64,000 nt of DNA from contig NZ_CP109171.1 in the NCBI RefSeq assembly GCF_036246005.1, positions 6,126,001 through 6,190,000 on the forward strand. The letters run 5' to 3'. This stretch comes from Streptomyces sp. NBC_01723 (GTDB lineage Bacteria; Actinomycetota; Actinomycetes; Streptomycetales; Streptomycetaceae). Shown here piece by piece: positions 1 to 64,000 of this stretch. A program made the position numbers and the translations under genes. Positions within the stretch are counted from its first letter, which is position 1, and each line of letters starts with the position of its first letter. A model generated the notes under the pieces. That model had not been told where the DNA came from. It did no database searches and worked only from the letters and a program-made list of their open reading frames with translations.

Positions 1-435
1 GATTACCTCACGCTCGTCCGCGACGGCACTTGCGGTCCGTTCAAGGTCACGGGCGGCAGAGAGAGCAGCACGCGCGAGGAATCCGGCGAGGGTGAGGCCG
101 GCAGCCTTCGCGCCGGCGGTCACGAGGATGAGTTCGTCATCACTGAAGCGGGTGTTGCGGACATGCGGACGCTGGCGACGCTGGTACTTGCGCCGGCGCG
201 TACGCGGCTGCTCTCGTATGTCCTGTGCCCCTCCTGGCTGCGATCCGCCCCCGGTCGCAGCCTCCTCGTCTGGCGTCCCCCGGCGCCGGACGAGCCCCGT
301 CCCCCCAGGGGCGGGGGAACCCTTGGATACTCCGCTCAAGGCGGAGTATCCAAGGGGATAACTTGCTCGCCCCGAGACCGAGTTGGAGCCGGGATCAGGT
401 TCCGGGGTGGTGCCGTTCTTGGGTGCGTTCGTCAT
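1..435 (-). CDS. MobC-like plasmid mobilisation relaxosome protein (partial, 3' end beyond window)
   Basis: Read on the minus strand from ATG at 435, whose first bases overlap the stop of the upstream 78-aa gene (ATGA), the frame stays open for all 145 codons to base 1. The N-terminal ~70 residues are low-complexity (Gly/Pro/Ser). A basic stretch (RTRRRKYQRRQR) follows, then a segment HVRNTRFSDDELILVTAGAK with an amphipathic AGLTLAGFLARAALSAARD helix. This is the ribbon-helix-helix layout of MobC accessory proteins, which bind oriT and assist the relaxase. A relaxase gene would be expected just beyond the window edge. The product is inferred from motif layout, and the C-terminus is not visible. 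A perfect 16-bp inverted repeat lies inside the 5' coding region. Confidence 0.72.
   Translation of the reverse strand, partial: MTNAPKNGTTPEPDPGSNSVSGRASYPLGYSALSGVSKGSPAPGGTGLVRRRGTPDEEAATGGGSQPGGAQDIREQPRTRRRKYQRRQRPHVRNTRFSDDELILVTAGAKAAGLTLAGFLARAALSAARDLERTASAVADEREVI
320..356. repeat. Perfect 16-bp inverted repeat within mobC-like gene; candidate oriT/relaxosome site
   Basis: Arms CCCTTGGATACTCCGC (320-335) and GCGGAGTATCCAAGGG (341-356) are exact reverse complements separated by 5 nt (TCAAG). They are more A+T-rich than the surrounding coding DNA. Just past the right arm is ATAACTTGCTCGCCCC, whose arrangement (hairpin, then TAA, then a GC-rich tract) loosely recalls MOBQ-type nick regions. 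That resemblance is by eye only. A transcriptional or translational control hairpin is an alternative. Confidence 0.6.
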
Positions 436-668
436 CGGGATTCGGGCCTCGTAGAGCGGGTGCGTTGCTGGATGGTGGCGGCCAGCGCGAGGACATCGGC
501 TGGGCTGGCAAGGACGCGGACCGGTTTGTTGGGACGGTTTTGGACGAGCCACTGCCCGGTCGGCGTGAGGACGACGGCGTGGAGGAGTTGCCGGCGGACG
601 AGGACCTCCGCCCAGGCATCGGCCTCGGCAGTGGTGGGCCCGGAAAAGCGAGGGGGACGAGGAATCAT
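432..668 (-). CDS. Small hypothetical protein (78 aa) of mobilisation operon
   Basis: ATG at 668 follows AGGAGG at good spacing, and the stop overlaps the MobC-like start by ATGA, so the two genes are probably translationally coupled. The product is soluble, with a middle section LLHAVVLTPTGQWLVQNRPNK that looks like a small beta-rich domain, followed by a helix ADVLALAATIQQR. I do not recognise a family. Its position directly before mobC suggests an accessory plasmid or ICE function, but nothing in the sequence fixes one. Confidence 0.7.
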   Translation of the reverse strand: MIPRPPRFSGPTTAEADAWAEVLVRRQLLHAVVLTPTGQWLVQNRPNKPVRVLASPADVLALAATIQQRTRSTRPESR

Positions 669-752
669 GGCGTACCTCCTAAGAGGGGCGGTGGCCCGGC
701 TTCAGCCGGGCCACCTTTACGGATACGGTCCTTGAGCTGGGGCTTTGCCGGT

Positions 753-944
753 TCAACCGCACTCGGGGCAGCGCCCGACGTGACTGTTGAGCGCGCGGGC
801 CATCCGCTGTTTCGCCGAGGCAGCCTGCTTCGCACTGGACTTCGCCGCCGGCCTGCCCGCATGCCGCTCGGAGTGAGCGAGCATGAATCCGATCTCTCGC
901 TCGTACTCCGCACGGACCGTCTTGAACTGGTGGCAGGTCTTCAT
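753..944 (-). CDS. Small Cys-containing protein (63 aa), coupled to DUF2637 gene
   Basis: Its ATG overlaps the stop of the upstream DUF2637 gene (ATGA at 941-944), the coupling pattern used throughout this operon. The product is basic and Ala/Arg-rich and ends in CPECG. Together with a Cys near the N-terminus (MKTCHQF) this could bind a metal, but two CxxC ligands plus one Cys is weak evidence. Function unknown. A stretch of about 85 nt without a gene follows before the next start at 668. Confidence 0.6.
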   Translation of the reverse strand: MKTCHQFKTVRAEYEREIGFMLAHSERHAGRPAAKSSAKQAASAKQRMARALNSHVGRCPECG

Positions 945-2671
945 CGGGCGGTGCTCCTCGTCGTCGTGATGTCCTCGTTCCGCAGCTCCTGGAGGACCAG
1001 GCCGAGTCGGTCGTTACCGACTCCCGTCAGACCCTGGCGGCGGATGATTTCGCGCAGCTGCACTCGGGTGATCGCTCCGTTGCCGTCCCGTTCGAGCAGG
1101 GCGGGAACATGGGGGCGCACCTCACGGACAAGCTGGCGCTCGGATTCACCCAGCTCGCGTGCCTGGCGCTCCGTCTGCGGAGAGCGGGACCGGGCACGCT
1201 TGTCCTTGTTCTTCGTCCGGGACGTCCTGGTCGGCTTCCGGCGAAGCGGGACCTTGTGACCTCGGTCCTGGGTGGTCTCGGTCCCGGACGGTGGGGCGGT
1301 CGGTCCTCGGTCCTGGGTGGTCTCGGTCCCGGACGGTGGGGCGGTCGGTCCCCGGTCCTGGGTGGTCTCGGTCCCGGACGGTGGGGCGGTCGGTCCCCGG
1401 TCCTGGGTGGTCTCGGTCCCGGACGGTGGGGCGGTCGGTCCCCGGTCCTGGGTGGTCTCGGTCCCCGACTTTGCGATGCCCGGTCCCCGGTGAGAATCCG
1501 CGTCCTGAGCTGCTACTTCTCGCGTGTGGCGGTCGGTCCTCACGGCCGCCGCGTTCCGCGCTGCGGATTCCGGACCGGCGAGTTCGGTCCCCGGGACCGC
1601 ACCGTCTTCACAGGGCTTGCTCCCCGCGGCCGTTCCCGTTGCGTCGCCTTTGGTCCCCGCCCCGGCCTCGGCTTCCCGGTCCGCCTCCTCGGGAACCGGT
1701 CCCCGAGAAGTCCTCGATCCTCGGTCCCGGACCGGCTCGTCGGAACCGTCAGGACCGGGCACGGGGACTGGCACATTCGATGTCGGTTGTGCGGGGACCG
1801 TGGCCGCCGATGCGCTGCTGTGCGCCGGGGACCAGGGAGAGGGGAGCGGGACCGTGGCGAGCGCGAGTGCGTGTCGCCGGGCGGCGAGTTGGTCGAGCAG
1901 CTGCGCCCGCTGGAGGGGGTCGGTGCCGACCGAGGCCCTGCCGACCGCCTTTGACAGGCGTCGCGTCAGCCGCCGGCCGCGACGGTTCCGCTGCTGCTCG
2001 GGTGTGCGCTCGGCGAGGCGGGCGGCGAGGGTGACCGCACGGGCGGTGGCCCGGTCCCGGGTGATCTGTGCGGCGTCGCGGTCCCGCGCGGCGATGCCCA
2101 GGCGGGACAGCAGCCGCTCGCGTGCCTCCCGGCCCAGGACGGCGATCAGTCCGTGCGAGGCTGCACCCGGGGTGCGCAGGCGCAGTTCGATGCCCATGGC
2201 CAGGTGCCACAGCATCGCCGCCATGACCGGTCCGACGAAGGCGCGGACCGTGCCGCCGATGGGGCCGCTCTCTGCGTAGGCGGGGATCACCTGCACTGTG
2301 GTGATCACCCAGACCAGCGTGCCCGGCAGGCCGGGAGCGCCCTGGACGGCGAGGTTCTGCCGTGCCATCAGCGCGGTGGCGAACAGGGCGAGTTCGGCGG
2401 CGGCGAACATGCCGGCGCGCTCGGCGGTGCCGGCCATGTCCAGGTAGTCGGCGGCGAAGCGCCAGCTGGTGTCGGCGCTGTAGGCGGTGCAGCCCAGGGC
2501 GGCGACGGCGGCGACCTTGACCGCTGGGCCGCCGAGACGTTTCTGCGAGCGGGTTCCCCGGCGCCGGATGGCCCAGGCGGTCAGCACGAGGGCGAGGGCG
2601 GCTGGCACGACGGCGGCGAGGAGGAGAGGGAGGTCCGAAGGAGCACCGAAGGCGAGGACAGGGTGGGTCAT
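941..2671 (-). CDS. DUF2637-type membrane protein with repeat linker and C-terminal winged-helix-like domain
   Basis: 576 aa. The start is ATG 2671, which overlaps the WhiB stop (ATGA); an in-frame extension further upstream is the shadow of that gene. The N-terminal ~170 residues hold about four hydrophobic segments (LPLLLAAVVPAALALVLTAW and others), as in DUF2637/Spd-type proteins of Streptomyces plasmids and ICEs linked to intramycelial spread. A basic helical region follows, then a Pro/Thr/Arg-rich linker containing repeats of GTETTQDRGPTAPPS. The C-terminal ~70 residues (from about SERQLVREVRPHVPALL) look like a DNA-binding helical domain. I infer a membrane-anchored, DNA-associated role in transfer; the family's biochemical role is not established. 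Confidence 0.75.
   Translation of the reverse strand: MTHPVLAFGAPSDLPLLLAAVVPAALALVLTAWAIRRRGTRSQKRLGGPAVKVAAVAALGCTAYSADTSWRFAADYLDMAGTAERAGMFAAAELALFATALMARQNLAVQGAPGLPGTLVWVITTVQVIPAYAESGPIGGTVRAFVGPVMAAMLWHLAMGIELRLRTPGAASHGLIAVLGREARERLLSRLGIAARDRDAAQITRDRATARAVTLAARLAERTPEQQRNRRGRRLTRRLSKAVGRASVGTDPLQRAQLLDQLAARRHALALATVPLPSPWSPAHSSASAATVPAQPTSNVPVPVPGPDGSDEPVRDRGSRTSRGPVPEEADREAEAGAGTKGDATGTAAGSKPCEDGAVPGTELAGPESAARNAAAVRTDRHTREVAAQDADSHRGPGIAKSGTETTQDRGPTAPPSGTETTQDRGPTAPPSGTETTQDRGPTAPPSGTETTQDRGPTAPPSGTETTQDRGHKVPLRRKPTRTSRTKNKDKRARSRSPQTERQARELGESERQLVREVRPHVPALLERDGNGAITRVQLREIIRRQGLTGVGNDRLGLVLQELRNEDITTTRSTAR
1265..1470. repeat. 45-bp in-frame tandem repeat (about 4.5 copies)
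   Basis: The period is exactly 45 bp, with units beginning near 1265, 1310, 1355, 1400 and 1445. Copies are almost identical, differing at one position (CCTCG/CCCCG). Each unit encodes 15 residues (GTETTQDRGPTAPPS) of the linker in the DUF2637-type protein, so copy-number change would lengthen or shorten the linker without shifting frame. Confidence 0.95.
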
Positions 2672-3309
2672 GCTGCCTTTCCGAGAGGGGCGTGCGCCGG
2701 GGTCGACGCTGCCGGGCGGCCTGTCGGCTGCTGCGTGCCGGGAGTTGCGGGCGCGGGGGTGCCCTTGGGCTTGGAGGTCTTCTTCCGCTTCTTCTTGGAG
2801 CGGGGCACGCCGTAGGTGCGGTCGCGGTCGAAGACCTTGTTGGCTGCTTGCCGGAGCAGGTCGCGGGCGTGCTTGTGGCTGATCTGCAGGGCGGCGGCGA
2901 GCCGGTCGGGCTGCCAGCCCCGGACGTAGGCGTGGTCGATGGCCACCTGGCGCTCGGCTTCCGTCAGGTGCACGTCGCGTCCATGGAAGAAGGCGGTCAC
3001 ACGCTGGTAGTCCATGCGGCGGTGCAGGTTGTCGTGCAGCGGGCGTCGCTCGGCTTCGGTGAGCCCGCCCCAGACGCCCTCTTTGAGGACGTTCTCCAGG
3101 GCGAAGTCCAGGCACGCGCGGCGGACGGGGCACCAGCCGCACAGCTCCTTCGCCTCCGCGATCTCCTCGTGATCCCGGGGGCCGGGGAAGAACACGGCGT
3201 CGGCGTCCTCGACGTCCATGCCGTGGCACGCTCCGCGGACGTGCCAGCTGGTGTCTGCGATGCCGCGCAGGCCGGTGGCCGGCGCGTCGTGGGTGGTGAT
3301 GTGGCGCAA
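2668..3309 (-). CDS. WhiB-family iron-sulfur transcription factor
   Basis: 213 aa from a TTG start at 3309 with GGAG upstream (3317-3320); no closer ATG preserves the first cysteine. Cys28, Cys56, Cys59 and Cys65 form the CX27CX2CX5C [4Fe-4S] ligand set, followed by GVWGGLTEAERR, the WhiB turn motif. The C-terminal extension is unusual. Residues ~110-165 look like a second helix-turn-helix (LTEAERQVAIDHAYVRG...PDRLAAALQIS), then a Lys-rich tail. WhiB-like proteins on plasmids and ICEs usually control transfer or element genes together with sigma factors. The stop overlaps the next ATG, so it is probably in the same transcript as the DUF2637 gene. Confidence 0.88.
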   Translation of the reverse strand: MRHITTHDAPATGLRGIADTSWHVRGACHGMDVEDADAVFFPGPRDHEEIAEAKELCGWCPVRRACLDFALENVLKEGVWGGLTEAERRPLHDNLHRRMDYQRVTAFFHGRDVHLTEAERQVAIDHAYVRGWQPDRLAAALQISHKHARDLLRQAANKVFDRDRTYGVPRSKKKRKKTSKPKGTPAPATPGTQQPTGRPAASTPAHAPLGKAA

Positions 3310-3473
3310 GGCGAGTCTCCGATGTGCTGCCGCACCGGCTTGCTGGCTAGGGCGGTGCTCGGCGGGTGCGGCGTCGGGTGCCGGCTGCGGCGCGTGGGCG
3401 TGCGCCGCAGCCGGTGCGGGACGGTGATCTTGGGGCGGTGCAGCGGACGGGATGCACGCGCCGGAGTCGCCGG

Positions 3474-4190
3474 TCAGGCCAGGGCGGGATGCTGGGCCTG
3501 CTCGGTGTGCTGGGCCTGCTGGGCGGCGGCGAGGTCGTAGCGGCCGGGGTGCGGGGTGGCGCGCGGCGTGATGGCGCGCACTCCGTCGTTGGGGCCGATC
3601 CGGCGGCGTCGGCATGGCTCGCCGACCGGGGCCAGGCACCACTCGCATCGCACGCTCAGGGCGTCGGGCAGTCCTTGCGCGACGGCGGCTTCGCGTGCTG
3701 CCCGGGCGGGCCGGAATGGTGCGAGGGCGGCTCGGGCGGTGGGCGGTATGCAGGAGCCGATCTGGTCCAGCCGAGCCTGCAGCCTCGGGTTGATCCCCTC
3801 CTGGCTGCTGGTGATGGCCCGGGCCTGTGCGGGCTGCGCCATGCCGGTGGCGACGGCGTGGCGGGTGCCGACCAGCTCGGCGGTCCAGGCGGCCTGGTCG
3901 TCCGGGTCCGCCGACGGTGTGGGGTCGCAGTGGAGAGCCAGCCGGTTGCGCCGGTAGCTCTCCCAGGGGCGGACCACATCGGCGGGTTGGATCTGGTACG
4001 GCGAGGCGCGGTAGTGCTGGCGGGCAGCGACGCGGGCGTCCCAACCGTGCGGGGTGGCCATCGGCACGTCACCGAGCAGCTCGTGCCACTGGGCGAGCTG
4101 GTCGCGGGCCTCGCCCTCGTCGGTGCGGATGCTGCGGGGGTCGAGCCTGCCGATGTAGGCCAGCAGGGCGGCGATTTCGCGGCGGTCCAC
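3474..4190 (-). CDS. Hypothetical protein with C-terminal CxxC zinc-finger-like motif
   Basis: 238 aa from GTG 4190, which has GGAGGG 7 nt upstream and lies within a few bases of the preceding stop at 4193. The protein is largely helical and acidic/Gln-rich. Near the C-terminus it has CEWCLAPVGEPCRRRR, the C-x2-C...C arrangement of small plasmid-encoded zinc-finger proteins, followed by a His-containing tail. The operon context points to element maintenance or mobilisation. No enzymatic motif is visible. Confidence 0.7.
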   Translation of the reverse strand: MDRREIAALLAYIGRLDPRSIRTDEGEARDQLAQWHELLGDVPMATPHGWDARVAARQHYRASPYQIQPADVVRPWESYRRNRLALHCDPTPSADPDDQAAWTAELVGTRHAVATGMAQPAQARAITSSQEGINPRLQARLDQIGSCIPPTARAALAPFRPARAAREAAVAQGLPDALSVRCEWCLAPVGEPCRRRRIGPNDGVRAITPRATPHPGRYDLAAAQQAQHTEQAQHPALA

Positions 4191-4192
4191 GG

Positions 4193-5092
4193 TCAGCCCT
4201 CCGTTCCGGTCGGCTCGTCCAGGGCGGCGAGAAGGGCGGCGGTGTGCTTCTCGGCCCGCGTCATGCCACCGGGCGCGGCGGTGTGCTGGCCGGGCACGGC
4301 GTAGAGGTTCGGGCGGCTGGGGGCGTGCTCCCGGGTGATCCAGGCTCGCCAGTCGGCAGCCCAGGCTTCCGCTGGCCTCGGAGCATGGCCAGCCCGGTGG
4401 GCACGCCACTTCGCATCGGCAGCCTGCAGGCCCTGCTCGCCGAGGCGATCGAGGTGTCCCTGCTGGCGGGCCCAGGTGTGGGTGGCGGAGTCGACCTGCC
4501 ACTCGGCAGCCGAGGTGACCGCAGCACCACCACTACTGCTGTACCTCCGGTTCAAATCAGGTTCACTACGGTTCTGTGTGCCGGTAGCCGGTACGTCCCT
4601 GTGCCGGTGGCCGGTACGCCGCTGTGCCGGTTTCCGCCTGGACCTGCCGGTTTCCGGTACTGCCGGTTTCCGGACCCTCGCGGGGGATTCCGGCACCTCA
4701 CGCGGGCGGATCCCGTACCGCCGCAGCGCCGACAGCCGGAGCTTCGCAGGGGCGGCGGGCTCGTCCGCCACCGTGGTGTCGCCCTCTTCCTCCCGCTGCT
4801 TTCGCAGGACCTGTGCGACCGCCTCGGCGGCGAGGGGCAGGCGGTAGACCGTGCTGCGCTGCGGGCCCACCAGGTCGTCGAGCTGTTCCAGCTCGCCGGC
4901 CAGGCGCAGACGCTCGATGGCCTCGCGCACCGTGGACACCGAGGCGTTGGTGCGCTGGGCCAGGCTGGACAGCGAGGCCCAGGAGACGCACTGATCGTCG
5001 GCTACCCGGTCGGCGATCGATAGCAGGACCAGACGCGCGGCCCCTCGGCTGGAACTGTGCTCCCACACCCACTCGCGGGCTTCGCTGCTCAT
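4193..5092 (-). CDS. Helix-turn-helix protein, replication-initiator/DnaD-like
   Basis: 299 aa. The N-terminal ~90 residues form a winged HTH (AARLVLLSIADRV...VSWASLSSLAQRTNASVSTVREAIERLRLAGEL), similar to HTH_36-type domains found in plasmid replication and regulatory proteins. The middle is basic and low-complexity. The C-terminal part (from about WARQQGHLDRLG) looks like a helical module with WAADWRAWI. It overlaps the preceding small gene (ATGA at 5089-5092). It may be an initiator or regulator of the element; sequence alone does not separate these. Confidence 0.68.
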   Translation of the reverse strand: MSSEAREWVWEHSSSRGAARLVLLSIADRVADDQCVSWASLSSLAQRTNASVSTVREAIERLRLAGELEQLDDLVGPQRSTVYRLPLAAEAVAQVLRKQREEEGDTTVADEPAAPAKLRLSALRRYGIRPREVPESPARVRKPAVPETGRSRRKPAQRRTGHRHRDVPATGTQNRSEPDLNRRYSSSGGAAVTSAAEWQVDSATHTWARQQGHLDRLGEQGLQAADAKWRAHRAGHAPRPAEAWAADWRAWITREHAPSRPNLYAVPGQHTAAPGGMTRAEKHTAALLAALDEPTGTEG

Positions 5093-5235
5093 CGGCCGCT
5101 CCCGGCAAGCGGGCGGGCGGGGCGGCTCGCGTGGGCCAGGATGGCGCGGTCCGGCTCGGGGCGCTGAGGCGCCGAGGCAGAGCTAGCTGCCGCGCAGGCC
5201 GGACGGTAGGGCCTTTTGCGCAGGGCGGAGCGCAT
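5089..5235 (-). CDS. Small basic protein (48 aa), first gene of mobilisation operon
   Basis: ATG 5235 follows AAAGGAG at ideal spacing, and the stop overlaps the next gene by ATGA. The product is short and Arg/Ala-rich (begins MRSALRKRPYRP) and matches no family I know. It may mainly act as a leader for translational coupling of the HTH gene. It is the first gene of the leftward operon after the divergent control region. Confidence 0.6.
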   Translation of the reverse strand: MRSALRKRPYRPACAAASSASAPQRPEPDRAILAHASRPARPLAGSGR

Positions 5236-5635
5236 GCAAGAATCTCCTTTGGTGTTGCCACGCTGAGACGCCCCGTGGAAGGGATCAGCGTGGTGATGGT
5301 GGCGATCTCCGCCCTTGCCGGGGCGGTACAGCCGTTAAGCGTCCGGCGTCCGGGAGTTGCAGCTCTCGGGCGCCGTCGCTGTGTCCTGGGACCTATGAGG
5401 CCCGGAGGTTGTGCACGTCATTGCTCCTGTGCTCGTCCGTGCGGGCTGTGTGCCCGGCGGGGGACGACGAACATACGCACGGCTCCGCGTCAAGGTCCAG
5501 AGTTGGTTCTTAAACCCTGTAGAAGTCGCGTGAGCTGCTGCGACGGGGGTGGAGCGATCATGGGCAAGTCCTAGCGCGTACGTAGGTCACGACGGCCGGG
5601 TAAGAAGCGCTTACCGCACCCTGCTGGCGTCGCAA

Positions 5636-5740
5636 CACTTCAGTGAAGCTGTGATCGAAAACCTACGCCAAAGTGATCCCGGTCTGTCAACACTGAAGTG
5701 AAGCGTCTCGGTCTTTGATCCTGGGAACTACACTGCAGTA
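5636..5740. promoter_or_regulatory. Candidate operators: three CACTnnAGTG palindromes between divergent operons
   Basis: The 540-bp gap between the leftward operon (start 5235) and the XRE gene (start 5778) has no gene. It holds CACTTCAGTG (5636-5645), CACTGAAGTG (5691-5700) and CACTGCAGTA (5731-5740, one mismatch). All fit a CACT-N2-AGTG palindrome and lie 55 and 40 bp apart. The last overlaps the region where a promoter for the XRE gene is expected. The obvious candidate binder is the XRE protein encoded next to it (inference). Nothing else notable is seen in 5236-5635. Confidence 0.6.
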
Positions 5741-5777
5741 CAGTCCGGAGTCGCCGTCTAGATGAGAGGAGTCGGTG

Positions 5778-6230
5778 ATGGTGGAGTCCAGCGGACCGGC
5801 GGAGGCGCCCGGCGGCGCGGCCGACGCTCGGCGCTCATTCGCCGACAAGCTCAACCACCTGTTCCAGACCGTGACGAACCCGGAGACCGGCAAGCGCTAC
5901 ACCAACGCCGAGGTCGCCCGGGCGATCTCCGTGTCCGAGAGCGCGATCTCGCAGCTGCGGACCGGCGCGAAGCCCAACCCCACCTACACGACGGTCGAAC
6001 GACTGGCCGGCCACTTCCACGTCAAAGAGCAGTACTTCTTCTCGGACTACGACGCCGAGGAGGCCGAGAAGGTGCGCGCCTCCATGGAACTCATCGAAGC
6101 CGTAGTCGACAGTGACGTGCGCGGCCTTGCGCTTAGAGCCAACGGCCTCTCGGCGGACAGTCTCCGGATGATCACGGATGTGATCAATCAGGCGCGACGG
6201 TGGGAAGGGCTCGACAAGCCCGGGCAGTGA
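5778..6230 (+). CDS. EspR-like XRE-family transcriptional regulator
   Basis: About 150 aa. ATG 5778 has AGAGGAG 7 nt upstream; a GTG three bases earlier is an alternative. Residues ~20-85 contain FADKLNHLFQTV...TNAEVARAISVSESAISQLRTGAK, the HTH layout of mycobacterial EspR, with the long N-terminal helix before the HTH. The C-terminal half (VRGLALRANGLSADSLRMITDVINQARR) matches the EspR dimerisation helix pattern. It probably represses its own promoter and perhaps the divergent mobilisation operon through the CACTnnAGTG sites. The downstream metallopeptidase gene suggests proteolytic relief of repression. Confidence 0.82.
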   Translation: MVESSGPAEAPGGAADARRSFADKLNHLFQTVTNPETGKRYTNAEVARAISVSESAISQLRTGAKPNPTYTTVERLAGHFHVKEQYFFSDYDAEEAEKVRASMELIEAVVDSDVRGLALRANGLSADSLRMITDVINQARRWEGLDKPGQ

Positions 6231-6410
6231 TGTGACCTCGCTCACTCGCTGGGTGGATTTGACTGGTATGCCGCGCATGGTCCTTCAAGATCGCCTTGGG
6301 CAACCATCGGGACGTATGCAAAGCTCCGCTCGAACCACGCGGAATGGTGGGTTCCGGTTAGCGCAGGCCGGGTCAGCGCTCATTCGGGGGCTACAGCAAG
6401 GATCTCGTCC

Positions 6411-6965
6411 ATGTTCAAGCGGCATTTCGCGCGCAGAGAGGCGCAGCTGAGGCGACTGTGTGAGGAGCAGTTGCGGGGGATCGAGATATCCGATCCCTAC
6501 GCGGTGGATGAAATATGCCGGCAGCTCGCCATCAAGCGTGGCCGCCCCCTGTACCTCCACGAATTGCCTGAGACCGGAGGGGCCAACGCTCCCTGCGGAA
6601 TGGTTCTCTCGTTCGACCACAGGGATTACGTCTTTCACGTCACGGCTACCAGCGAGCGGCATCGTGCGCAAATCGTGCGCCACGAGCTAGCGCACCTGCT
6701 GCTCGGGCACGCCGGGAACAACGAGAGCGTCGTCACGTCTCTACTGGGAGTCCTCCCTGACGGGGTCGACCCCTCTGCCGTGCTCTCCGCTCTCGGCCGG
6801 ACGAGCTACGACAGCGAGACCGAGTACGACGCCGAAATGGCCGCCTCCTGCCTGGGAGAGCTCTTTCACGATCTTGCCCACTCGGGCCGGGAACGCGGTC
6901 GGTCCGGTGCCGTGGCGCGGCTCGACGACGCCCTGGTCCACCCACGGAGGAACCGCCGCTCATGA
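6411..6965 (+). CDS. ImmA/IrrE-family zinc metallopeptidase
   Basis: 184 aa. HELAH (residues ~91-95) in the context SERHRAQIVRHELAHLLLGH is the HExxH zinc site, and a distal acidic region (SETEYDAEMAASCLGELF) supplies the expected third ligand helix. This is the ImmA/IrrE fold. Relatives cleave a partner XRE repressor, as in ICEBs1 ImmA/ImmR or IrrE/DdrO. The XRE gene lies 180 bp upstream on the same strand and the next gene overlaps the stop by ATGA, so the set is probably one operon. A decayed relative with HRLAH lies at about 55.1 kb. Confidence 0.85.
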   Translation: MFKRHFARREAQLRRLCEEQLRGIEISDPYAVDEICRQLAIKRGRPLYLHELPETGGANAPCGMVLSFDHRDYVFHVTATSERHRAQIVRHELAHLLLGHAGNNESVVTSLLGVLPDGVDPSAVLSALGRTSYDSETEYDAEMAASCLGELFHDLAHSGRERGRSGAVARLDDALVHPRRNRRS

Positions 6966-8161
6966 GCACATCCACCCTCATCGCCGGCGTCCTCTGGCTG
7001 GTGGCTCTGTGGCGACTGCCGTCCCTCCGGCACTCTCGCAAGCAGCGAAGCCTGGCGCTGACTTTGGTGGCCCTCGCGGCTGCCATGACGTTCGAGGTTC
7101 CGCAGGTCAAAGAGGCAGTCGATGCCGCCGTCGGCGCAGACGCCAGGCTGTCGCCGCTGCTGAAGCACCTGCTCGGCGTTACCTCGGCGGCATATCTGCT
7201 CGACTTCGTCATCGCAGTCGTTCGACCGCAGGGCCTGGCAAGTCGCACCCGGCTGGTGGCCGCCGGCGTGACGTTGCCCCTCATGCTCGCCTTCTACGCC
7301 CTGGCCAACTGGACGTCAGGAGGGCCCGTCAGGCTCGGGGAGGGCCGTGGCGCCCTGTTTCCCGTCCTCTACATGACGGCCTTCACGCTGTACATCGGCA
7401 TCGCCATGGTCGTCGCGACATGGCTGTTCCTCGGCGGCGTACGCCACAGCCGGACTCTCCTGGGGAAGGCCGGCCTCGGATTTCTGGGCTTGGGAACCCT
7501 GCTCGGAAGCCTGTACGCCCTCCAGCGCATCGTCTTCGTGACGGTTCAGCTCGCCTCCGGCACCAGCTATCCAGCCTTGGAGAACCTTCTCTCCACAACG
7601 CTCAAGCAGGCCACCGTCCTGTCGGTCGCAGTCGGCGTCTGCTTGCCTCCTCTCTCCGTCGCCGTGGAATACGTCGCGGCGTGGAGCACCCTGCGGAAAC
7701 TGCGTCCGCTCTGGGTGCAGCTCACGGAAGCAGCCCCGTATGTGGTGCTGGCGACATCTGTAGGCAGGTGGCGTGTCCCCTTCCGGCTGGAGCGGTGCGT
7801 CATCGAGATCGAGGATGCCTGCCTGGCACTTCGCGAGTACGTGTCAGTCGACATGCACACAAAGGCTCGGAGATTCGTCCGTCAAGAAGGAGTCGACGCG
7901 CAACTCTCTGACGCAGTGGCGGAAGCCTGCTGGCTGCGCGCAGCCGTCCAGAGCGCGCGAAACGGGGAGCGACTGCAGGGAGTTGAATATCCACCTCTCG
8001 GCGTTACTGGCCGAGACAGAGCGAGCGAACTGTCATGGTTGCGCACTATTGCCTCCGCGTACCTCTCCTCGCCAGCGGTTTCGGAATTCGTCCGGCAAGA
8101 ACAGTCGTCCATTTCCCGCGAGCAGGGCGCTTCGGAAAGGTTCTCCTCACATGACAACTGA
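6962..8161 (+). CDS. MAB_1171c-type multi-pass membrane protein
   Basis: 399 aa. Its ATG overlaps the peptidase stop. The N-terminal ~250 residues contain about seven hydrophobic helices (STLIAGVLWLVALWRLP, LLDFVIAV, LTLPLMLAFYALANW and so on). A cytoplasmic ~150-residue tail follows with LRKLRPLWVQLTEAAPYV and a regular heptad-like region. This matches the MAB_1171c putative transporter family, commonly linked in actinomycetes to XRE and ImmA/IrrE genes. The substrate is unknown; it may be a sensor rather than a transporter. Confidence 0.78.
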   Translation: MSTSTLIAGVLWLVALWRLPSLRHSRKQRSLALTLVALAAAMTFEVPQVKEAVDAAVGADARLSPLLKHLLGVTSAAYLLDFVIAVVRPQGLASRTRLVAAGVTLPLMLAFYALANWTSGGPVRLGEGRGALFPVLYMTAFTLYIGIAMVVATWLFLGGVRHSRTLLGKAGLGFLGLGTLLGSLYALQRIVFVTVQLASGTSYPALENLLSTTLKQATVLSVAVGVCLPPLSVAVEYVAAWSTLRKLRPLWVQLTEAAPYVVLATSVGRWRVPFRLERCVIEIEDACLALREYVSVDMHTKARRFVRQEGVDAQLSDAVAEACWLRAAVQSARNGERLQGVEYPPLGVTGRDRASELSWLRTIASAYLSSPAVSEFVRQEQSSISREQGASERFSSHDN

Positions 8162-8744
8162 TGTCCGCCCCCGCGAGTCGCGGCTGGCCCGCCGCATTAC
8201 AGACTGGCTTGAGCCGAAGAACTGGATCATTGCTGTCACGCTGCTGGTCGGCTGGCACACCGAACAATGGGCAGGTGTGGCCTGGGGAGTGGTCGGCGCC
8301 CTCTTCGCGGCCGTCATCCCGATCACCTTCATCAAGTACGGCATTCGCAAAGGCCACTGGGGTGACAGACACGTCGGAGCGAAGCCAGCACGACTAGTCG
8401 TGATGGCCGTCATCCTGCTCTCCGTAGCCACCGGCATCGTCCTGATGCTCGTCGCGGGAGCGCCGAGCACCATGGTTGCCCTCATCGTCTCGATGCTCGT
8501 GACGCTCGCGATCCTCACCGCAATCACCTTCGCCTGGAAGATCTCCGTCCACCAGGCCGTGTCCGCAGGTGCCTGCGCGATGCTTGTGCAGACCTACGGC
8601 CCGTGGATGGCCCTGGGCTTTCTCTTGGTCATCGTCGTCGGCTGGTCCCGCATCGAACTGCGCGACCACACACGCAACCAAGTGATCGCAGGCACCATCC
8701 TCGGCACCATCGTGGCCGCAGCCGTCTTCCACCTGACGCGCTGA
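8151..8744 (+). CDS. PAP2-like (phosphatidic acid phosphatase-type) membrane protein
   Basis: 197 aa from ATG 8151, overlapping the previous stop by 11 bp. There are about six transmembrane helices. The last third has GWSRIELRDHTRNQVIAGTILG, matching the third PAP2 signature (SR..L..H..sQVl.G) with the catalytic-type His. The first signature (KxxxxxxRP) is not clearly present and the PSGH box is missing or degenerate, so enzymatic activity is doubtful. It is the last gene of the XRE/ImmA/MAB_1171c unit and may dephosphorylate lipid phosphates or only bind them. Confidence 0.68.
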   Translation: MTTDVRPRESRLARRITDWLEPKNWIIAVTLLVGWHTEQWAGVAWGVVGALFAAVIPITFIKYGIRKGHWGDRHVGAKPARLVVMAVILLSVATGIVLMLVAGAPSTMVALIVSMLVTLAILTAITFAWKISVHQAVSAGACAMLVQTYGPWMALGFLLVIVVGWSRIELRDHTRNQVIAGTILGTIVAAAVFHLTR

Positions 8745-8840
8745 TCCGATGGAGGGACGTGGTTGAGGGCACCGTTACGCCTCTCAGACCCGCCGTCCGT
8801 TGTTCCGGTGTCACTAAGGCTCCGCCGAAGGTTGCAGAAG

Positions 8841-9692
8841 CTAAGCCGATGTGGATGTCCACGGGCGGGATTCCCACCATGAGCGGATGGAGGCGGCTCC
8901 GCTGCCCTTGGCGAGGGATCCGTCCGGGTGGCGGTCGGGCACTCCCAGCAGCTGCTGCTCGATCGGGGTGAGGGTGGGGTCTTTCCGTAGGTCGGTGGCG
9001 GGGTCGTCGACGGGGTGGAGCCATCGGTACCCGTATTGCAGCATGAGGGCGATGCGGGGGCGGCCGGAGAAGTTGATGCCTCCGGTGTGCCACGTCCGGT
9101 TCTCGAACAGGACTGCGTCGGTTCCGGCAATGTCGGGCGTAACAGCGCCGGGCGGGTCGATGGCGCCGGCGGGGACGACGGGTTCTTCGGTGAGGCGGTG
9201 GCTGCCGGGGAGGAACATCGTCAGCCCGCAGTCGGGGGTGACGGGGGTGAGGTAGTGGGCCGCTTTGATGGCCATTCGGGGGGTGTGGGGGAAGCCAAGG
9301 TCGGCGGTGACGCCGTACATGTCGCGATGCCAGCCGTGGCGCTCGGGGATGCGGATGGTGCGGGGCTGGCCGCTGGGCAGGGCGATGAGGTGGGCGGAGA
9401 GCAGGTGGATGTTGGGGCTGAGGAGCTGGACGACGGTGGGCAGGACGGCCGGGTTGGCGAGGAGCGGGAGGAAGGCGCGGTCGAGGGTGAGGCATCCGCG
9501 GAAGCCGTCCTTGCCGTCGCCTCCTCGGTCGCGGCCCTGGGTGATGTTGCTGGCCAGCAGCTTCTCGGCGGCGGTCAGGAGTCGGTCTCGGAGGTCCTGG
9601 GTGATCGCGTCGCGGATGACCGCGTACCCGTCGCGGTCGAAGGCGTCGATGGTGCCGGCGTCGGGGGCGGCGGGCGGGAGCGGGGTGCTCAT
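8841..9692 (-). CDS. Phytanoyl-CoA dioxygenase (PhyH)-family Fe(II)/2OG oxygenase
   Basis: 283 aa, start ATG 9692, overlapping the phosphoketolase-like stop (ATGA). The sequence begins DAFDRDGYAVIRDAI, the typical PhyH N-terminus. The metal site is HxD in RHGWHRDMYG and a distal His in ENRTWHTGG, followed by SGRPRIALMLQYGYRW, whose Arg would bind the 2-oxoglutarate carboxylate. Family members hydroxylate small molecules, often natural-product intermediates. It is the last gene of the 14-gene run, convergent with the PAP2-like gene; the 96 bp between them contain no clear terminator. Confidence 0.85.
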   Translation of the reverse strand: MSTPLPPAAPDAGTIDAFDRDGYAVIRDAITQDLRDRLLTAAEKLLASNITQGRDRGGDGKDGFRGCLTLDRAFLPLLANPAVLPTVVQLLSPNIHLLSAHLIALPSGQPRTIRIPERHGWHRDMYGVTADLGFPHTPRMAIKAAHYLTPVTPDCGLTMFLPGSHRLTEEPVVPAGAIDPPGAVTPDIAGTDAVLFENRTWHTGGINFSGRPRIALMLQYGYRWLHPVDDPATDLRKDPTLTPIEQQLLGVPDRHPDGSLAKGSGAASIRSWWESRPWTSTSA

Positions 9693-11803
9693 GGGACCGG
9701 TGTCTCCTTCGGGGTGTCGGTGAGGGTGGTGGCGAGCTTCCACAGGCCGACTTCGTCGAGGCCGCAGAGGCGGCGGAGGTGTTCCTGGGAGACGGGGCGG
9801 CCGGGGTCGCGGTAGCCGAGGACGGTGAGCCGGGGCCCGGGATGGCGGCGGCCGAGGAGGGCGTGGATGTCGGCGGGGTGTCCGCTGGTGGCCAGGATGA
9901 TCGGCGCCCGGGTGCCGAAGTGGCGGGCGAACGCGTCCGGGTCGAGGGCGAGGGGGCGGGTGCCGTTCTCGGCGAGGGCCGTGAGGTCGTGGACGTGGAT
10001 GTACCGCAGGCGCAGGCCGGGGCGTTCGGCGTGCAGCCGCCGGGCGAGGGTGGTCAGGGCCTCGGCGGGCAGGTCGCCGGCGGAGGCGAGGATCAGGCCG
10101 GGCTCGCCAGGGCCGGGGTGGGTCAGGTGGGGCCAGATCGCGATCCCGTGCCGCAGCTCCTCGTCGACGGTCTCCAGCGGGTGCTGGAGGTGCGTGTGTT
10201 TGCCGGCGACGACGATCGTGCACCGGTCGAGCTTGCGCAGGGCGAAGGTGAGGGCGGCGGCGGCGCGCGCGGGGTCGGCGGGGGTGAGGACGTGGAGCGT
10301 GGGGTCACCGCCGGCCAGAAGTGCCGTGGCGAGGCTGGGGTTTTGGTGGGTGAAGGTGTTGTGCCAGCCGAGGCTGGTCAGGAGGTAGACCAGGCTGGGC
10401 AGCGGGGCGAGCCCGGCGTGCCGGCGCACGGACCGGTGCTTGAGCTGCTGCTGGATGAGGCTAAGGGTGATCGGCGCGAACGCCTCGTAGGTGGCGACGA
10501 GGGCGTGCCGGCCCGTCTCGGTGTAGCCCTGGGCCCAGGCGTGGCACAGCTCCTCGTTCAGAACTTCCACCGCCCATGGCGCCGGCCGTCCGTGCTCGTC
10601 GGTGAGGTCGAGGCGGTTGGAGGCCAGCTCGTCGGGGCTGAACACGCGAAACGGTCCCTGCTCGGCGCGGGTCCGCAGGACCTCGGGGGCCGCCTGCGCG
10701 AACGGGCGCCCGGCGGCGTGGGCGGCGCCCCGGGCGGAGGCCGCGACGCAGCCGCGCGGCGCCGGGAGGCTGCCGGGCTCGGGCCGGGGTAGCGGGAGCG
10801 CGGCCAGCAGGTGCGGCCGGGGCCGGCCTTCGGGGGTGAGGAGCTGGGCGGGCTGGTAGGAGGCCAGCCAGTCGGCGAGCACCTCGAACCCGGCGCCGGC
10901 CGGGTCGAGCAGCGGCGTCTTGTGGACCGCCGGGGTGCCGGCGAGGCGGGCGGGGGCGCCGTGGCCCTTGTCCAGGGTGAGGATCAGGACGCGGGAGGAC
11001 CCCGGGATGCCCAGGGGCTGGGCGGCGGCGAGCGCTTCGGCCAGCGCCTGGCGGAGCTGGCCGGTGTCGAGGCCGTCGCTGTAGACGGGCCGGTGGCCAA
11101 GCCCTGTGAAATAGGCGGTGAGTTCGGTGCGGCTCAGGGCGGACAGTACGCTCGGGCCGCCCATGCGCAGGCCGTTGAGCAGGACGACGGGCAGGACGGT
11201 GCCGTGGTCGCCCGTACCGTGCAGCGCGCGGGTGGCGAGCCAGGAGGCGGCGGTCGTCCCGGTCTCGCACTCCCCGTCGCCGATCAGGACCACCGACAGC
11301 CGGTGGGGGGCGTCGAGGACGGTGCCCTGTCCGATCGCGAGGGCGGGCCCGAGCTGGCCTCCGGTGTGCAGGTGGTCAGGGATCATCGGGGTGATCTCCC
11401 CGCCGATGTCGGCCCGGGGGAAGCCGGAGACGAGTTCGCGCAGTCCGGCCTCGCTCTGGGACAGGCCGGGGTGGGCGCGGCCGAGTCGGCCGGTGAGGTA
11501 CGCGTGGGCGAGGGCGGAGGGCCCGGCGTGCCCGGCGCCATGCAGGACGTGCAGGTCGTAGCCATCGGGGACGGCCGCCTGGAGCGGTCCCAGGGCGGCG
11601 AGCATCCGGTTAACGGGCGGGCACACCCCCCAGTGCCCGGCCGGCCGGGGCTTGATGTCGGCCGGGGTCAGCGGTCGGGCCAGGAGCGGGTTGTCGCGCA
11701 GGTAGAGCTGGGCGAGGCAGAGGTAGTCGAGCGCGTCGGCGACGGCGGCCACCGACGCGTCGGGCACCAGGCGGTTCGTGCGGCGGGCGAGGTCAGCCCA
11801 CAT
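9689..11803 (-). CDS. Phosphoketolase-like thiamine diphosphate enzyme (short, divergent)
   Basis: 704 aa from ATG 11803 (GGAGGACCGC upstream); canonical phosphoketolases are near 790-830. Landmarks in order: GHWGVCPPVNRM (GHWG), HGAGHAGPSALAHAYLTG, IGDGECETGTTAASW (ThDP/Mg region), VLLNGLRMGG, NEELCHAWAQGYTETGRHALVATYEAF (catalytic Glu loop) and the C-terminal domain with ILATSGHP and VLGYRDPGRP. True enzymes cleave xylulose-5-P or fructose-6-P to acetyl phosphate plus an aldose phosphate. The shorter length and altered motifs suggest a different sugar-like substrate within the pathway encoded by this operon (inference). Confidence 0.85.
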   Translation of the reverse strand: MWADLARRTNRLVPDASVAAVADALDYLCLAQLYLRDNPLLARPLTPADIKPRPAGHWGVCPPVNRMLAALGPLQAAVPDGYDLHVLHGAGHAGPSALAHAYLTGRLGRAHPGLSQSEAGLRELVSGFPRADIGGEITPMIPDHLHTGGQLGPALAIGQGTVLDAPHRLSVVLIGDGECETGTTAASWLATRALHGTGDHGTVLPVVLLNGLRMGGPSVLSALSRTELTAYFTGLGHRPVYSDGLDTGQLRQALAEALAAAQPLGIPGSSRVLILTLDKGHGAPARLAGTPAVHKTPLLDPAGAGFEVLADWLASYQPAQLLTPEGRPRPHLLAALPLPRPEPGSLPAPRGCVAASARGAAHAAGRPFAQAAPEVLRTRAEQGPFRVFSPDELASNRLDLTDEHGRPAPWAVEVLNEELCHAWAQGYTETGRHALVATYEAFAPITLSLIQQQLKHRSVRRHAGLAPLPSLVYLLTSLGWHNTFTHQNPSLATALLAGGDPTLHVLTPADPARAAAALTFALRKLDRCTIVVAGKHTHLQHPLETVDEELRHGIAIWPHLTHPGPGEPGLILASAGDLPAEALTTLARRLHAERPGLRLRYIHVHDLTALAENGTRPLALDPDAFARHFGTRAPIILATSGHPADIHALLGRRHPGPRLTVLGYRDPGRPVSQEHLRRLCGLDEVGLWKLATTLTDTPKETPVP

Positions 11804-12446
11804 GCGGTCCTCCCTGCCGGGTGAGGGCGGCTTCGACGGCGCGGGCGTGGACGGTGCCCTCCCGGTCCAGGCGGGCCGGGGCACCCGCGGGGCAGTCGAC
11901 GATGGTCATGTGCCGCCCGTGCGGGCAGATCCCACCGTCGACGACCGCGGCGATCCCGGCCCCCGCGGTCCGCTCGAAGGCGACGACCTGGGCGGCGGTG
12001 AGCGCCGGGTGGTCCCTCTCGCCGGCGGCGGGGGTGGAGATGCTGCACACGGCGGCGGCGAGCGGTTCGCCAGCCAGGGCGACGAGGCGGCCCAGGATCC
12101 CGTCGGGGCATCCGGCGAGCGCCGGGGAGCCGACCGCCGCCACGGTCTCCGCGTCCTGCTTCCACGGAAGGCGCAGCGCGAGGTCCCCCGGCCACAGGGC
12201 GCCGGCCAGCAGGCGGGCATCGGCGCTCAGGTCGAACAGGTCCTCGGCCGTGATGAAAGAGTCGAGCAGGAGCAGTAGCGGCTTGTCAGTGGGGCGCTGC
12301 TTGGCGCGGAAGACCGCGTCCGTGGCGGCCGGTTCGGCGGCGTGGGCACAGAGCATGTACCAGCGCGGGGTGGGCACGGCAACCACCCGCCCGGCGGCCA
12401 GGAGCCGGGCGGCGGCGGGGAGCTGGTCGGGGGTGAGGACATCCAC
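11793..12446 (-). CDS. YrdC/Sua5-like domain protein
   Basis: 217 aa. GTG 12446 has AAGGGG upstream; GTG 12464, overlapping the previous stop, is an alternative. AAARLLAAGRVVAVPTPRWYMLC aligns with the Sua5/YrdC start (usual TDTVYGL), and FRAKQRPTDKPLLLLL matches the KxRP..KPL nucleotide-binding segment. Normal YrdC makes threonylcarbamoyl-AMP for tRNA t6A. The altered PTPRWYML core and the biosynthetic neighbours suggest a specialised carbamoylation or adenylation role instead (inference). It overlaps the phosphoketolase-like start by 11 bp. Confidence 0.78.
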   Translation of the reverse strand: MDVLTPDQLPAAARLLAAGRVVAVPTPRWYMLCAHAAEPAATDAVFRAKQRPTDKPLLLLLDSFITAEDLFDLSADARLLAGALWPGDLALRLPWKQDAETVAAVGSPALAGCPDGILGRLVALAGEPLAAAVCSISTPAAGERDHPALTAAQVVAFERTAGAGIAAVVDGGICPHGRHMTIVDCPAGAPARLDREGTVHARAVEAALTRQGGPHVG

Positions 12447-12460
12447 GGTGCGCCGCCCCT

Positions 12461-13231
12461 TCACGCGGTGCCGAGGCGGGCGCGGTCGGCGAGCGCCGGG
12501 TACTCCAGCCATGGGTTCGACAGGGCGGCCAGGGCGAGGTCGGGGTGCTGGGCGTGTTGGATACGGAAGTACGCCATCACCCTCGGGGTGCTGCTGGTGT
12601 TGATGCCGACGCGGTGCGGGACGAGGTGGTGCATCACGATCACGTCGCCGGGCTCGGCGGTGAAGGCGGTGCCGTCCTGGGCGTCTATGTCGTCGGGGGT
12701 CTGGGCCGGCTGTCCCTGGACCCAGTCCGTGGCGAAGTAGCGGGCCATCCGGTGGTGCCCGCCGGGCACGTAGTGCAGAGCGCCGGCGTCCGCAGTGGCG
12801 CTCCCGTCCAGGACGACGCCGATGATGAAGGTGAACGTGCGCAGGTCGGACGGTTCCAGGTGAGGGCAGGAGACGCCGTCGACGTGCATCGCCTTCACCG
12901 GCTGCTTGGCGCCGTGCGGCAGCCGGATCTGGATCTGCGTCCGGGTGACCGGGGCGATGCACGAGGGCCGCAGCAGGTACTCGGCCAGCTCCGCCAACCC
13001 ACTGTGTTCATAGAGGGCGAGGAGGTGGGGGTGCTCTTCCAGCTCCGGGGCGAAGCTGCGTTCGGTGTAGGCGGTGAGCCACGCGGGGTCGTACGCCTCG
13101 GTCAGCCAGCCGCCGACGAGGTCACGGGCCCGGGACAGGACGTCGCCGTGGACCAGGCCACGGCGTATGAGGACGCCTTCGTTGACGAACAGACTCTGCT
13201 CGTCGTCGCTCCATATCTCGGGTCGGGGCAC
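12461..13231 (-). CDS. Second PhyH-family Fe(II)/2OG oxygenase
   Basis: 256 aa from ATG 13231 with GAAGGAG upstream. MHVDGVSCPHL carries the HxD pair, and GDVIVMHHLVPHRVGIN the distal His, with SSTPRVMAYFR supplying an Arg for 2OG. It is distinct from the first PhyH protein of the run (8841-9692) and shorter, so the two probably act on different positions or intermediates. A 76-bp gap to the methyltransferase gene upstream is one of few breaks in the operon and may hold a secondary promoter. Confidence 0.83.
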   Translation of the reverse strand: MPRPEIWSDDEQSLFVNEGVLIRRGLVHGDVLSRARDLVGGWLTEAYDPAWLTAYTERSFAPELEEHPHLLALYEHSGLAELAEYLLRPSCIAPVTRTQIQIRLPHGAKQPVKAMHVDGVSCPHLEPSDLRTFTFIIGVVLDGSATADAGALHYVPGGHHRMARYFATDWVQGQPAQTPDDIDAQDGTAFTAEPGDVIVMHHLVPHRVGINTSSTPRVMAYFRIQHAQHPDLALAALSNPWLEYPALADRARLGTA

Positions 13232-13307
13232 GGTGGATCTCCTTCCGGAAGAACGGGACAGGGCTGGGGCGGGAAGGTGGCCGCCCCGGCGAAGAGGGGG
13301 GCCCGGG

Positions 13308-14093
13308 TCAGCCGCGCCGGCCGAGAACGACCTGGAAGGAGGCGTGCTCGGTCAGCCCGCCGGCGGCGGTGTGCTCGTCGAGCAGAGCCCGGGCACGGCG
13401 CTCGAAGTCATCGACCTGCTCGCCGAACAGCGGCCGGGCGGCGAAGGACGTCGAGTACAGGTAGCCGATCACCATGTCGGTGCTCCACTCCCGCTCGACG
13501 GTGATCGTGTGCTCCTCGACCCGGCCGAAGGCGGACTCGGCGAGGATCTCGCGGTACGGCCGGTTGTGCACCGCGTACGTCTTGCCCGCCCCGGCCCGTC
13601 GCTCCTCGCCCAGGTACTCCTGGATCAGGGCTCGCAGGGCGTCGGTCCACGCGGTGCGCGCGGTCCATAGGCTGCCGTCGCCCATGACCGCGACGGTCGC
13701 GTCCGGCGCGGTCATGCTCTCCAGCCGCGACAGCACCACGTCCTGGTCCATCCAGTGGAACGCGCGGCAGACCGTGACCAGGTCGGCCCGGTAGGAGGCA
13801 GACGGGGTGAAGTCCTCGGCCGGGGAGTTGTGCAGGCGGACGGTGACCGGCAGCCCGGCCAGCGCCTTGTCCGCCTCGGCGAGCATCCCCGCGTCCTGCT
13901 CGACGACGTCGATCTCCGTCACCTCCCCGGCCAGGGCGAGGGGGACCTGCCCGGTGCCGGACCCGAGGTCCAGCAGGACCCGGTGCTCCTGGCCGGCCAC
14001 CCGCCGGGCGAGCAGCTCGACGGCCTCTTTCGGGATGCCGGGCCGGTAGGTGGCGTAGAACGGGGCGGTGGTGTCGAACTCGCTCTTGCTCAC
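13308..14093 (-). CDS. Class I SAM-dependent methyltransferase
   Basis: 261 aa from GTG 14093 (AGGAGC upstream), overlapping the HAD stop (GTGA). FDTTAPFYATYRPGIP is a typical start, followed by LLDLGSGTGQVPLALA (motif I, SAM binding), IDVVEQDAGML (motif II acidic residue) and VTVCRAFHWMD (motif IV). This is the UbiE/Trans-aconitate methyltransferase-like fold. The substrate cannot be read from sequence. Operon position suggests tailoring of a small molecule. Confidence 0.87.
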   Translation of the reverse strand: MSKSEFDTTAPFYATYRPGIPKEAVELLARRVAGQEHRVLLDLGSGTGQVPLALAGEVTEIDVVEQDAGMLAEADKALAGLPVTVRLHNSPAEDFTPSASYRADLVTVCRAFHWMDQDVVLSRLESMTAPDATVAVMGDGSLWTARTAWTDALRALIQEYLGEERRAGAGKTYAVHNRPYREILAESAFGRVEEHTITVEREWSTDMVIGYLYSTSFAARPLFGEQVDDFERRARALLDEHTAAGGLTEHASFQVVLGRRG

Positions 14094-14788
14094 GAGGTGG
14101 TGCTCCTGATCGTGTGGGTTGACGGGAGGAGGGTCTGCTCGATGTACCGGACCGCGCGGGCGAGGCCCGGTACGACCGCGACCCGGCCGGGGTGCTCGGC
14201 CAGCAGCCGCAGGGCTTCGGCCGACGGCGGGCGCGGGGTGATCCACAAAGCCTGGGCTCCGGCGGCGAGAGCGCCGCGCACGTCGTAGTCGAGGCTGTCG
14301 CCAACGTGCAGCACCTCCGCGGGATCCCTGTCGTGCAGCCGGGAAACAGTCTCCACGGCGCGCGGGTCCGGTTTGGCGAACCCGATCCGCCAGGAAGGGT
14401 GATGGGCCCGCAGGTGGGGGGCGAGAAGGGCGGCGACGTCGGTCTCCCGCTCGTCCCAGTGGCTCACGTTCGACAGGGTGACCACCGGCACGACCCGGGC
14501 GATCCGCGCCACCGCCTCCACCGCGCCGGGCCACAGGGCGAAGGCGGGCGGACGGTGGTCGTGGGGGAAGGCGGACGGCGCGATGCCCAGGGCGGCGCAC
14601 ACCGTCTGCGGCCCCGTTTTATCGGTGCTCGGGTCCAGGGCGTGCAGGATCCGCTGGGCGACCCGCTTCGCCTCCCGTGCCGGGCGCGGGGACAGCTCCA
14701 CCAGGCGCTGCGTCAGCGTCGTCCCGGACGGCTCGCCCAGGGTGTACCCGACATCGAGGCTCACCAGCCGCACCGGCGCCGCGTTCAC
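14090..14788 (-). CDS. HAD-superfamily hydrolase
   Basis: 232 aa from GTG 14788, overlapping the upstream stop (GTGA). Motif I is LVSLDVGYTLGE, with the nucleophile Asp retained but the second Asp of DxD replaced by Gly, as in some HDHD3/YjjG-like members. Motif II is VVTLSNVS, motif III the Lys in GFAKPDPRAV, and motif IV HVGDSLDYDVRGALAAG. It probably dephosphorylates a sugar phosphate or nucleotide. Loss of the second motif-I Asp, normally the general acid/base, may lower or change activity. Confidence 0.85.
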   Translation of the reverse strand: MNAAPVRLVSLDVGYTLGEPSGTTLTQRLVELSPRPAREAKRVAQRILHALDPSTDKTGPQTVCAALGIAPSAFPHDHRPPAFALWPGAVEAVARIARVVPVVTLSNVSHWDERETDVAALLAPHLRAHHPSWRIGFAKPDPRAVETVSRLHDRDPAEVLHVGDSLDYDVRGALAAGAQALWITPRPPSAEALRLLAEHPGRVAVVPGLARAVRYIEQTLLPSTHTIRSTTS

Positions 14789-15234
14789 GAACGGCCTCCC
14801 AGAGTCGTGATGATCATGGCGATCCGCTCGGTGCGTACGGATGCGGAGCCGGCCTCGCCGAGGAAGGTCAGCAGGTGCCGGGCCTCGGCCGGCGACCAGC
14901 CACCGGTGTCGACGCCGGCTTCGGCAGCCGCCTGGGCGAGGTCGTCGGGGATCGCCGGCGGGCGGGCACCGTGCGGAATCAGCAGCGTGCCGCTCCACTC
15001 CTCGCCGGCTCGCTCCTGCGGCAGGACCGGGGCGAGGGGAGAAAGAACGGTGACGTCGTCGAACGTGAGGATCCGCACCCCGACTTCGGGCAGGTGCACC
15101 GGCTGTTCGAGGCGCAGGGTCGTGGACAGGAAGGTATCGCGCCCGCTCAGCCGCTCGTCCACGACGAGCAGCGTCTTCCCTTCGCGCTGCCGCAGGTGGC
15201 CGTGGACCGCCAGTTCACCGGTGTGCCTGGGCAT
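14785..15234 (-). CDS. Hypothetical protein with YdeI/DUF1905-like tail
   Basis: 149 aa from ATG 15234, sharing a base with the enolase-family stop (TAATG). The N-terminal half is beta-rich (LAVHGHLRQREGKTLLVVDERL...). The tail GWSPAEARHLLTFLGEAGSASVRTERIAMII resembles the C-terminal helices of YdeI/OmpD-associated proteins (SPxxRREYLxWIxxAkxxxTRxRRI). The function of that family is not settled. The resemblance is short, so I treat the gene as unknown but real because of its coupling on both sides. Confidence 0.6.
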   Translation of the reverse strand: MPRHTGELAVHGHLRQREGKTLLVVDERLSGRDTFLSTTLRLEQPVHLPEVGVRILTFDDVTVLSPLAPVLPQERAGEEWSGTLLIPHGARPPAIPDDLAQAAAEAGVDTGGWSPAEARHLLTFLGEAGSASVRTERIAMIITTLGGRS

Positions 15235-16286
15235 TACCGGCGCACCTCCATCCCGAGGCCGGGCCGGTCGGGGAGAACGACGTGCCCGCCGTCGGGCCGG
15301 AGCGTGCCGCGCAGCGCCCGCTGCCGCCTCGGCTCCCACACCACCTGGTACTCCACCGCCCCCGCCGCGTCGGGGAAGGCGGCGGCCAGGTGCACGGCGG
15401 GCAGGAACGCCCGGCCGTGCAGGTGGACCGGCACCCTCGCGTCGAGGGCGGCGCCCAGCCAGCCTCGCGCCTCGGTGATGCCGCCGCACCACACCACGTC
15501 GAACGTGAACGCCTCCGGCCGGCAGTCCTTCAGCAACCCCCTGGCGTCCTCCAGGTGGGACAGCCGCTCGCCGAACGCGACCCGAAGGCCCTCCGACCGG
15601 CTGCGCAGCCGGGTATACGCGGTCCGGTCGGTCCGCGCGAGCGGGTCCTCCACCCAGCGCACCATCTCCGAGTCGAGGAGAGGTGCGACCTCCATGGTCC
15701 GCAGGTGGCCCCAGGTGCCCAGGGCGTCCACCGCCACACTGTGCCCCGCCCACGCTGCCGCACGTCTGGCCAGCAACACCATCTCCGCGGCTTCTGCGCC
15801 GCCACGTAGAGCCCACTTGGTGAAGGTGAACCCCTCGCCAGCGGTCGCCTTGACGGAGTCGGCGGCCGAGGCAGCAGCCAGGTCCAGGGAGAGCCAGGAT
15901 GCGTAGACCGGCACCCGCCGCGCAGGCCGGTTGCTGAGCAGAGCCGCGACAGGGAGGTTGGCGAGGCGGCCGTGCAGGTCCCAGACCGCGCAGTCCAGCA
16001 CCCCGACCGCCCAGCGCCCGAGCCCTTCTGCGCGCGAGCCGAGTTCGGCCAGGAGCCTTCGCAGCAGTCCCGTGTGGTCGGCCACCGGGTGCCGCAGCGC
16101 GCTCTGGCCGAGCCGGGTGGCGACGAGCGCGGCGGGCAGCTCGTCGACCGGGGCAAACACCCCGGTCTCCCCGCTGGCCTCGACCACTACCGCGTACCGA
16201 CTGTCGCCCGCCTTCCACGGACCGGCCACGCTCTCGTCGAGGCGCTCGACCCGCACCCGGTCGATGACCGCGTCAGCGGGGTCCAT
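15234..16286 (-). CDS. Enolase-superfamily enzyme (mandelate racemase/muconate-lactonising type)
   Basis: 350 aa, ATG 16286, overlapping the radical SAM stop by 14 bp. GRWAVGVLDCAVWDLHGRLANLPVAALL is the typical capping/barrel start. Metal ligands appear as VDALGTW (Asp), VEDPLA (Glu) and FGERL (Glu), with a Lys in FTFTKWALRG at the end of the second strand. Family members abstract an alpha proton from a carboxylate. The first KxK Lys is the only obvious base on that side, which fits a dehydratase, cycloisomerase or epimerase subgroup that I cannot name. Confidence 0.84.
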   Translation of the reverse strand: MDPADAVIDRVRVERLDESVAGPWKAGDSRYAVVVEASGETGVFAPVDELPAALVATRLGQSALRHPVADHTGLLRRLLAELGSRAEGLGRWAVGVLDCAVWDLHGRLANLPVAALLSNRPARRVPVYASWLSLDLAAASAADSVKATAGEGFTFTKWALRGGAEAAEMVLLARRAAAWAGHSVAVDALGTWGHLRTMEVAPLLDSEMVRWVEDPLARTDRTAYTRLRSRSEGLRVAFGERLSHLEDARGLLKDCRPEAFTFDVVWCGGITEARGWLGAALDARVPVHLHGRAFLPAVHLAAAFPDAAGAVEYQVVWEPRRQRALRGTLRPDGGHVVLPDRPGLGMEVRR

Positions 16287-17391
16287 CGACGAGGTCCTCT
16301 CCGGCGAAGGTGAAATACCACAGCGGCCGGTAGCACTCCCAGCCCACCGGCCGCAGCCCGGTCGATGCCATGGCCCGCTCGATCACCGTGCGCGCCTGCA
16401 GGTAGTACTCCAGGCTCTCCGCGCCCGGTGTCCGCATCCCTTGCATGATCACCGTGTGTGCTTGGAAGACTTGGAAGTTCGGAAACGCGGTGACCTCGTC
16501 CGCAAGCTCGTTCACCCCGTGCGCGAGGTCGTCCATCGGGTCCAGGCCGACGATGTACGTGTACGAGGTGTCCAGCCCTGCCTTACGCGCCCGTGCCAGC
16601 AGGTCCGGCATCTTGGCCGGCCCAAGGTCGGCCTTGGTCGCCTTCATCAGTGCCTCGCGACGGGTGAAGTGCTCGGTCGTCAGCCTGAGTACGAACGGCG
16701 ATACCTTCGAGGCGATGGCCTCGAACGCCTCGTCACTGCGCAGTACGGAGGTGAGGAAGCCGATCCGAGCCGTGACGCCGGCCCGCTCCAGGGCGGGACG
16801 TAGAGCGGTCAGGTGCGCGACTGCGGCGTCCTCGCGCTCGAAGCAGCCGGTGGAGACGGTGACTTCCTCCAACTCGCATAGATTGCGGCGGGGGTGCTGC
16901 TCGTTGAGGGCCCGCAGGAGTGCATCGAGGCCCTGGTCCTCCTGCATCCTCGGATCGGCGGCGGCCTCCAGGGTGTTCGGGCACCAGCCGCACCCGACAC
17001 ACCGGCTCCGGGCATTGGGGTTCAGGGTCGCGGCCCGGCCACCGTTGCGGAAGTAACCTCCAACTGCCTCGTCGGCATCAATGCGCTCGACGTTCGCGAC
17101 CACCGCGCCGTTCAGCGATAAGTCGTCGCCACGCAGTCGGAACGGGCTGGCCGGCTGGTTCAGCGGGACGATGATCTGCCAGGCAGTGTCGGGGCGGCGT
17201 ACGAGGCGGAGGTTGACCCGGGCCCGGTGACGGTCGTGGTCAGAGGTGATCCCGTACAGGTTGACGGCGATCAGCAGCACGTCCTCGACAGGGACTCCGT
17301 GGCGAAGAGCGACCTGCTGCAGATCGTGGAGTCGGTCGGTACCGACGGCGCCGTCTGAGGATATGGACCGGCGCATGGAGAGGTGCGGCAT
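16273..17391 (-). CDS. Radical SAM-like protein with unusual CX2CX2C cluster motif
   Basis: 372 aa from ATG 17391 (GGAG upstream). An N-terminal ~130-residue domain precedes RCVGCGWCPN, a CX2CX2C motif where most radical SAM enzymes have CX3CX2C. The downstream region looks like the barrel: EEVTVSTGCFERED, ARIGFLTSVL, VLRLTTEHFTRREAL, GLDTSYTYIVGLDPMDDL and FQVFQAHTVIMQGMR. The operon suggests a carbon-skeleton or dehydrogenation step. If the spacing is real, this is an atypical subgroup; another Fe-S TIM-barrel protein is an alternative. Confidence 0.72.
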   Translation of the reverse strand: MPHLSMRRSISSDGAVGTDRLHDLQQVALRHGVPVEDVLLIAVNLYGITSDHDRHRARVNLRLVRRPDTAWQIIVPLNQPASPFRLRGDDLSLNGAVVANVERIDADEAVGGYFRNGGRAATLNPNARSRCVGCGWCPNTLEAAADPRMQEDQGLDALLRALNEQHPRRNLCELEEVTVSTGCFEREDAAVAHLTALRPALERAGVTARIGFLTSVLRSDEAFEAIASKVSPFVLRLTTEHFTRREALMKATKADLGPAKMPDLLARARKAGLDTSYTYIVGLDPMDDLAHGVNELADEVTAFPNFQVFQAHTVIMQGMRTPGAESLEYYLQARTVIERAMASTGLRPVGWECYRPLWYFTFAGEDLVDGPR

Positions 17392-17491
17392 GAAGAACTC
17401 CAGCTTGGTGTTGAGCGGTGTGTGTTGCTACCGGGGATGCGACACGTACGTCGTGTCGCGGGAGGGCATCGGAGGCGGCGGTCAGCGCGGC

Positions 17492-18667
17492 CTACTTGGC
17501 TGGGGCGAAGGCGGTGAAGTGCGCCGGCGGGTGGTCGACGGGCAGGTCGGGCCGCCAGGACGTGAGGATCTGGGCGCTGCATACGAACAGGCCGTTGGGG
17601 AGCTGGTCGAGCGGGTACCACGCCCAGTCGCCGACGCTCTCGTCCGGCTGCGTCAGTGGCTGTCCTTGCCAGGCGTGGACGAGCGCGCCGACGGTGACCC
17701 GCAGGACCCCCTTGACGTGATCGACGAGCGTGCCCAGCAGTTCCACGTCGCCGGTCCGAGCGACCAGGCCGGTCTCCTCGGTGAGTTCTCGGACGACCGC
17801 CTCCTCGAAGGATTCTCCGGTGGCCTCCACGCTGCCGCCTGGTAGTTCGAGGGTGCCGCGGCGATGTCGGCCCAGCAGGATGCCCTGCTCGCTGAGCAGG
17901 ATCGCTCCGACGCCGACTGCCGCGTGGGCGGCCGGGCCTCGGGTGCTGCGGGGCCGGCTGGTAACGCGCGTCGGCCGGTCGGGAAGGCGCCGGGCGCGGA
18001 TGAGCTGCTGGATTACCTTGGCGTTCTCGCCGGGGTGCGGGAACAGGTCGATGGCTTCGACGCGAAAGCCGTACTCAGTGAGCAGGTCCTCCCACAGCTG
18101 CGGTGCCAGGACCCACATCTGCGTCGGCAACGGCGGGTCGTCGCGCAGCAGGATCATCTGCTCGCGCGGCGCCACTGCCGTGGACGGACCGTGGCCGTGC
18201 AGATCGGTGTGCAGGAGCGAAAGGAGCAGCGGGGCATCGGGACGCAGACCATCGCGCAGCGCAGGCAGCGAGCGGTGCGGGTCGATGAAGGCGAGCGTCC
18301 CGATCGCGTACGCGGCGTCGAACGGCTCGGCTCCGCCCAGGTACTCGGCCACGTCTGCCCGGACGAACTCCACGCCGTCCACGTCCACGTGAGTGCTGAC
18401 GGCCCGTTCGTGCTGGGTCGGGGACAGCTCGATGCCGGTGACCCGCGCTCCGTGTACTTGGGCGAGGTGGACGGCGTGGTGGCCAGCCCCGGAACCGATG
18501 TCCAGGACGCGGCGGCCAGTGATGTCGCCGAGGACTTCTGCTCCCGGCCCGATCCCGTCCCAGGGCGTCCAGCCGAGCCGCTCGGGGACGGGCGGGGCGT
18601 AGGCGCGAGCGAGTTGGCGCTGGCCGTAGATCTGCCAGGCCCGGATGTTGGTGTCCTCGGCGGGCAC
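17492..18667 (-). CDS. Methyltransferase-Nudix hydrolase fusion
   Basis: 391 aa. Residues ~40-210 are a class I methyltransferase (RRVLDIGSGAGHHAVHLAQ motif I; VTGIELSPTQHERA motif II). Residues ~245-380 are a Nudix domain (GAILLSEQGILLGRHRRGTLELPGGSVEATGESFEEAVVRELTEETGL). The joint is a basic Pro/Arg linker. There is no stop or start signal between the parts, so a true fusion is likely. A methylated nucleotide or nucleotide-linked substrate would explain joining the two activities (inference). Confidence 0.85.
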   Translation of the reverse strand: MPAEDTNIRAWQIYGQRQLARAYAPPVPERLGWTPWDGIGPGAEVLGDITGRRVLDIGSGAGHHAVHLAQVHGARVTGIELSPTQHERAVSTHVDVDGVEFVRADVAEYLGGAEPFDAAYAIGTLAFIDPHRSLPALRDGLRPDAPLLLSLLHTDLHGHGPSTAVAPREQMILLRDDPPLPTQMWVLAPQLWEDLLTEYGFRVEAIDLFPHPGENAKVIQQLIRARRLPDRPTRVTSRPRSTRGPAAHAAVGVGAILLSEQGILLGRHRRGTLELPGGSVEATGESFEEAVVRELTEETGLVARTGDVELLGTLVDHVKGVLRVTVGALVHAWQGQPLTQPDESVGDWAWYPLDQLPNGLFVCSAQILTSWRPDLPVDHPPAHFTAFAPAK

Positions 18668-18695
18668 GCTTGCCTCCTGAGTGGGGATGCCGGGG

Positions 18696-19706
18696 TTAGG
18701 TGTGCGTGTTCCGGGCGCGTTCGACGACCAAGGACCAGGGAGCTATGGCGCTTGTGCGGCGATGCAAGCCCTCGATGAGCTTGCGACGGGAGAGGTCGAC
18801 GATGACCGCGTGGTGATCGCTGAGCCCGGTGGTATCCAGCACGCGGACGTCTTCGACGGCCTGCACGCTCCAGGCGTCCAGATAGCCGCGGTCGATTCTC
18901 CGGGGGCCACCCTGACCGGCGGCAGCATGCCCGGCGGTCGCAGCCAGTGCGGTCGTCTGGCCCAGGCGGTGTGCGGCCCAGCGGGCGGGGTCGTGCATGC
19001 CGCAGTCATGCATGATCTCGTCCACCGCGGTGCAACTGACCCAGGTGCCGTCGGGTTGCTTGATGGCACGGTGCCGGCGGTGCACCACGTCAGTCACCCT
19101 TGACCAGTCAATGGCCGGGACCTGCTCGCCGACGGGCACCGGGTACTCGTTGGTGTCGCCGAACAGCCAGCAGGCGGCGTGACCCCCGGCAGGGTTCGGA
19201 TGGTGGGCCTTCACCTTGTCGACGAGTTCCGTCAAGTCCATGGCTTCGGAGCGGCGTTGTGCGGGGTTGCAGAAGGCGCTGTGGAATGAGGCGGTGATGA
19301 TGGGCACGTCCGGGGCCTCGGCGAGCCGCAGGTCGACGTGGGTGGGCGGTGCACTGTGGCCGACGGGGTGGTGACGCTGGCGGGCAGAGGGAAAGACGGC
19401 CTCGCGTATGAACACACCGGTGGGATTGGTGCGCTGCCCTACCGCGGCACGGAAGCCGCGCATACCGAGGATCTGCTGTGCGGCCGTGAAACGGCGCTTC
19501 GCCGCGTGCTTCTCCGCCGGTGGCACGTCTGGCCGGGTCTGTGAGTATTTGAGTTCCAGCATGGCCAGCCAATCTGGCCGCTGTGGCTTCAGGACCTCTT
19601 CGTAGCCCTGGCGCCACCGTGCCGGCAGGACGCCGGGCCGGGGCTCCGGGCCTCCGTCGCGCTCCAGATTCCACAGCATGAGCCGGATGCGGTCCTGCGT
19701 GCTCAC
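18696..19706 (-). CDS. Endonuclease/exonuclease/phosphatase (EEP)-family protein
   Basis: 336 aa. IRLMLWNLERDGG at the N-terminus is the EEP Asn-site strand, and DWLAMLELKYSQ carries the metal-binding Glu. ITASFHSAFCNP, WLFGDTNEYPV (GDxN) and GLSDHHAVIVDL (SDH) complete the catalytic set. Family members hydrolyse phosphodiesters or phosphomonoesters in nucleic acids, lipids or nucleotides. With three Nudix proteins in the same operon, a small nucleotide-like substrate is plausible. It follows the ASCH-Nudix gene after 32 bp. Confidence 0.83.
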   Translation of the reverse strand: MSTQDRIRLMLWNLERDGGPEPRPGVLPARWRQGYEEVLKPQRPDWLAMLELKYSQTRPDVPPAEKHAAKRRFTAAQQILGMRGFRAAVGQRTNPTGVFIREAVFPSARQRHHPVGHSAPPTHVDLRLAEAPDVPIITASFHSAFCNPAQRRSEAMDLTELVDKVKAHHPNPAGGHAACWLFGDTNEYPVPVGEQVPAIDWSRVTDVVHRRHRAIKQPDGTWVSCTAVDEIMHDCGMHDPARWAAHRLGQTTALAATAGHAAAGQGGPRRIDRGYLDAWSVQAVEDVRVLDTTGLSDHHAVIVDLSRRKLIEGLHRRTSAIAPWSLVVERARNTHT

Positions 19707-19738
19707 TGTCTACCTCCACGGATGATGAGAACGGCCAG

Positions 19739-20689
19739 TTACAGCTCGTCCGACGGGCAGGGCATCTCCTTCGCGGGCATGCTGGGGCAGGTGTGGGTGA
19801 CGAGGTAGGCGGGGCCCTCGCCGCGGCGTGCTTGCTCGACGGCGTCGAGGCGGACGAAGGCGCGGGGTGCCATCAGCTCCTGCCATGTGGTGAGGTCGTG
19901 GATGGCCCACATGTCGTGCTCATCTGGGTCGAGGCGGATCCGGCCGAGCTGATCCGCGCTCAGCCGGCCTCCGTCGAAGATGAACCCCACCTTGTTCAGC
20001 GGCAGGCGGGGCCCGGCGTGCAGGAAGTGCGTCAGGAGCAACTTCGGCCTGCCCAGTCCCAGTCCGAGGCCCGTCTCCTCGACCGCCTCGCGCCGGGCGG
20101 TCTGCAGCGGGTCCTCGCCCAGGGCGTCCAGGTTGCCGCCCGGGAACTGCCAGAGTCTCGAACCGTAGACCGAGCGGAGCTGGATGGGCCGGTCGTGCTC
20201 GTCGCGGATGTACAGGCAGCCGTAGACGGTGTGGTGGGGGACGGTCTGCGCGTAATCCTCGGCCGTCATCGGCATGGAGCGCCCTGGCCGGGCAGGGCGA
20301 TGGTCGAACGTGAAGGCGAGAACGCCGAGCGCTTCCTTGACGGGCGGGTAGATGCTGCGGAGGGCGGCGAGCACCGCCCCGGGCGGTCGGTCCGGGTCGA
20401 TGTGCGCGGGATCCTCCGAGCCGAGCAGGTCCTTGAAGGAGGGGTACGAGGTGATCCGTTGCACGGTGACGTCGAGTTCCCGGCCGGTGTCCCGGTCGTG
20501 GAAGACGACCGTGTCGCCGGCGGCGACGGTCCGCTTGTTCGGGGTGGCCACCCTGACCTCGATCGTCTTGCGGCCTGCCTCCACTTGGCGGTAGTACCGC
20601 CCGAGCAGGTGCATGTGGTGCTCTTGCGGGCCGTTTCCGCTGGCCGGGCTCGGGCTGGCCGCGGTCGCCTGTTGGATGTCGTCAGGCAC
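19739..20689 (-). CDS. ASCH-Nudix fusion protein
   Basis: 316 aa. Residues ~25-130 form an ASCH-type domain (HHMHLLGRYYRQVEAGRKTIEVRVATPNKRTVAAGDTVVFH..., the usual E/K-x-R core). Residues ~150-300 form a Nudix domain (WQFPGGNLDALGEDPLQTARREAVEETGL). ASCH domains bind RNA or modified nucleosides, and the E. coli example YqfB hydrolyses N4-acetylcytidine. The pairing suggests recognition plus cleavage of a modified nucleotide. As in the MT-Nudix protein, the Nudix box has one extra residue before GE. Confidence 0.82.
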   Translation of the reverse strand: MPDDIQQATAASPSPASGNGPQEHHMHLLGRYYRQVEAGRKTIEVRVATPNKRTVAAGDTVVFHDRDTGRELDVTVQRITSYPSFKDLLGSEDPAHIDPDRPPGAVLAALRSIYPPVKEALGVLAFTFDHRPARPGRSMPMTAEDYAQTVPHHTVYGCLYIRDEHDRPIQLRSVYGSRLWQFPGGNLDALGEDPLQTARREAVEETGLGLGLGRPKLLLTHFLHAGPRLPLNKVGFIFDGGRLSADQLGRIRLDPDEHDMWAIHDLTTWQELMAPRAFVRLDAVEQARRGEGPAYLVTHTCPSMPAKEMPCPSDEL

Positions 20690-20788
20690 ACGTGCCTCCG
20701 TTCGATGCCTTGCGTCTGTTGCCGGTCTGGCCGTCGTAACCGGGCCAGGGTGTGGTGGCCGCGCTCCCGTGGCGGGGCTGCGGGCGGG

Positions 20789-22066
20789 CTAGGGCAGTTC
20801 AATCGGTCCATAGCGCGCGTGCGGTTCCTGCCGCATCAGGGCGTCGTACCGGTCTGCTGCCGAGAAGTGCCAGAACTCGGTCCCGTAATTCGTGAAGCCG
20901 GCGCTCTCCATCGCGTCGAGCAGCAGCGTGCGGTGGTGACGCGCACGGTCGCTGATGTTCGTGGCGTGCGTGAAGCAGGCCCCGTCGCTTTCCTCCGGGG
21001 AGGCGTTGACGCGGGTGCCGAGGTCGAGTTCGTGGCCGTCCTGGTCGACGAGGGTGACGTCCACGGCCGCGCCCGCGGCGTGGGGCGCGATCTCCGGCGG
21101 CGACACGTACCGGCTGGCGTTCTGGTGCAGCTCCTCGGCGGTCCAGTCAGGGTGGGCGGCGGCCAGGTGGTCCCGGTACTCGGTGAAGTAGCGCTGCTGG
21201 AGGGCGAGCGGCCGGTAGCCCTCGATGAACAGGAGGTCGGTGCCGGCGGGCAGGAGCGAGCGGGCGTGCTCCAGGCGCGCCAGGACGCCCTCGCGGACGT
21301 GGGCGAAGGCGCCCAGCGAATCTCGCTTACGCGGGTCGACACGGAAGTCGTGGTCCCGTACGTCGACGAGGGGTTCCCCGCACTCGCGCACCGGGACTGC
21401 GGCGACCTGCGGGTCGGACATCAACACCAGTTTGCTCATTGAGGCTCCCTGTGACGGCTTGTCCTGCGGCGGCGGGATGGGGGAGGCAGAGGCGAGGTCG
21501 GTTTCGAGCAGGATTCGCGCGATGGTGTCCCGGAGCGTGCTGTCGGCCGGGATCACGGTTTCCAGCGCGCCGGGCAGCAGGTCCATCTCGCGGTACCAGG
21601 AGGCGAGGTGGCTGTCGGTGACCTGGGCCAGGTATGCGGCGTCCGCCTTCGACGCGTGCCGTACCAGCGTCGCCTCCAGGGGAACGTCCAGGTAGTAGCA
21701 GTGGGAGGCGCCGCGGTGGTCCCGTACCAGCGATGTGATCATGTGGCCGTAGCGGTCGGCGTACAGGATCCCTTCGAGGACGACGTGGAAGCCGGCGTCG
21801 AGGGCTGCGCGGGCGATCGTGCTCAGCAGGGCGATGTTGGCGCCGCGCGCGGTGTCGTGTTCCCTGAGCACGTTCCGGCGGATCACGTCCTGGCCGACGA
21901 TCGCGATACCGCGGCCGTAGTGATCGCGCAGGCCCTGGGCCACGCTGGACTTGCCTGACGCCGAGTTGCCGCGGATCACCACGAGGCGGGTATCCTCCCG
22001 GCCGACCGCAGCTGTTGTGGACACACGACGGGGTGCGCCGCTCGGGGTGCCGGTCACGCGGGCCAT
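20789..22066 (-). CDS. P-loop kinase-VanX-like D-Ala-D-Ala dipeptidase (M15) fusion
   Basis: 425 aa from ATG 22066 (GTG 22057, overlapping the previous stop as GTGA, is an alternative). Residues ~28-195 are a zeta-toxin/AAA-type kinase (VVIRGNSASGKSS P-loop; VGQDVIRR; HVVLEGILYADRYG). Residues ~210-425 are an M15D dipeptidase with FIEGYRPLALQQRY, PHAAGAAVDVTL (H-x6-D zinc site) and TEFWHFS (ExWH). An in-frame ATG at 21439 follows AGGGAGCC, so the peptidase may also be made alone. VanX-type enzymes cleave D-Ala-D-Ala, and the kinase half may phosphorylate a small molecule. The pairing could serve self-resistance or peptide maturation. Confidence 0.82.
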   Translation of the reverse strand: MARVTGTPSGAPRRVSTTAAVGREDTRLVVIRGNSASGKSSVAQGLRDHYGRGIAIVGQDVIRRNVLREHDTARGANIALLSTIARAALDAGFHVVLEGILYADRYGHMITSLVRDHRGASHCYYLDVPLEATLVRHASKADAAYLAQVTDSHLASWYREMDLLPGALETVIPADSTLRDTIARILLETDLASASPIPPPQDKPSQGASMSKLVLMSDPQVAAVPVRECGEPLVDVRDHDFRVDPRKRDSLGAFAHVREGVLARLEHARSLLPAGTDLLFIEGYRPLALQQRYFTEYRDHLAAAHPDWTAEELHQNASRYVSPPEIAPHAAGAAVDVTLVDQDGHELDLGTRVNASPEESDGACFTHATNISDRARHHRTLLLDAMESAGFTNYGTEFWHFSAADRYDALMRQEPHARYGPIELP

Positions 22067-22746
22067 CCCGTCTCGCTGTACAGCTCCCCGTTCTGGATCT
22101 TTGCGATGGCCACCCGGGTGTAGGGGACGAGGTTGTCGGGGAGCGCGGTGGGGTACCAGAATTTCCACTCGGTGCACTTGTCCGGCTCGCGCAGTTCCGG
22201 CTCGCCACTCCAGGCGCGAGCGCGGAAGAACAGGCCCATGCGGGGCCGGTCCCCGGCCTTGTCGATGTGGTGGATGACGTGGACGAGTTCGACGTCCTGA
22301 CGCTCGATGTGCAGCCCTGCTTCCTCACGTGCCTCCCTGATCAGGCACGTGATGGCGTTCTCCTGCTCACAGTGGCCGGCCAGCGCGTGCCAGGTCGAGG
22401 GCGCGAACGCGGAGTCGGGGTGGCGCAGCCCGAGCAGCACCGTCCCGTCGGAGCGTTCCAGGTAGAGGTGGACGCCAATGACGTTGGGGACCGTGCCGTG
22501 CGGTGACGCCGGACGCTGTTCTTCGAGCTTGGGGTCGCTCGGCATCGCCGGGAGGCTGGCGGCGTGGCGCCGTACGAGGTCGCTGGTGGTGTCCGCGATG
22601 CGCAGGCGGTGGAGGTCGTCGGGGGCGAACCACTCGTCGCGGTAGAGGTATTCCTCTTCTCGAACACCGGCATCCTGCTGTTCGACGTCCGGCGCGGTCC
22701 CCTTGGGTGGTTGCGGCGGCTGGTCCTGCGTAATAGCCGAGGTCAT
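22054..22746 (-). CDS. Nudix-family hydrolase, first gene of the cryptic operon
   Basis: 230 aa from ATG 22746 (AGGGGGAACG upstream). An N-terminal ~90-residue extension (YLYRDEWFAPDDLHRLRIADTTSDLVRRHA) precedes the Nudix fold VIGVHLYLERSDGTVLLGLRHPD...WHALAGHCEQENAITCLIREAREEAGL. Spacing between the Gly and first Glu of the box is one shorter than the consensus. The C-terminus EWKFWYPTALPDNLVPYTRVAIAKI is typical. It probably hydrolyses a nucleoside diphosphate linked to another group. The next gene starts within its last codons. The 235 bp upstream, to the lanthipeptide-side gene at 22982, hold no other gene. Confidence 0.84.
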   Translation of the reverse strand: MTSAITQDQPPQPPKGTAPDVEQQDAGVREEEYLYRDEWFAPDDLHRLRIADTTSDLVRRHAASLPAMPSDPKLEEQRPASPHGTVPNVIGVHLYLERSDGTVLLGLRHPDSAFAPSTWHALAGHCEQENAITCLIREAREEAGLHIERQDVELVHVIHHIDKAGDRPRMGLFFRARAWSGEPELREPDKCTEWKFWYPTALPDNLVPYTRVAIAKIQNGELYSETGWPA

Positions 22747-22981
22747 CGTTCCCCCTAGGGCGGTCGCTACGGCAGAGTCGTGAGGTCTAACGACGCGGTT
22801 GCGATATCGAACACACGTCATTCGGTCGTGCTGGAAAGCCCGTGATTCCCTGCGTCTGTGGAGCCCGCAGGCGCCACATCCCTGGTCTGGCTTGGAGCGG
22901 CTGCGGGCAGGAAATGGCCGAAACGCCGACACCGCCGCACCGCGCGGGCAGTACGCCTGGGCACCGCAGGTCGCCCGCCTC

Positions 22982-24094
22982 CTAACCGGGGTCGGAATCG
23001 GCCTGCAGCAGCCTTTCCAGCTCCCGCTCGGCGTGGCTGACCGCGCCCGTGAGGGCCTCGTGGTCGTGCGCGGACAGAGCGCCGGCTCCCAGGCCGGCCG
23101 CGGCGATCACTGCGGTCAGTGCGACCGTCGCCTGGTGGCCCAGAGCTGACGAGGCGGCGGGGTGGTGCAGAGCCTCTCGTGCGGCGTAGGCGTCGAGTCG
23201 GGCGACGCTGCGGAGGGAGTCGAGTATCCGGGCATGATGGCGGCCGGCGTGGTCCAGTTCCAGGGCCGACAGGCCCGTGCGGGTCTGGAAGACGGCGGTC
23301 GGCGGATCGGGATGGGCAAGGAGCTGGACGGCTTCTTCCACGGTGCGGTTGAGATCGGTTTCGGGGACGGGAACGTCGGCAGGCCGGCAGTGCGCGTGCA
23401 GGAGGAGGGCGACGGCCGTCTCCCAGGGTTCTGTGGGCTGGGTGGTGTCGATCAGGTCGCGGGCCTGCTGGTCCAGGCCCTGCTCCATCAGGGCCATGAT
23501 CTTGATCTGGCGGCCGTCGAGGAGGCGGTTGCCGATGCCGCGGTGCTGGGCCATGGCGTCGGCGGCCTCGGTCCACCGCCCGACCTGGGCGAGGGCGCGG
23601 GCGCCGTCCACAAGGAGGGTGATGTACAGCTCCTGGCACACCGTGCGGTGGTCCTCGTCCGTGTCGGTCAGGGTCGAGAGGTCGACGGTGCGGCCGTCGA
23701 TGTCGGTCTTGTTGCGGTGCCGGGCGGCGTCGTTGAGGCAGTGCAACAAGCTGTAGGCGAGTTCGCCGTGGCCGGCGCGGGTCTGCAGCCGGGCGAGGTT
23801 GACGAGCGGCATCAGCGACATGACCGCGATTCGTCCGCTGAGGCGTCCGGCGTTGGCGAAGACCTGGTGCTGGCGCCAGCACAGATCCTCGGCCAGGTCG
23901 GGCAGGCCGACGTCGGAGGCGATGAGAGCCGCGTAGTTGAGGACCCCGCAGGTGCGAGCCACCAGGTCGTGGTGGCTCGCACCCGCGGGCGCGACGGTCA
24001 GCCCGGTGAGGTGGTTGATGCGCTCCTCCAAGGGGAGCGCGGGCGCCTTGGTGCGGCGGACCAGGGGGACGCGGCTGGCTATCGCGGGGATCAT
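22982..24094 (-). CDS. Helical (TPR-like) hypothetical protein of lanthipeptide cluster
   Basis: 370 aa from ATG 24094, five bases after the end of the methyltransferase gene. It is rich in paired amphipathic helices (LVARTCGVLNYAALIASDVGLPDLAEDLC, VMSLMPLVNLARLQTRAGHGELAYSLLHCLND and others), like the C-terminal halves of Streptomyces HTH/TPR regulators but without an HTH. No catalytic motif is visible. Its place as the last gene downstream of the modification enzymes suggests an accessory, scaffold or regulatory role; this is inference. Confidence 0.6.
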   Translation of the reverse strand: MIPAIASRVPLVRRTKAPALPLEERINHLTGLTVAPAGASHHDLVARTCGVLNYAALIASDVGLPDLAEDLCWRQHQVFANAGRLSGRIAVMSLMPLVNLARLQTRAGHGELAYSLLHCLNDAARHRNKTDIDGRTVDLSTLTDTDEDHRTVCQELYITLLVDGARALAQVGRWTEAADAMAQHRGIGNRLLDGRQIKIMALMEQGLDQQARDLIDTTQPTEPWETAVALLLHAHCRPADVPVPETDLNRTVEEAVQLLAHPDPPTAVFQTRTGLSALELDHAGRHHARILDSLRSVARLDAYAAREALHHPAASSALGHQATVALTAVIAAAGLGAGALSAHDHEALTGAVSHAERELERLLQADSDPG

Positions 24095-24098
24095 CGGC

Positions 24099-26141
24099 TC
24101 AGCCCTGGCGCGCCCAGTCGACGACCAGTCGGCTGTATGGCTTGTCGACGACGAAGCGCCGGTCGTCCGCCGTCAGCCGGTCGCGCGAGTCGGCGACGGC
24201 CATCCGGAAGCCCGGCTCGGGGGCGTCGTTGCCGCCGGTCGCGTCCCAGGCGCGGATCTCGCTCACCACACGCTCGGCGAGGCCGGCGCCGCCCTCGCCG
24301 TGGCCGGTCACGCCGACCTCCCAGTACCGGCCCTGCTCGTCCTCGCCCTCCCGGATGGTCAGGTACGCGAGCGACCCGCCGTCGAGGGCCGCCATGGAGC
24401 CCCACCCGAAGTGCGGGGTGAACCCGGGGCGCTGGCCCGGCAGGCGGGACAGGCCGTTGGGCAGTACGCAGGCCAGGTACAGGTACAGCCACTCCCAGGC
24501 GGAGCCTTGCCGGAACTTCACCCCGGTGTAGATCTTGGTCTGCTGCTGGTCGAGGACGGTACGCAAGGCGTCGCGGTCGACGTCCTGCTCGCTGAACGTT
24601 TCCAGGCGGACGTTGCCTTCGCCGGCCATCGGCACGAGGGTGTACACGTCGTCGCAGACACCCTTGCGCAGCGGGATGAAGGTGGCCATCTCGCAGGAGA
24701 CGGTCTGCCACGTCTCGCCGTCACGTTCGAAGGCGAAAGAGCGGGAGATGCTGCCGCGGATGCGCATCGGCAGGACCAGGCGCCCGCCGGGGGCGAGCTG
24801 GTCGAGGATCTTCACGGGGACGTCGCCAGCGCCGACGGTGAAGATGATCCGGTCGTAGGGGGCGTGCTCGGGCAGTCCGGCCGCGCCGTCGGCCATGACC
24901 GCGGTGGCGTTGTCGACGCCGGCCTCGGCGAGGTTCTTGTTCGCGCCGGCGACGAGGTCCTGGTCGACGTCGAGCGTCCACACCTGCCCGCCGGGGGAGA
25001 CGATCTTGCCGAGGAGGGCGGCGTTGTAGCCGGTGGCGGCTCCGGCTTCCAGGACCTTGTGACCGGGCTGGGCGCCGAGCTGTTCGAGCTGGGTGGCGAC
25101 GATGGACGGCGCGGAGATGCAGGAGATCATCTCCCCGTGCTCGTCGTGCTTGATCGGGACCGCGTCCTCCTTGTACGCGCTCTCCAGGTCGACGCCGGGC
25201 AGGAAGGCGTGCCGGTCGGTGCTGCGGAAGGCGTCGATGGCCGCCTTGCTGCGCAGGTGGCCACTGTCGGCGAGCCGCTGGGCGAGGGCTTCGCGCAGCT
25301 GGCTGGGCTCGGTTTCGGGTGTCACGGTGGTCTCCATTCGGGGGAGGCTAGGGTCCGCCGAGGCGGACGTGCGGGTAGACACGTCGCCATCTCCGGTGGA
25401 GAAGGCGACGTGACGGCCGAGCCACGCGGTGGCGGCCTGCACGTCGGCAGGCACGCCTGCGCGGTTGAACGCGAAGATCGCGTGATGGGCGATGACGCCC
25501 CGGACTCCGCGTATCAGTCGGCCGTCGGCGGCGAGCCGGCGCAGCCGACGGCCGGCGTCCTCGAACGCGGCGACGCGCTCGACCCAGCCGGCGTCCGCGT
25601 CGGGGCGCAGGGCGGCGTCCGCGTTCATCAGCCGCCGCATAGCCGATACGGCCTGCTCCAGCGCGGGGCCCTGGGGCGGGGTGACGGGGGGCCGCAGGGC
25701 GGCCCACTGGGCGTAGACGTCTCCGGCTTCGAACGGGTCCAGCCCGGCCTCGCGGATCATGGCGGACAGCAGCATCACGCTGCGTTCGCGGGCGCCGGGG
25801 CTGCCGGTCTCGGAGAGCGCGGCCGGGCTGTCGGCGCAGAACACCTCGTGCGCGACCTGCATGCCTTCGGGGCCGCCGAAGGCATAGGTCTCCGGCTCGT
25901 AGATCCCACCCGTCCAGCCGGTGATGACGCGGTCGGCGACGAGCTGGTCCAGCAGACCGGTGGCGGGCTGTTCGGTGCGCAGGCGCACGCCGGCGTCCTT
26001 GCGCAGGAAGTGAAAACGGTGCCCGGACAGCGCGGTCGCCAGGGTCCGAGCAGCGTCCGTGTGCGGATCGGTGAAGGCCACGGATGCGTGCCACCAGGAC
26101 GTGAGCGGAGGGATCGGCAGGTTCTCGTCGTCGAAGGTCAT
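24099..26141 (-). CDS. FxLD-system methyltransferase fused to a SpaB_C-type lanthipeptide elimination domain
   Basis: 680 aa. Residues ~15-155 read as the C-terminal domain of class I LanB enzymes ('thiopeptide-type bacteriocin biosynthesis'): SWWHASVAFTD, RKDAGVRLRT, GWTGGIYEPETYAFGG (81-90), MQVAHEVFCADS and AMIREAGLDPFEAGDVYAQW. Residues ~280-680 form a PCMT-like methyltransferase (HAFLPGVDLESAYKED, ISAPSIVATQLEQLG, VLEAGAATGYNAALLG at 363-378), as in FxLD-system enzymes that methylate a core Asp to form isoaspartate. The adjacent LanB lacks this elimination domain, so the fused domain probably completes Ser/Thr dehydration. No ribosome site precedes the internal Met at ~269. Confidence 0.86.
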   Translation of the reverse strand: MTFDDENLPIPPLTSWWHASVAFTDPHTDAARTLATALSGHRFHFLRKDAGVRLRTEQPATGLLDQLVADRVITGWTGGIYEPETYAFGGPEGMQVAHEVFCADSPAALSETGSPGARERSVMLLSAMIREAGLDPFEAGDVYAQWAALRPPVTPPQGPALEQAVSAMRRLMNADAALRPDADAGWVERVAAFEDAGRRLRRLAADGRLIRGVRGVIAHHAIFAFNRAGVPADVQAATAWLGRHVAFSTGDGDVSTRTSASADPSLPRMETTVTPETEPSQLREALAQRLADSGHLRSKAAIDAFRSTDRHAFLPGVDLESAYKEDAVPIKHDEHGEMISCISAPSIVATQLEQLGAQPGHKVLEAGAATGYNAALLGKIVSPGGQVWTLDVDQDLVAGANKNLAEAGVDNATAVMADGAAGLPEHAPYDRIIFTVGAGDVPVKILDQLAPGGRLVLPMRIRGSISRSFAFERDGETWQTVSCEMATFIPLRKGVCDDVYTLVPMAGEGNVRLETFSEQDVDRDALRTVLDQQQTKIYTGVKFRQGSAWEWLYLYLACVLPNGLSRLPGQRPGFTPHFGWGSMAALDGGSLAYLTIREGEDEQGRYWEVGVTGHGEGGAGLAERVVSEIRAWDATGGNDAPEPGFRMAVADSRDRLTADDRRFVVDKPYSRLVVDWARQG

Positions 26142-26178
26142 GGAGGGGCAACTCCTTGCACGTCGGCAGGTTCGGGGG

Positions 26179-27249
26179 TCAGGTGAGCAGGAGAGCGCGG
26201 CTCCAGCCGGTGGTGTCGGCGGGCTGCAGGGCGAGTTGGGCTCCGGCGCGGCCTTCCATGAAGCCGAGCTTGGGCAGGCGCTCCCAACTGGTGGCCAGTC
26301 GTCGGTGCAGGTCCTGGATGATCGGGCTGAAGCGGTCGGGTGCGGGGCTGTCGGCGGCGACCGCGCGGGTGAGAGTCAGCAGCCCGGCCCAGCCGTGGCA
26401 GAGCGTGGAGTCGGTGATGCGGGTGAGGTGCAGCGGGTCGGTCAGGGTGGTCTCGATGGTGTCCTCGGCCGCCCGGCGGCGGGCGGGGTCGCCGAGGGCG
26501 AGCGCGGCGAGCTGCTGGGCGCGGGCGATGCCGGGCCGGCCGTAGCACCAGGACTGGCGGGCCGGCTCAGGCGCGGGCGGCTGGTCGGCGTACAGGTGGG
26601 CTGCGGTGGACCAGTAGCGGGCGCCGTGCCGGTCGAGCCAGGTCACGAAGGTGTCGACGGCCTCCTCCTGACCGGGGACGCGGATGCCTTCGCGCAGGGC
26701 CAGGGAGAGCACGGCAAGAGGCCCTGCGATGCCGTGAGCCATGCCGTTGTTGCCGTGCCCGCCGGTCATCTCCTTCCCGTCGGGGCCGACCGGCGACCAC
26801 CACCCGGGCAGTATCCGGCCGTCACCGGGGGTGGGACGGGCGAGGGCGACGAGGCAGGTGAGCACGTCGGGCAGCCGGGGCGCGGGCGGTTGGCGGGAGA
26901 GCAGGAGGGCGGCGAGACCGGTCATGCCGCGGATGAGGTCCCATTCGGCGAGGTGGGGCAGCGCGCCGGCCGCCTGGCGGCGGTGGGCGGCGGCGAGCCG
27001 GGCGTCCACGACGCGGTCGACGGCCGCGTGGACGTCGTCGTCGGCTCCGTGGGCGCGGGCCAGGACGAACTCCAGGGCGGGTGCGCCGTGGAAGAGGCTG
27101 GCGTTGCTGCCGGTGCTGACCCCGCGTGCGGTGGCCTGGGCGAGGTGGCGGCGTGCGGTGGACAGGTCGCGGCGCTCGATGTCGAGCAGGGCCATCCCCA
27201 GGGCGCCTTCGGACAGGTCCTGCGTGCGAGGCCCGGTCGTCGTGGTCAT
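26179..27249 (-). CDS. LanC-type lanthipeptide cyclase
   Basis: 356 aa from ATG 27249, overlapping the LanB stop (ATGA). The zinc ligands appear as Cys in SWCYGRPG and Cys-His in TLCHGWAGL, with GGHGNNGMAHGIAGPLAVLSLA as the conserved HGIAG segment carrying the catalytic-type His. LanC enzymes add Cys thiols to dehydroalanine/dehydrobutyrine to close lanthionine rings. The length is slightly shorter than nisin-type LanC (~415) but normal for actinobacterial class I cyclases. Confidence 0.9.
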   Translation of the reverse strand: MTTTTGPRTQDLSEGALGMALLDIERRDLSTARRHLAQATARGVSTGSNASLFHGAPALEFVLARAHGADDDVHAAVDRVVDARLAAAHRRQAAGALPHLAEWDLIRGMTGLAALLLSRQPPAPRLPDVLTCLVALARPTPGDGRILPGWWSPVGPDGKEMTGGHGNNGMAHGIAGPLAVLSLALREGIRVPGQEEAVDTFVTWLDRHGARYWSTAAHLYADQPPAPEPARQSWCYGRPGIARAQQLAALALGDPARRRAAEDTIETTLTDPLHLTRITDSTLCHGWAGLLTLTRAVAADSPAPDRFSPIIQDLHRRLATSWERLPKLGFMEGRAGAQLALQPADTTGWSRALLLT

Positions 27250-29285
27250 GAGCGCCTGGCCAGGGGGACGACGATGCTGTGGGCCCGGCCGCCGATCCAC
27301 CCGTCGGCGTCCGGCGGGGGCGCCTCGTGCAGGGTGGCTATGCCGAAGGGGCTGGCGTCCAGGTGCGCGCGCAGGAGGTCCAGGTCGACGTCGCGGGACA
27401 GGTCGAGGGGCAGCTGCTGGTCGTCCTCGGCGAGCAGGACCCGCTCCGGCACCCGGAACCGGGCACGCCAGGCGTGTAGTTGGTCGGCCCACTGCTGGAG
27501 TGGTGCGGAGCGGGCGGGCAGCGTGCGGCTGCTGATCTTCCAGCGGGCGGTGGTGAGGATGGTGCGCCGGTAGGTGAGGGCCGGGGTGAAGGGCAGGGTC
27601 CAGGCGGCGCCCCAGTCGAACCAGGTCACCTGCGGGTGGGCGGCCCGGCTGATCTCGCCGAGGAAGCGGGCCATCGGCGGGGTGTAGTTGTTCCACAGGA
27701 AGTTGATGGCGGTGGGGGCCAGCAGTTCCAGGGGCTTGCCCGTCGCGGATTCCAGCAGCTGGGGGCGGCCGTCGGTGACGGTGACCGCGAGGTCGCGGGG
27801 GAAGAGGACGTGTGGGGCGGGGCGTCGAAATTCGCCGACGCTTACGATCCGGGGCAGGGCCTGGGGCGCGCGGGTGAGCAGGTCGGCCGCCACCCGTCCG
27901 GCGTGGAAGGAGAGCTGCGCGAGTTCCGCCTCCGGATCGGCGGTGGGCAGATGTGCGTACGTGGCCTCGGCGCCGGGAAACAGGTGCCAGAACCGGCCGG
28001 TCATCGATCCGGCCGAGCGGGAGACGGTCAGCACACGCAGCCGGAAGTCGCCCCGGTCCAGAGCCGGAACGGAGGTGGCGTGAATCTGTCCTGCCAGTTC
28101 GAGGTGGGGCGCCGCGTTGTGAGGCTTGGTTCCGGCCGCTGCCTCCAGTTCCTCGATCATCGCCCCGGTCACCGCGACGGTGCGGTTGCCTTCGGCGGCG
28201 GCGGTGCCGGCCAGCTCCATCAGCAGACGGTCACGCCGGGACATCGGCCGGGGTGGTTCGCTCGCCGTGACGAATCCTGCCGGGAAGCCCACGCCCCGGT
28301 CGGGGTCCGTGGCCACATCCACCGGTACCGGGGTGTTCTCGCCGTAGGTCTCGGTGAACTGCTCGATCCACCGGCGCCAGGTCGGTGTCCCGTTCGGATG
28401 GGTGACCAGGCGGGCCAGGACGGTCGCCGCGGTCTCGGCTTCGGTCAGCACTTGCTCGGGCAGCCGCACGTCGGCGTCCAGCCGCAGATCGCACGCCGTG
28501 CGCAGGCCGGCGGCTTGAGTGCGCGCCGTGGGCGGTAAGACCTCGGTGGGGTCGGCGACGGTAGCGGGCGCGCGCAGCGAGGAGCGCAACAGCCGCACCC
28601 GCAGCAGTTCACCGAGCAGCCGGTCGCGCGCGGTGCCGTCCACGGCGGGGAACTCCGCGGCCAGCTTGTCGGACAACTGGCGGTACCCGATGGGCGATCG
28701 GGCCAGGTCGAGCACGAGACGCAGCGCGGGGCTCAGAGCCAGGCGGAAGGCGGCGTCTCCCTCCGAGGGCACGTGGAGGTGCCGGTCGCGCTGACGGATC
28801 AGGGTGTTGACGCAGACCTCGGCGTCGGCCATGCGCGCGGCGTCGCTCTCCCAGGTGCTGAGCATCTCGTCGAGTAGGGCCGGTTCGGGACGGGCTACGG
28901 CCTGGTGCTCGTCGCCGATGCGTACGGACGTGGTCTCGTCGAAGCCGAGCGGGGCCACGCCGGCGAACAAGCCGAAGGGGGTGGAGCGGCGGGCGTAGCG
29001 GATCGCGTAGCGGGCGGTGGCCAGCGCTGCCCGGCGCATCCGGCGTACCTTCGGTGTGCGGCCGTCGATGATGGCTTGCACCTGCTGGGCGAGGAGAGGG
29101 CTCGCCTGCGACACGGTCTGGCGGAAGTCGGTATCGGACCACACCGTGCTCAGCCACGCGCGCCACTCCTCCGCAGGAGCCCTGGACGCTGGCCAGGGCG
29201 GCATGGCGGGCTCGGACGTGTGGACCGCGGCGCGCAGCATGGTCTGCCCCGTGGCCTCGTACAGGCTGGGCCGGTGCCGTGTCAT
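27246..29285 (-). CDS. Class I lanthipeptide dehydratase (LanB), glutamylation domain only
   Basis: 679 aa from ATG 29285. The family pattern is clear: YEATGQTMLRAAVHTSE, YAIRYARRSTPFGLFAGVAPLGF, the FRLALSPALRLVLDLAR segment and the late region PRIVSVGEFRRPAPHVLFPRDLAVTV...PTAINFLWNNYTPPMARFLGEI. The protein ends at IVVPLARRS, where full-length LanB would continue with a ~280-residue elimination domain. That domain is found at the N-terminus of the methyltransferase protein (24099-26141). It would transfer glutamate from glutamyl-tRNA to Ser/Thr of the precursor at 29381-29566. Confidence 0.88.
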   Translation of the reverse strand: MTRHRPSLYEATGQTMLRAAVHTSEPAMPPWPASRAPAEEWRAWLSTVWSDTDFRQTVSQASPLLAQQVQAIIDGRTPKVRRMRRAALATARYAIRYARRSTPFGLFAGVAPLGFDETTSVRIGDEHQAVARPEPALLDEMLSTWESDAARMADAEVCVNTLIRQRDRHLHVPSEGDAAFRLALSPALRLVLDLARSPIGYRQLSDKLAAEFPAVDGTARDRLLGELLRVRLLRSSLRAPATVADPTEVLPPTARTQAAGLRTACDLRLDADVRLPEQVLTEAETAATVLARLVTHPNGTPTWRRWIEQFTETYGENTPVPVDVATDPDRGVGFPAGFVTASEPPRPMSRRDRLLMELAGTAAAEGNRTVAVTGAMIEELEAAAGTKPHNAAPHLELAGQIHATSVPALDRGDFRLRVLTVSRSAGSMTGRFWHLFPGAEATYAHLPTADPEAELAQLSFHAGRVAADLLTRAPQALPRIVSVGEFRRPAPHVLFPRDLAVTVTDGRPQLLESATGKPLELLAPTAINFLWNNYTPPMARFLGEISRAAHPQVTWFDWGAAWTLPFTPALTYRRTILTTARWKISSRTLPARSAPLQQWADQLHAWRARFRVPERVLLAEDDQQLPLDLSRDVDLDLLRAHLDASPFGIATLHEAPPPDADGWIGGRAHSIVVPLARRS

Positions 29286-29330
29286 CAGGGCTCTCCTCAT
29301 CTTCCTGTGTGGCGGGCGGGTTGGGCGTGG

Positions 29331-29360
29331 CGGGCCGGACGGGGAGCCCCGTCCGGCCCG
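29331..29360 (-). terminator. Hairpin between precursor and LanB genes (attenuator)
   Basis: Arms CGGGCCGGACGGGG (29331-29344) and CCCCGTCCGGCCCG (29347-29360) pair perfectly with a 2-nt AG spacer. It sits in the 95-bp gap after the precursor gene and before LanB, where class I lanthipeptide loci often carry a leaky terminator that keeps precursor mRNA in excess. No U-tract is present, as is usual in Streptomyces. Confidence 0.75.
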
Positions 29361-29380
29361 CGTTGCCGGGGTGATCCGGC

Positions 29381-29566
29381 TTACGAGGTGGTGCAGGCGC
29401 TGGGGCAGGAGCTGCCGCAGGTGTCGCCCGTGCTGCACATCAGGGCCGTCTCGGTCGCCGGCGTGCCCTCGATGAAGGTGATGTCGAGCTTGAACGGGTC
29501 GTCGTCGGCCTTCACGAGGTCCGTTGTTGCGGGACCGGTCGGCCTTTCGGCCTGGATGGCGGTCAT
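29381..29566 (-). CDS. FxLD-family lanthipeptide precursor
   Basis: 61 aa from ATG 29566 (AGGAGG 5 nt upstream). The leader contains FKLDITFIEG (residues 25-34), the FxLD signature. The C-terminal core, from about residue 43, has Cys44, Cys50, Cys54 and Cys58 with many Ser/Thr (STGDTCGSSCPSACTTS), allowing up to four thioether rings. Asp48 in TGDTCG is the only core Asp and the likely site for the PCMT-like enzyme. Immediately downstream are a hairpin, LanB, LanC and the fused methyltransferase. No dedicated protease or transporter gene is recognised nearby. Confidence 0.9.
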   Translation of the reverse strand: MTAIQAERPTGPATTDLVKADDDPFKLDITFIEGTPATETALMCSTGDTCGSSCPSACTTS

Positions 29567-29692
29567 GCATGCCTCCTAGGAGTGAGTGGTGCGGGATGCC
29601 GAGGTCCTGTCGGACCTCGGGGTCTGCTACCAGACGGCAACCAGCGGCGAAGCCGCCTGAGCGGTCGCTCGCCTGGGAGTCGGTTGGTGCCG

Positions 29693-30160
29693 TCAGGTCG
29701 CAGCGGCCCGTGCCCGCGGGTGCTGCTTGGCGGCCTGGTCCAGCACCCGGGTAAAGTGCTCGCCCTGCTCATCGCCCTCGGCCTCCTCGGCGCGGAGGTC
29801 GCCGAACCGCTGCCAATAGCGTCGGCAGACGTCGTTCTCCATCAGCTTCGCGGCGTGCCACGGAAGGTGTCCGGTGCGGACGAAGCCGAGGCGGTCGCGG
29901 ACGCTGAGAATGCAGATGAGTCGGTTGGCGGCGAGCAGCTGCATGTACTCCTCGACGTCCATGTCCTCGGGAGCCCAGAGCTTGGCGAGGTCGGGGTTGG
30001 TGGACATCTGGGCCAGCCAGTCGAGCTGGTTGCGGGTGAGGAACGCCTCGTTGCGCTCGGCCTGGTGTCGCGCGTTCTGCCTGAGCCGGGTGGCTCCGAC
30101 CACGGCGGTGGTGAGGGAGACGGCAGCACCGGCAGCGAGGACGGCGGTGGTGAGCTTCAT
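29693..30160 (-). CDS. DUF6082-type protein
   Basis: 155 aa with one N-terminal hydrophobic segment (TTAVLAAGAAVSLTTAVVGATRL), then RNEAFLTRNQLDWLAQMSTNPDLAKLWAP and RLICILSVRDRLGFVRTGHLP...RRYWQRFGDLR. This is the pattern of the Streptomyces DUF6082 family, often seen close to FxLD precursor genes. It is probably a membrane-anchored accessory. Function unknown. It ends 127 bp before the precursor start, so the precursor may have its own promoter in that gap. Confidence 0.75.
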   Translation of the reverse strand: MKLTTAVLAAGAAVSLTTAVVGATRLRQNARHQAERNEAFLTRNQLDWLAQMSTNPDLAKLWAPEDMDVEEYMQLLAANRLICILSVRDRLGFVRTGHLPWHAAKLMENDVCRRYWQRFGDLRAEEAEGDEQGEHFTRVLDQAAKQHPRARAAAT

Positions 30161-30234
30161 CGGTCAACGGACCTTTCGCAGATCGGAGATGCGGCCAGTG
30201 GGCCGACTGAGGGAAGACTTGGAGTTCCACCTGT

Positions 30235-30810
30235 TCACGCGGCCCCCGCGAGGACGACGGTCGGGGCTTCGTCGGCGGAGCTGCCCGGCGTGTAGCGGCG
30301 GCGCACCGCCATGAGCGCGACGGCTAGTGGCGGCAGACCCACGGTGGCCCTGCGTGCGTCGACGGACTCCGGCGCACGCAGCGGGCACAGCTCGATCCCC
30401 TCGGCGCTCAGAATGAGCTGGGTGCCGTACTCCTGGGCGCACCCGCCGGCAATGAGGGCACGGTCGTGCAGGTGCGCCCAGTGCTGGACGAGCGCGTCGT
30501 CGGCCTGGACCGCACGCCTGAGCAGGATGGTGGCGGCGCGCTGGAGGGTGAGATCGTGGTCGCTGTGCAGGGCGATGCTCCAGGCGGCGCGGGCAGCAGC
30601 AGGGCCGACGAGGCGGTGGCCGGGCCACTCGTATTCGCCCAGGACGCGGCGCAGGAACTTGGTGTTGGCGTGGTCGGTGTGCCGGCCCTGCCCGAGTTGC
30701 ACTGCATCGAGCTGGTCGCGCACGCGCTTGGCTCGGTGCACGGCCGATTCCGTTGCGCGGGCGATCAGCTCGCGGGCAAGGTCGGGTCGCTGCGGTTCGT
30801 CGGTTGTCAC
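30235..30810 (-). CDS. DUF6624-type protein
   Basis: 191 aa from GTG 30810 (GGAGC upstream; overlaps the upstream stop as GTGA). LARELIARATESAVHRAKRVRDQLDAVQLGQGRHTDHANTKFLRRVLGEYEWPGHRLVGPAAARAAWSIALHSDHDLTLQRAATILL is the DUF6624 core, with the conserved NT..L, GWP-like and AQH-D segments, followed by the YGTQ box (EYGTQLIL). The biochemical function of the family is unknown. It is transcriptionally linked to the GNAT-like gene and lies just ahead of the lanthipeptide genes. Confidence 0.75.
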   Translation of the reverse strand: MTTDEPQRPDLARELIARATESAVHRAKRVRDQLDAVQLGQGRHTDHANTKFLRRVLGEYEWPGHRLVGPAAARAAWSIALHSDHDLTLQRAATILLRRAVQADDALVQHWAHLHDRALIAGGCAQEYGTQLILSAEGIELCPLRAPESVDARRATVGLPPLAVALMAVRRRYTPGSSADEAPTVVLAGAA

Positions 30811-31457
30811 GCGGTGCTCCGATCGTCCGCGGCCAGATGAGGTGCATGGGTCTGGCAGCTGATCAATGTGCTGAGCCTGGGGCGGTGCTCGGCGGCCAGT
30901 TCGAGGCGGGCTACGCGGTCCCCCTCCCGTCCTGGACCGGAACCCCGCACGTCCCAGCCCATGTCCGTGAGCCGGCGCAGCAGGGCGGCGATGGGCTCGG
31001 CTTGGAGGGCGTGGCGGGCCAGGATTTCGGCCCGTACGAGCGGGAGGCTCTGCCGGGCGGCGAGGTCGGAGGCCCACAGGGTGATCAGCCGGGTGATGTC
31101 GTCGGACTGCTCGGGCAGGGTGTGGACGCGTCCCAGGCGGAGGCAGGGGCCGTCGCCCCAGCTGAGGCCGGGGTCGCGCGCGGGGACCATGCAGGCGAGC
31201 AGCTTTCCGTCCTCGAACAGACCGGCTGACCTCGTCTGCGGGTCGCGGAAGAGGGCCGGAACGTCGGCTTGAGCGGGCACGGGGAGACCGCGCAGGGTGA
31301 GCCAGCGCTGCCGGTCCTGCACGAGAGCCGCGGCTTCCGCGCGCTCGGCGTCCGTACGTAACGTGCGCACCGCGTACACGGCGCCCGGGTACTTCGCTGC
31401 GAACGAGGTGGAAGCCGGAGCCTCCTCGTTGGCCAGGGGAGTGGGGGGCCTTCTCAC
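30807..31457 (-). CDS. GNAT-fold acyltransferase-like protein
   Basis: 216 aa from GTG 31457, overlapping the HTH gene stop. VYAVRTLRTDAERAEAAALVQDRQRWLTLRGL...GLFEDGKLLACMVPARDP resembles the N-terminal strands of a GNAT domain. CLRLGRVHTLPEQSDDITRLITLWASDLAARQSLPLVRAEIL would be the central helix region, but the acetyl-CoA Q/RxxGxG/A loop is not obvious. It could be an acyltransferase or a catalytically silent relative. The coupling suggests it works with the HTH and DUF6624 proteins. Confidence 0.6.
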   Translation of the reverse strand: MRRPPTPLANEEAPASTSFAAKYPGAVYAVRTLRTDAERAEAAALVQDRQRWLTLRGLPVPAQADVPALFRDPQTRSAGLFEDGKLLACMVPARDPGLSWGDGPCLRLGRVHTLPEQSDDITRLITLWASDLAARQSLPLVRAEILARHALQAEPIAALLRRLTDMGWDVRGSGPGREGDRVARLELAAEHRPRLSTLISCQTHAPHLAADDRSTA

Positions 31458-31939
31458 TGGCTCGCTCCGCTCCGCGCCGCCGGGTCGGTCGGCAGCAGCT
31501 TCCAGCCGTGGGCAAGGATCACCAGGTGGGTGGTGTCCCGCGCGCCCGTGTCGGCGAGGAGTTGGTCGAGTGCGGCGCGCTGGTCGGCGGGGGCGAGCTT
31601 GGCGGCGACGGCGATGTCACGGGGGTCGCTGTGCTCGGCGACGGCTCGGAGCAGCAGCCGCTGCTCCGGGGTGAGGGATGGCGCTGGCCGGTCCGCCGTG
31701 GGTGAGGCCACCTGCTGGGTGGTGAACAGGCGGTGCACGATCACCGGGGGCTTGCAGCGGGGCGGGCAGTGCAGGCTCTCACGGATGTCGCGCACGTACT
31801 GGCGGACGGTCACGGCCGACAGGCGGGTCTCTGCCGCAATCTCCTTGGCCGTGAGGCCGTTCGTGAGGTGCTGGGCGACGCGCTGCAGGGTCGGCGTCAG
31901 GGGTGTGATCGGTGCGCTGGTCGTCACGGGCGGGGTCAC
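31454..31939 (-). CDS. LuxR-type HTH protein
   Basis: 161 aa from GTG 31939 (GAGAGA upstream; GTG 31969 is an alternative). PLTPTLQRVAQHLTNGLTAKEIAAETRLSAVTVRQYVRDIRESL is a LuxR/NarL-style helix-turn-helix near the N-terminus. A C-terminal ~80-residue helical region (LTPEQRLLLRAVAEHSDPRDIAVAAKL...) resembles a second, weaker HTH. There is no receiver domain. Likely a local regulator of the lanthipeptide-side operon, whose genes follow with GTGA overlaps. Confidence 0.7.
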   Translation of the reverse strand: MTPPVTTSAPITPLTPTLQRVAQHLTNGLTAKEIAAETRLSAVTVRQYVRDIRESLHCPPRCKPPVIVHRLFTTQQVASPTADRPAPSLTPEQRLLLRAVAEHSDPRDIAVAAKLAPADQRAALDQLLADTGARDTTHLVILAHGWKLLPTDPAARSGASQ

Positions 31940-31977
31940 GGTGTCTCTCTCGGCTGGGTGGATGGTCACGGGGAGGG

Positions 31978-32061
31978 GTGCCGCCGGTCCCCGCGGGGGA
32001 CGGGGGCCGGCGGCACGGGCCCGTGCGCGGCGATGGGGAGTCACGGGGTGCCGCGCACGGG
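31978..32061 (-). terminator. Two adjacent hairpins after acyl-CoA dehydrogenase gene
   Basis: CCCGTGCGCGGC (32020-32031) pairs with GCCGCGCACGGG (32050-32061) right after the acyl-CoA dehydrogenase stop. GTGCCGCCGG (31978-31987) pairs with CCGGCGGCAC (32007-32016) just beyond. Together they look like a tandem terminator that separates the conservon-side transcript from the lanthipeptide-side transcript. Confidence 0.65.
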
Positions 32062-32064
32062 GGC

Positions 32065-33318
32065 TTAAGCGGCGGTCGGATCGGGTCGTGCCCAGGCGGC
32101 TTCGGCGGCGAGGCGCTCGGACCACTGGATGTGGTCCTCTGCGAAGGCGGCGTCGGCCAGGCGTATGCGCTGGACTTCGCCGGTTCCGGCCGGTGGGTAG
32201 GTGTGCTGGATGTCGCGCCACAGGCGCTGGATGATGTAGTCGCCATCGAGGGCGTTGGCGCCGTGCAGTTCCATGGCGTCCTGGGCGGACTGGACGGCCC
32301 ACTGGTGGCCGAGGTATTTCGAATTGATCAGGTCGGCGTCGCAGGGCAGGCCCTGGTCGAGGAGGTGCACGGCCTGGTAGGCGAGTATCCGGGCGGCGCG
32401 CAGGCGGGCTTCCATGCCGCCGACGCGGTCCCGCAGGACGGGCAGGTCGGACAGGGCGCCCTGGTAGCGGGGGCGGGCCTTGAGCCGGGCGGTGGTGGTG
32501 TCCACGACGGCTTCGTGGATGCCGAGGCTGACGGCGGCCAGGTTGGGGCGGCCGTAGAGGATGCTGCTGCTCTGGGCCACGGCCAGTCCCTGGCCGATCT
32601 CCCCGACCACGTTGTCGGCGGGGACGCGGACGTGATCGAGGTCGAGGCGGCCGGCGGAGAAGCCATGCAGACCGAGGCCGGCACGGTGGTCGGGGACGGA
32701 AAGTCCGGGGCGGTCGGCTTCGACCATGAACGCGGTCAGCGCCTGCGAGGTGCTCACTCCGGCCGCGGCGGTGCGGGCGACGACGAGGTGGGCTCCGGCG
32801 AGGTGGCTGTTGCCGATATGGATCTTGCTGCCGGTGATCACCCACTCGTTGCCGGCGCGTTCGGCGGTGGTCTCGATGCCGCCGATGTGCCCGCCGGCGA
32901 GCGGTTCGGTCACGGCGATCGACAGCAGCAGGGAACCGTCCGTCACCCTGGGAAGCCAGCGGCCCTTCTGCTCGTAGGTGGCGAAGTGCAGCAGGGCGCC
33001 CACGGGGATCAATGTGGCCTGCAGGATGGCCGCGGCAGCCGCCGAGACCCGTGCGATGCGGTGGACCAAGACGGTCCTGGCCACGTGTCCGGCGCCCAGC
33101 CCGCCGAAGACGGCCGGTACGGTGACGGCGAACCAGCCCCGGGCGGCCATCAGGTCGGCGACCTTGCGCTCCACCCTGCCCGGAGCGGCCTCCATCCGCG
33201 CGGCGCGCGGCGCGACGTGCTCGGCCGCGAAGGCGTCCGCCTCCACCCACAGCAGATCGTGGCGGGCGGTGAGGTAGGGACGCAGCGCCGGTGGAGGCGT
33301 GGTGGGTGTGGCGGACAT
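32065..33318 (-). CDS. Acyl-CoA dehydrogenase family flavoenzyme
   Basis: 417 aa from ATG 33318 (GGGAG upstream). The fold markers are present: N-terminal helical domain ending FGGLGAG, middle domain LLSIAVTEPLAGGHIGGIETTAERAGNEWVITGSKIHIGN (FAD contacts), and C-terminal domain with LINSKYLGHQWAVQSAQDAMELHGANAL...RLWRDIQ. The catalytic Glu usual at position ~376 is not clearly assigned; the LHGANAL region lacks the standard YEG(T). It may be a specialised oxidase or N-hydroxylase relative. It lies last in the conservon-GAF transcript. Confidence 0.85.
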   Translation of the reverse strand: MSATPTTPPPALRPYLTARHDLLWVEADAFAAEHVAPRAARMEAAPGRVERKVADLMAARGWFAVTVPAVFGGLGAGHVARTVLVHRIARVSAAAAAILQATLIPVGALLHFATYEQKGRWLPRVTDGSLLLSIAVTEPLAGGHIGGIETTAERAGNEWVITGSKIHIGNSHLAGAHLVVARTAAAGVSTSQALTAFMVEADRPGLSVPDHRAGLGLHGFSAGRLDLDHVRVPADNVVGEIGQGLAVAQSSSILYGRPNLAAVSLGIHEAVVDTTTARLKARPRYQGALSDLPVLRDRVGGMEARLRAARILAYQAVHLLDQGLPCDADLINSKYLGHQWAVQSAQDAMELHGANALDGDYIIQRLWRDIQHTYPPAGTGEVQRIRLADAAFAEDHIQWSERLAAEAAWARPDPTAA

Positions 33319-33404
33319 GGTCTCCCTCTCCCTGGATGAAGGTCGCAACGCGGAGCGGCCGGGGATCGCCTACGGCTCCCGGGTGGGGGGGGTGTGGAAC
33401 GGGC

Positions 33405-34046
33405 TTAGCGGACGAGGGCCCGGGACATGTGGTCCATCACCTGCGCGCCGGTGTTGATGGTGATGTCCCTGATCCGTCGGGCCTCGCGCAGAGGCCGCTT
33501 CTCGGGGTCGATCACGCACACCGTGCCCAGCACGGTGCCGCTTTCGTGGATCAGCGGTGCGCCGAAGTAGGAGCGGATCCCGACGGCGTCGACCACTGCG
33601 TTGCCGCTGAAGCGCGGGCTGGCGTGTACATCGTGTAGCGGGAGGGCCTTCTTGCGGGTCATGACCTCCGGGCACCAGCCGTGGTCGCGGCTCATGGTGC
33701 GGCCGACGATGACGTACCCGCTGTCCGCGGGCGGCTGGTGCAGCCCGACGAAGGTCTGCTTCTCCAAGCCCAGGTTGACGAAGCCGTACAGGAACCCGGC
33801 CTGCTCAGCCATGTCGCGGGCCAGCTCGTCGAAGTCCTCGTTGGCCACGGGGGGCACGCCCAAGCGGTTGAGCAGCTCGTAACGCTGCGCCAGTTCCAGC
33901 GATTGCTGAGGCCGCTGGCTGGTGAGGGCGGTGCCGGGCGGGGTGAACGGGCCGCGGTTGGTGTCCCGCATGTCGCGCCGTGGCAAGGACCCTGCGGGCG
34001 GGGCGGTCTGCGGCGTGCGGTAGGGGGTGCTGGGGTGCTGTGACAT
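33405..34046 (-). CDS. GAF-domain sensory protein
   Basis: 213 aa from ATG 34046, which shares a base with the CvnD stop (TGATG). After a disordered ~50-residue start, residues ~55-205 read as a GAF domain: DELARDMAEQAGFLYGFVNLGLEKQTFVGLHQPP, HGWCPEVMTRKKALPLHDVHASPRFSGNAVVDAVGIRSYFGAPLIHESGTVLGTVCVIDPEKR. The C-x(n)-Y/F-x-G pattern is typical of GAF proteins that follow Streptomyces conservons. The ligand is unknown. It probably acts in the same signalling unit as CvnA-D. Confidence 0.82.
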   Translation of the reverse strand: MSQHPSTPYRTPQTAPPAGSLPRRDMRDTNRGPFTPPGTALTSQRPQQSLELAQRYELLNRLGVPPVANEDFDELARDMAEQAGFLYGFVNLGLEKQTFVGLHQPPADSGYVIVGRTMSRDHGWCPEVMTRKKALPLHDVHASPRFSGNAVVDAVGIRSYFGAPLIHESGTVLGTVCVIDPEKRPLREARRIRDITINTGAQVMDHMSRALVR

Positions 34047-34717
34047 CAGGCGTCCTGGAGGGGCGTAGAGGGGGCGTGACCAGTGCGATTGGTGGTGGCG
34101 GCGCTGTTCACGGCGTGGTCGACGAGGGCCAGCAGAACGCCGGCGACGTGATTCGTGTCGCGGGCGTCGCAGGTGACCACCGGTACGGCAGCGGGGAGTT
34201 CGAGAGCGGTGCGGACCTGCTCGGGGTGGTAGCGGTGCGCCCCGTCGAACTGATTGACGGCGACGACGAAGGGCAGGCCGATGTCCTCGAAGAAGCTGAC
34301 GGGCGTGAAGCTGCTCTCCAAACGGCGGGTGTCGACCAGGACGACCGCGCCGACGGCGCCGCGGGAGAGGTCGTACCAAAGGTCGACGAATCGGTCCTGG
34401 CCCGGAGTGCCGAACAGGAACAGCTCCAGAGGAATCGGCGCGTCGGGCAGGCTCAGTCGGCCGAAGTCAAAGGCGACCGTCGTGGTCTGCTTCGCCTCGA
34501 TGCCCGCCAGGCTGTCGACGTCCGCGCTCGCCTCGGTCAGGTACTCCTCCGTGCTCAGCGGCGTGATCTCGCTGACGGCGCCCACGGCGGTGGTCTTGCC
34601 CGCGCCGAAACCGCCGGCGATCACGATCTTCAGCACGGTCGGCGCACCGCCCCGCGGGTGCGGCGAACTCCGCGGCACGGCGGTCGGGTCATCCGGCCTG
34701 GGGATAGGCGACGGCAT
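34046..34717 (-). CDS. cvnD: Conservon GTPase CvnD-like
   Basis: 223 aa. GGFGAGKTT is the P-loop, EITPLSTEEYLTEA a switch I region, LFLFGTPGQDRFVDLW the G3 switch, and VVAVNQFDG the N-x-x-D G4 motif. This is the Ras/Rag-like ATP/GTP-binding protein that closes Streptomyces conservons. The N-terminal ~28 residues are Pro-rich, and a start nearer to the P-loop is possible. The gene overlaps cvnC by 29 bp. Conservon proteins are known to assemble at the membrane in a G-protein-like complex. Confidence 0.9.
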   Translation of the reverse strand: MPSPIPRPDDPTAVPRSSPHPRGGAPTVLKIVIAGGFGAGKTTAVGAVSEITPLSTEEYLTEASADVDSLAGIEAKQTTTVAFDFGRLSLPDAPIPLELFLFGTPGQDRFVDLWYDLSRGAVGAVVLVDTRRLESSFTPVSFFEDIGLPFVVAVNQFDGAHRYHPEQVRTALELPAAVPVVTCDARDTNHVAGVLLALVDHAVNSAATTNRTGHAPSTPLQDA

Positions 34718-35096
34718 CAGGCCACTTCCTCTTCAGGCCGGCGGTAACGGCTGCCAGCAGTTGGGTAGACGGACCGGATCCTGCGCCGGTATCGGCATAG
34801 GAATGGGTCAGGGGGACGACGAGGGCGTCGGCGTCCAGGAGGTCGGAGACGAGCACTTTGACGGCGCTGACGGGCCGGCCAAGGCGTCCCGCCAGCTCGA
34901 CCACCGACCGTCGGCGCTCCCGGCACAGGGCGAGGATTTCCTCGCACTCCTCGGCCTGCGCCGGGCCTGGCCTTCCCTGCCCGGCCTCCAGCACGGTTTC
35001 CAGAGCGAGCAGGTGCCGCGGCCTGGTACGCCCGCGCACCACGGTGTACGTCCGCACGAACGCCGACTCCTCGGCCGCGCGGCCGTACGTGGTCAC
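34689..35096 (-). CDS. cvnC: DUF742 protein CvnC-like
   Basis: 135 aa from GTG 35096 (GGAGAGG upstream; overlaps the cvnB stop as GTGA). VRTYTVVRGRTRPRHLLALETVLEA and CRERRRSVVELAGRLGRPVSAVKVLVSDLLDADALVV are the DUF742 hallmarks, with a winged-helix-like end. In conservons this protein links the LC7 protein and the GTPase. No anomalies apart from the overlap with cvnD. Confidence 0.92.
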   Translation of the reverse strand: MTTYGRAAEESAFVRTYTVVRGRTRPRHLLALETVLEAGQGRPGPAQAEECEEILALCRERRRSVVELAGRLGRPVSAVKVLVSDLLDADALVVPLTHSYADTGAGSGPSTQLLAAVTAGLKRKWPDAVAYPQAG

Positions 35097-35608
35097 CGGA
35101 CCTCTCCGCCCGTGCCGACGCGGACGGGGATCACCATGTAAGGGGCGAACTTCGCAACGAGCCGGCCCATCTCGAAGCCGACGGTGCCCACGTCGGCGTC
35201 CCTGGTGGCGATGACGGCGAGGATCGTGTCCACCTCACCGCGTTCGTTACCGGGGTGGTTGTCGAAGGCCGCGCTGCACCCGGCGCTCTGGACGAAGAAC
35301 AGGCAGTCGTCTCGCTCGATGATGACCTGCCGGGCCGGCCTCTTCTTGTGGCTCGGGCCGGTGATGTTCGCCGCGAGGGAGGCAACGCCGCTGAAGGCGG
35401 CCGACAGCTCGTCCGCCCAGTCCTTGTCGACGTCGCTGTCCAGCAGCCGCAGTCCGTCGCGCGAGAGCAGGACGGCGTGCGTGACGCCCTGCGTCTCGGA
35501 GGCGAACTGACGCAGCAGCCAGACCATGCTGTCCCGCTGTCCGCTTGGCGTCGTCGCAGATGCAGCGTTGCCGTCGGTCACGTTGTTCATCGCGGGGTGG
35601 GTGCTCAT
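35093..35608 (-). CDS. cvnB: Roadblock/LC7 protein CvnB-like
   Basis: 171 aa. After a ~25-residue disordered start, MVWLLRQFASETQGVTHAVLLSRDGLRLLDSDVDKDWADELSAAFSGVASLAANI is the roadblock/LC7 fold, and the end (VGFEMGRLVAKFAPYMVIPVRVG) is typical. The family usually regulates the partner GTPase. An extended spacer DNHPGNERGEVD is present between the central strands. The gene follows cvnA after 66 bp. Confidence 0.92.
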   Translation of the reverse strand: MSTHPAMNNVTDGNAASATTPSGQRDSMVWLLRQFASETQGVTHAVLLSRDGLRLLDSDVDKDWADELSAAFSGVASLAANITGPSHKKRPARQVIIERDDCLFFVQSAGCSAAFDNHPGNERGEVDTILAVIATRDADVGTVGFEMGRLVAKFAPYMVIPVRVGTGGEVR

Positions 35609-35674
35609 GAGGATTGCTCCAGAAGGGGGAAGGGCCAGTGGGTGTATCGGCCACCGGGAACGCGGAAGGACGGG

Positions 35675-37192
35675 TCAGGGGGTGGGGTGTTCTGTCGACG
35701 CGGGAGAGGGACTGGCGCTGCCGCCGGCCTGGAGGCCGTTGCGGAAGGCGGCTGCGAGCCCGGGCGTCGCCGCGGATACGGGGGCTTGCTCACGCTCCTG
35801 TGGTGGACGGAAAGATCCCGTCCGGCGTGTGCGTGTCGGCAGAGCGGGCGCGTCAGTCGACTGACCTGCCTCCGCGGTCGGTGCCTCAGCGACGCCACGG
35901 CCTGCGGCCTGTGCTGCCTCCGGGACGGCGGGAGTCGCGGCCACCGGCTGCGGCTGCCGCCCGGAGCCGCGAGCTTCCTCGGGCGGCGGCGCGCCCGCAT
36001 CCTCGACCGATGGAATGGCTACCAGGAGCCGTGCCGGTATGACGACCAGGGCGGTGGTGCCTCCCGTCGTATTCTCTTGCAGGAGGACGGTCATCCCGTG
36101 TGACTGTGCGATCTTCGCGGCGACCAGCAGGCCGAGCTGCCCGGCCCGGACTTGGCCGCTGACATCGACCTCGTCCGGGGCTTTGAGCAGGTGGTTCATC
36201 TGTGCCCGCATCTGCGGGTGCATGGGGATGGCGCGATCCTCGACCTCGATGGCCAGCCCGTGTGGCACCCGCTGTGCGCGCACCATCACCCGCGTCTCTG
36301 GATCGGAGCACTCGCAGGCGTTCTCGATCAGCTCGGCCAGCAGGTGCGTCAGGTCCGGCCCCACATGGCCGGGCAACCCCAGCTCGGCGCCCACGGATCC
36401 GGCCGCGACGGCCACCCGCGGATACTGCACGACCTCGGAGACAGCGCCGCGCAGGGCCGTCGTGACGGGAACGGGCCGGCGCACGCTGCGCAGGGACTGT
36501 CCGCCCAGGACCGCCGTGCTCTCGACCTGGCGGCGCATCCGCGTCACGAGGTGATCGATCTCGAAGATCTTGGCCAGCAGCTCCGGGTCGTCGGTCAGCA
36601 TCTCCAACCGGCTCAGTGCCTCAAGAGCCTTGCTGACCAAGGCGTGCTCGCGCATGGCCAGGCGGCGAAGCACTTCCAGGAGGACCACGGACTGGGACTC
36701 GTCGTGCACGCGGATCAGCGAGACGATGGCTTGCGCCTGGAGGGCACTCAACGCGTTGTCGATCCCGGCGTTCGGGGTGGACGACTGCGCGGTGTGCGGG
36801 TCCGGCAACGCTGGACGTTTTCCGCGGCACAGCTCGTCCGCCGACCACTGCACCGACTTCTCAACGGCTGCCGCTGCCCCTGTGACCGCGTTCAGCGCTG
36901 CCGTCTGGGAATCCGCCACCGCCGACTGCACGGCGCTGGCGACGCTGTGCGCTCCGCGTGCTGCCACCGCGACGACCCCCGCTAGTCCGCAGACCAGGCC
37001 GGCCAGGACCCAGCCGGGGCCTACGACGGACCCCGACCGGAGAGCGAAGGCGGCGAGCAGCAGCGCGGCTAGGAGTGCCAGGGGCAGTGCCACGGCGCGA
37101 CGGGCGAGGTACAGCGTGGTCGCGTCGAGCGGGGGCCGCCGTCTGCGGTGGCCGGTAGCGGCTGGCCGTGCCGTCAAGGCGCTGTCAGGCAT
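35675..37192 (-). CDS. cvnA: Conservon sensor histidine kinase CvnA-like
   Basis: 505 aa from ATG 37192. Two N-terminal transmembrane helices (LPLALLAALLLAAFALRSG and VGPGWVLAGLVCGLAGVVAVAA) bracket a very short loop. A dimerisation helix region follows (DNALSALQAQAIVSLIRV... HLVTRMRRQVESTAVLGG), then an HATPase domain with LLAELIENACECSDPE (N box), AIEVEDRAIPM (D box) and GQLGLLVAAKIAQSHG (G box). The C-terminal ~120 residues are disordered. A canonical phospho-accepting His is in the HLVTRMRRQ region, as in other CvnA proteins. Confidence 0.92.
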   Translation of the reverse strand: MPDSALTARPAATGHRRRRPPLDATTLYLARRAVALPLALLAALLLAAFALRSGSVVGPGWVLAGLVCGLAGVVAVAARGAHSVASAVQSAVADSQTAALNAVTGAAAAVEKSVQWSADELCRGKRPALPDPHTAQSSTPNAGIDNALSALQAQAIVSLIRVHDESQSVVLLEVLRRLAMREHALVSKALEALSRLEMLTDDPELLAKIFEIDHLVTRMRRQVESTAVLGGQSLRSVRRPVPVTTALRGAVSEVVQYPRVAVAAGSVGAELGLPGHVGPDLTHLLAELIENACECSDPETRVMVRAQRVPHGLAIEVEDRAIPMHPQMRAQMNHLLKAPDEVDVSGQVRAGQLGLLVAAKIAQSHGMTVLLQENTTGGTTALVVIPARLLVAIPSVEDAGAPPPEEARGSGRQPQPVAATPAVPEAAQAAGRGVAEAPTAEAGQSTDAPALPTRTRRTGSFRPPQEREQAPVSAATPGLAAAFRNGLQAGGSASPSPASTEHPTP

Positions 37193-37218
37193 GGGAATCC
37201 TCGTCAGGGGTGGGGTGG

Positions 37219-39120
37219 CTATGCGTGCTGCGGCGTCAGGTCTGCGGTGGACTGGCGCGTGCTGCGGGGGGTTGAGCGGGGTGCGGGGACCGCGAGCGCG
37301 GCGTGGCGGGGGGAGGACTGCGTCGCCATCTGCTGAAGGAGCAGGGCGCTTTGGATCAGGCCCATGTGGCTGAACGCCTGCGGGAAGTTGCCGAGCTGGC
37401 GCTGCTGGACGGGGTCGTACTCCTCCGCCAGGAGCCCGAGGTCGTTGCGCAGAGCCAGGAGGCGTTCGAACAAGGCGCGGGCCTCGTCGAGGCGGCCGGT
37501 CAGGGCGAGGCCGTCGACGAGCCAGAAGTTGCACAGGAAGAAGGCGCCCTCGTCGCCGGTCAAGCCGTCCACCCCGACGTCCTCACCGCAGGTCGGGTAC
37601 CGGTACACGAGCCCGTCTTCCGTGGAGAGTTCACGACGGACCGCATCCACGGTGCCGATCACGCGCGGGTCATCGGGCGGCAGAAAACCGGTGCGGGGGA
37701 TGAGCAGCGTGGCAGCGTCCAGCTCCTGCGAGCCGTAGGACTGCGTGAAGGTGTTGCGCACCGGGTCGAAGCCCTTGTCACAGACCTCCCGGTGGATCGC
37801 CGCCCGCAGCTCCACCAGAGGGGCCACGTCCATGTCGAGCGCGCCGGCCTCGACCAGACGGATGGTGCGGTCGACCGCCACCCAGGCCATCACCTTGGAA
37901 TGGACGAAGTGCCGGCGGGCCCCGCGGATCTCCCAGATGCCCTCATCGGGCTCCCGCCAGCGCTGCGCCAGGTGCTCAACGAGCCGCTGGTGCAGGACCG
38001 CGGTGTCGGCGCAGTGCGCGACACCGCTCTGGTGCGCGACGTAGAGGGTGTCGATCACCTCGCCGTACACGTCCAGCTGCAGCTGGCCCGCAGCCCCGTT
38101 CCCGACCCGCACCGGCGAAGAGCCTTCGTACCCGGGAAGCCAGGGAAGCTCCCGCTCCCGCAGGTCACGCTCCCCGGTGATCCCGTACATGATCTGCAGG
38201 TTCTCCGGGTCCCCGGCCACGGCCCGCAGCAGCCACCGCCGCCATGCCTGTGCCTCCTGCCGGTACCCGGTCCCCAGCAGCGCGGCAAGCGTCGTGGCGG
38301 CGTCGCGCAGCCAAGTGAAGCGGTAGTCCCAGTTCCGGTCGCCGCCGATCTCCTCGGGAAGCGACGTGGTCGGCGCCGCGACGATCCCGCCGCTCGGCCC
38401 GTAGGTCATGGCCTTCAGCGTGATCGAGGACCGGACCACGGCCTCGCGGTAAGGCCCGTTGTAGGCGCACTCCTGCGTCCAGTCCTGCCAGAAGGCGAGC
38501 GTCTCGGCGAGCGCCGCCTCCGGGTCGGGAACGTCCGGTGCGGGGGCGTGGGACGGGCACCAGCTGAGCACGAACGCCACGCTCTGTCCCACTCCGACGG
38601 TGAACACACTCACGACGACGCCGTCCTTCTCCGCCTGCGGTACGCACGTGTCGAGCCAAAGGGCGTCCCCGCCGGCCTCCGCGACCATGCGCCCACCGAC
38701 CTCGTGGATCCACGGGCTGACGCTGCCGTACCCCGGCCGAGGACGCATGGCCGAGACCATCTCCACTTCGCCAGTCAGGCCCTCAGCGATCCGGATCACC
38801 TGCGGGGCCCCGTCGCGCGGCGGCATGAAATCCAGGACCCGGACCGAACCAGTCGGGGTACGCCACAGCGATTCGAGAACGAGCGAGTCACCGCGGTACC
38901 GACGGGCAGCCACTCTTCCGGAGCCGGACCAGCCTGCGGACGGGGCCGGGGCGATCTGCCAGGTGCCGTGCTTCTGTGTGCCGAGCAGACCGGCAAACAC
39001 GGCCGGTGAGTCGAAGCGGGGCAGGCACAGCCAGTCGATCGTGCCGTCGTCGCAGACGTGGGCGCTGGTCTGCGTGTCGCCGATCAGGCCGTACTGCTCG
39101 ATACGCGGAAGGCGTTTCAT
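37219..39120 (-). CDS. Glycoside hydrolase family 15 protein (glucoamylase/trehalase-like)
   Basis: 633 aa. The N-terminal beta-sandwich begins LPRIEQYGLIGDTQTSAHVCDDGTIDWLCLPRFDSPAVFAGLL. The catalytic (alpha/alpha)6 barrel has EEIGGDRNWDYRFTWLRDAATTLAALL, EPDEGIWEIRGARRHFVHSKVMAWVAVDRTI (general acid region), GLTGDEGAFFLCNFWLVDGL and LLAEEYDPVQQRQLGNFPQAFSHMGLI (general base region). This is the normal length for actinobacterial GH15 trehalases, which hydrolyse alpha-glucosides. No secretion signal is seen, so it is probably cytoplasmic. The following cvnA starts 27 bp after its stop. Confidence 0.92.
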   Translation of the reverse strand: MKRLPRIEQYGLIGDTQTSAHVCDDGTIDWLCLPRFDSPAVFAGLLGTQKHGTWQIAPAPSAGWSGSGRVAARRYRGDSLVLESLWRTPTGSVRVLDFMPPRDGAPQVIRIAEGLTGEVEMVSAMRPRPGYGSVSPWIHEVGGRMVAEAGGDALWLDTCVPQAEKDGVVVSVFTVGVGQSVAFVLSWCPSHAPAPDVPDPEAALAETLAFWQDWTQECAYNGPYREAVVRSSITLKAMTYGPSGGIVAAPTTSLPEEIGGDRNWDYRFTWLRDAATTLAALLGTGYRQEAQAWRRWLLRAVAGDPENLQIMYGITGERDLRERELPWLPGYEGSSPVRVGNGAAGQLQLDVYGEVIDTLYVAHQSGVAHCADTAVLHQRLVEHLAQRWREPDEGIWEIRGARRHFVHSKVMAWVAVDRTIRLVEAGALDMDVAPLVELRAAIHREVCDKGFDPVRNTFTQSYGSQELDAATLLIPRTGFLPPDDPRVIGTVDAVRRELSTEDGLVYRYPTCGEDVGVDGLTGDEGAFFLCNFWLVDGLALTGRLDEARALFERLLALRNDLGLLAEEYDPVQQRQLGNFPQAFSHMGLIQSALLLQQMATQSSPRHAALAVPAPRSTPRSTRQSTADLTPQHA

Positions 39121-39214
39121 CGTGTGTGAATCTCCAATAAGCCCCGTTGGTCTGGGGGTGTTATCGGGGCCGCCGAAGCGGCCGGGGACAGGCCGGGAGT
39201 CAAGGAGTCAGCGG

Positions 39215-39358
39215 TCACCGCGGGGACGCAGGCTCGCTCGGAGGTGGTGTAGAGGCCCTGTCTGCGGGATCGAGGCCAGTCGCACGAGTGCCTCGGCACA
39301 CCAGCCACGCCATCGCGACGAGGATCAGTCCGATGAGGAGCGCTCCGGTGAGCGTCAT
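39215..39358 (-). CDS. Small single-pass membrane protein (47 aa)
   Basis: ATG 39358 overlaps the DUF6415 gene stop (ATGA). MTLTGALLIGLILVAMAWLVCRGTRA is one transmembrane helix followed by a short basic, Pro-rich tail. No family is recognised. Coupling to the DUF6415 gene argues that it is translated. The 94 bp between it and the GH15 start hold a small GC-rich hairpin (GGCCGC/GCGGCC near 39168-39183) and nothing else. Confidence 0.65.
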   Translation of the reverse strand: MTLTGALLIGLILVAMAWLVCRGTRATGLDPADRASTPPPSEPASPR

Positions 39359-39840
39359 GACCGGGGCACCGAAGCGGCCCACACCAAGCAGGTGAGGGCG
39401 ACGGCGAAGACCGCACCGCGCAGCACGTTGATCTGCGGCGTCCATCGAGCCAACCTCCGTGCCGGTCGACTCGCTCCGACGTCGTCCAGCCGGATCTTCG
39501 CGATGAGTTCCTGCGTGGCCTCGGCGAGCCTGACGAGGTGCACGCGGCTGGACAGATAGCCCTCCGGGAGCCCGACCGAGCAGAGTTGCTGCGCACGGAG
39601 CAAGGCCGGCTCCTGCGAAGGCATCAGGGTTCCGAGCTGGTTGACGTGCCCTCGCAGCCGCAGGACGAGGTCCTCCACATCGGCGGCGGTCTCGGGCACC
39701 GGGGAGTCCTCGCCCAGCACGAGCGTCACCGTCTCCGTCGCGGACGCCGCTTGGTCACGCCCGGCACCCGGATCACCGAGACTCCGGCCCTGACCACGGC
39801 GCTGGCAGAACGCCCGGCGAGGGGCCAGCGAGAGACGCAT
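39355..39840 (-). CDS. DUF6415 'natural product biosynthesis' family protein
   Basis: 161 aa from ATG 39840 (AGGAG 8 nt upstream). The core TVTLVLGEDSPVPETAADVEDLVLRLRGHVNQLGTLMPSQEPALLRAQQLCSVGLPEGYLSSRVHLVRLAEATQELI is the DUF6415 pattern of Streptomyces. A C-terminal hydrophobic helix (LRGAVFAVALTCLVWAA) suggests membrane anchoring. Function unknown. It is divergent from the HTH/TPR regulator at 40030; the 190 bp between them should contain both promoters. Confidence 0.75.
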   Translation of the reverse strand: MRLSLAPRRAFCQRRGQGRSLGDPGAGRDQAASATETVTLVLGEDSPVPETAADVEDLVLRLRGHVNQLGTLMPSQEPALLRAQQLCSVGLPEGYLSSRVHLVRLAEATQELIAKIRLDDVGASRPARRLARWTPQINVLRGAVFAVALTCLVWAASVPRS

Positions 39841-40029
39841 GACACAACTCCTAAATGGATCAAGCCAAATTGAGTGAGAGACGCCGTGCACCACAGTCGG
39901 TCGGCGTGCATGGTGAGTGATCCGGCCGCTACGTTGAGCGAACCGCGAATCCCCGCTGGGGGGTATGCCTGTGCGGCCCGCAAGGCCGTCAAAGGCGTCA
40001 AAGATCATTTCGGACCCGAGGGGCAGCCC

Positions 40030-41418
40030 ATGGCCCGTGAGCGAAACGTCGCCCTCGCCGCACTCCTGCGCGAAGCGGGCTGGTCCCAGCCCCAAGCAGC
40101 CGCCGCGGTCGCTCGTGTCGCCGCGGAGAGCGGTGCACGCGAATTGCAGGCCATCTCGCGCTCGCACATCGCCATGTGGGTCCAGGGCACCAAGCCCAGC
40201 GGACGAGCGCCTCATATCCTGCGTGAGACGCTGTCCCGCAGGCTCAGTCGCCCCCTCACCCTCGCTGACCTCGGGCTGGAAGACGGGCCGACCGGCTCGC
40301 CCGACAGCAGTTCCGACTGGAGCGTCGACCCTCTGACCGTGCTGGCCGAGCTGGGAAGCGACGACCTGGACATGCACCGACGCAAGCTGCTGGCGACCGC
40401 CGCGTACTCGGCCGCCGGCCTCACACTGCCCGCGAGTTCGTGGTGGACAACCGCCCCAGCCGCTGCAGCATCGCGCCCAGCAGTCTCCCCACGGCTGGTG
40501 ACCCAGGCCGACATCGATGACGTCCGCAACCTGACAGCCTTCTACTCCGCACGGGACCAGCAGCGTGGTGGAGCCTCTGGGCGCTCGGCTCTGGCCGGCC
40601 ACCTTCGCGACGAAGCGGTGCCCCTGCTGGGCAGCAGGTTTCGAACGGAACGGCACCGACGGGACACGTACTCGGCCGTGGCAGAGATGACCTACATCGC
40701 CGGCTGGATGGCGTTCGACGCCTCGGAGCACCGCACCGCCCAGCGCTACCTCACCCTCGCCGCCCGCATAGCGGCCGAAGCCTGCGACGGACCGCTGGGC
40801 GGCCACATCCTGCGCGCCCTCGCCCACCAGGCAGTCGACCTCGGACACCCACGAAGGGCCCTCGACCTGACCGATGCCTCCATGGCCCGCACTCACTACG
40901 GCCAGGCCAGCTCGCGCGAGAAGGCCCTGCTCTCCATCGTCCACGCCCGTGCCCTGGCCGCCGACGGCGACAGGCCCGGCACCCTCGCGGCCATCAGCCG
41001 AGCAGAGCGGGACCTCGCCCGCGCCGACAACGAGGACGCCCCCGACCGCGTCGGCTTCTTCCAGGAAGCCTCTCTCGCCCACGAAACTGCCTGCGCCCTG
41101 CGCGACCTGGGCAACCCCGTCGAGGCGGAGATCCATTTCCAGCGCAGCGTCCGCACCCGCCGCCGGCAGCAGTACGCCCGCACCCACAGCGTGACACTCG
41201 GCTACCTGGGCGCCGTCCAGGTCCAGCAAGGACGTCTCGACGAGGCATGCGGCACGTGGGGACAAGCCCTCGATGCCATGGTCGGCGTCCAGTCCGGCCG
41301 CGCCCGCGACGTCATCGTCCGCATGCAGAGCGACCTGTCGCCCATGAGGCAACGCGGAGGCCGCCACGTTGTTGAATTGGACCGCCGGGCACGGGAAATG
41401 CTGCGCGCCATAGGCTGA
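40030..41418 (+). CDS. HTH/TPR-type transcriptional regulator
   Basis: 462 aa from ATG 40030 (GAGGGG upstream). Residues ~1-60 hold an atypical HTH (NVALAALLREAGWSQPQAAAAVARVAAES...RSHIAMWVQGTKPSGRAPHILRETLSRRL). Residues ~200-460 are TPR-like helical repeats (DTYSAVAEMTYIAGWMAFDASEHRTAQRYLTLAARIAAE...). This matches the large Streptomyces family of XRE-like regulators with TPR sensing domains, often beside secondary-metabolism and anti-sigma genes. It probably senses a small ligand or peptide. Confidence 0.82.
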   Translation: MARERNVALAALLREAGWSQPQAAAAVARVAAESGARELQAISRSHIAMWVQGTKPSGRAPHILRETLSRRLSRPLTLADLGLEDGPTGSPDSSSDWSVDPLTVLAELGSDDLDMHRRKLLATAAYSAAGLTLPASSWWTTAPAAAASRPAVSPRLVTQADIDDVRNLTAFYSARDQQRGGASGRSALAGHLRDEAVPLLGSRFRTERHRRDTYSAVAEMTYIAGWMAFDASEHRTAQRYLTLAARIAAEACDGPLGGHILRALAHQAVDLGHPRRALDLTDASMARTHYGQASSREKALLSIVHARALAADGDRPGTLAAISRAERDLARADNEDAPDRVGFFQEASLAHETACALRDLGNPVEAEIHFQRSVRTRRRQQYARTHSVTLGYLGAVQVQQGRLDEACGTWGQALDAMVGVQSGRARDVIVRMQSDLSPMRQRGGRHVVELDRRAREMLRAIG

Positions 41419-41490
41419 CCACAGGGCAGGTCCGCAGGTACGGCCGGCGGTTGCTGCACACGCGATTTCATGGGAGAGGAACGAACGCCG

Positions 41491-41973
41491 ATGGCGACGT
41501 ACGAGGTCGAACCGATCGCAACGGTCATTGGGGGCCACACCCGCGTCCAAGACGACTACCAGGGCGGGGTGGAATCGATCATCCGACTGGACGACGCCTT
41601 CCCGCTCGAAACGCTGCAGGGCATCGAGGAGTTCTCCCACCTCACAGTGACCTGGCACTTCCACCTGGCGCGTCCCGAAGACGTGCAGCTCCACGCCCGC
41701 AGCCCAAGAGGAAACCCGATCTGGCCGGCAACCGGAACCTTCGTCCACCGCAACCACCGACGCCCCAACCAACTGGCGATCAGTTATCCGCGACTGCTCA
41801 AGACAGACGGCCGGGACCTCGTCGTCACCGACCTGGACGCTGTAGACGGCACTCCCATCCTCGACATAGCGCCGTACTTCGCACAGATGGGGCCCCGAGG
41901 ACCGGTGCATCAGCCAGCCTGGCCGGGCGAAATGCTTGCCACCTACTGGCTCGATGCCTCGGAGCGCCCGTAA
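41491..41973 (+). CDS. TrmO/TsaA-like SAM-dependent methyltransferase-fold protein
   Basis: 160 aa from ATG 41491 (GAGAGGA upstream; ATG 41470 is an alternative). VEPIATVIGGHT, FSHLTVTWHFH, GTFVHRNHRRPNQLAISYPRLL and LDAVDGTPILDIAPYF follow the TrmO order. The family motif RSPxRPNPIGLS is altered (NHRRPNQLAIS). TrmO methylates t6A in tRNA. The divergent motif suggests a paralogue with another target. It lies 72 bp after the HTH/TPR gene. Confidence 0.8.
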   Translation: MATYEVEPIATVIGGHTRVQDDYQGGVESIIRLDDAFPLETLQGIEEFSHLTVTWHFHLARPEDVQLHARSPRGNPIWPATGTFVHRNHRRPNQLAISYPRLLKTDGRDLVVTDLDAVDGTPILDIAPYFAQMGPRGPVHQPAWPGEMLATYWLDASERP

Positions 41974-42047
41974 CTCCGCTTGCCGCAACTTATCGCCGGC
42001 TGCGTCCCTCATAGCGGCCTGGGCAGTCACCAACCGGGGCGCGACAT

Positions 42048-42521
42048 TCACGTCGGGCTCCCGATGCTGTCACAGAAGAACTGGCACCACGTTTCTTTGC
42101 CGCTGCTGCCCCACTTGTCTGCGAGCGCTGCGACGAGCGCCATGCCCCGGCCGGAGATGTCGTCCGGGCCAGCCTGTTGCAACACTGCCGGGGCGGGATT
42201 TTCGTCGGTCACTGAAACAGTGAGGGTCCCGCCGACAGCGCGCAGCCGCAGTTCGACCACGCCGTGTCCGTGCTCGATCGCATTCGTGATGAACTCCGAG
42301 ACCGCCAGCACCACATTGTCGGTTATCGGCCCCGTCAAGCCTGCCTGCCCCAGGAAAGCCGCCGTCGAGCCGCGCATATCCGCGACCGCCAGCGGATCCG
42401 GTACGAACGCGGCCTGGAAGACGTGCATATCTGTAGCCGCGGCGGCGTCCGGCAACCACGCTCGGGCTCCCATCTTGGCTGCCCGTTCCAAGCAACTACG
42501 CGGGGTGGTGCTCTGGCTCAT
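42048..42521 (-). CDS. Anti-sigma-factor-like ATP-binding protein (RsbW/SpoIIAB-type)
   Basis: 157 aa. FVPDPLAVADMRGSTAAFLGQAGL is the typical start helix, followed by NVVLAVSEFITNAIEHGHG (N box), LTVSVTDENPAPAV (D-x-N) and GRGMALVAALADKWG (G box). These are the HATPase_c motifs of Streptomyces single-domain regulatory kinases. It may phosphorylate an anti-anti-sigma partner, none of which is encoded nearby. It is convergent with the TrmO-like gene and divergent from the HTH/TPR regulator at 42822. Confidence 0.87.
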   Translation of the reverse strand: MSQSTTPRSCLERAAKMGARAWLPDAAAATDMHVFQAAFVPDPLAVADMRGSTAAFLGQAGLTGPITDNVVLAVSEFITNAIEHGHGVVELRLRAVGGTLTVSVTDENPAPAVLQQAGPDDISGRGMALVAALADKWGSSGKETWCQFFCDSIGSPT

Positions 42522-42643
42522 GGTGGTGGCCTCGGCTTCGTGGGGAGTTGCAGACCGGCCCTCGCCGCCTCAAGACGCTCAAGCGGAGACCGCGAGGGGA
42601 GATCAAGGTTTCCCCGGGGGAGCCGGGCCCGCCATGTCACCGG

Positions 42644-42745
42644 GGGTATCACCTGCATCCCGCGGGGTGACACGGGTATCACCAACATGTCATCTGGACC
42701 CCACTTGCCTGCGAGATCGCTATATGGGGCTTGAGTTGGGTGATA
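42644..42745. promoter_or_regulatory. Repeated TATCACC motifs in divergent promoter region
   Basis: The 300-bp gap between 42521 and 42822 holds GGGTATCACC at 42644-42653 and again at 42674-42683 (30 bp apart). Its reverse form GGGTGATA lies near 42738-42745. These are candidate operators for the HTH protein encoded from 42822 or for another regulator. No other structure was noticed in the gap. Confidence 0.45.
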
Positions 42746-42821
42746 GTTGAAGCGCGGGGCTTGACGCCCCAGGCCGATACGGGCCGCCTCATTGCCAGCG
42801 GCCAGAAGGGAGCCGTCGGGG

Positions 42822-44153
42822 ATGGAAGCGCGGACGTTGCTTCAACTGCTGGTCTGGGAACGCGGTTGGGCGTACCCGCGGTTCAGGAAGGAGTACGAGA
42901 AGGCCGCTCAGGAGCTGTCCGTCGCGGCCGGCGAGCCCCACTTCTTCAGCGCCACGGTGGAGGAGCAGACATTTCGTCGGTGGACAGCAGGGCGCGTCAA
43001 GGGGCTCCCGAATCAGCCTGCACCCGAGGTGCTTGAGCGCATGTTCGGACGCAACGCCAGAGCTCTTCTCAGCCAACCGAGCGGGCCGCCGCCGGGCGCG
43101 AGCTATGTACCTACGATCAATGAGAGTGATCTTGCAATGACTGCTCGGGATGCCGCTTCGCACGCCGGGGACGCCGCGTCCCTCAGTGTGCCGGACATGA
43201 CACTCGACCAGCTTGACGACGACATCGTCGCCCTGGCACGCGAGTACAGCCGAACGTCTCCCGTGGAGGTCTACCGCAGGGCGAAGGAACTCCTGAGCGT
43301 CGCGCAGTCGCTGCTGGAGAGGACCCAGGTGCCCCGCCAGCGTGAGCGCGGCTACCTGGCTGCCGGCCAGTCGGCCGCCGTCCTGTCGGCGATCTGCTTC
43401 GACCTCGGCTCTCTGCCCGCCGCCGTCTCACTGTCCCGTACGGCCGCCTTGTACGGTCAAGTGATCGAGCACGGTCCGCTTCAGGCGTACGCCCACGGTG
43501 CACTCGCCTTCCTGGCGTTTTGGGGTGGCCGTCCAGCGGAGGCCGTACGTCTCGTGCGCACTGCCCAGCAGTTCGGAGGACTCGGCGACACGGCTATGAC
43601 GCGGCTATTCGTAATCGAAGGACGCGCCCACGGACACCTGGGCGACCAGGCGTCTGCTGAAAGGGCTGTGCGGGCCGCCCTTGAGCAGAGCACTGGTGCG
43701 CGAGACGAGCTGCACGATGACGTGGGCGGCGAATTCGGGTTCCCCCTTGACCGCGTTGCCATGAGCAACGCCACCACCTACCTCCTGCTGCGTGATGCTG
43801 ACGGCGCTGAGGAAGCTGCGGAGCAAGCCCTCCAGCTCCTCAGCGCCAAGCCCGAACATCAGCGTCCGCTGCTCATCTCCACACAGGCGCACGTGGATCT
43901 AGCCCGCGCCCGACTGCTCCGAGGCGAACTCGACGGCGTGCAGGCCGCACTGGAGCCGGCCTTCAGCGTACCGACTGAATGGAGAGGAGCCGGGACACTC
44001 GAACGTATGGCGGCAGTTCGCGCCGGTCTTGTTCGGGCGGACTTCCGCGGTGCGCCTGACGCCATCGCGCTCGGCGAGCGGATCGAGGACTACACGGCGG
44101 AGGCGTCGGCCCAACGGTTGGGGAGCACGCCGCCACTGGCCATCGAACCCTGA
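42822..44153 (+). CDS. HTH/TPR-type transcriptional regulator (second)
   Basis: 443 aa from ATG 42822 (AAGGGAG upstream). Residues ~1-75 contain an HTH-like region with FRKEYEKAAQELSVAAGEPHFFSATVEEQTFRRWTAGRVKGLPNQPAPEVLERMFG, the start typical of Streptomyces regulators with a winged XRE-like head. From residue ~110 the chain is TPR-like (RGYLAAGQSAAVLSAICFDLGSLPAAVSLSRTAALYG...). It is convergent with the epimerase gene; only 3 bp separate the stops. Confidence 0.8.
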   Translation: MEARTLLQLLVWERGWAYPRFRKEYEKAAQELSVAAGEPHFFSATVEEQTFRRWTAGRVKGLPNQPAPEVLERMFGRNARALLSQPSGPPPGASYVPTINESDLAMTARDAASHAGDAASLSVPDMTLDQLDDDIVALAREYSRTSPVEVYRRAKELLSVAQSLLERTQVPRQRERGYLAAGQSAAVLSAICFDLGSLPAAVSLSRTAALYGQVIEHGPLQAYAHGALAFLAFWGGRPAEAVRLVRTAQQFGGLGDTAMTRLFVIEGRAHGHLGDQASAERAVRAALEQSTGARDELHDDVGGEFGFPLDRVAMSNATTYLLLRDADGAEEAAEQALQLLSAKPEHQRPLLISTQAHVDLARARLLRGELDGVQAALEPAFSVPTEWRGAGTLERMAAVRAGLVRADFRGAPDAIALGERIEDYTAEASAQRLGSTPPLAIEP

Positions 44154-44156
44154 CCG

Positions 44157-45188
44157 TTACGAGCCCAGCTTCGCGAGGATCTCCTCCTCCTTCTCCGGCG
44201 AGATGCCGTGCTCTGCCCAACGGGGGTGTTCGACGGGCACACCGCCCGACTGCATCCACTCCCACGTGGCCGCTACGGTCTCCACCAGGGGACGGCATTG
44301 CAGGCCAGCGGCCTGCGCGCGCGTCGAGTCCACATTCCAGACGCCCGCGTGGGTGCGCCAGAGAGGCAGTTCGGTCCACTGCTGCACACCCTGGTCAATC
44401 AGGAGATCATCGGGTGCCCAGACCAGTCGCCCCCCGCTTCCGGTGACATTGAGACAGGCTGTGAGGAATCCGCCCATCGTCTCCCGACCCAAGGGCGCGG
44501 TGACGTTGAACTCACCGCCGTTCGGTGAAAGGGCCTGATCGAGCGCAAACGCTGCTACGTCGCGTACGTCCACCGGTTGGATCGATTTGTCTGGCTCTCC
44601 CGGCGCGAGGATCATCCCGCCCTTTGAGGTGCGCCGGAGCCACCAAGGGAGGCGACCCACGTATTCTCCGGGTCCAAGAATGACGCCGGGCCGCAAGATC
44701 GACACCCGCGGAGCGCCGAACGTGGTGATGGCGGCGCGCTCCGCGCCGGCCTTCTGGCGACCGTAATACCAGTCGGGTCCATCCCAGTTCGCCGGCAGCC
44801 GTCCGAAGTTCACATCGGCGTCGGCCGGTGCGTCCAGCAACTCGGAGGATTCGGTCAGCGGCTCTTCTGGCCATCCGCGGTAAGCATTCACGGTCGAGAT
44901 GTAGACGTATTTGCCCGCCACGGGCTGCAGCGCCTCGGCACCGGCCAGCACATCGCGTGGGGCCAGCTCGGAGGCCGATGTGTCGATCACCGCGTCCCAC
45001 GGCCCCTGCTGTCCCAGCCGGAGGAGGTCCGTGTGCACGGTGCGGTCTCCGAGGATCTCTTGAGTGCCTTCCGGAGCCGTACCGGACCTGCCTCTGTTGA
45101 AGACAGTCACCGACCAGCCACGATCAAGCGCAGTCTGAGCAACGGTTCGCCCAAGGAACCAGGTCCCACCAAGCACCAGAATGTTCAT
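44157..45188 (-). CDS. NAD-dependent epimerase/dehydratase (extended SDR)
   Basis: 343 aa. MNILVLGGTWFLGRTVAQTALDRGWSVTVFNRG is the Rossmann start, with GGTWFLG in place of GxxGxxG (same spacing). VIDTSA, YISTVNAYRGW and WYYGRQKAGAER (YxxxK) complete the active site. SILRPGVILGPGEYVGRLPWWLRR and IQPVDVRDVAAFALD are typical of extended SDRs acting on nucleotide sugars or similar substrates. It is close to the reductase/epimerase group often annotated as 'NAD-dependent epimerase'; the substrate is unknown. Confidence 0.87.
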   Translation of the reverse strand: MNILVLGGTWFLGRTVAQTALDRGWSVTVFNRGRSGTAPEGTQEILGDRTVHTDLLRLGQQGPWDAVIDTSASELAPRDVLAGAEALQPVAGKYVYISTVNAYRGWPEEPLTESSELLDAPADADVNFGRLPANWDGPDWYYGRQKAGAERAAITTFGAPRVSILRPGVILGPGEYVGRLPWWLRRTSKGGMILAPGEPDKSIQPVDVRDVAAFALDQALSPNGGEFNVTAPLGRETMGGFLTACLNVTGSGGRLVWAPDDLLIDQGVQQWTELPLWRTHAGVWNVDSTRAQAAGLQCRPLVETVAATWEWMQSGGVPVEHPRWAEHGISPEKEEEILAKLGS

Positions 45189-46396
45189 GTTGCTGATCCT
45201 GCCCGTTCAGGGCACCTCCGTGCTACAGCGCCCGCTAATCATGAGATCTCGACAGCTCCGTCGCCGCGAGCCCGGGCTGGCGGCCGACGGGCCATGGCTG
45301 GGAGGCCCGACCATGGAGCATGCGATCCCGAACGGCTCTCGCGCCAGCTTCACCAGCGCTTCGCCCACGCCGACGAGAATAAAGCCCAAAGGGCTGGAAC
45401 CTCCTGACTATGTCAACGTGCATCGTCCCGCAAAGTACATGGTCAGGAACGGGGCCTGTGGGGTCCTCCAAGGCGACCAGTGCCACGTTGGTGTCGTCGT
45501 GTAACGGCCGTGTCTATGACCCCATAGACGCTCTGTCGCGTCAGTGCCCCATTCGCTCACGGCAGACGAGACAGATTTCCAAAAGGCTGGAACACCTCCC
45601 GATGGTATGTCAACGTACAACAGGCCCGGGAGGAAGCAGGCGCGTTAACGGCTCGCCGGGTGAAATGGAGGGAGACTGTTCTGTCGGTCGGTGGTCTTCG
45701 AGGCGTTGAGGTGGGACGGCCAATTCTCCACGTGCTCGGTCGATTGAAGCCTGTGATGGTCGAAAGACGGGTGGCTGCGCAGCGGTGTTCACTGGTCTCT
45801 GCGCTTGCATCTCTGCGGGTTTGCCTACCGAGTGAGGACTTCTTGCAACGATGCTACGAAGAGGGCTGTGCCGTAATCGCGTTGGCGAACAGTGTTCCGG
45901 CGAGTCCGCACCAAGTGGTGCGCGGCCCCGAGGTTCCCGAGTGTCGTATCACGGTGCCTCTCGACTGACCTGCGGGCGAGGTCCCGCTAGCAGCCACACC
46001 GGGCAGACGGCCTCGACGACCAGGCAGCCGTCGGGTGCGGTGCGGCGCGCAACATAGCCGACGATCGCCGGTTAGCCAAACCGGCGATCGTCGCGACCAT
46101 TGAGGTGTTCGCCTTCCGGCTGCGCTTGGCGGTGGAGCCGTGGCGGACGCAGACAGCTTCGCGTTGGCAAGAGGAGGCGCGAGGTAGTTCTGCTGCGGCT
46201 CCTATGCCGTAGGCAGCGTGCGCCGCTGGCAAGCGGTCCTCCTGGCGCCGATGACGCGAGGTGATGCTGCCGCGCCCCTGTCGCTCCTCGCGCCCTTGCA
46301 AGGAAACCCTGCCGTGCGCCAATCCGTGATGCCCCCTTCTCTTTTTCGCCACGAGATGACACCGAGTTCCGCTATCGGCGTCCGGGAGGTGACGGC
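45189..46396. other. About 1.2 kb without an intact gene
   Basis: No open frame here has convincing start, codon use and homology. Visible items are a hairpin GTCTATG/CATAGAC (45512-45529); two loosely similar ~40-bp segments near 45386-45427 and 45577-45622 (both with AGGCTGGAAC- and ATGTCAACGT-like parts); and a plus-strand gene remnant around 45991-46209. That remnant is bounded by an upstream TAG at 45988 and encodes the RNIADDRRLAKPA segment. Codon use and G+C are less extreme than in the rest of the window, suggesting decayed DNA. Confidence 0.5.
46047..46103 (+). repeat. 57-bp block, copy 1 (tail of an unknown gene upstream of xis)
   Basis: It matches 49302-49358 at 27 identical bases, one mismatch, 12 identical, an 8-bp divergent stretch and 9 identical. 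Differences fall as codon changes in a shared frame: RNIADDRRLAKPA, then IVA here against LLQ, then TIE. So the block is likely coding sequence from the end of a gene that precedes excisionase/integrase modules. This copy also forms a hairpin with 15-bp arms (46059-46073/46079-46093). Confidence 0.7.
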
Positions 46397-46594
46397 GTGG
46401 CGGTAGCTGTGCGGCCTGGGGCAAAGCTGACGGTCGATGACGTGTGTGACGAGCTGGGGATAGCTCGATCCACCTTCTATGACTGGCGACAGAAGGGGCG
46501 AGGGCCGCGCTGTATCCGACTTCCCAACGGAAGCCTTCGGATACGGCGTAGCGATTTCGAAAACTGGCTTAGTGATTGTGAGGATGCATCTTGA
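46397..46594 (+). CDS. Excisionase-like helix-turn-helix protein
   Basis: 65 aa from GTG 46397 (GGAGG upstream). KLTVDDVCDELGIARSTFYDWRQKGRGPRCIRLPNGSLRIRRSDFENWLSDC is the MerR/excisionase-type winged HTH used by actinobacterial integrative elements. The stop overlaps the next gene's start by ATGA-like coupling (46591). It would normally direct excision with the adjacent integrase, which is disrupted here. Confidence 0.85.
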   Translation: MAVAVRPGAKLTVDDVCDELGIARSTFYDWRQKGRGPRCIRLPNGSLRIRRSDFENWLSDCEDAS

Positions 46595-47932
46595 CCGATG
46601 GCACGTTTGACGTACGGATCTACAACATCGAGCGCCGCACGCGAGCGAACGGATACACGTACAAGGTGGTCTGGAAGGTCGGAGCGAAGAAGCACAGCAA
46701 GACCTACCCGACCAAGGCACTCGCGGATGCCCGACGCTCCGACCTGTTGACCGCAGTCAAGCGTGGCGAGCCCCTTCAGTACCGAGACCGGACTGCCAAT
46801 CTCGTACGCCAGCAAGGCCGCGGACACCAACTGGTACGACTTCGCGGTCGAGTTCGTCGACAAGACGTGGCCCCACTTCTCCGCCAACCAGCGGAAGAAC
46901 GTGGCCAAGGCGATGACCTCCGCGACCATCGCCTTGCTTCGGACTCCTCCGAAGCAGTTCGATCCGGTGAAAGTGCGGACCGCGCTGCGCGAGTGGGCCT
47001 TCAACTCCAAGCGCCGGACCAACCCCGAAGAGCCGATACCCGACGATGTTCGCGTCATCCTCGACTGGGTCCAGCGCAACACCCTGTCGATGGCAGCGTG
47101 GGAGCAGTCGGACCGGGTCGACACGGTCGTCTCCGCTCTCGGAACGCTGCTTGACGGCACTGCCGCAGCGTCCAGCTCCGTGTCCCGCAACCGGCGGATC
47201 ATGAACCTGGCAATGGAGTACGCCGTCCGCCACGGCATCCTCCGGCAGAACCCCCTGCCGAAGGGCAAGGGCAGTGGAGGGGGTGCCCCCAAGGTCGCTC
47301 AGGCCATCGACAAACGCTCTCTGCTGAACCCTGAGCAGGTCACCGCGCTCCTCGATTGGATCGGCAAACGACCCCTGCGGCGGGGGCCCCTATACAGGGC
47401 CTTCTTCGCCACTCTCTGCTACGCCGGTCTCCGCCCGGAGGAAGCCGTCGCGCTCCATGTGACTGATGCCACGCTGCCCGAAACGGGCTGGGGCGAGTTC
47501 GTGGTCCACAGCGCCCGGCCGGAGGTCGGTAGCCAGTGGACCGACAGCGGAGAGCCCCACGATGACCGTGACCTGAAGGGACGAGCGGAGGGCGACACCC
47601 GCACTGTGCCCATCCACCCTGACCTTGTCCACTTCCTTCGCGAGGTCATCGTCCAGTACAAGCTCAAGCCGACTGACCTCCTCTTCCCCGGAGAGTTTGG
47701 CGGCAGGCTAGCGGGCTCGGTGTTCCGACGGGTCTGGGACAAGGCCCGAGCGGAGGTCCTCCAGCCCCACGAGTACGAGTCGCCGGCGGGTAAGCGCGTG
47801 TACGACTGTCGCCACACCTGCCTCAACAGCGTGCCCGTGCTCCTGGCGATCTATGCGCGGTGCATCGTCGGCCAGCGGGACAACTACCTGAAGCAGATCT
47901 ACGACGTCAGGTACAGAAGCGAAGCCAAGTAG
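46591..47932 (+). pseudogene. Tyrosine-recombinase integrase, frameshifted and internally deleted
   Basis: The N-terminal frame (TTG/ATG near 46591; FDVRIYNIERRTRANGYTYKVVWKV...) runs to VKRGEP at about 46775. The protein then continues one frame over at a CCCC run (PFSTETGLPISYASKAADTNWYDF...). The core domain is recognisable (CYAGLRPEEAVALHVTDATLP with Arg I; LLFPGEFGG; VYDCRHTCL with box II Arg). About 17 residues are missing between RHTCL and NSVPVLLAIYARC, removing the helix before the Tyr. Both lesions should inactivate it unless the frameshift is a sequencing error. A strong hairpin follows its stop. Confidence 0.82.
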
Positions 47933-47942
47933 GACGGATGCG

Positions 47943-47990
47943 AGAAGGGCGGTGCGGGACCCCGGTGCATGGGGCCCCGCATCGCCCTTC
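47943..47990 (+). terminator. Terminator hairpin after integrase
   Basis: GAAGGGCGGTGCGGG pairs with CCCGCATCGCCCTTC, with minor mismatches across a CCC...GGG-extended stem. It lies 10 bp after the integrase stop and shortly before the tRNA-derived attachment site. Confidence 0.7.
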
Positions 47991-48193
47991 GGCGTTGTCC
48001 AACGGGGCCATTCGGATGCATTTGAGCCTTGGGGGCTGGGGGACGCATGGGGGACAGACACCCGTAGAACCCCAGTTTCAGCCGGTGTCAGCCGGACTCC
48101 AGCGCCGTTCGGTGGACCCGCGTACGCTGGAAGTCTGCGACGGTCAGACGCAGCCTGACCAGGCAAAATGAAGCCCACCTGGCGTGACGCCAG

Positions 48194-48234
48194 TGGCGCC
48201 CCCGGCAGGACTCGAACCTGCGGCCAAGCGCTTA
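48194..48234 (-). tRNA. 3' part of tRNA-Arg(UCU), attachment-site remnant, interrupted by IS
   Basis: On the minus strand the segment reads as the end of a tRNA: T-arm GCAGG-TTCGAGT-CCTGC, the acceptor 3' strand ending GGGGGCG-CCA with encoded CCA, and the 3' side of the anticodon stem. The anticodon loop continues beyond the IS at 49102 (CTTCTAA, anticodon TCT). The D-arm and acceptor 5' strand are absent: homology stops after GGCGCCTGCTCTATC at 49119. This is the 3' tRNA fragment left at one end of an integrated element, not a functional gene. Confidence 0.85.
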
Positions 48235-49098
48235 GACCGTGTCCTACATGGTCAGTTGGTCGTTGGGCTGCGTATGGGGCGGGGTACGTGGAGTTGGATT
48301 GTTCCGGACGGCTTGTGGGAGATCGCCAGGCCGTTGATCCCGGAGGTCCGGGTTCGGCCGCAGGGCGGCGGGAAGCAGAACACGCCTGATGAGACGCTGT
48401 TCGCAGCGATCATCTATGTGCTGGTCAGTGGATGTGCCTGGCGGGCTCTGCCGCCGTGTTTCGGGATATCGAAGTCGACCGCACACCGCAGGTTCATGAT
48501 CTGGTCGAGGGCCGGCGTGTGGGGGCGCTTGCATGAAGCCGTCGTTCACCGGCTCGATGACGCGGGCCTTGTCGATGTCTCCCGTGTGGTCCTCGACTCG
48601 GCTCATGTGCGCGCTAAAAGGGGCGAACACACAGGTCCGAGCCCCGTGGACCGAGGCAAGCCGGGTTCCAAGATGCACATCCTGTCGGACGCGAACGGAC
48701 TGCCCCTGGTCGTCGGCGTCTCGGCCGCCAACGTCCACGACAGCCAAAGCCTGAAGCCCATGGTGGCGGGTCACCAAACGAAACACGACCCCTATCGCGG
48801 CCGCCACTTCAAACCCCAACGCCTCCATGCCGACAAGGCCTACGACATCCCTGGACTGCGGAAATGGCTCCGCGGCAAGCGGATCGGAGTGCGTATCGCC
48901 CGCAAGGGCATCGAGTCCAGCGAACGATTGGGTCGGCGCCGATGGGTGATCGAACGGACCATCTCCTGGCTGTCCGGCTACCGCAGACTCAGCCCTCGCT
49001 ACGAACGGAAACCCCGCAACTACCTGGCCTTTCTCGGCCTCGCCGCAGCACTGTGCTGCTACAAACGACTCCTCAAACTGACCATGTAGGACACGGTC
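48235..49098 (+). mobile_element. IS5-family insertion sequence inside the tRNA-Arg attachment site
   Basis: 864 bp with terminal inverted repeats GACCGTGTCCTACATGGTCA (left) and its reverse complement (right), matching over about 23 bp. It is flanked by TTA duplications (48232-48234 and 49099-49101). Removing the element and one TTA restores a continuous tRNA anticodon arm. Ends and transposase are intact, so insertion is recent relative to decay around it. Confidence 0.92.
48274..49089 (+). CDS. IS5-family DDE transposase
   Basis: 271 aa from ATG 48274; the open frame extends upstream only through the tRNA remnant. WIVPDGLWEIARPLIPEVR is the family start. VVLDSAHVRAKRG (first Asp), RLHADKAYD (second Asp) and RRRWVIERTISWLSGYRRL (Glu with Y..R..E-like context) form the catalytic triad. 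TGPSPVDRGKPGSKMHIL is the typical insertion loop. It is a single frame, unlike the two-frame IS5 element at 62.2 kb. Confidence 0.92.
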   Translation: MGRGTWSWIVPDGLWEIARPLIPEVRVRPQGGGKQNTPDETLFAAIIYVLVSGCAWRALPPCFGISKSTAHRRFMIWSRAGVWGRLHEAVVHRLDDAGLVDVSRVVLDSAHVRAKRGEHTGPSPVDRGKPGSKMHILSDANGLPLVVGVSAANVHDSQSLKPMVAGHQTKHDPYRGRHFKPQRLHADKAYDIPGLRKWLRGKRIGVRIARKGIESSERLGRRRWVIERTISWLSGYRRLSPRYERKPRNYLAFLGLAAALCCYKRLLKLTM

Positions 49099-49119
49099 TT
49101 AGAAGGCGCCTGCTCTATC
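49099..49119 (-). other. Separated anticodon-arm part of the tRNA-Arg remnant
   Basis: TTAGAAGGCGCCTGCTCTATC continues the tRNA remnant across the IS (minus strand ...GAGCAGGCGCCTTCTAA). After 49119 the sequence no longer fits a tRNA, which marks the edge of the identity segment used in integration. Confidence 0.8.
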
Positions 49120-49301
49120 TTCACGTTCCCTGGCCGTCGAGGGGCAGGTATGGGTGGGTTCGGGCAGATTCGCCGACAGCAGACACATTGAGTCCCATAC
49201 GGACTGGATTAACTCGGTGAAGGAAGCAAACCTAGAGCGGTCTTGAGAAAGCAGAACCTGCTCTCTGCGCATCAGTCGGGACCGCGAGAGGTGTGTCGCG
49301 G

Positions 49302-49358
49302 GCGCAACATAGCCGACGATCGCCGGTTGGCCAAACCGGCGCTTCTCCAGACCATTGA
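49302..49358 (+). repeat. 57-bp block, copy 2 (tail of an unknown gene)
   Basis: Second copy of the block at 46047-46103. In frame it encodes RNIADDRRLAKPALLQTIE followed by TGA at 49360, so this copy keeps the natural stop. It directly precedes a degenerate integrase gene, as copy 1 precedes xis-integrase. The right hairpin arm is shortened to 8 bp. Confidence 0.7.
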
Positions 49359-49369
49359 ATGACCAGGGG

Positions 49370-50029
49370 ATGCCGACGCGTCCCGATGTCTCGTGTGAGG
49401 AGTCATGTAGCTTGTCGAAGCTGGCAATAGGTGAATCGTCCTTGCTCTCTGCGGACCATGTTCGCGCCCTTCTGGAGTGGATTCAGGAGGAATCTTCGGG
49501 AGCCGTTTTCCCTTTCCTCGCCTCTATGGCGGGCACCGCCCTTTCGCCGGGTGAAGCAGCCTCGGTCCGGGTGCAGGACGTGACGCTCCCGGACGGGGAG
49601 TTCGGGGAGGTGTTGGTCCGTGCCGGCGAGGGCCGGAAGGTTCCTGTCTCACCGGACATCGTGGGTGTGCTGAGGCGCTGGATCGACGAGGCGGGTTTGG
49701 AAGCTGAAGACCTGTTGTTCCCGGCCGAGCGGGGTGGGCCGTTGGCGTCCTCCGAATACAAGAGGGCGTGGAGGCGCGCTCGCCAAGCGGTGTTGAGCCC
49801 TGACGAGGTGCAGGCGGGCTTGGGGGAGCAGGTCTCCAGCCTGCGTGACTCCTGTCTGGACCGCTGGCTTGAGGCGGGCGTTCCTGCGTGGGGTGTCGCC
49901 GAGTGGGCTGGCGTGAGTGCGAGCTGGATTGCGCTGCGGTACCCGCACCGCTTCCGGCTGGAAGACATCGAGATCGACTGGGGCCACCTGGAAGAGATCC
50001 TGCGCCTTCCGGACATTCCCGAGCGGTAG
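49370..50029 (+). CDS. Degenerate tyrosine-recombinase catalytic-domain protein
   Basis: 219 aa from ATG 49370 (TTG 49355 possible). It corresponds only to the catalytic domain of the integrase family at 46591: SLLSADHVRALLEWIQEE, GTALSPGEAASVRVQDVTLPDGEFGEVLV, EDLLFPAERGGPLASSEYKRAWRRARQAVLSPDE, SSLRDSCLDRWLEAGVPAWGVAEWAGVSASWIALRYPHRF. The first Arg (normally GLRPxEA) is Ser, the RHT box is RDS and the second His position is Val; the Tyr remains. The frame is open and clean, so it may be expressed as a non-catalytic DNA-binding relative. Confidence 0.75.
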   Translation: MPTRPDVSCEESCSLSKLAIGESSLLSADHVRALLEWIQEESSGAVFPFLASMAGTALSPGEAASVRVQDVTLPDGEFGEVLVRAGEGRKVPVSPDIVGVLRRWIDEAGLEAEDLLFPAERGGPLASSEYKRAWRRARQAVLSPDEVQAGLGEQVSSLRDSCLDRWLEAGVPAWGVAEWAGVSASWIALRYPHRFRLEDIEIDWGHLEEILRLPDIPER

Positions 50030-50258
50030 TTTCCCGTCCCGCGCTCGGACTTACGATCCGAGCGCGGGAGCACCGCCGCATGCATCCCGAACGTCAGCGG
50101 TCCACGTTTCGCGCGTTCGTGTCACATAGCTCGGCCGTACAGCGAACTGGTCCCACTGCTCCTGACAGGGCCGGTTGACCTGCGCCGTGGACCGCCGACA
50201 GCCCTGCTGAACCAATTCTCCCCTTCGCTTTTCCTTCCCTGTCTCCGAGGACTCGCGC

Positions 50259-50465
50259 ATGCCTGCCCGTTTGCTGTCCATCCCCGCTGTCGCCGCCGCC
50301 CTGGACGTCGACCGCCGCACCGTCTACCGCTTCATCGCCGCCGGGGACCTCCCCGTCGTCGACCTGCGTACCGGGACGGAACGATCCCGCGTCCGTGTCC
50401 CTGCTGCCGGGCTGGAGGACTTCATCGCCAGAAGGCTGGTTGGTTCCCCGCGCCCCCGTCGGTGA
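50259..50465 (+). CDS. Excisionase-like helix-turn-helix protein (second module)
   Basis: 68 aa from ATG 50259. RLLSIPAVAAALDVDRRTVYRFIAAGDLPVVDLRTGTERSRVRVPAAGLEDFIARRL is a classic MerR-type excisionase HTH. It precedes the integrase at 50522 by about 55 bp. The 230 bp upstream (50030-50258) show no gene. Confidence 0.88.
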   Translation: MPARLLSIPAVAAALDVDRRTVYRFIAAGDLPVVDLRTGTERSRVRVPAAGLEDFIARRLVGSPRPRR

Positions 50466-50521
50466 TCTCTCGCCCCTAGTCCAACCCTCACCGCTTCCGA
50501 AAAAGGAGTAGTACCGCGTAC

Positions 50522-51619
50522 CTGCGCAAACTGAAGTCCGGCAAGTGGCAGGCGACCGTTCGTAACCGGGCCGGAGACCGGTTCAGCGAGTCCTTCCCCC
50601 TCAAGGCCCAGGCGCGGGCCTGGGGCATCGAGCTGGAGACCCAGTTCGCCCGTGGAGGCATGCGGGACCCGCGGGCCGGCGAGATCGCGTTCCGGGAGTG
50701 GCACGACCGGTGGTGGAACGCCCGCATAGTCGAACCCCACACCCTCCGGGGCGACGCGTCCAGCATCAAGAACCATGTCATGCCCTACTGGGCGGACTGG
50801 GAAATGCGGGCCATCACCCGCATGGACGTCCAGAGCTGGATACGCTCCCTGGTTGAGAAGGGTGCAGGCCCTGCCGCGATCAAGCGGGCCTACAACCTGA
50901 CGTCGTCCATCATGCGCGCTGCTGTCGACGACGATGTGATCGCGGTGAGCCCGTGCCGCAGCATCGATCTGCCGCCCATCGCGGTCAAGCCACCGCAGTG
51001 GTTCACGCCCGACCAGGCGCAGAGCATCCTCGACGGACTCGCCCCCGCTTGGCGGACGATGTGCCTGCTCGGCTTCTACACCGGACTGCGCTGGGGAGAG
51101 CTCTCCGGCCTGCACCGCCACCGCATCGACACACGCCGCTCCCGCCTGTTCGTCGTGGAGGTCAACACCAAGAGCGGCATCAAGGAGTACCCCAAGAGCT
51201 CCAAGAGCCGCCGGGAAGTCCCGCTCCCGCCCCACGTCCTGGAGGCCCTCGAACGTCACATCCACCGGCTCGACCGCGACGCAGTGGTCTTCACGACCAT
51301 CACCAAGGGCCGCTCCGGGCGCCTCCTCACCGATAGCAACTGGCGCCGGCAGACCTGGTGGCCGACTGTCGAGGCTGCCTACCATTTCGGCGACGACGGC
51401 GAGTTGCAGCTCGTCCCGCACTACCCGCCGCACTCCATGCGCCACACCTGCGCCTCGTGGCTGGTCCAGAAGGGGGTCTCGCTCTACGAAGTCCAGCACC
51501 TTCTCGGCCACGAGAGCTTCCAGACCACTCAGCGCTACGCCCACCTTCAGCCGGATGCCCATAAGGCCGTGCTGGGAGCCTGGGAACGCATGGAAAGCCC
51601 GCTCATCGTCACCGCATGA
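50522..51619 (+). CDS. Tyrosine-recombinase integrase (second module), start codon unclear
   Basis: The frame is open from 50480, and the protein reads YLRKLKSGKWQATVRNRAGDRFSESFPLKAQARAWGIELE (N-terminal arm-binding domain) before the core. Catalytic residues are complete: GFYTGLRWGELSGL (Arg), HSMRHTCASWLV (His-x-x-Arg), LLGHESFQTTQRYAHL (His, Tyr). No ATG, GTG or TTG occurs in frame before 50660. AAAAGGAG lies at 50501-50508, where a start near 50513 would be expected but reads ACC. CTG 50522 is the only near-cognate option; starting at ATG 50660 would lose the arm domain. About 365 aa if CTG is used. Confidence 0.85.
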   Translation: MRKLKSGKWQATVRNRAGDRFSESFPLKAQARAWGIELETQFARGGMRDPRAGEIAFREWHDRWWNARIVEPHTLRGDASSIKNHVMPYWADWEMRAITRMDVQSWIRSLVEKGAGPAAIKRAYNLTSSIMRAAVDDDVIAVSPCRSIDLPPIAVKPPQWFTPDQAQSILDGLAPAWRTMCLLGFYTGLRWGELSGLHRHRIDTRRSRLFVVEVNTKSGIKEYPKSSKSRREVPLPPHVLEALERHIHRLDRDAVVFTTITKGRSGRLLTDSNWRRQTWWPTVEAAYHFGDDGELQLVPHYPPHSMRHTCASWLVQKGVSLYEVQHLLGHESFQTTQRYAHLQPDAHKAVLGAWERMESPLIVTA

Positions 51620-51878
51620 CGTGCTTTCGCCCCTGCCCTCCAAGGGTGGGGGCGAAGCCGTCTGCAAACGAGCTGATACCCCGATCGCAGGCTCCAGCCG
51701 GGCGGCTCGAAACCCGTTGCCCATGACAGCGCTCGGCCTTGATGTCAAGTCGCTGGCGTTCGTCCGCTGCAATGCGGGATCGTTGCCTCCTGACGATCGA
51801 CGACGACCATGTGGTCTCTGAGAGCGGTGAGCCAATGAAGCGTGCGCACCTGGTTCGCCCTATAGCGAGCGGCCCGTC
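51620..51878. other. No gene seen
   Basis: Between the integrase and a gene fragment at 51879. An attachment site for the second integrase would be expected here, but I see no tRNA-like sequence or obvious repeat. Confidence 0.4.
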
Positions 51879-52157
51879 GTGCGTGCTCGGCGAGCGAAGG
51901 CGCAGGGACTGATGGAGCGGCTCGTGGCCGATGGGCGTTTCCGGATCGCTGATCCGGATGACGACGAGGTTGCGGAGTGGCGGCGCGTCGTCAATTACGC
52001 GAAGCGTCACGGCTTGGAGCCAGCCGGGCAACGCATCGAGAGGGTCCCTCAGAGAGGGCCGGGGTCGGAGCTGTTCCTTGCGGAGGGACCGCACCCCAAC
52101 GCGCGGAGTCAGTGCGCCCCTTCCAACCTGCGGGCTAAAGCCGGTCAGTTGGGCTGA
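51879..52157 (+). pseudogene. Fragment of an unknown gene
   Basis: An open frame starting RARRAKAQGLMERLVADGRFRIADPDDDEVAEWRRVVNYAKRHGLEPAGQRIER has natural codon use and reads like an internal piece of a longer protein. After about 55 residues it degrades into unlikely composition. There is no ribosome site at its first ATG/GTG. Probably a remnant carried in with the integrase module; I cannot name the family. Confidence 0.45.
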
Positions 52158-52225
52158 CAGACGGGTGAAGCCCCTGGTAGATGGGTTTTCGACCAAGAAG
52201 AACCTGTGTCCACCAGAGGCTTCGC

Positions 52226-52993
52226 ATGCCTGTCTACCTGTCGGGGCTGGACGTGTCCGGCTCTGCCCTGCGTTTCCTCGCAGTTCGTTTGCGGGATCAC
52301 AACACCGTCGTCGTCTCGGCGCCCGATGGCGGCGCCTGAGTGCGGGGCGGTAGGCCCTGCTCGCTCCCGCTCATCTGCGCGACGGCCATCCGTACGCCCA
52401 GCTCGCGGCCGGGTTCGGGATCGGCACTACCACCGCCTACTGCTACATCACCGAGGCCGTCGACGTCCTGGCCGCCCTCGTCCCGACCCTTGCCGATGCG
52501 GTCCGGGCGGCGTCAACGCAGGCGTTCGTCCTGCTGGACGGGACGCTGCTACCAATCGACCGTATCGCCGCCGACCGACCGTTCTACTCGGGCAAACACA
52601 AGAAGCATGGGGTGAACGTGCAGGTCGTCGCGGATCCGTTCGGCCGGCTGCTGTGGGCTCTCCCGCTCTGCCCTGGGCCGTCCATGACGTCCGTGCGGCC
52701 CGCGAGCACGGTGTCATCGACGCTCTCGCAGGGGCCGGCATCGTCTGCTGGGCCGACAAGGGGTACCAAGGAGCCGGGGGCACGGCCCGTGTTCCCGACC
52801 GCGGCCGGTGGTAGACGCTGTCCACGGGCCAGCAGGCCGTCAACCGGTCCCAGGCGAAGATCCGGGCCCTGGTCGAGCAGGCCGTCGCCACCCTCAAGTC
52901 CTGGCGGCTCTCCGTAGACTCCGCTGCTCGACTGCCCGCGTCAGGAGCCTCGTTCAGGCTGTCCTCACCCTGCATGTGGCCAGCTCAGCCTGA
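52226..52993 (+). pseudogene. Decayed IS5-type transposase gene
   Basis: Frames must be joined to read the protein: MPVYLSGLDVSGSALRFLAV; YAQLAAGFGIGTTTAYCYITEAVDVLAAL (HTH); FVLLDGTLLPIDRIAADRPFYSGKHKKHGVNVQVVADPFGRLLW (first Asp); AVHDVRAAREHGVID...VCWADKGYQGAGG (second Asp); and VNRSHAKIRALVEQAVATLKSWRLL (Glu). Stops and at least two frameshifts interrupt it. A short piece of a related element lies at 57461-57645 on the other strand. Confidence 0.8.
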
Positions 52994-53119
52994 AGATGGA
53001 GAAGGCTCCCTGTGTCAGAACTGCCGATCTGTGACGTCTTGTAGCAGGTTCGGATGAACCGAGCGCGCTCCAGTTTCGTTCAAAGTGATGACCTGCGGGC
53101 TACGTCTGAGGAAGGTATC

Positions 53120-53488
53120 GTGCCTCAAGAATTCACAGAGCTTGAAATTGAATATGCGGTAGCGCTATGTGCTGCAACAGAGGCTTGGGAGCGGGTCCGG
53201 CTCCCCCGCAAGGGAGAGATCGTGACAGCAGGACCACCTCGCCCGCACGAGCTTGAGATGGTTCGCCTTCGGGCGCCGGCTATTTGGAGCCTTTCGCATC
53301 ACGATGGGGATGTTCTTGCTGTTACACGTCGCGCTATCGCAGACGGTTACCAGGGTGGCCCCCTGACTGAGCAACAACTCTTTCAAAGTTTGTCGTCGAA
53401 TGTTGCACGGCGGATTACTGCCCTAGCCTCGCGCTTTCACGAAGCGGGCTGTCCAGCAGGTGATCGAGACAGCAGAAAGTGCGTCTGA
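53120..53488 (+). CDS. Hypothetical protein (122 aa)
   Basis: GTG 53120 has GAGGAAGG upstream; a longer start at 53054 lacks one. The chain is acidic and helical (FTELEIEYAVALCAATEAWERVRLPRKGEIVTAGPPRPHELEMVRLRAPAIWSLSHHDGDVLAVTRRAIADGY). G+C is visibly lower than in neighbours, suggesting separate origin. No family recognised. Its last residues (GDRDSRKCV) run into the start of the IS1380-type element and may not be native. Confidence 0.5.
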   Translation: MPQEFTELEIEYAVALCAATEAWERVRLPRKGEIVTAGPPRPHELEMVRLRAPAIWSLSHHDGDVLAVTRRAIADGYQGGPLTEQQLFQSLSSNVARRITALASRFHEAGCPAGDRDSRKCV

Positions 53489-53497
53489 CCAGCGGGA

Positions 53498-54902
53498 ATG
53501 AGGATTACTGAGGTCCTTGTTCCCGCTCCTGTCGGAGGCACTTTCCAGGTGAAGCAGCCTACCGGGTCCTACCCCCATGTCCGTGTCCAGGATGACGGCC
53601 GAGCCGTGGTCTCGCGGGCCGGATCGGTGCTGCTGGTCGAAACGGTCCGCAAGACCGGTCTGGATCAGGCGGTATCGCAGGCTCTGCCGCCGTGGCGCAA
53701 ACCGCGGGCCTTCCACGACCCGGGCAAGGTCCTGCTGGACGTCGCCCTGGCGGTCGCGTTGGGCGGGGACTGCCTCGCGGACGTCGCGATGCTGCGGTGT
53801 GAGCCGGCCATCTTCGGCCCGGTCGCCTCCGACCCGACCATCTCCCGCCTGATCGACACCCTCGCCCCCTCCGAGGAGAAAGCTCTGCAGGCTATCCGAT
53901 CTGCCCGGTCCGAAGTCCGGCAGCACGTCTGGTCGTTGGCCGGCGGGAGCGCCCCGGACACCGACGGACACGTCACGGTCGACCTCGACGGCGTCCTGGT
54001 GATCGCGCACTCCGACAAGCAGGACGCGGCCGCGACCTGGAAGAAGACCTACGGCCATCACCCCCTGACGACCTTCGTCGACCACGGCCCGGGCGGAACC
54101 GGAGAGCCGCCCGCCACCCTGCTCAGACCGGGGAACGCAGGCTCCAACACGGCAGCCGACCACATCACCACCGCCCGCCTCGCCCTGACCCAGCTACCGA
54201 AGCAGTACCGGCGCGGGCGGCAGTCGCTGATCCGCACGGACTCCGCCGGCGGCACCCACGACTTCGTCGCCTGGCTTGCCAAGCGAGGACGCTGGTTGTC
54301 CTACCCGGTCGGCACGGTCATCACCGAGACCATCCGCAGCCACGGCTTGGACCCCGGCCATCGAAACGGACGGCGAGGTCCGCGACGGCGCCTGGGTCGC
54401 CGAACTCACCGGCGACCTGCTCACGGGCTGACCGAAGGACATGCGGCTCATCATCCGCAAGGAACGACCGCATCCGGTGCCCAGTTGAGGATCACCGACG
54501 CGGACGGCATGCGGATCACCTGCTTCGCCACCAACACCACTGACCGGCCCATCGCCGCCATCGAGCTCCGCCACCGCCTGCGAGCCCGGGCCGAGGACCG
54601 CGTCCGGGCCCCGCGCGACCGGAATGCGCAACCTGCCCCTGCAGCACACCGCCCAGAACAAGGTCTGGCTGGAGATCGTCCAGATCACGCTCGATCTGCT
54701 GGCCTGGATGCCCGTGCTCGCCCTGACCGGACAGGCCCGGCTCTTCGAGCCCAGCCGGCTGCGATTCCGCCTCTTCTCCGCGGCCGGCCAGTTCGTCACC
54801 ACCGGCCGGCGCCGCATCCTCCGCCTTGCCCGCCACTGGCCCTGGACCGGCGAGATCACCGGCGCCTTTGAACGGCTTGCGCTCCTGCCGAACCCCGGCT
54901 GA
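53498..54902 (+). pseudogene. IS1380-type transposase, frameshifted
   Basis: The first ~290 codons are open: TGSYPHVRVQDDGRAVVSRAGSVLLVETVRKTGLDQAVSQAL, VLLDVALAVALGGDCLADVAMLRCEP, HVTVDLDGVLVIAHSDKQDAAATWKKTYGHHPL (DDE Asp) and SLIRTDSAGGTHDFVAWL. Near 54350 the frame shifts (AIETDGEVRDGAWVAELTGDLL, then a stop), and later parts are in other frames (LRITDADGMRITCFATNT; LPLQHTAQNKVWLEIVQITLDLLAWM; RILRLARHWPWTGEITGAFERLALLP). The order is that of IS1380 transposases, but the gene is dead. Confidence 0.85.
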
Positions 54903-55054
54903 CCAGCGGATTCGCCTGCCCCTACGAGTAGAGGAACCAGCCCGGAGCAGCGGACCGCGGACCCGGTGCCCACCCGAGGCGACACTCGGGCCGTCGGAAT
55001 GCCCGCGATCAGCCACCGAAAGCGAAACGGTCCACCGACTCCGTCGGCGGACCG

Positions 55055-55330
55055 TCATGCAAGATCGAGGCTAGCGGCTCGGCCGACCCCTACTGGGAGG
55101 GGGTCCCGGTAGAGACTGACGACGCTCTCGTTGCTCCCGGCATGCCCGAGCAGTAGGTGCGCCAGTCTGTGGCGCACGATTTGCTCACGATGACGTTCGC
55201 TGGTAGGCGCAATGTGAAAGACGTAATCCCCGTGGTCGAACGAGAGAAGCAGTCCACAGGGAGCGTTGGGTCCCCCGGTCTCAGACACGGCCTTGCCGCA
55301 GTTGGGCGTAGGCGACCTTCACGCCCAACC
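55055..55330 (-). pseudogene. ImmA/IrrE-type peptidase remnant
   Basis: ETGGPNAPCGLLLSFDHGDYVFHIAPTSERHREQIVRHRLAHLLLGHAGSNESVVSLY aligns closely with residues ~53-110 of the peptidase at 6411-6965. Upstream, KVAYAQLRQGRV ends at a stop, and downstream homology is lost. The zinc motif HELAH has become HRLAH, removing the catalytic Glu. A non-functional relic of a second XRE/ImmA-type unit. Confidence 0.75.
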
Positions 55331-55363
55331 ACGCCAAGGGTAGTTTGATCTGTGCTGGAGAGA

Positions 55364-55666
55364 TCAGAAGCCGTTGATGACGGCGTCAGCGTGGAGAACT
55401 TCTGGAGTGTCAACGAAATAGGGCACCATTGAGTTGGTGAATTTGGCGAAACCCTCAGTTTTCATGAATACTTCGGCGTGATATTCCATCGACTCCCACT
55501 GCACACAGAGCAATAGCGTGCCACTCTTGTCAATAGCACGGTAAAGGATCACATCCAGACAGCCCCTATCCTCTTTGAGGATCGGCATATGCGACCGAAC
55601 AACGGTTTCGAATTCCCCCTCCCTGCCTTCTGGAACTACAATTCTGACAATCTCCCAAATCGCCAT
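55364..55666 (-). CDS. Antibiotic biosynthesis monooxygenase (ABM)-domain protein
   Basis: 100 aa from ATG 55666 (AGGAGGTAATCG upstream). IWEIVRIVVPEGREGEFETVVRSHMPILKEDRGCLDVILYRAIDKSGTLLLCVQWESMEYHAEVFMKTEGFAKFTNSMVPYF is the dimeric alpha+beta barrel of ABM proteins (W-x(n)-H..F pattern). Such small proteins oxidise anthrone-like or related substrates without cofactor, or act as accessory subunits. It is 47 bp downstream of the FAD oxidoreductase and probably co-transcribed. Lower G+C than the surrounding Streptomyces genes. Confidence 0.8.
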   Translation of the reverse strand: MAIWEIVRIVVPEGREGEFETVVRSHMPILKEDRGCLDVILYRAIDKSGTLLLCVQWESMEYHAEVFMKTEGFAKFTNSMVPYFVDTPEVLHADAVINGF

Positions 55667-55712
55667 GCGATTACCTCCTGAGTGCGTTCCTCTTTTTGGT
55701 TGCGTGCGTCTT

Positions 55713-57089
55713 TCAGCGTGCCGGGCGGTGGGTCTTTAGCATGCTGCGGTCCGGAAGAGGCGTTGCGGTGAAGACGTGCTCAGGGTCGTAGGTCTCCTTG
55801 GCCTTGACCAAACGCTCAGCGTTAGCGCCATAGGCGTGAACAACCTGCTCTTCCTGGTCCGGCAGAAGAAAATTCGGGTAGCCCCCCGGAAGAGCGAAGG
55901 GTGCGAGAGCGTTGTAGACACCGTCCAGCCATTCTTTGAAAGAATCGTGATTCTCGTCGGGACCGCGTCCTGCGGAGATTTCAACTGCCACGTGGTTGGT
56001 GCGCAGGCCGAAGGCGCTCTCCTCGGTTCCCACTCGCGTGGCTGCGCCATGAAATTGCCGCAACCCGATGCCTGCTCCCGGTCCGGGGCGCTTTTCTACC
56101 CAGCCGGTGAGGAGGCTGATGACATCGGGCGTAAGTTCGGCGATATTTCGGGTACGCAGATCCCAGTGCATGCCGCTGGGTACCGCCTGGTCGAATTGCG
56201 CCCACAGGTCCTTCTGTGTAGTCGGAGCCACGGCACCCACGCCCCGCCGGCCGAGGCGCATGACTTTGCCGACAGCAGCGTCGGCGCCCTGTGGGTCACC
56301 GGACCATACCGGCACGACGACGAGGCACGGCCCGGTTCCGGGGGCAACGGTCATTTCGAGCAGGAGGGTGAGGCCATCGGTCGCCTCGGTGATCAGTTCC
56401 GCGAAGCGGGATAGCACGGTCGATGCTTCCTCCCAAGGAAAGAGGACCATGCCGCCGACGAGTCCACGGTCGGAGTGGAGACGGAGACGGATTGAGGTGA
56501 CAACGCCGAAGTTGCCGCCACCGCCACGCAGGGCCCACAGCAGTTCGGGATCGTCCTCAGTTGAAACGATCCGACCGTCGGCAAGTACGACTTCCGCTCC
56601 GAGAAGGTTGTCGGCGGCCAGCCCAGTCGTGCCCAGCAATGGGCCGTAGCCTCCGCCAAGCGTCAGCCCGGCCATGCCGACGACGCCTGCGGTGCCCACA
56701 GCAACGTTCATCCTATGCTGAGCGGCAGCCGCTATTACGTCACCGGCCCGGCTTCCCCCGCCGATGACAGCGTTGTCCCGCTGCACCCGTACGTCACGCA
56801 TGGCCCCAAGATCGATCACCAATCCACCGCGGAGGGCCCGCCCGGCCCAGTCGTGGCCTCCGCCGCGTACGGACACGCCTACACCGAATTGGCGTGCGGA
56901 GGTGATTGCGGCGGCGACCTCGGCGTTGGTGTGGGGCCGCACGACCAAGCCAGGCCGAGTGGTTACTCCGCCGTTCCAGAGTGCTGTCGTGTCGGTATAC
57001 GAAGGATCACCGGGCCGAAACAGGCGGTCGGTCAGCGCTTGTCCGCTCAAGTGGCGTGCCAGTTCATCGATCTCGTCCGTAGAACTCAT
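55713..57089 (-). CDS. FAD-linked oxidase (berberine-bridge-enzyme-like)
   Basis: 458 aa from ATG 57089 (AAGGGTG upstream). LVVRPHTNAEVAAAITSARQFGVGVSVRGGGHDWAGRAL is the PCMH-type FAD domain; the His in GGGHDWAG is the usual covalent flavin site. The second site (Cys in GxCxxVG of bicovalent members) reads VGTAGVVGMAGLTLGGGYG, so only single covalent attachment is expected. The C-terminal BBE segment is present (YPNFLLPDQEEQVVHAYGANAERLVKAKETYDPEHVF). Paired with the ABM gene, it suggests oxidation of an aromatic small molecule. Confidence 0.88.
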   Translation of the reverse strand: MSSTDEIDELARHLSGQALTDRLFRPGDPSYTDTTALWNGGVTTRPGLVVRPHTNAEVAAAITSARQFGVGVSVRGGGHDWAGRALRGGLVIDLGAMRDVRVQRDNAVIGGGSRAGDVIAAAAQHRMNVAVGTAGVVGMAGLTLGGGYGPLLGTTGLAADNLLGAEVVLADGRIVSTEDDPELLWALRGGGGNFGVVTSIRLRLHSDRGLVGGMVLFPWEEASTVLSRFAELITEATDGLTLLLEMTVAPGTGPCLVVVPVWSGDPQGADAAVGKVMRLGRRGVGAVAPTTQKDLWAQFDQAVPSGMHWDLRTRNIAELTPDVISLLTGWVEKRPGPGAGIGLRQFHGAATRVGTEESAFGLRTNHVAVEISAGRGPDENHDSFKEWLDGVYNALAPFALPGGYPNFLLPDQEEQVVHAYGANAERLVKAKETYDPEHVFTATPLPDRSMLKTHRPAR

Positions 57090-57228
57090 AGTCACCCTTG
57101 CATCCCACAATTCGATGGTCCAGCTATAGTACCGATCATGGCCCGCCCTGGAGTTCGTGCCGGCCATTTCCTGATGAGAAGAGTGCCTTTCGGCACACGG
57201 TTGTGTGGCCTCTCACCGCACAGGCGCG

Positions 57229-57400
57229 CGGCGGACCACGCTCGCGCGCTCCAGGCAGCACTAAAAGTCGGCTGACATGTTGCACAGTGTGGCGACTGTC
57301 TCGCGTCGTAGACCTTGCTCATCTCTCCGTGCTGCTTCCTTTCTATACGCCGACGCACGCCTACCCGCGGCCTGTCGATCCCCCTACGACGCACGTCGTC
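57229..57400 (-). pseudogene. Degenerate copy of the 5' end of an MmyB-type regulator gene
   Basis: CGGACCACGCTCGCGC, AGTCGGCTGACATG, TCTCCGTGCTGCTTC and CACGCC...CGGCCTGTCGATCCCCC occur in the same order as at about 59277-59551, where the intact regulator gene and its upstream region lie. Insertions, deletions and stops prevent coding here. It indicates an old duplication of the regulator plus promoter beside the FAD oxidoreductase. Confidence 0.6.
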
Positions 57401-57460
57401 CGCGGCAGGGCGCAGTCGATGGGCTTCCCGCGCGGGCGGAGCCGGCGTTGCCAGTGCGGT

Positions 57461-57645
57461 ACTGAGCCTTCTCCATCGTCGCTCTGAGTTGGCCAGATGC
57501 AGGGTGAGCGGCCTGGACGAGGCAGGTGGTCCGGGCGGTCGAGCGTCGGAGCTTGCGAAGAACCGCCAGGGCTTGAGAGTAACCATGGTCTGCTCGACGA
57601 GGGCGCGGATCTTCGCGTGGGACCGATTCACCACCTACTGACCGG
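57461..57645 (-). pseudogene. 3' fragment of an IS5-type element
   Basis: On the minus strand VVNRSHAKIRALVEQTMVTLKPWRF...LTLHLANSE matches the C-terminal part of the decayed transposase at 52226-52993 (VNRSHAKIRALVEQAVATLKSWRLL). Both copies end with a GATGGAGAAGGCTC flank, so this is the same end of the same or a very similar IS. Confidence 0.75.
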
Positions 57646-57649
57646 TGGA

Positions 57650-57930
57650 AAGGGCCGACGGGATCTCGATCGTCCCGGTCGGTTCGACAGCCGCTGACCG
57701 CGGCAGGGAGGCGTTCGGCGCGCAGGCAGCGTCGAAGGCCGCCGTTCGGTCCTGCGCACGGACATGGTCCTTCGAGTTCAAGGGCCGCGGCATCCGGGGC
57801 AACGTCGTCTCTCCGGCACGAATCGAGACTCCCGGGATCGCCACCACCTTCGGTGATGGAGAGACCTTGCAGGCGATCAAGGAGGATGTCGCCACAAACT
57901 TTCCCAGGCGGAGTAGGTTCACGTCATGCC
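57650..57930 (+). pseudogene. Truncated short-chain dehydrogenase fragment
   Basis: Plus strand: GSTAADRGREAFGAQAASKAAVRSCARTWSFEFKGRGIRGNVVSPARIETPGI is the second half of an SDR (YxASK site reads QAASK; NVVSPG-like segment NVVSPARIETPG). It starts abruptly after the IS fragment and ends at the convergent SDR gene. No start or N-terminal Rossmann part is present. Confidence 0.7.
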
Positions 57931-58751
57931 GAACTTTCACTGCGTGGCAGGCCAATGTACCTGGACACAAGCGCGTCCACAGTCTGGGTTGGCAGAAGTC
58001 GCTTGAGCGCGACAGTCATGCGCGCATCGCTGCCAACGAGGTAGCGCGGGCGGGGCCGCCTTACGGTGAGCGCTTGCTCCACGACAGCCGCAACACGCTC
58101 GGGCGGGCCCGCCCCGGCCTCTACCTTTTTGTTGAACTGCAGAAAAACATCCATAGCCTTGCCATACTGACGCTCTGCTATCTCATCCATGTCTGCACGG
58201 TCGGACTCTGCCTTCGCGTCGCTTTTGGGACGATTCCGCGATTTGAAGGAACCAGGGTTAACCACGATGACGGGCAGACCCCATGGCGCCAACTCCTGAC
58301 GCAGCGCGTCCGCGATCGCTTCCAGGGCAAACTTCGAGGCGCTGTATGCGCCGAGCAAGGGCACGGTGACGAGACCTGCGGTCGAGCTGATCATGAGGAG
58401 GCGCCCACGCCCGGCCCTCAACGCGGGCAGGAACGCCTGCGATACGGCCAGGGCCCCGACTGTGTTGACCTCCAGTTGTTCACGGAGGTTGTCGAGAGGC
58501 ATGTGTTCCAAAGGGCCAGAAAAGGTGATTCCAGCGTTGTTGACCAATCCGCTGAGGGGTCCGATTTCCTTCGCTGCCGCAGCCAACTGCGCAGCGTCGG
58601 TCACGTCAAGCGCTACCGGTCGGATGCGGGAGTGGACCGGGGCATCAGAGATTCGGCGAACTCCCGCCACCACGTTTTCCCCGCACTCAGCCAGTCTAAT
58701 AGCAATCGCTCGACCGATGCCGCTGGAGGCACCAGTCACAAGCACTGTCAT
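57924..58751 (-). CDS. Short-chain dehydrogenase/reductase (classical SDR)
   Basis: 275 aa. MTVLVTGASSGIGRAIAIRLAECGENVVAGVRR carries TGxxxGIG; LVNNAGI is the NNAG strand; LLMISSTAGLVTVPLLGAYSASKFALEAIADALRQEL has the Ser and YxxxK catalytic residues; IVVNPGSFKS follows. The C-terminal region (AMDVFLQFNKKVEAGAGPPERVAAVVEQALTVRRPRPRYLVGSDARM) resembles SDRs acting on lipids or ketones. It lies 21 bp after the MmyB-type regulator and is probably its target gene. Confidence 0.88.
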   Translation of the reverse strand: MTVLVTGASSGIGRAIAIRLAECGENVVAGVRRISDAPVHSRIRPVALDVTDAAQLAAAAKEIGPLSGLVNNAGITFSGPLEHMPLDNLREQLEVNTVGALAVSQAFLPALRAGRGRLLMISSTAGLVTVPLLGAYSASKFALEAIADALRQELAPWGLPVIVVNPGSFKSRNRPKSDAKAESDRADMDEIAERQYGKAMDVFLQFNKKVEAGAGPPERVAAVVEQALTVRRPRPRYLVGSDARMTVALKRLLPTQTVDALVSRYIGLPRSESSA

Positions 58752-58772
58752 TTACAGCCCCTTACGGTTAAT

Positions 58773-59462
58773 TTACTGGACGCAAAACCTCGCGCGGGAG
58801 GATCCCGACCTGTGGCCGCCCCACCCCCGCCGAAACTGTTCGCTGGAGTCCAGGAGTAAATCCGCCAGATATGCGGCTCGGGAGTTTGGACCCCGGAGGG
58901 CGACGATCCCCCGCAGGCCTGCGGTGTACATCCGGGTCATGAACGCGTGCTGCTCCGGAGCGTACAGGTCCCGGGCGCTCGGGTCGGTGAACCACCGGTA
59001 GCCACTGCTGCGAGCAGGACCGGTGTACTGCGTCGTGTCGCCGGTGAGGGCGACGCCCATCGGTGTCTGCCGCAAGGTCTCGCCGAGCTCGGTAGTGATC
59101 TCCGCGGGGGTGTCCTGCAGCCGGTCGAGAACGCGCAGCAGCCCGGGGCTGATGTGCTCACTGGAGCTGTCACGAGGCGGCGGGTTGTGCCCGGCCAGCC
59201 GGAACAGGTGGTCACACTCGTCTATGGACAGGTGGAGCCCCTGGGCGATCGAGACGAGCATCTGCGGTGACGGCTGCGGACCACGCTCGCGCTCCAGACG
59301 GGCGTAGTAGTCGGCTGACATGTGACACAGCGCCGCGACCTCCTCCCGCCGTAGTCCGCTGGTCCTGCGACGCTGCCCCCGGGGTATGCCGACGTCCTCC
59401 GGCTGTAGCGCCTCACGACGGTTACGGAGAAAGCCCGCCAGCCCTGCCCGATCGATCACCAC
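58773..59462 (-). CDS. XRE regulator with MmyB-type ligand-binding domain (C-terminally truncated)
   Basis: 229 aa from GTG 59462 (AAGGGGGG upstream; GTG 59504 is an alternative). LAGFLRNRREALQPEDVGIPRGQRRRTSGLRREEVAALCHMSADYYARLERERGPQPSPQMLVSIAQGLHLSIDECDHLFRLAGH is the standard HTH. The MmyB part GLLRVLDRLQDTPAEITTELGETLRQTPMGVALTGDT...YRWFTDPSARDLY follows. The protein ends soon after LLLDSSEQFRRGW, where relatives continue for ~50 more residues, so the end has been replaced. It probably represses the adjacent SDR gene. Confidence 0.82.
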   Translation of the reverse strand: MVIDRAGLAGFLRNRREALQPEDVGIPRGQRRRTSGLRREEVAALCHMSADYYARLERERGPQPSPQMLVSIAQGLHLSIDECDHLFRLAGHNPPPRDSSSEHISPGLLRVLDRLQDTPAEITTELGETLRQTPMGVALTGDTTQYTGPARSSGYRWFTDPSARDLYAPEQHAFMTRMYTAGLRGIVALRGPNSRAAYLADLLLDSSEQFRRGWGGHRSGSSRARFCVQ

Positions 59463-59555
59463 GCCCCCCTTCTGAGAGTTGCTCACTTCTCCGTGCTGCT
59501 TCACTTCTACCGTCCATGCATTCGCGTATCCACGGCCTGTCGATCCCCCCCCTTA

Positions 59556-60591
59556 CGGGTTGGTGCGTGATAGTGGGTGAGGCGTGTTTGGCCTGGTCGT
59601 GGCTTGTGCTCAGTTGTTGTGGGTGCGGTCGGAGACGTGGCCGGCGATGGCGCGGTTGGTGTCGGGCAGGCGGTCGCGGCGGTGGGTCCAGCGGGTTAGT
59701 TGCTTCCAGCGTTTGTGGTCGGCGAGGGCATGTTCGACGGTGATGCAGTCGGATGAGTGGCCCTGACGGTCGCGTTCCCACTGTTCGCCTCTGCCGGGCA
59801 GTGCTCCCGGACGCGGTTTTCTGGGCGGTGTGATCGCTTGCCCGCGGTGGTCGCGGCTGAGGCCGAGGTAGCCGTCGTCCAGGAGGACCTCGACGCCGGG
59901 GAAGTGCTGGAAGCAGACGGCGATGCCTTCGCTGCGGGCCGCCGTCGCGTCGTGCATACGACCAGGCCGCAGGGCATCGGTCCATAACGTGCGGCCCCGC
60001 CAGTCGGCGATCACGGTGGCCTTCATCGTGTTCTGCTTCTTCTCGCCCGAGACGAACGCACGGCGACCACCGCGGTTGGCCTGCGGCCTGCGGACCTGGA
60101 TCTCGGTGGCGTCCAGCCGCAGCTCGACGCCTTCGGCCTGGGCGTAGGCGAACACGTCCGTCAGCGTCCGAAGACGCAGGCCGGGACGGTCGGGAACCGC
60201 GCACCCCCGCTCGGCAAGGAGCGTGTGTATCTCTGCGGTCGCACGGGTGATGGTGGAACGGTCGACGCCGAACAGCAGGCCCAGCACCGAGTGCGGCAGG
60301 TCGTGCCGTAGATGTATCAGCGTGGCCACCAGCCGGTCGACGAACACCAGCTGGTGACGGGCGCCGGCACCCGCGGCCCGCTTCCGGACTCCTCCTCGTG
60401 CGGCATGGCGTCGGCCCTCGAGTCCGGCCTGCCACGGCACCGCCAACTCCTCGACCAACAGGCGAGATGCCGACAAGAGATCCCGATGAACAGCCGATGG
60501 GCCAACACCACCCGATTAACCATGATCGCCACGACCGGATCGTGCCACCTGCCTGGCACGACGCCTCACCCGCTATCACGCACCAACTCGT
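59556..60591 (-). mobile_element. IS5-family insertion sequence with TTA duplications
   Basis: 1036 bp with ~30-bp imperfect terminal inverted repeats (left GGTTGGTGCGTGATAGTGGG, right as its reverse complement with C for T), flanked by TTA at 59553-59555 and 60592-60594. One intact transposase gene on the minus strand. It sits between the regulator/SDR island and the repeat-protein gene. Confidence 0.9.
59610..60476 (-). CDS. IS5-family transposase (DDE_Tnp_4-like)
   Basis: 288 aa. RHQLVFVDRLVATLIHLRHDLPHSVLGLLFGVDRSTITRATAEIHTLLAERG is the N-terminal HTH. LRLDATEIQVRRPQ holds the first Asp, VLLDDGYLGLSRDHRG the second, and SSDCITVEHALADHKRWKQLTRWTHRRDRL the Glu region. RAFVSGEKKQNTMKATVIADWRGR is the typical insertion. 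It appears complete and is flanked by matched inverted repeats. Confidence 0.9.
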   Translation of the reverse strand: MSASRLLVEELAVPWQAGLEGRRHAARGGVRKRAAGAGARHQLVFVDRLVATLIHLRHDLPHSVLGLLFGVDRSTITRATAEIHTLLAERGCAVPDRPGLRLRTLTDVFAYAQAEGVELRLDATEIQVRRPQANRGGRRAFVSGEKKQNTMKATVIADWRGRTLWTDALRPGRMHDATAARSEGIAVCFQHFPGVEVLLDDGYLGLSRDHRGQAITPPRKPRPGALPGRGEQWERDRQGHSSDCITVEHALADHKRWKQLTRWTHRRDRLPDTNRAIAGHVSDRTHNN

Positions 60592-60673
60592 TAGGGCAGG
60601 CGGGTGTGAACCGTCGGGCAGTGTGTTGCGTTGAGGGGGTGTGTTTGTCGGTGGTTTGCGTATGGAGGATGTC

Positions 60674-62131
60674 ATGGATCAGCAGGCTTCCCTTCAAGGG
60701 CATGCTCTGGGGATGGCACGCCTGTACGGCCTGAGCGGCGAGCTGGAGCACACCGCCCAGGTCCCCCTCGGCCACCTCCCCACGCAGAGCAGGAAGAGCG
60801 CGCCCGAGTCGGAGAACGCGGCCCGACAGCGGATGCATAACCTCCTCAAACCCGCGAATGTGGTCAGTGCAGCGGAGATGCAGGTGCTGGCGGAAGCGCA
60901 GATCCCCCTGCAGCCACGGCCGCAGGGGGCGGGTTACTACATCGACCCGGCGGTGCCGCGGCTCAGTGACGAGACCAGGGCGGCTGCTCATGTCAGCAAC
61001 GCCATGGGTATCGCACGGCTGTACGGCCTGAGCGGCGAGCCGGAGCACCCCGCCCAGGTCCCCCTCGGCCACCTCCCCACGCGAAGGAAGGACGCTCCCA
61101 AGTGGGAGAAAGCGGCCCGGCAGCGGATGCATGATCTCCTCGACCCTGTCAAGGTGGTCAGTGAAGCGGAGGGAAAGGTGCTGGCGGATGCGCAGATCCC
61201 CCTGCAGCCACGACCGCAGGGGGGTTACCACATCGACCCGGCGGTGCCGCGGCTCAGTGACGAGACCAGGGCGGCTGCTCATGTCAGCAACGCCATGGGG
61301 ATCGCACGGCTGTACGGCCTGAGCGGGGAGCCGGAATACACCGCCCAGGTCCCCCTCGGCCACCTCCCCACGCGAAGGAAGGACGCGCCCAAGTGGGAGA
61401 ACGCGGCCCGGCAGCGGATGCATAACCTCCTCAACCCTGTCAAGTTGGTCAGTGACGCGGAGGGGAAGGTGCTGGCGGAGGCGCAGATCCCCTTGAAGCT
61501 ACGGCCGCAGGGGGCGGGTTACTACATCGACCCGGCGGTGCCGCGGCACGGTGACGACACCAGGGCGGCTGCTCATGTCAGCAAAGCCATGGGGATCGCA
61601 CGGCTGTACGGCCTGACCCGCGAGCTGGAGCACCCCGCCCTGGTCCCCCTCGGCCACCTCCCCACGGCGACCAGGAAGGGCGCGCCCGAGTGGGAGAACG
61701 CGGCCCGGCAGCGGATGCATCATCTCCTCGACCCTGCGAGTGTGGTCAGTGAAGCGGAGGGGAAGGTGCTGGCGGATGCGCAGATCCCTCTGCAGCTACG
61801 GCCGAACAGGCCGGGTTACTACATCGATCCGGCGGTACCGCGGCAGCGGGACTTCTTGTCCGGTGTGGTTGCCGGTGGTGTGCAGCCCGGGCTGGGGCTG
61901 CCTGGTGCGGGGGCTGTGCAGTCTTGGAGCGGGGCCGGTGTGCCGCTGCCGGGAGCTCTGCCTGCCTCGGACGAGGCGCACAACCCGGTGGGGAGCTATC
62001 TGGTGTCCGCGGCCGGCACCGGTCAGTTCCCCAGTCCCCAGGCCGGTCACCAGCCGGGCCCCTCCCAGGCGGCACCGCCGGCTTTCGGGTATCCGACGGC
62101 CCCTCATCCCGCCAAGAGACAGAGGCGCTGA
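60674..62131 (+). CDS. Unrecognised protein with four ~97-residue tandem repeats
   Basis: 485 aa from ATG 60674 (GGAGG 5 nt upstream). Four units each run GIARLYGLSGE.E..AQVPLGHLPT.....AP.WE.AARQRMH.LL.P..VVSEAEGKVLADAQIPL..RP...YYIDPAVPR, followed by a Gly/Pro/Ala-rich tail ending AKRQRR. Each unit seems to have a short N-terminal helix, a middle helix pair and a final strand with the invariant YIDPAVPR. No signal peptide or membrane segment is seen. The gene sits between two IS elements. I do not recognise the family; a DNA- or protein-binding repeat protein is a guess. Confidence 0.75.
   Translation: MDQQASLQGHALGMARLYGLSGELEHTAQVPLGHLPTQSRKSAPESENAARQRMHNLLKPANVVSAAEMQVLAEAQIPLQPRPQGAGYYIDPAVPRLSDETRAAAHVSNAMGIARLYGLSGEPEHPAQVPLGHLPTRRKDAPKWEKAARQRMHDLLDPVKVVSEAEGKVLADAQIPLQPRPQGGYHIDPAVPRLSDETRAAAHVSNAMGIARLYGLSGEPEYTAQVPLGHLPTRRKDAPKWENAARQRMHNLLNPVKLVSDAEGKVLAEAQIPLKLRPQGAGYYIDPAVPRHGDDTRAAAHVSKAMGIARLYGLTRELEHPALVPLGHLPTATRKGAPEWENAARQRMHHLLDPASVVSEAEGKVLADAQIPLQLRPNRPGYYIDPAVPRQRDFLSGVVAGGVQPGLGLPGAGAVQSWSGAGVPLPGALPASDEAHNPVGSYLVSAAGTGQFPSPQAGHQPGPSQAAPPAFGYPTAPHPAKRQRR
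60704..61858. repeat. Four tandem ~294-bp coding repeats
   Basis: Units start near 60704, 61001, 61292 and 61586 (297, 291 and 294 bp apart, all multiples of 3). DNA identity between units is high, including silent sites (for example the shared GCACGGCTGTACGGCCTGA), pointing to recent duplication or homogenisation. The fourth unit ends with YIDPAVPR near 61850. Confidence 0.93.
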
Positions 62132-62214
62132 GCTTGCCCCGCCTCCAGAACACAGACCACCACCCTCTTCCTTGCCGGCGGCGCTTGAATGCTGAGCCGT
62201 AATTCCCGCCCTTG

Positions 62215-63115
62215 GAGCTCGTAACACGATCTTGTTGATGTGGGCTGGTCGAGCGTTACTGGTGTGACGATTCGGCCGTTCGTGATGGTGTGGGTACTCG
62301 GCCGTGGATCGTGAACGATGAGTTGTGGGCGTCGATCGAGCCGTTGCTGCCGCCGTGGCCGGAGCGGTCGCCGGGGCCTCGGCCGGTGCCGGACCGGCTC
62401 TGTCTGCAAAGCATTCTGTTCGTCCTCTACAACGACATAGCCTGTCAACTCCTACCGCTGGGGTTGGGCTTCGGATCGGGGCAGACGTGCTGGCGCCGAC
62501 TGGACCGGTGGCAGAAAGCAGGAGCTTTCGACCGGCTGCACCAGGTCCTGCTCGCCGAGCTGAACGCGGCCGGCGAGCCCGACTGGTCGCGGGCCTGCGT
62601 GGATGGTTCTCACATCCGCGCGAAAAAAGTGGGGCGCCGACACCGGCCCGTCGCCGGTCGACCGGCGGAAGACAGGCAGCAAGCATCATCTGATCTGCGA
62701 CGGACGCGGCATCCCACTGAAGGTCATCACGACCGCAGCGAACGTCAACGACGTCACCCAGACTCTCGTCCTGGTCGACGGCATCCCGCCCGTCGCAGGA
62801 CGCCCCGGCCGTCCCCGCCGCCGACCTGAATCCCTGCTCGGTGACAAGGGCTACGACTCCAACGCCCACCGCGACGCACTGCGGAACCGACGAATCCTGC
62901 CCGTCACCTCACGCAAGTCATCACCGAACATCAAGGGCATCGGCATGCTCCGCTACGTCGTCGAGCAGACCTTCGCCCTGCTCCACCAGTTCAAGCGGCT
63001 CGCCGTGCGCTGGGAACGCCGCACCGCACTCCACCACGCCTTCGTCTCCCTCGCCTGCAGCCTGATCAGCTTCAGACGCCTCAAAAAGACACGATCATGA
63101 TCGTGTTATGAGCTC
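62215..63115 (+). mobile_element. IS5-family element with two-frame transposase
   Basis: About 901 bp. The left end GAGCTCGTAACACGATC (62215-62231) and the right end (reverse complement GAGCTCATAACACGATC, ending 63115) match at 16 of 17 bases. Target duplication is not clear. It lies directly after the repeat-protein gene. Confidence 0.88.
62290..63100 (+). CDS. IS5-family transposase read through a frameshift
   Basis: Frame 1 from GTG 62290 (WIVNDELWASIEPLLPPWPERSPGPRPVPDRLCLQSILFVLYNDIACQLLP...) reaches CVDGSHIRAKK (first Asp). The remainder GADTGPSPVDRRKTGSKHHLICDGRGIPL...LLGDKGYDSNAHRDAL...YVVEQTFALLHQFKRLAVRWERR (second Asp, Glu) is in the next frame, joined at an A6G run near 62622. 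Two overlapping frames with a slippery A run are usual in this IS5 subgroup, so programmed frameshifting rather than decay is likely. Confidence 0.88.
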
Positions 63116-63255
63116 TAGCCTCGCCGTTTCGGATGGGGTTGCTGGGCGGTTGAGCGATGTTGTTTGAGGCTGGGTCGGCGGGTGGGCATGGTGAGGGTCC
63201 GACGCGGGGGCGGGTTCTCCAAGGTCCTTGAGTCGAGGTGGGCGGGGGTGGCGAG
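63116..63255. other. No gene seen
   Basis: Short G-rich gap between the IS5 element and the IS1380-type remnant; nothing recognisable. Confidence 0.4.
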
Positions 63256-63744
63256 TCAGCTGGCGGGGCGGGGCAGTGCGGTCATTCGGTGGAATGCGGC
63301 CGTGAGTTCATGTCGCCAGGGCCAGGTGGCCGATATCCGAAGGCGGAGGCGGCGGCCGCCCCGAGTGATCCGGGCGGCGACGTGCAGGATCCGGGCGCGG
63401 AGTCTCCTGGGTTCGGCCGTCGCGAGTTCGCCGTCCAGCAGGAGGACGCGGGTCCAGGCCAGGAGGTCGATTGCCGGAGGCTCAGTTCGAGCCAGGCGGC
63501 GTTGAGGCCGAAGCGGCGGGAGGGGAAGCGGCCGAAGCCGGTGGTCTTGCCGCACCGGATGTGGTCCTCGACGGTGGCATGCCCGCGGTGGCGGACCTCC
63601 AGTTGTCGGCGTACAGGTGGACGTGCGCCACCTCGTACGGAGGAATGTGCTCCGTTTTCGGTGCGGGGGTGGGGTGGGGACCGTGAGTCTGCTGCTGTCG
63701 GTTTCGTGGCAGGGAGGCGGCTGGCGGTGGTCCTGGATCCACAT
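63256..63744 (-). pseudogene. IS1380-type transposase remnant (C-terminal part)
   Basis: On the minus strand RRFGLNAAWLELSLRQSTSW (after a frameshift) and LARTEPPAIDLLAWTRVLLLDGELATAEPRRLRARILHVAARITRGGRRLRLRISATWPWRHELTAAFHRMTALP correspond to the end of IS1380 transposases (compare LARHWPWTGEITGAFERLALLP of the element at 53498-54902). The N-terminal and catalytic parts are missing, and the parts lie in different frames. Confidence 0.72.
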
Positions 63745-64000
63745 CGGTGGCTGGAGTTGAGGCGGTTTCGTCCGCTGTATGAGTCCGGGGCGATGAGCCT
63801 GCGGGAGATTGCCAAGGAGACGGGGCTGAACCGCCGGACGGTCAGCAAGTACCTGAAGAATCCGGCTTCGGCCGCGCCGCCGAAGCGGGAGGTGGCCGGT
63901 CAGCGGCCTCGGCGGGTGGTGGACGAGGTCGCGCCGTTGATCGACGCGATACTCAGGGCCGAGGTCTTGCTGGAGGCCTCAGTGATCCATGAACGCCTGG
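63727..64000 (+). CDS. IS21-family IstA transposase (5' part; continues beyond window)
   Basis: From GTG 63727 the frame VVLDPHRWLELRRFRPLYESGAMSLREIAKETGLNRRTVSKYLKNPASAAPPKREV...VDEVAPLIDAILRAEVLLEASVIHERL runs 91 codons to the window end. The N-terminal HTH (SLREIAKETGLNRRTVSKYL) is the IstA DNA-binding head. The DDE domain would lie outside. It overlaps the IS1380 remnant on the other strand by a few bases. Confidence 0.82.
   Translation, partial: MVLDPHRWLELRRFRPLYESGAMSLREIAKETGLNRRTVSKYLKNPASAAPPKREVAGQRPRRVVDEVAPLIDAILRAEVLLEASVIHERL

Follow-up and report, generated by a model that had tools for sequence, protein, structure and literature searches.

Gene organization of the locus

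Do the fourteen genes packed closely on the minus strand at positions 8841–22746 of the 64-kb window (the whole stretch of DNA analysed) encode a single pathway? All 14 were confirmed at these coordinates, and a codon-usage gene caller trained on the genes of the window recovered the same 14 genes, giving only L a later start. Reading downstream, M and L overlap by 13 bp, and gaps of 99, 32, 28 and 100 bp separate L from K, K from J, J from I and I from H. H and G overlap by 14 bp, G and F2 by 1 bp (TAATG), and F2/F and F/E by 4 bp each; a gap of 76 bp lies between E and D, followed by overlaps of 4 bp (D/C), 11 bp (C/B) and 4 bp (B/A). Coordinates, second gene caller and measured spacing thus confirm the tight packing given in the preliminary description. 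Most of the domains named there were also found with Pfam and NCBIfam models. The radical SAM assignment gained support from a predicted structure, the EEP assignment comes from motifs read by eye alone, and the ASCH match fell under the cut-off. The fourteenth gene, F2, had been left unnamed.

Comparison with other genomes divides the 14 genes into two units: genes H to A (17391–8841) are inherited together, and genes M to I (22746–17492) occur elsewhere without them, as H to A do without M to I. We consider it probable that H to A form a dedicated operon for biosynthesis of a small molecule, and that M to I are a separate accessory module adjoining it in this lineage.

Recurrence of the core genes

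The locus is more than a chance arrangement because the gene set recurs across other genomes. Six parts (H, G, F, an F2/OmdA-like part, B and E) recur together in six gene arrangements, in which the order is shuffled and fusions (marked here by a plus sign) link parts; the arrangements include plasmids of Nocardia and Mycobacterium. Arrangement I is H-G-F2-F-E-D-C-B-A, arrangement II is H-B-G-F2-F-E-creatininase-D-C, and arrangement III is H-G-F-GGDEF+OmdA-B-A-E. The other three each come from a single locus, represented for IV by related plasmids of one species. Arrangement IV, on N. farcinica pNF1, is H-G-F-GGDEF-OmdA-B-E with two radical SAM genes and a methyltransferase gene; V, on a plasmid of M. 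intracellulare chimaera, is GGDEF-H-G-HAD+OmdA-B with E nearby on the other strand; and VI, on a contig of another family, is F-E-creatininase-B-H-(weak F2)-D-ATP-grasp-like-G-C. A GGDEF domain joins the core in three of these (III, IV and V).

G, F, E and B accompany H in 33 of the 39 distinct loci with a called H; gene clustering identified 32 of these, and a profile recheck added L073, which has the whole class II set. The co-occurrence of phosphoketolase, radical SAM and enolase genes, which the preliminary description had proposed to check, is strongly borne out. The count leaves out duplicates (L064, L071, L076, L079, L080, L087, L088) and loci with no called H, which carry fragments or solo pieces of it (L043, L059, L061, L089, L090, L092); L058 and L062 were not included in the comparison. 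The 33 include L060, in which H is broken. In L068, H was called short by the gene caller. The exceptions are L040 and L082, which stop at a contig end before the last core gene, L044, where B alone is missing from the 20 kb read, L051 and L056, which have internal deletions, and L052, where H stands alone. For the five longer core proteins, pairwise distances are correlated across 32 loci (Pearson 0.80–0.98) and across 15 class II loci (0.93–0.98), values that still include the contribution of shared host ancestry.

Matches to H occur in 27 of 392 genomes of the genus at E ≤ 0.001, with about 320 residues or more aligned in 19, and in 5 of 394 genomes of the class, the genome studied here being counted in both. 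This patchy distribution of the core is as for specialised metabolism. A class-defining synthase is absent from the arrangements, and they have no transporter or resistance gene in common; an rRNA-methyltransferase-like gene precedes the core only in L099 among the stretches seen.

That this is a cryptic, conserved multi-enzyme set, as originally proposed, holds for the genomes compared, and the literature covered (titles and the beginnings of abstracts, with most subscription journals outside coverage) describes no pathway with this gene combination. Nucleoside antibiotic pathways such as those for polyoxin and nikkomycin likewise bring together a radical SAM enzyme, a phosphatase and an oxygenase of the 2OG type. 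To our knowledge, however, they include no phosphoketolase, MR-type enzyme, YrdC or OmdA protein, and no enolpyruvyl transferase was found at our locus.

Genes M to I as a separable module

The five upstream genes encode a methyltransferase-Nudix fusion identified by domain matches (I, 17492–18667), an EEP-like phosphoesterase (J, 18696–19706), a protein with a Nudix domain (1.4e-9) and an ASCH-like domain (E 0.0011; 20 bits, cut-off 21.2) (K, 19739–20689), a 425-residue fusion of a P-loop kinase (PRK06762-type, 1.1e-57) with an M15/VanX-like domain (5e-16) (L, 20789–22066), and a protein with a single Nudix match (M, 22054–22746). J had no Pfam or NCBIfam match at the limits used; we take its motifs WNLE, GDTNEY and SDHHAV to be EEP-like. 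Residues 39–230 and 1–38 of M lie about 3–5 kb apart in the relatives L041, L051 and L061, and the relatives' counterpart of M holds three Nudix stretches. M probably arose by a deletion that joined a triple-Nudix gene to an upstream ORF.

The preliminary description had assigned all 14 genes to one pathway making a nucleoside- or nucleotide-linked metabolite, with the Nudix, ASCH, EEP and kinase-VanX proteins as pathway or self-protection enzymes. The unbroken packing, with gaps of at most 100 bp, agrees with this. So does the gene content upstream of H in some relatives: L039 and L042 carry L, K and I immediately before H, and L063, L065 and L066 have I on the upstream side. However, I has matches in 111 of the 392 genus genomes even at E ≤ 1e-40, against the 27 with H. 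At a minimum of 74% identity over nearly its full length, I occurs in 19 genomes, 12 of which gave no H match, and a near-full-length L fusion of at least 82% identity occurs in 14 of 392, six of them without an H match; the search for I, L and H scored few candidates per genome, so that single misses are possible in these counts. Genome G116 carries I and L together but no H; in G290 the pair is located at 2.9 Mb and the class II core a long way off, at 6.7 Mb. Beside H, I is missing in L040 and L041, J has no match in any of 24 relative loci, and the class II, class III and plasmid loci show no homologue of I, L or M beside the core. The class I set is also found without M to I within 23 kb of a Streptomyces plasmid (L099). 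A single 14-gene pathway is thus improbable. Because M to I are separable from the core, two earlier arguments lose most of their basis: that the four phosphate hydrolases and ASCH imply a nucleotide-linked product, and that the VanX-like part serves maturation or self-protection. A nucleotide link is now hinted at only by the GGDEF domain in three other arrangements, which is a different and weaker hint.

Enzymes encoded by the core

H (16273–17391, 372 aa), the first gene of the core, gave no Pfam or NCBIfam match at the limits used, the Radical_SAM model included. Its predicted structure (pTM 0.83) contains the partial TIM barrel of the radical SAM superfamily; the best seven Foldseek matches are lipoyl synthase, followed by aldolases at ranks 8 and 9, and radical SAM enzymes lead the further structural matches. 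Cysteines C131, C134 and C137 are invariant across 63 sequences. Their spacing is CX2CX2C and differs from the canonical radical SAM motif CX3CX2C; accepted members of the superfamily with other spacings exist. Compared with the group of lipoyl synthase, HydG, MqnE and biotin synthase, H has 10–16% identity and an extra N-terminal part. The structural model supports the assignment of H as a putative radical SAM-type enzyme.

G (15234–16286, 350 aa) is a mandelate-racemase-like member of the enolase superfamily (MR_MLE_C, 5.7e-31; PDB 3ozm, 5.9e-21). Residues K157, D187, E213, E240, D263 and H290 are invariant in 13 sequences and presumably represent the metal ligands (D, E, E) and the Lys/Asp-His catalytic set of MR-type enzymes. 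F2 (14785–15234, 149 aa) is putatively related to OmdA (YdeI/OmpD-associated) proteins through a profile link: it had no direct Pfam match, PF13376 included, and aligned with the end of the class III protein where OmdA lies with an hhalign probability of 97, the OmdA score of the class III protein itself being below the curated cut-off. The F2 profile also matches the HAD protein of the Mycobacterium plasmid (2.5e-13). An AlphaFold model of F2 shows six strands and three helices (pLDDT 80, pTM 0.53), and a structure search with it returned nothing at E 0.001 and a weak match to 2d9r at 0.053.

The HAD-superfamily hydrolase F (14090–14788, 232 aa; PF00702, 1.4e-8) and the SAM-dependent methyltransferase E (13308–14093, 261 aa; PF13649, 6.7e-9) are present in all six arrangements. 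Two PhyH-type oxygenases are encoded by D (12461–13231, 256 aa; PF05721, 7.8e-12), found in arrangements I, II and VI, and by the last gene, A (8841–9692, 283 aa; PF05721, 2e-14), found in I and III. C (11793–12464, 223 aa; PF01300, 1.2e-18), a YrdC/Sua5-like protein of arrangements I, II and VI, scored 66.9 bits against TIGR00057 (threonylcarbamoyl-AMP synthase), under the curated cut-off of 123.2, and we therefore regard it as a YrdC-domain paralogue and not as a TsaC/Sua5 equivalog. The genome carries a separate Sua5/YrdC gene, a distant relative of C (28% identity, E 0.004).

B (9689–11803, 704 aa) is a phosphoketolase-type ThDP enzyme with XFP_N (1e-54), XFP and XFP_C matches all above cut-off and a PDB match to 8io8 (8e-88). 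It shares the three-domain homology of canonical X5P/F6P phosphoketolases (8io8, 3ai7). Active-site and phosphate-site motifs, whose residue roles we take from the canonical active site, are kept in comparison with the PDB sequences and the genome's other phosphoketolase (HWG, GHxG, GDGExET, LNG, HxxP, SNR, the Glu before the YEAF motif, HN/THQN and GK), and these motifs do not specify the substrate. On the other hand, two inserts of the canonical comparison, of about 16 and 3 residues, are missing from B, and, unlike canonical phosphoketolase, it sits in a biosynthetic-type operon. The genome's own separate, longer phosphoketolase lies outside the locus in an open segment of 832 residues, and B is 36% identical to it. 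B has retained the histidine found in the HEGGELG loop of canonical phosphoketolases; among the homologues that could be compared, this residue is lost in 4 of 4 class II proteins, 2 of 3 class III proteins and the Mycobacterium protein.

Possible pathway and nature of the product

The best reading of the core, judged from sequence, is an undescribed small-molecule pathway that would use a phosphoketolase as a biosynthetic enzyme. The substrate of B would be a ketose phosphate or a phosphorylated intermediate that resembles a ketose, which the enzyme would split into an acyl phosphate and a shortened aldehyde phosphate. G would abstract the α-proton next to a carboxylate, leading to racemisation or dehydration, and H would perform a radical rearrangement, cleavage or insertion. 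Phosphate removal by F, methylation by E and hydroxylation by D and A with Fe(II) and 2-oxoglutarate would complete the set, along with formation by C of an N-carboxy or carbamoyl adenylate from an amine, CO2 and ATP; F2 is probably a binder of a substrate or of a partner. The product would be a small, polar, methylated metabolite derived from a sugar phosphate, a nucleotide origin being less likely.

Phosphoketolase, the MR-type dehydratase-like protein and HAD are also typical catabolic families, and an ordinary operon for carbohydrate catabolism or repair might hold them. Genes H to A include no sugar transporter or sugar kinase, however, the distribution is sporadic, a phosphoketolase is available elsewhere in the genome, and the set also contains radical SAM, methyltransferase and two PhyH-type oxygenase genes, which makes such a role quite unlikely. 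Even less credible is that the core supplies tailoring enzymes for the FxLD lanthipeptide cluster that lies close by on the upstream side (24099–29570), where FxLD precursor, LanB, LanC and FxLD methyltransferase were all found. In L063 and L065, too, a LanB gene, a LanC-sized gene and the methyltransferase gene lie ahead of the core, but LanB clusters with no other locus compared (about 10 kb on each side of H), L099 has a class I core and no LanB or FxLD match, and we know of no peptide-tailoring role for phosphoketolase, HAD or MR-type enzymes.

Within the biosynthetic reading, and compatible with it, the scaffold worked on by the core might be GTP-derived or some other nucleotide, and GGDEF might be a biosynthetic GTP enzyme. 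The domain is familiar from c-di-GMP signalling. Consistent with this version are its occurrence in three arrangements, in class III as an OmdA fusion, and the same kind of GGDEF fused to a SPASM-type radical SAM half in a Nitrospira protein (P0240). That half shares 44% identity with the third radical SAM gene of pNF1 and is not H, which rules out P0240 as an H-GGDEF fusion. FAPy deformylases belong to the creatininase family, which would suit the creatininase gene present in II and VI. Yet the stretches seen of arrangements I, II and VI are free of GGDEF, creatininase and GGDEF never occur together in the arrangements seen, and these sequences do not separate a diguanylate cyclase from an enzyme like GTP cyclohydrolase III; we regard the nucleotide scaffold as doubtful.

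A more far-reaching and tentative proposal is that these loci represent a new class of specialised-metabolite pathway: phosphoketolase would serve in it to form an acyl phosphate or shorten a chain, and GGDEF would, in several lineages, have been taken over for biosynthesis as a nucleotide enzyme that works with radical SAM and OmdA-type proteins. We know of no phosphoketolase, OmdA or GGDEF protein in specialised metabolism. If the biosynthetic reading of the core is true, soil actinobacteria and plasmids of Nocardia and Mycobacterium would have in common an unrecorded small-molecule route, and the OmdA/YdeI domain would gain a biochemical setting. The core is recognisable by sequence, so that it can be mined and expressed, and its product searched for.

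Relatives of the GGDEF protein gave no further core loci: a Rhizobium plasmid match lies in a 602-aa protein with 0 of 11 core-type families within the surrounding 20 kb. Relatives of the second radical SAM protein of N. farcinica, on Vibrio and Photobacterium plasmids, adjoin export genes and no annotated core gene. Nine proteins of the window and one GGDEF protein had no match in PADLOC, which speaks against anti-phage defence, and no relative of H was confirmed among viral contigs as phage cargo. Upstream of H, where a shared promoter was looked for, an alignment of nine class I loci revealed mainly a conserved ribosome-binding stretch, together with patches common to the loci that have I upstream.

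Composition of the operon

The operon lies in a stretch (C1:6126001-6190000 of the 8.85-Mb genome) with a GC content of 65-73%. Fourteen tightly packed minus-strand genes had been reported in the preliminary description, and this is borne out: they run from 22746 to 8841, each pair overlapping or at most 100 bp apart. The domains assigned there agree overall with our family searches, except that the 149-aa gene F2 was left unmentioned. The domain list is refined by K, an ASCH-like domain fused to a Nudix domain, and I, one of the two methyltransferases, is also a Nudix fusion. The family-model search returned no family match for the EEP-like gene J and the radical SAM-like gene H.

A core kept together in changing order

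Matches to H were found in 27 of 392 genus genomes (own included); in 19 of them the alignment covers at least about 320 residues. A named S. globisporus record carries the same locus. The 20-kb stretches around H matches and 30 named loci of a genome collection were gene-called and clustered, and the same enzymes appeared repeatedly downstream of H. The co-occurrence check proposed earlier gave a clear result for H, G and B: the enolase-superfamily gene G, HAD gene F, methyltransferase E and phosphoketolase B were all present in 33 of the 39 distinct loci with H called (32 by gene clustering, plus L073 after recheck). Among the other six, two run off their contig, two carry internal deletions, B is missing from one, and in the last H stands by itself. 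Pairwise distances of the five longer core proteins correlate at 0.80-0.98 (32 loci) and 0.93-0.98 (15 class II loci), values to which shared genome ancestry contributes.

The class I order is H-G-F2-F-E-D-C-B-A. Class II, with hosts including Streptomyces, Salinispora, Actinoplanes, Saccharopolyspora and Geodermatophilus, has H-B-G-F2-F-E-creatininase-D-C, and class III has H-G-F-[GGDEF+OmdA]-B-A-E. Profile comparison (hhalign probability 97) relates F2 to the OmdA end of this class III protein. Three more arrangements occur on Nocardia farcinica pNF1, on a Mycobacterium intracellulare subsp. chimaera plasmid, where an OmdA-like domain is fused to HAD (2.5e-13), and on a contig of another family, where the F2 match is weak (6e-5). 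Across these arrangements the order and the fusions change, but H, G, F, F2/OmdA, B and E are kept together as a set of six. The core-bearing Mycobacterium and Nocardia plasmids (L097, L098) were typed as mobilizable.

Proposed chemistry

From family chemistry, B likely cleaves a phosphorylated ketose, forming an acyl phosphate, while G would perform alpha-proton chemistry on a carboxylate and H a radical step. Dephosphorylation by F, methylation by E, hydroxylations by the PhyH oxygenases D and A, and formation of a carbamoyl- or carboxy-adenylate by the YrdC-like protein C are likewise likely. A nucleotide substrate is suggested by the GGDEF domain in three arrangements and by Nitrospira protein P0240, a fusion of a related GGDEF with a SPASM-type radical SAM domain that is 44% identical to pNF1's third radical SAM gene; however, GGDEF was not seen in arrangements I, II (the classes of those numbers) and VI (the other-family contig).

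The preliminary description knew of no described pathway with such a set, and none was found among the papers listed in searches for this gene combination. Within that coverage, these core enzymes matched no recognised class of pathway.

Two separable modules

Where I, K, the kinase-VanX fusion L and the M-type Nudix gene turned up among the compared loci, it was always next to a class I copy or the remnant of one. Not every class I copy has such neighbours: L040 and L041 lack I, and a Streptomyces plasmid (L099) has the full class I set (nine genes, H to A; 57-79% identity) without M to I. J had no match in any of 24 relative loci compared. I matched in 111 of 392 genus genomes at E <= 1e-40; at >=74% identity and nearly full length it occurred in 19, with no H match in 12 (few candidates scored per genome); of the remaining seven, G246 and G070 contain no more than H fragments. 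Near-full-length L was found in 14 of 392 genomes at 15 places, two in the own genome, and six of the 14 had no H match (few candidates scored per genome). The finding is real and interesting, but judged from sequence comparison, the locus is a nine-gene set (17391-8841) plus a separable five-gene module (22746-17492).

The second fusion gene in the own genome (G000:C1:7937907-7939154) is 86% identical to L. Genome G253 retains a deletion scar, 80 bp of A's end joined directly to the 5' part of H, and both flanks match. A 468-bp copy (95.7%) of the H start and its upstream gap lies elsewhere in the own genome (L058 10148-10615, i.e., G000:C1 ~7110147-7110614), among ORFs that are transposase-like by eye.

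In L041, L051 and L061, the first 38 codons and the Nudix part of M (22054-22746, minus strand) are ~3-5 kb apart. A triple-Nudix gene lies there in relatives, several of which also have an ABC transporter and more Nudix genes between the two parts. On this basis, M looks like a deletion chimera.

Genomic setting

Directly upstream of the operon lies a complete-looking minus-strand FxLD lanthipeptide set (24099-29570), comprising a precursor (29381-29566; TIGR04363, 57.3 bits), LanB, LanC (26179-27249) and the FxLD methyltransferase (TIGR04364, 416 bits). Just past the operon end (5778-8744, plus strand) are an HTH regulator, a by-eye metalloprotease-like ORF and a MAB_1171c-family membrane protein (DUF6545), the last with relatives close to the core in L045/L071, L054, L063 and L072. 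Directly before the plasmid-borne core of L099 (9539-10941) are a metallophosphatase-like gene and an rRNA-adenine-dimethylase-like gene (199 aa), the latter a possible self-protection gene. A 291-bp tandem repeat (3.9 copies, 60708-61844) lies within ORF 60713-62131, and related repeats occur near 7.11 Mb in the same genome.
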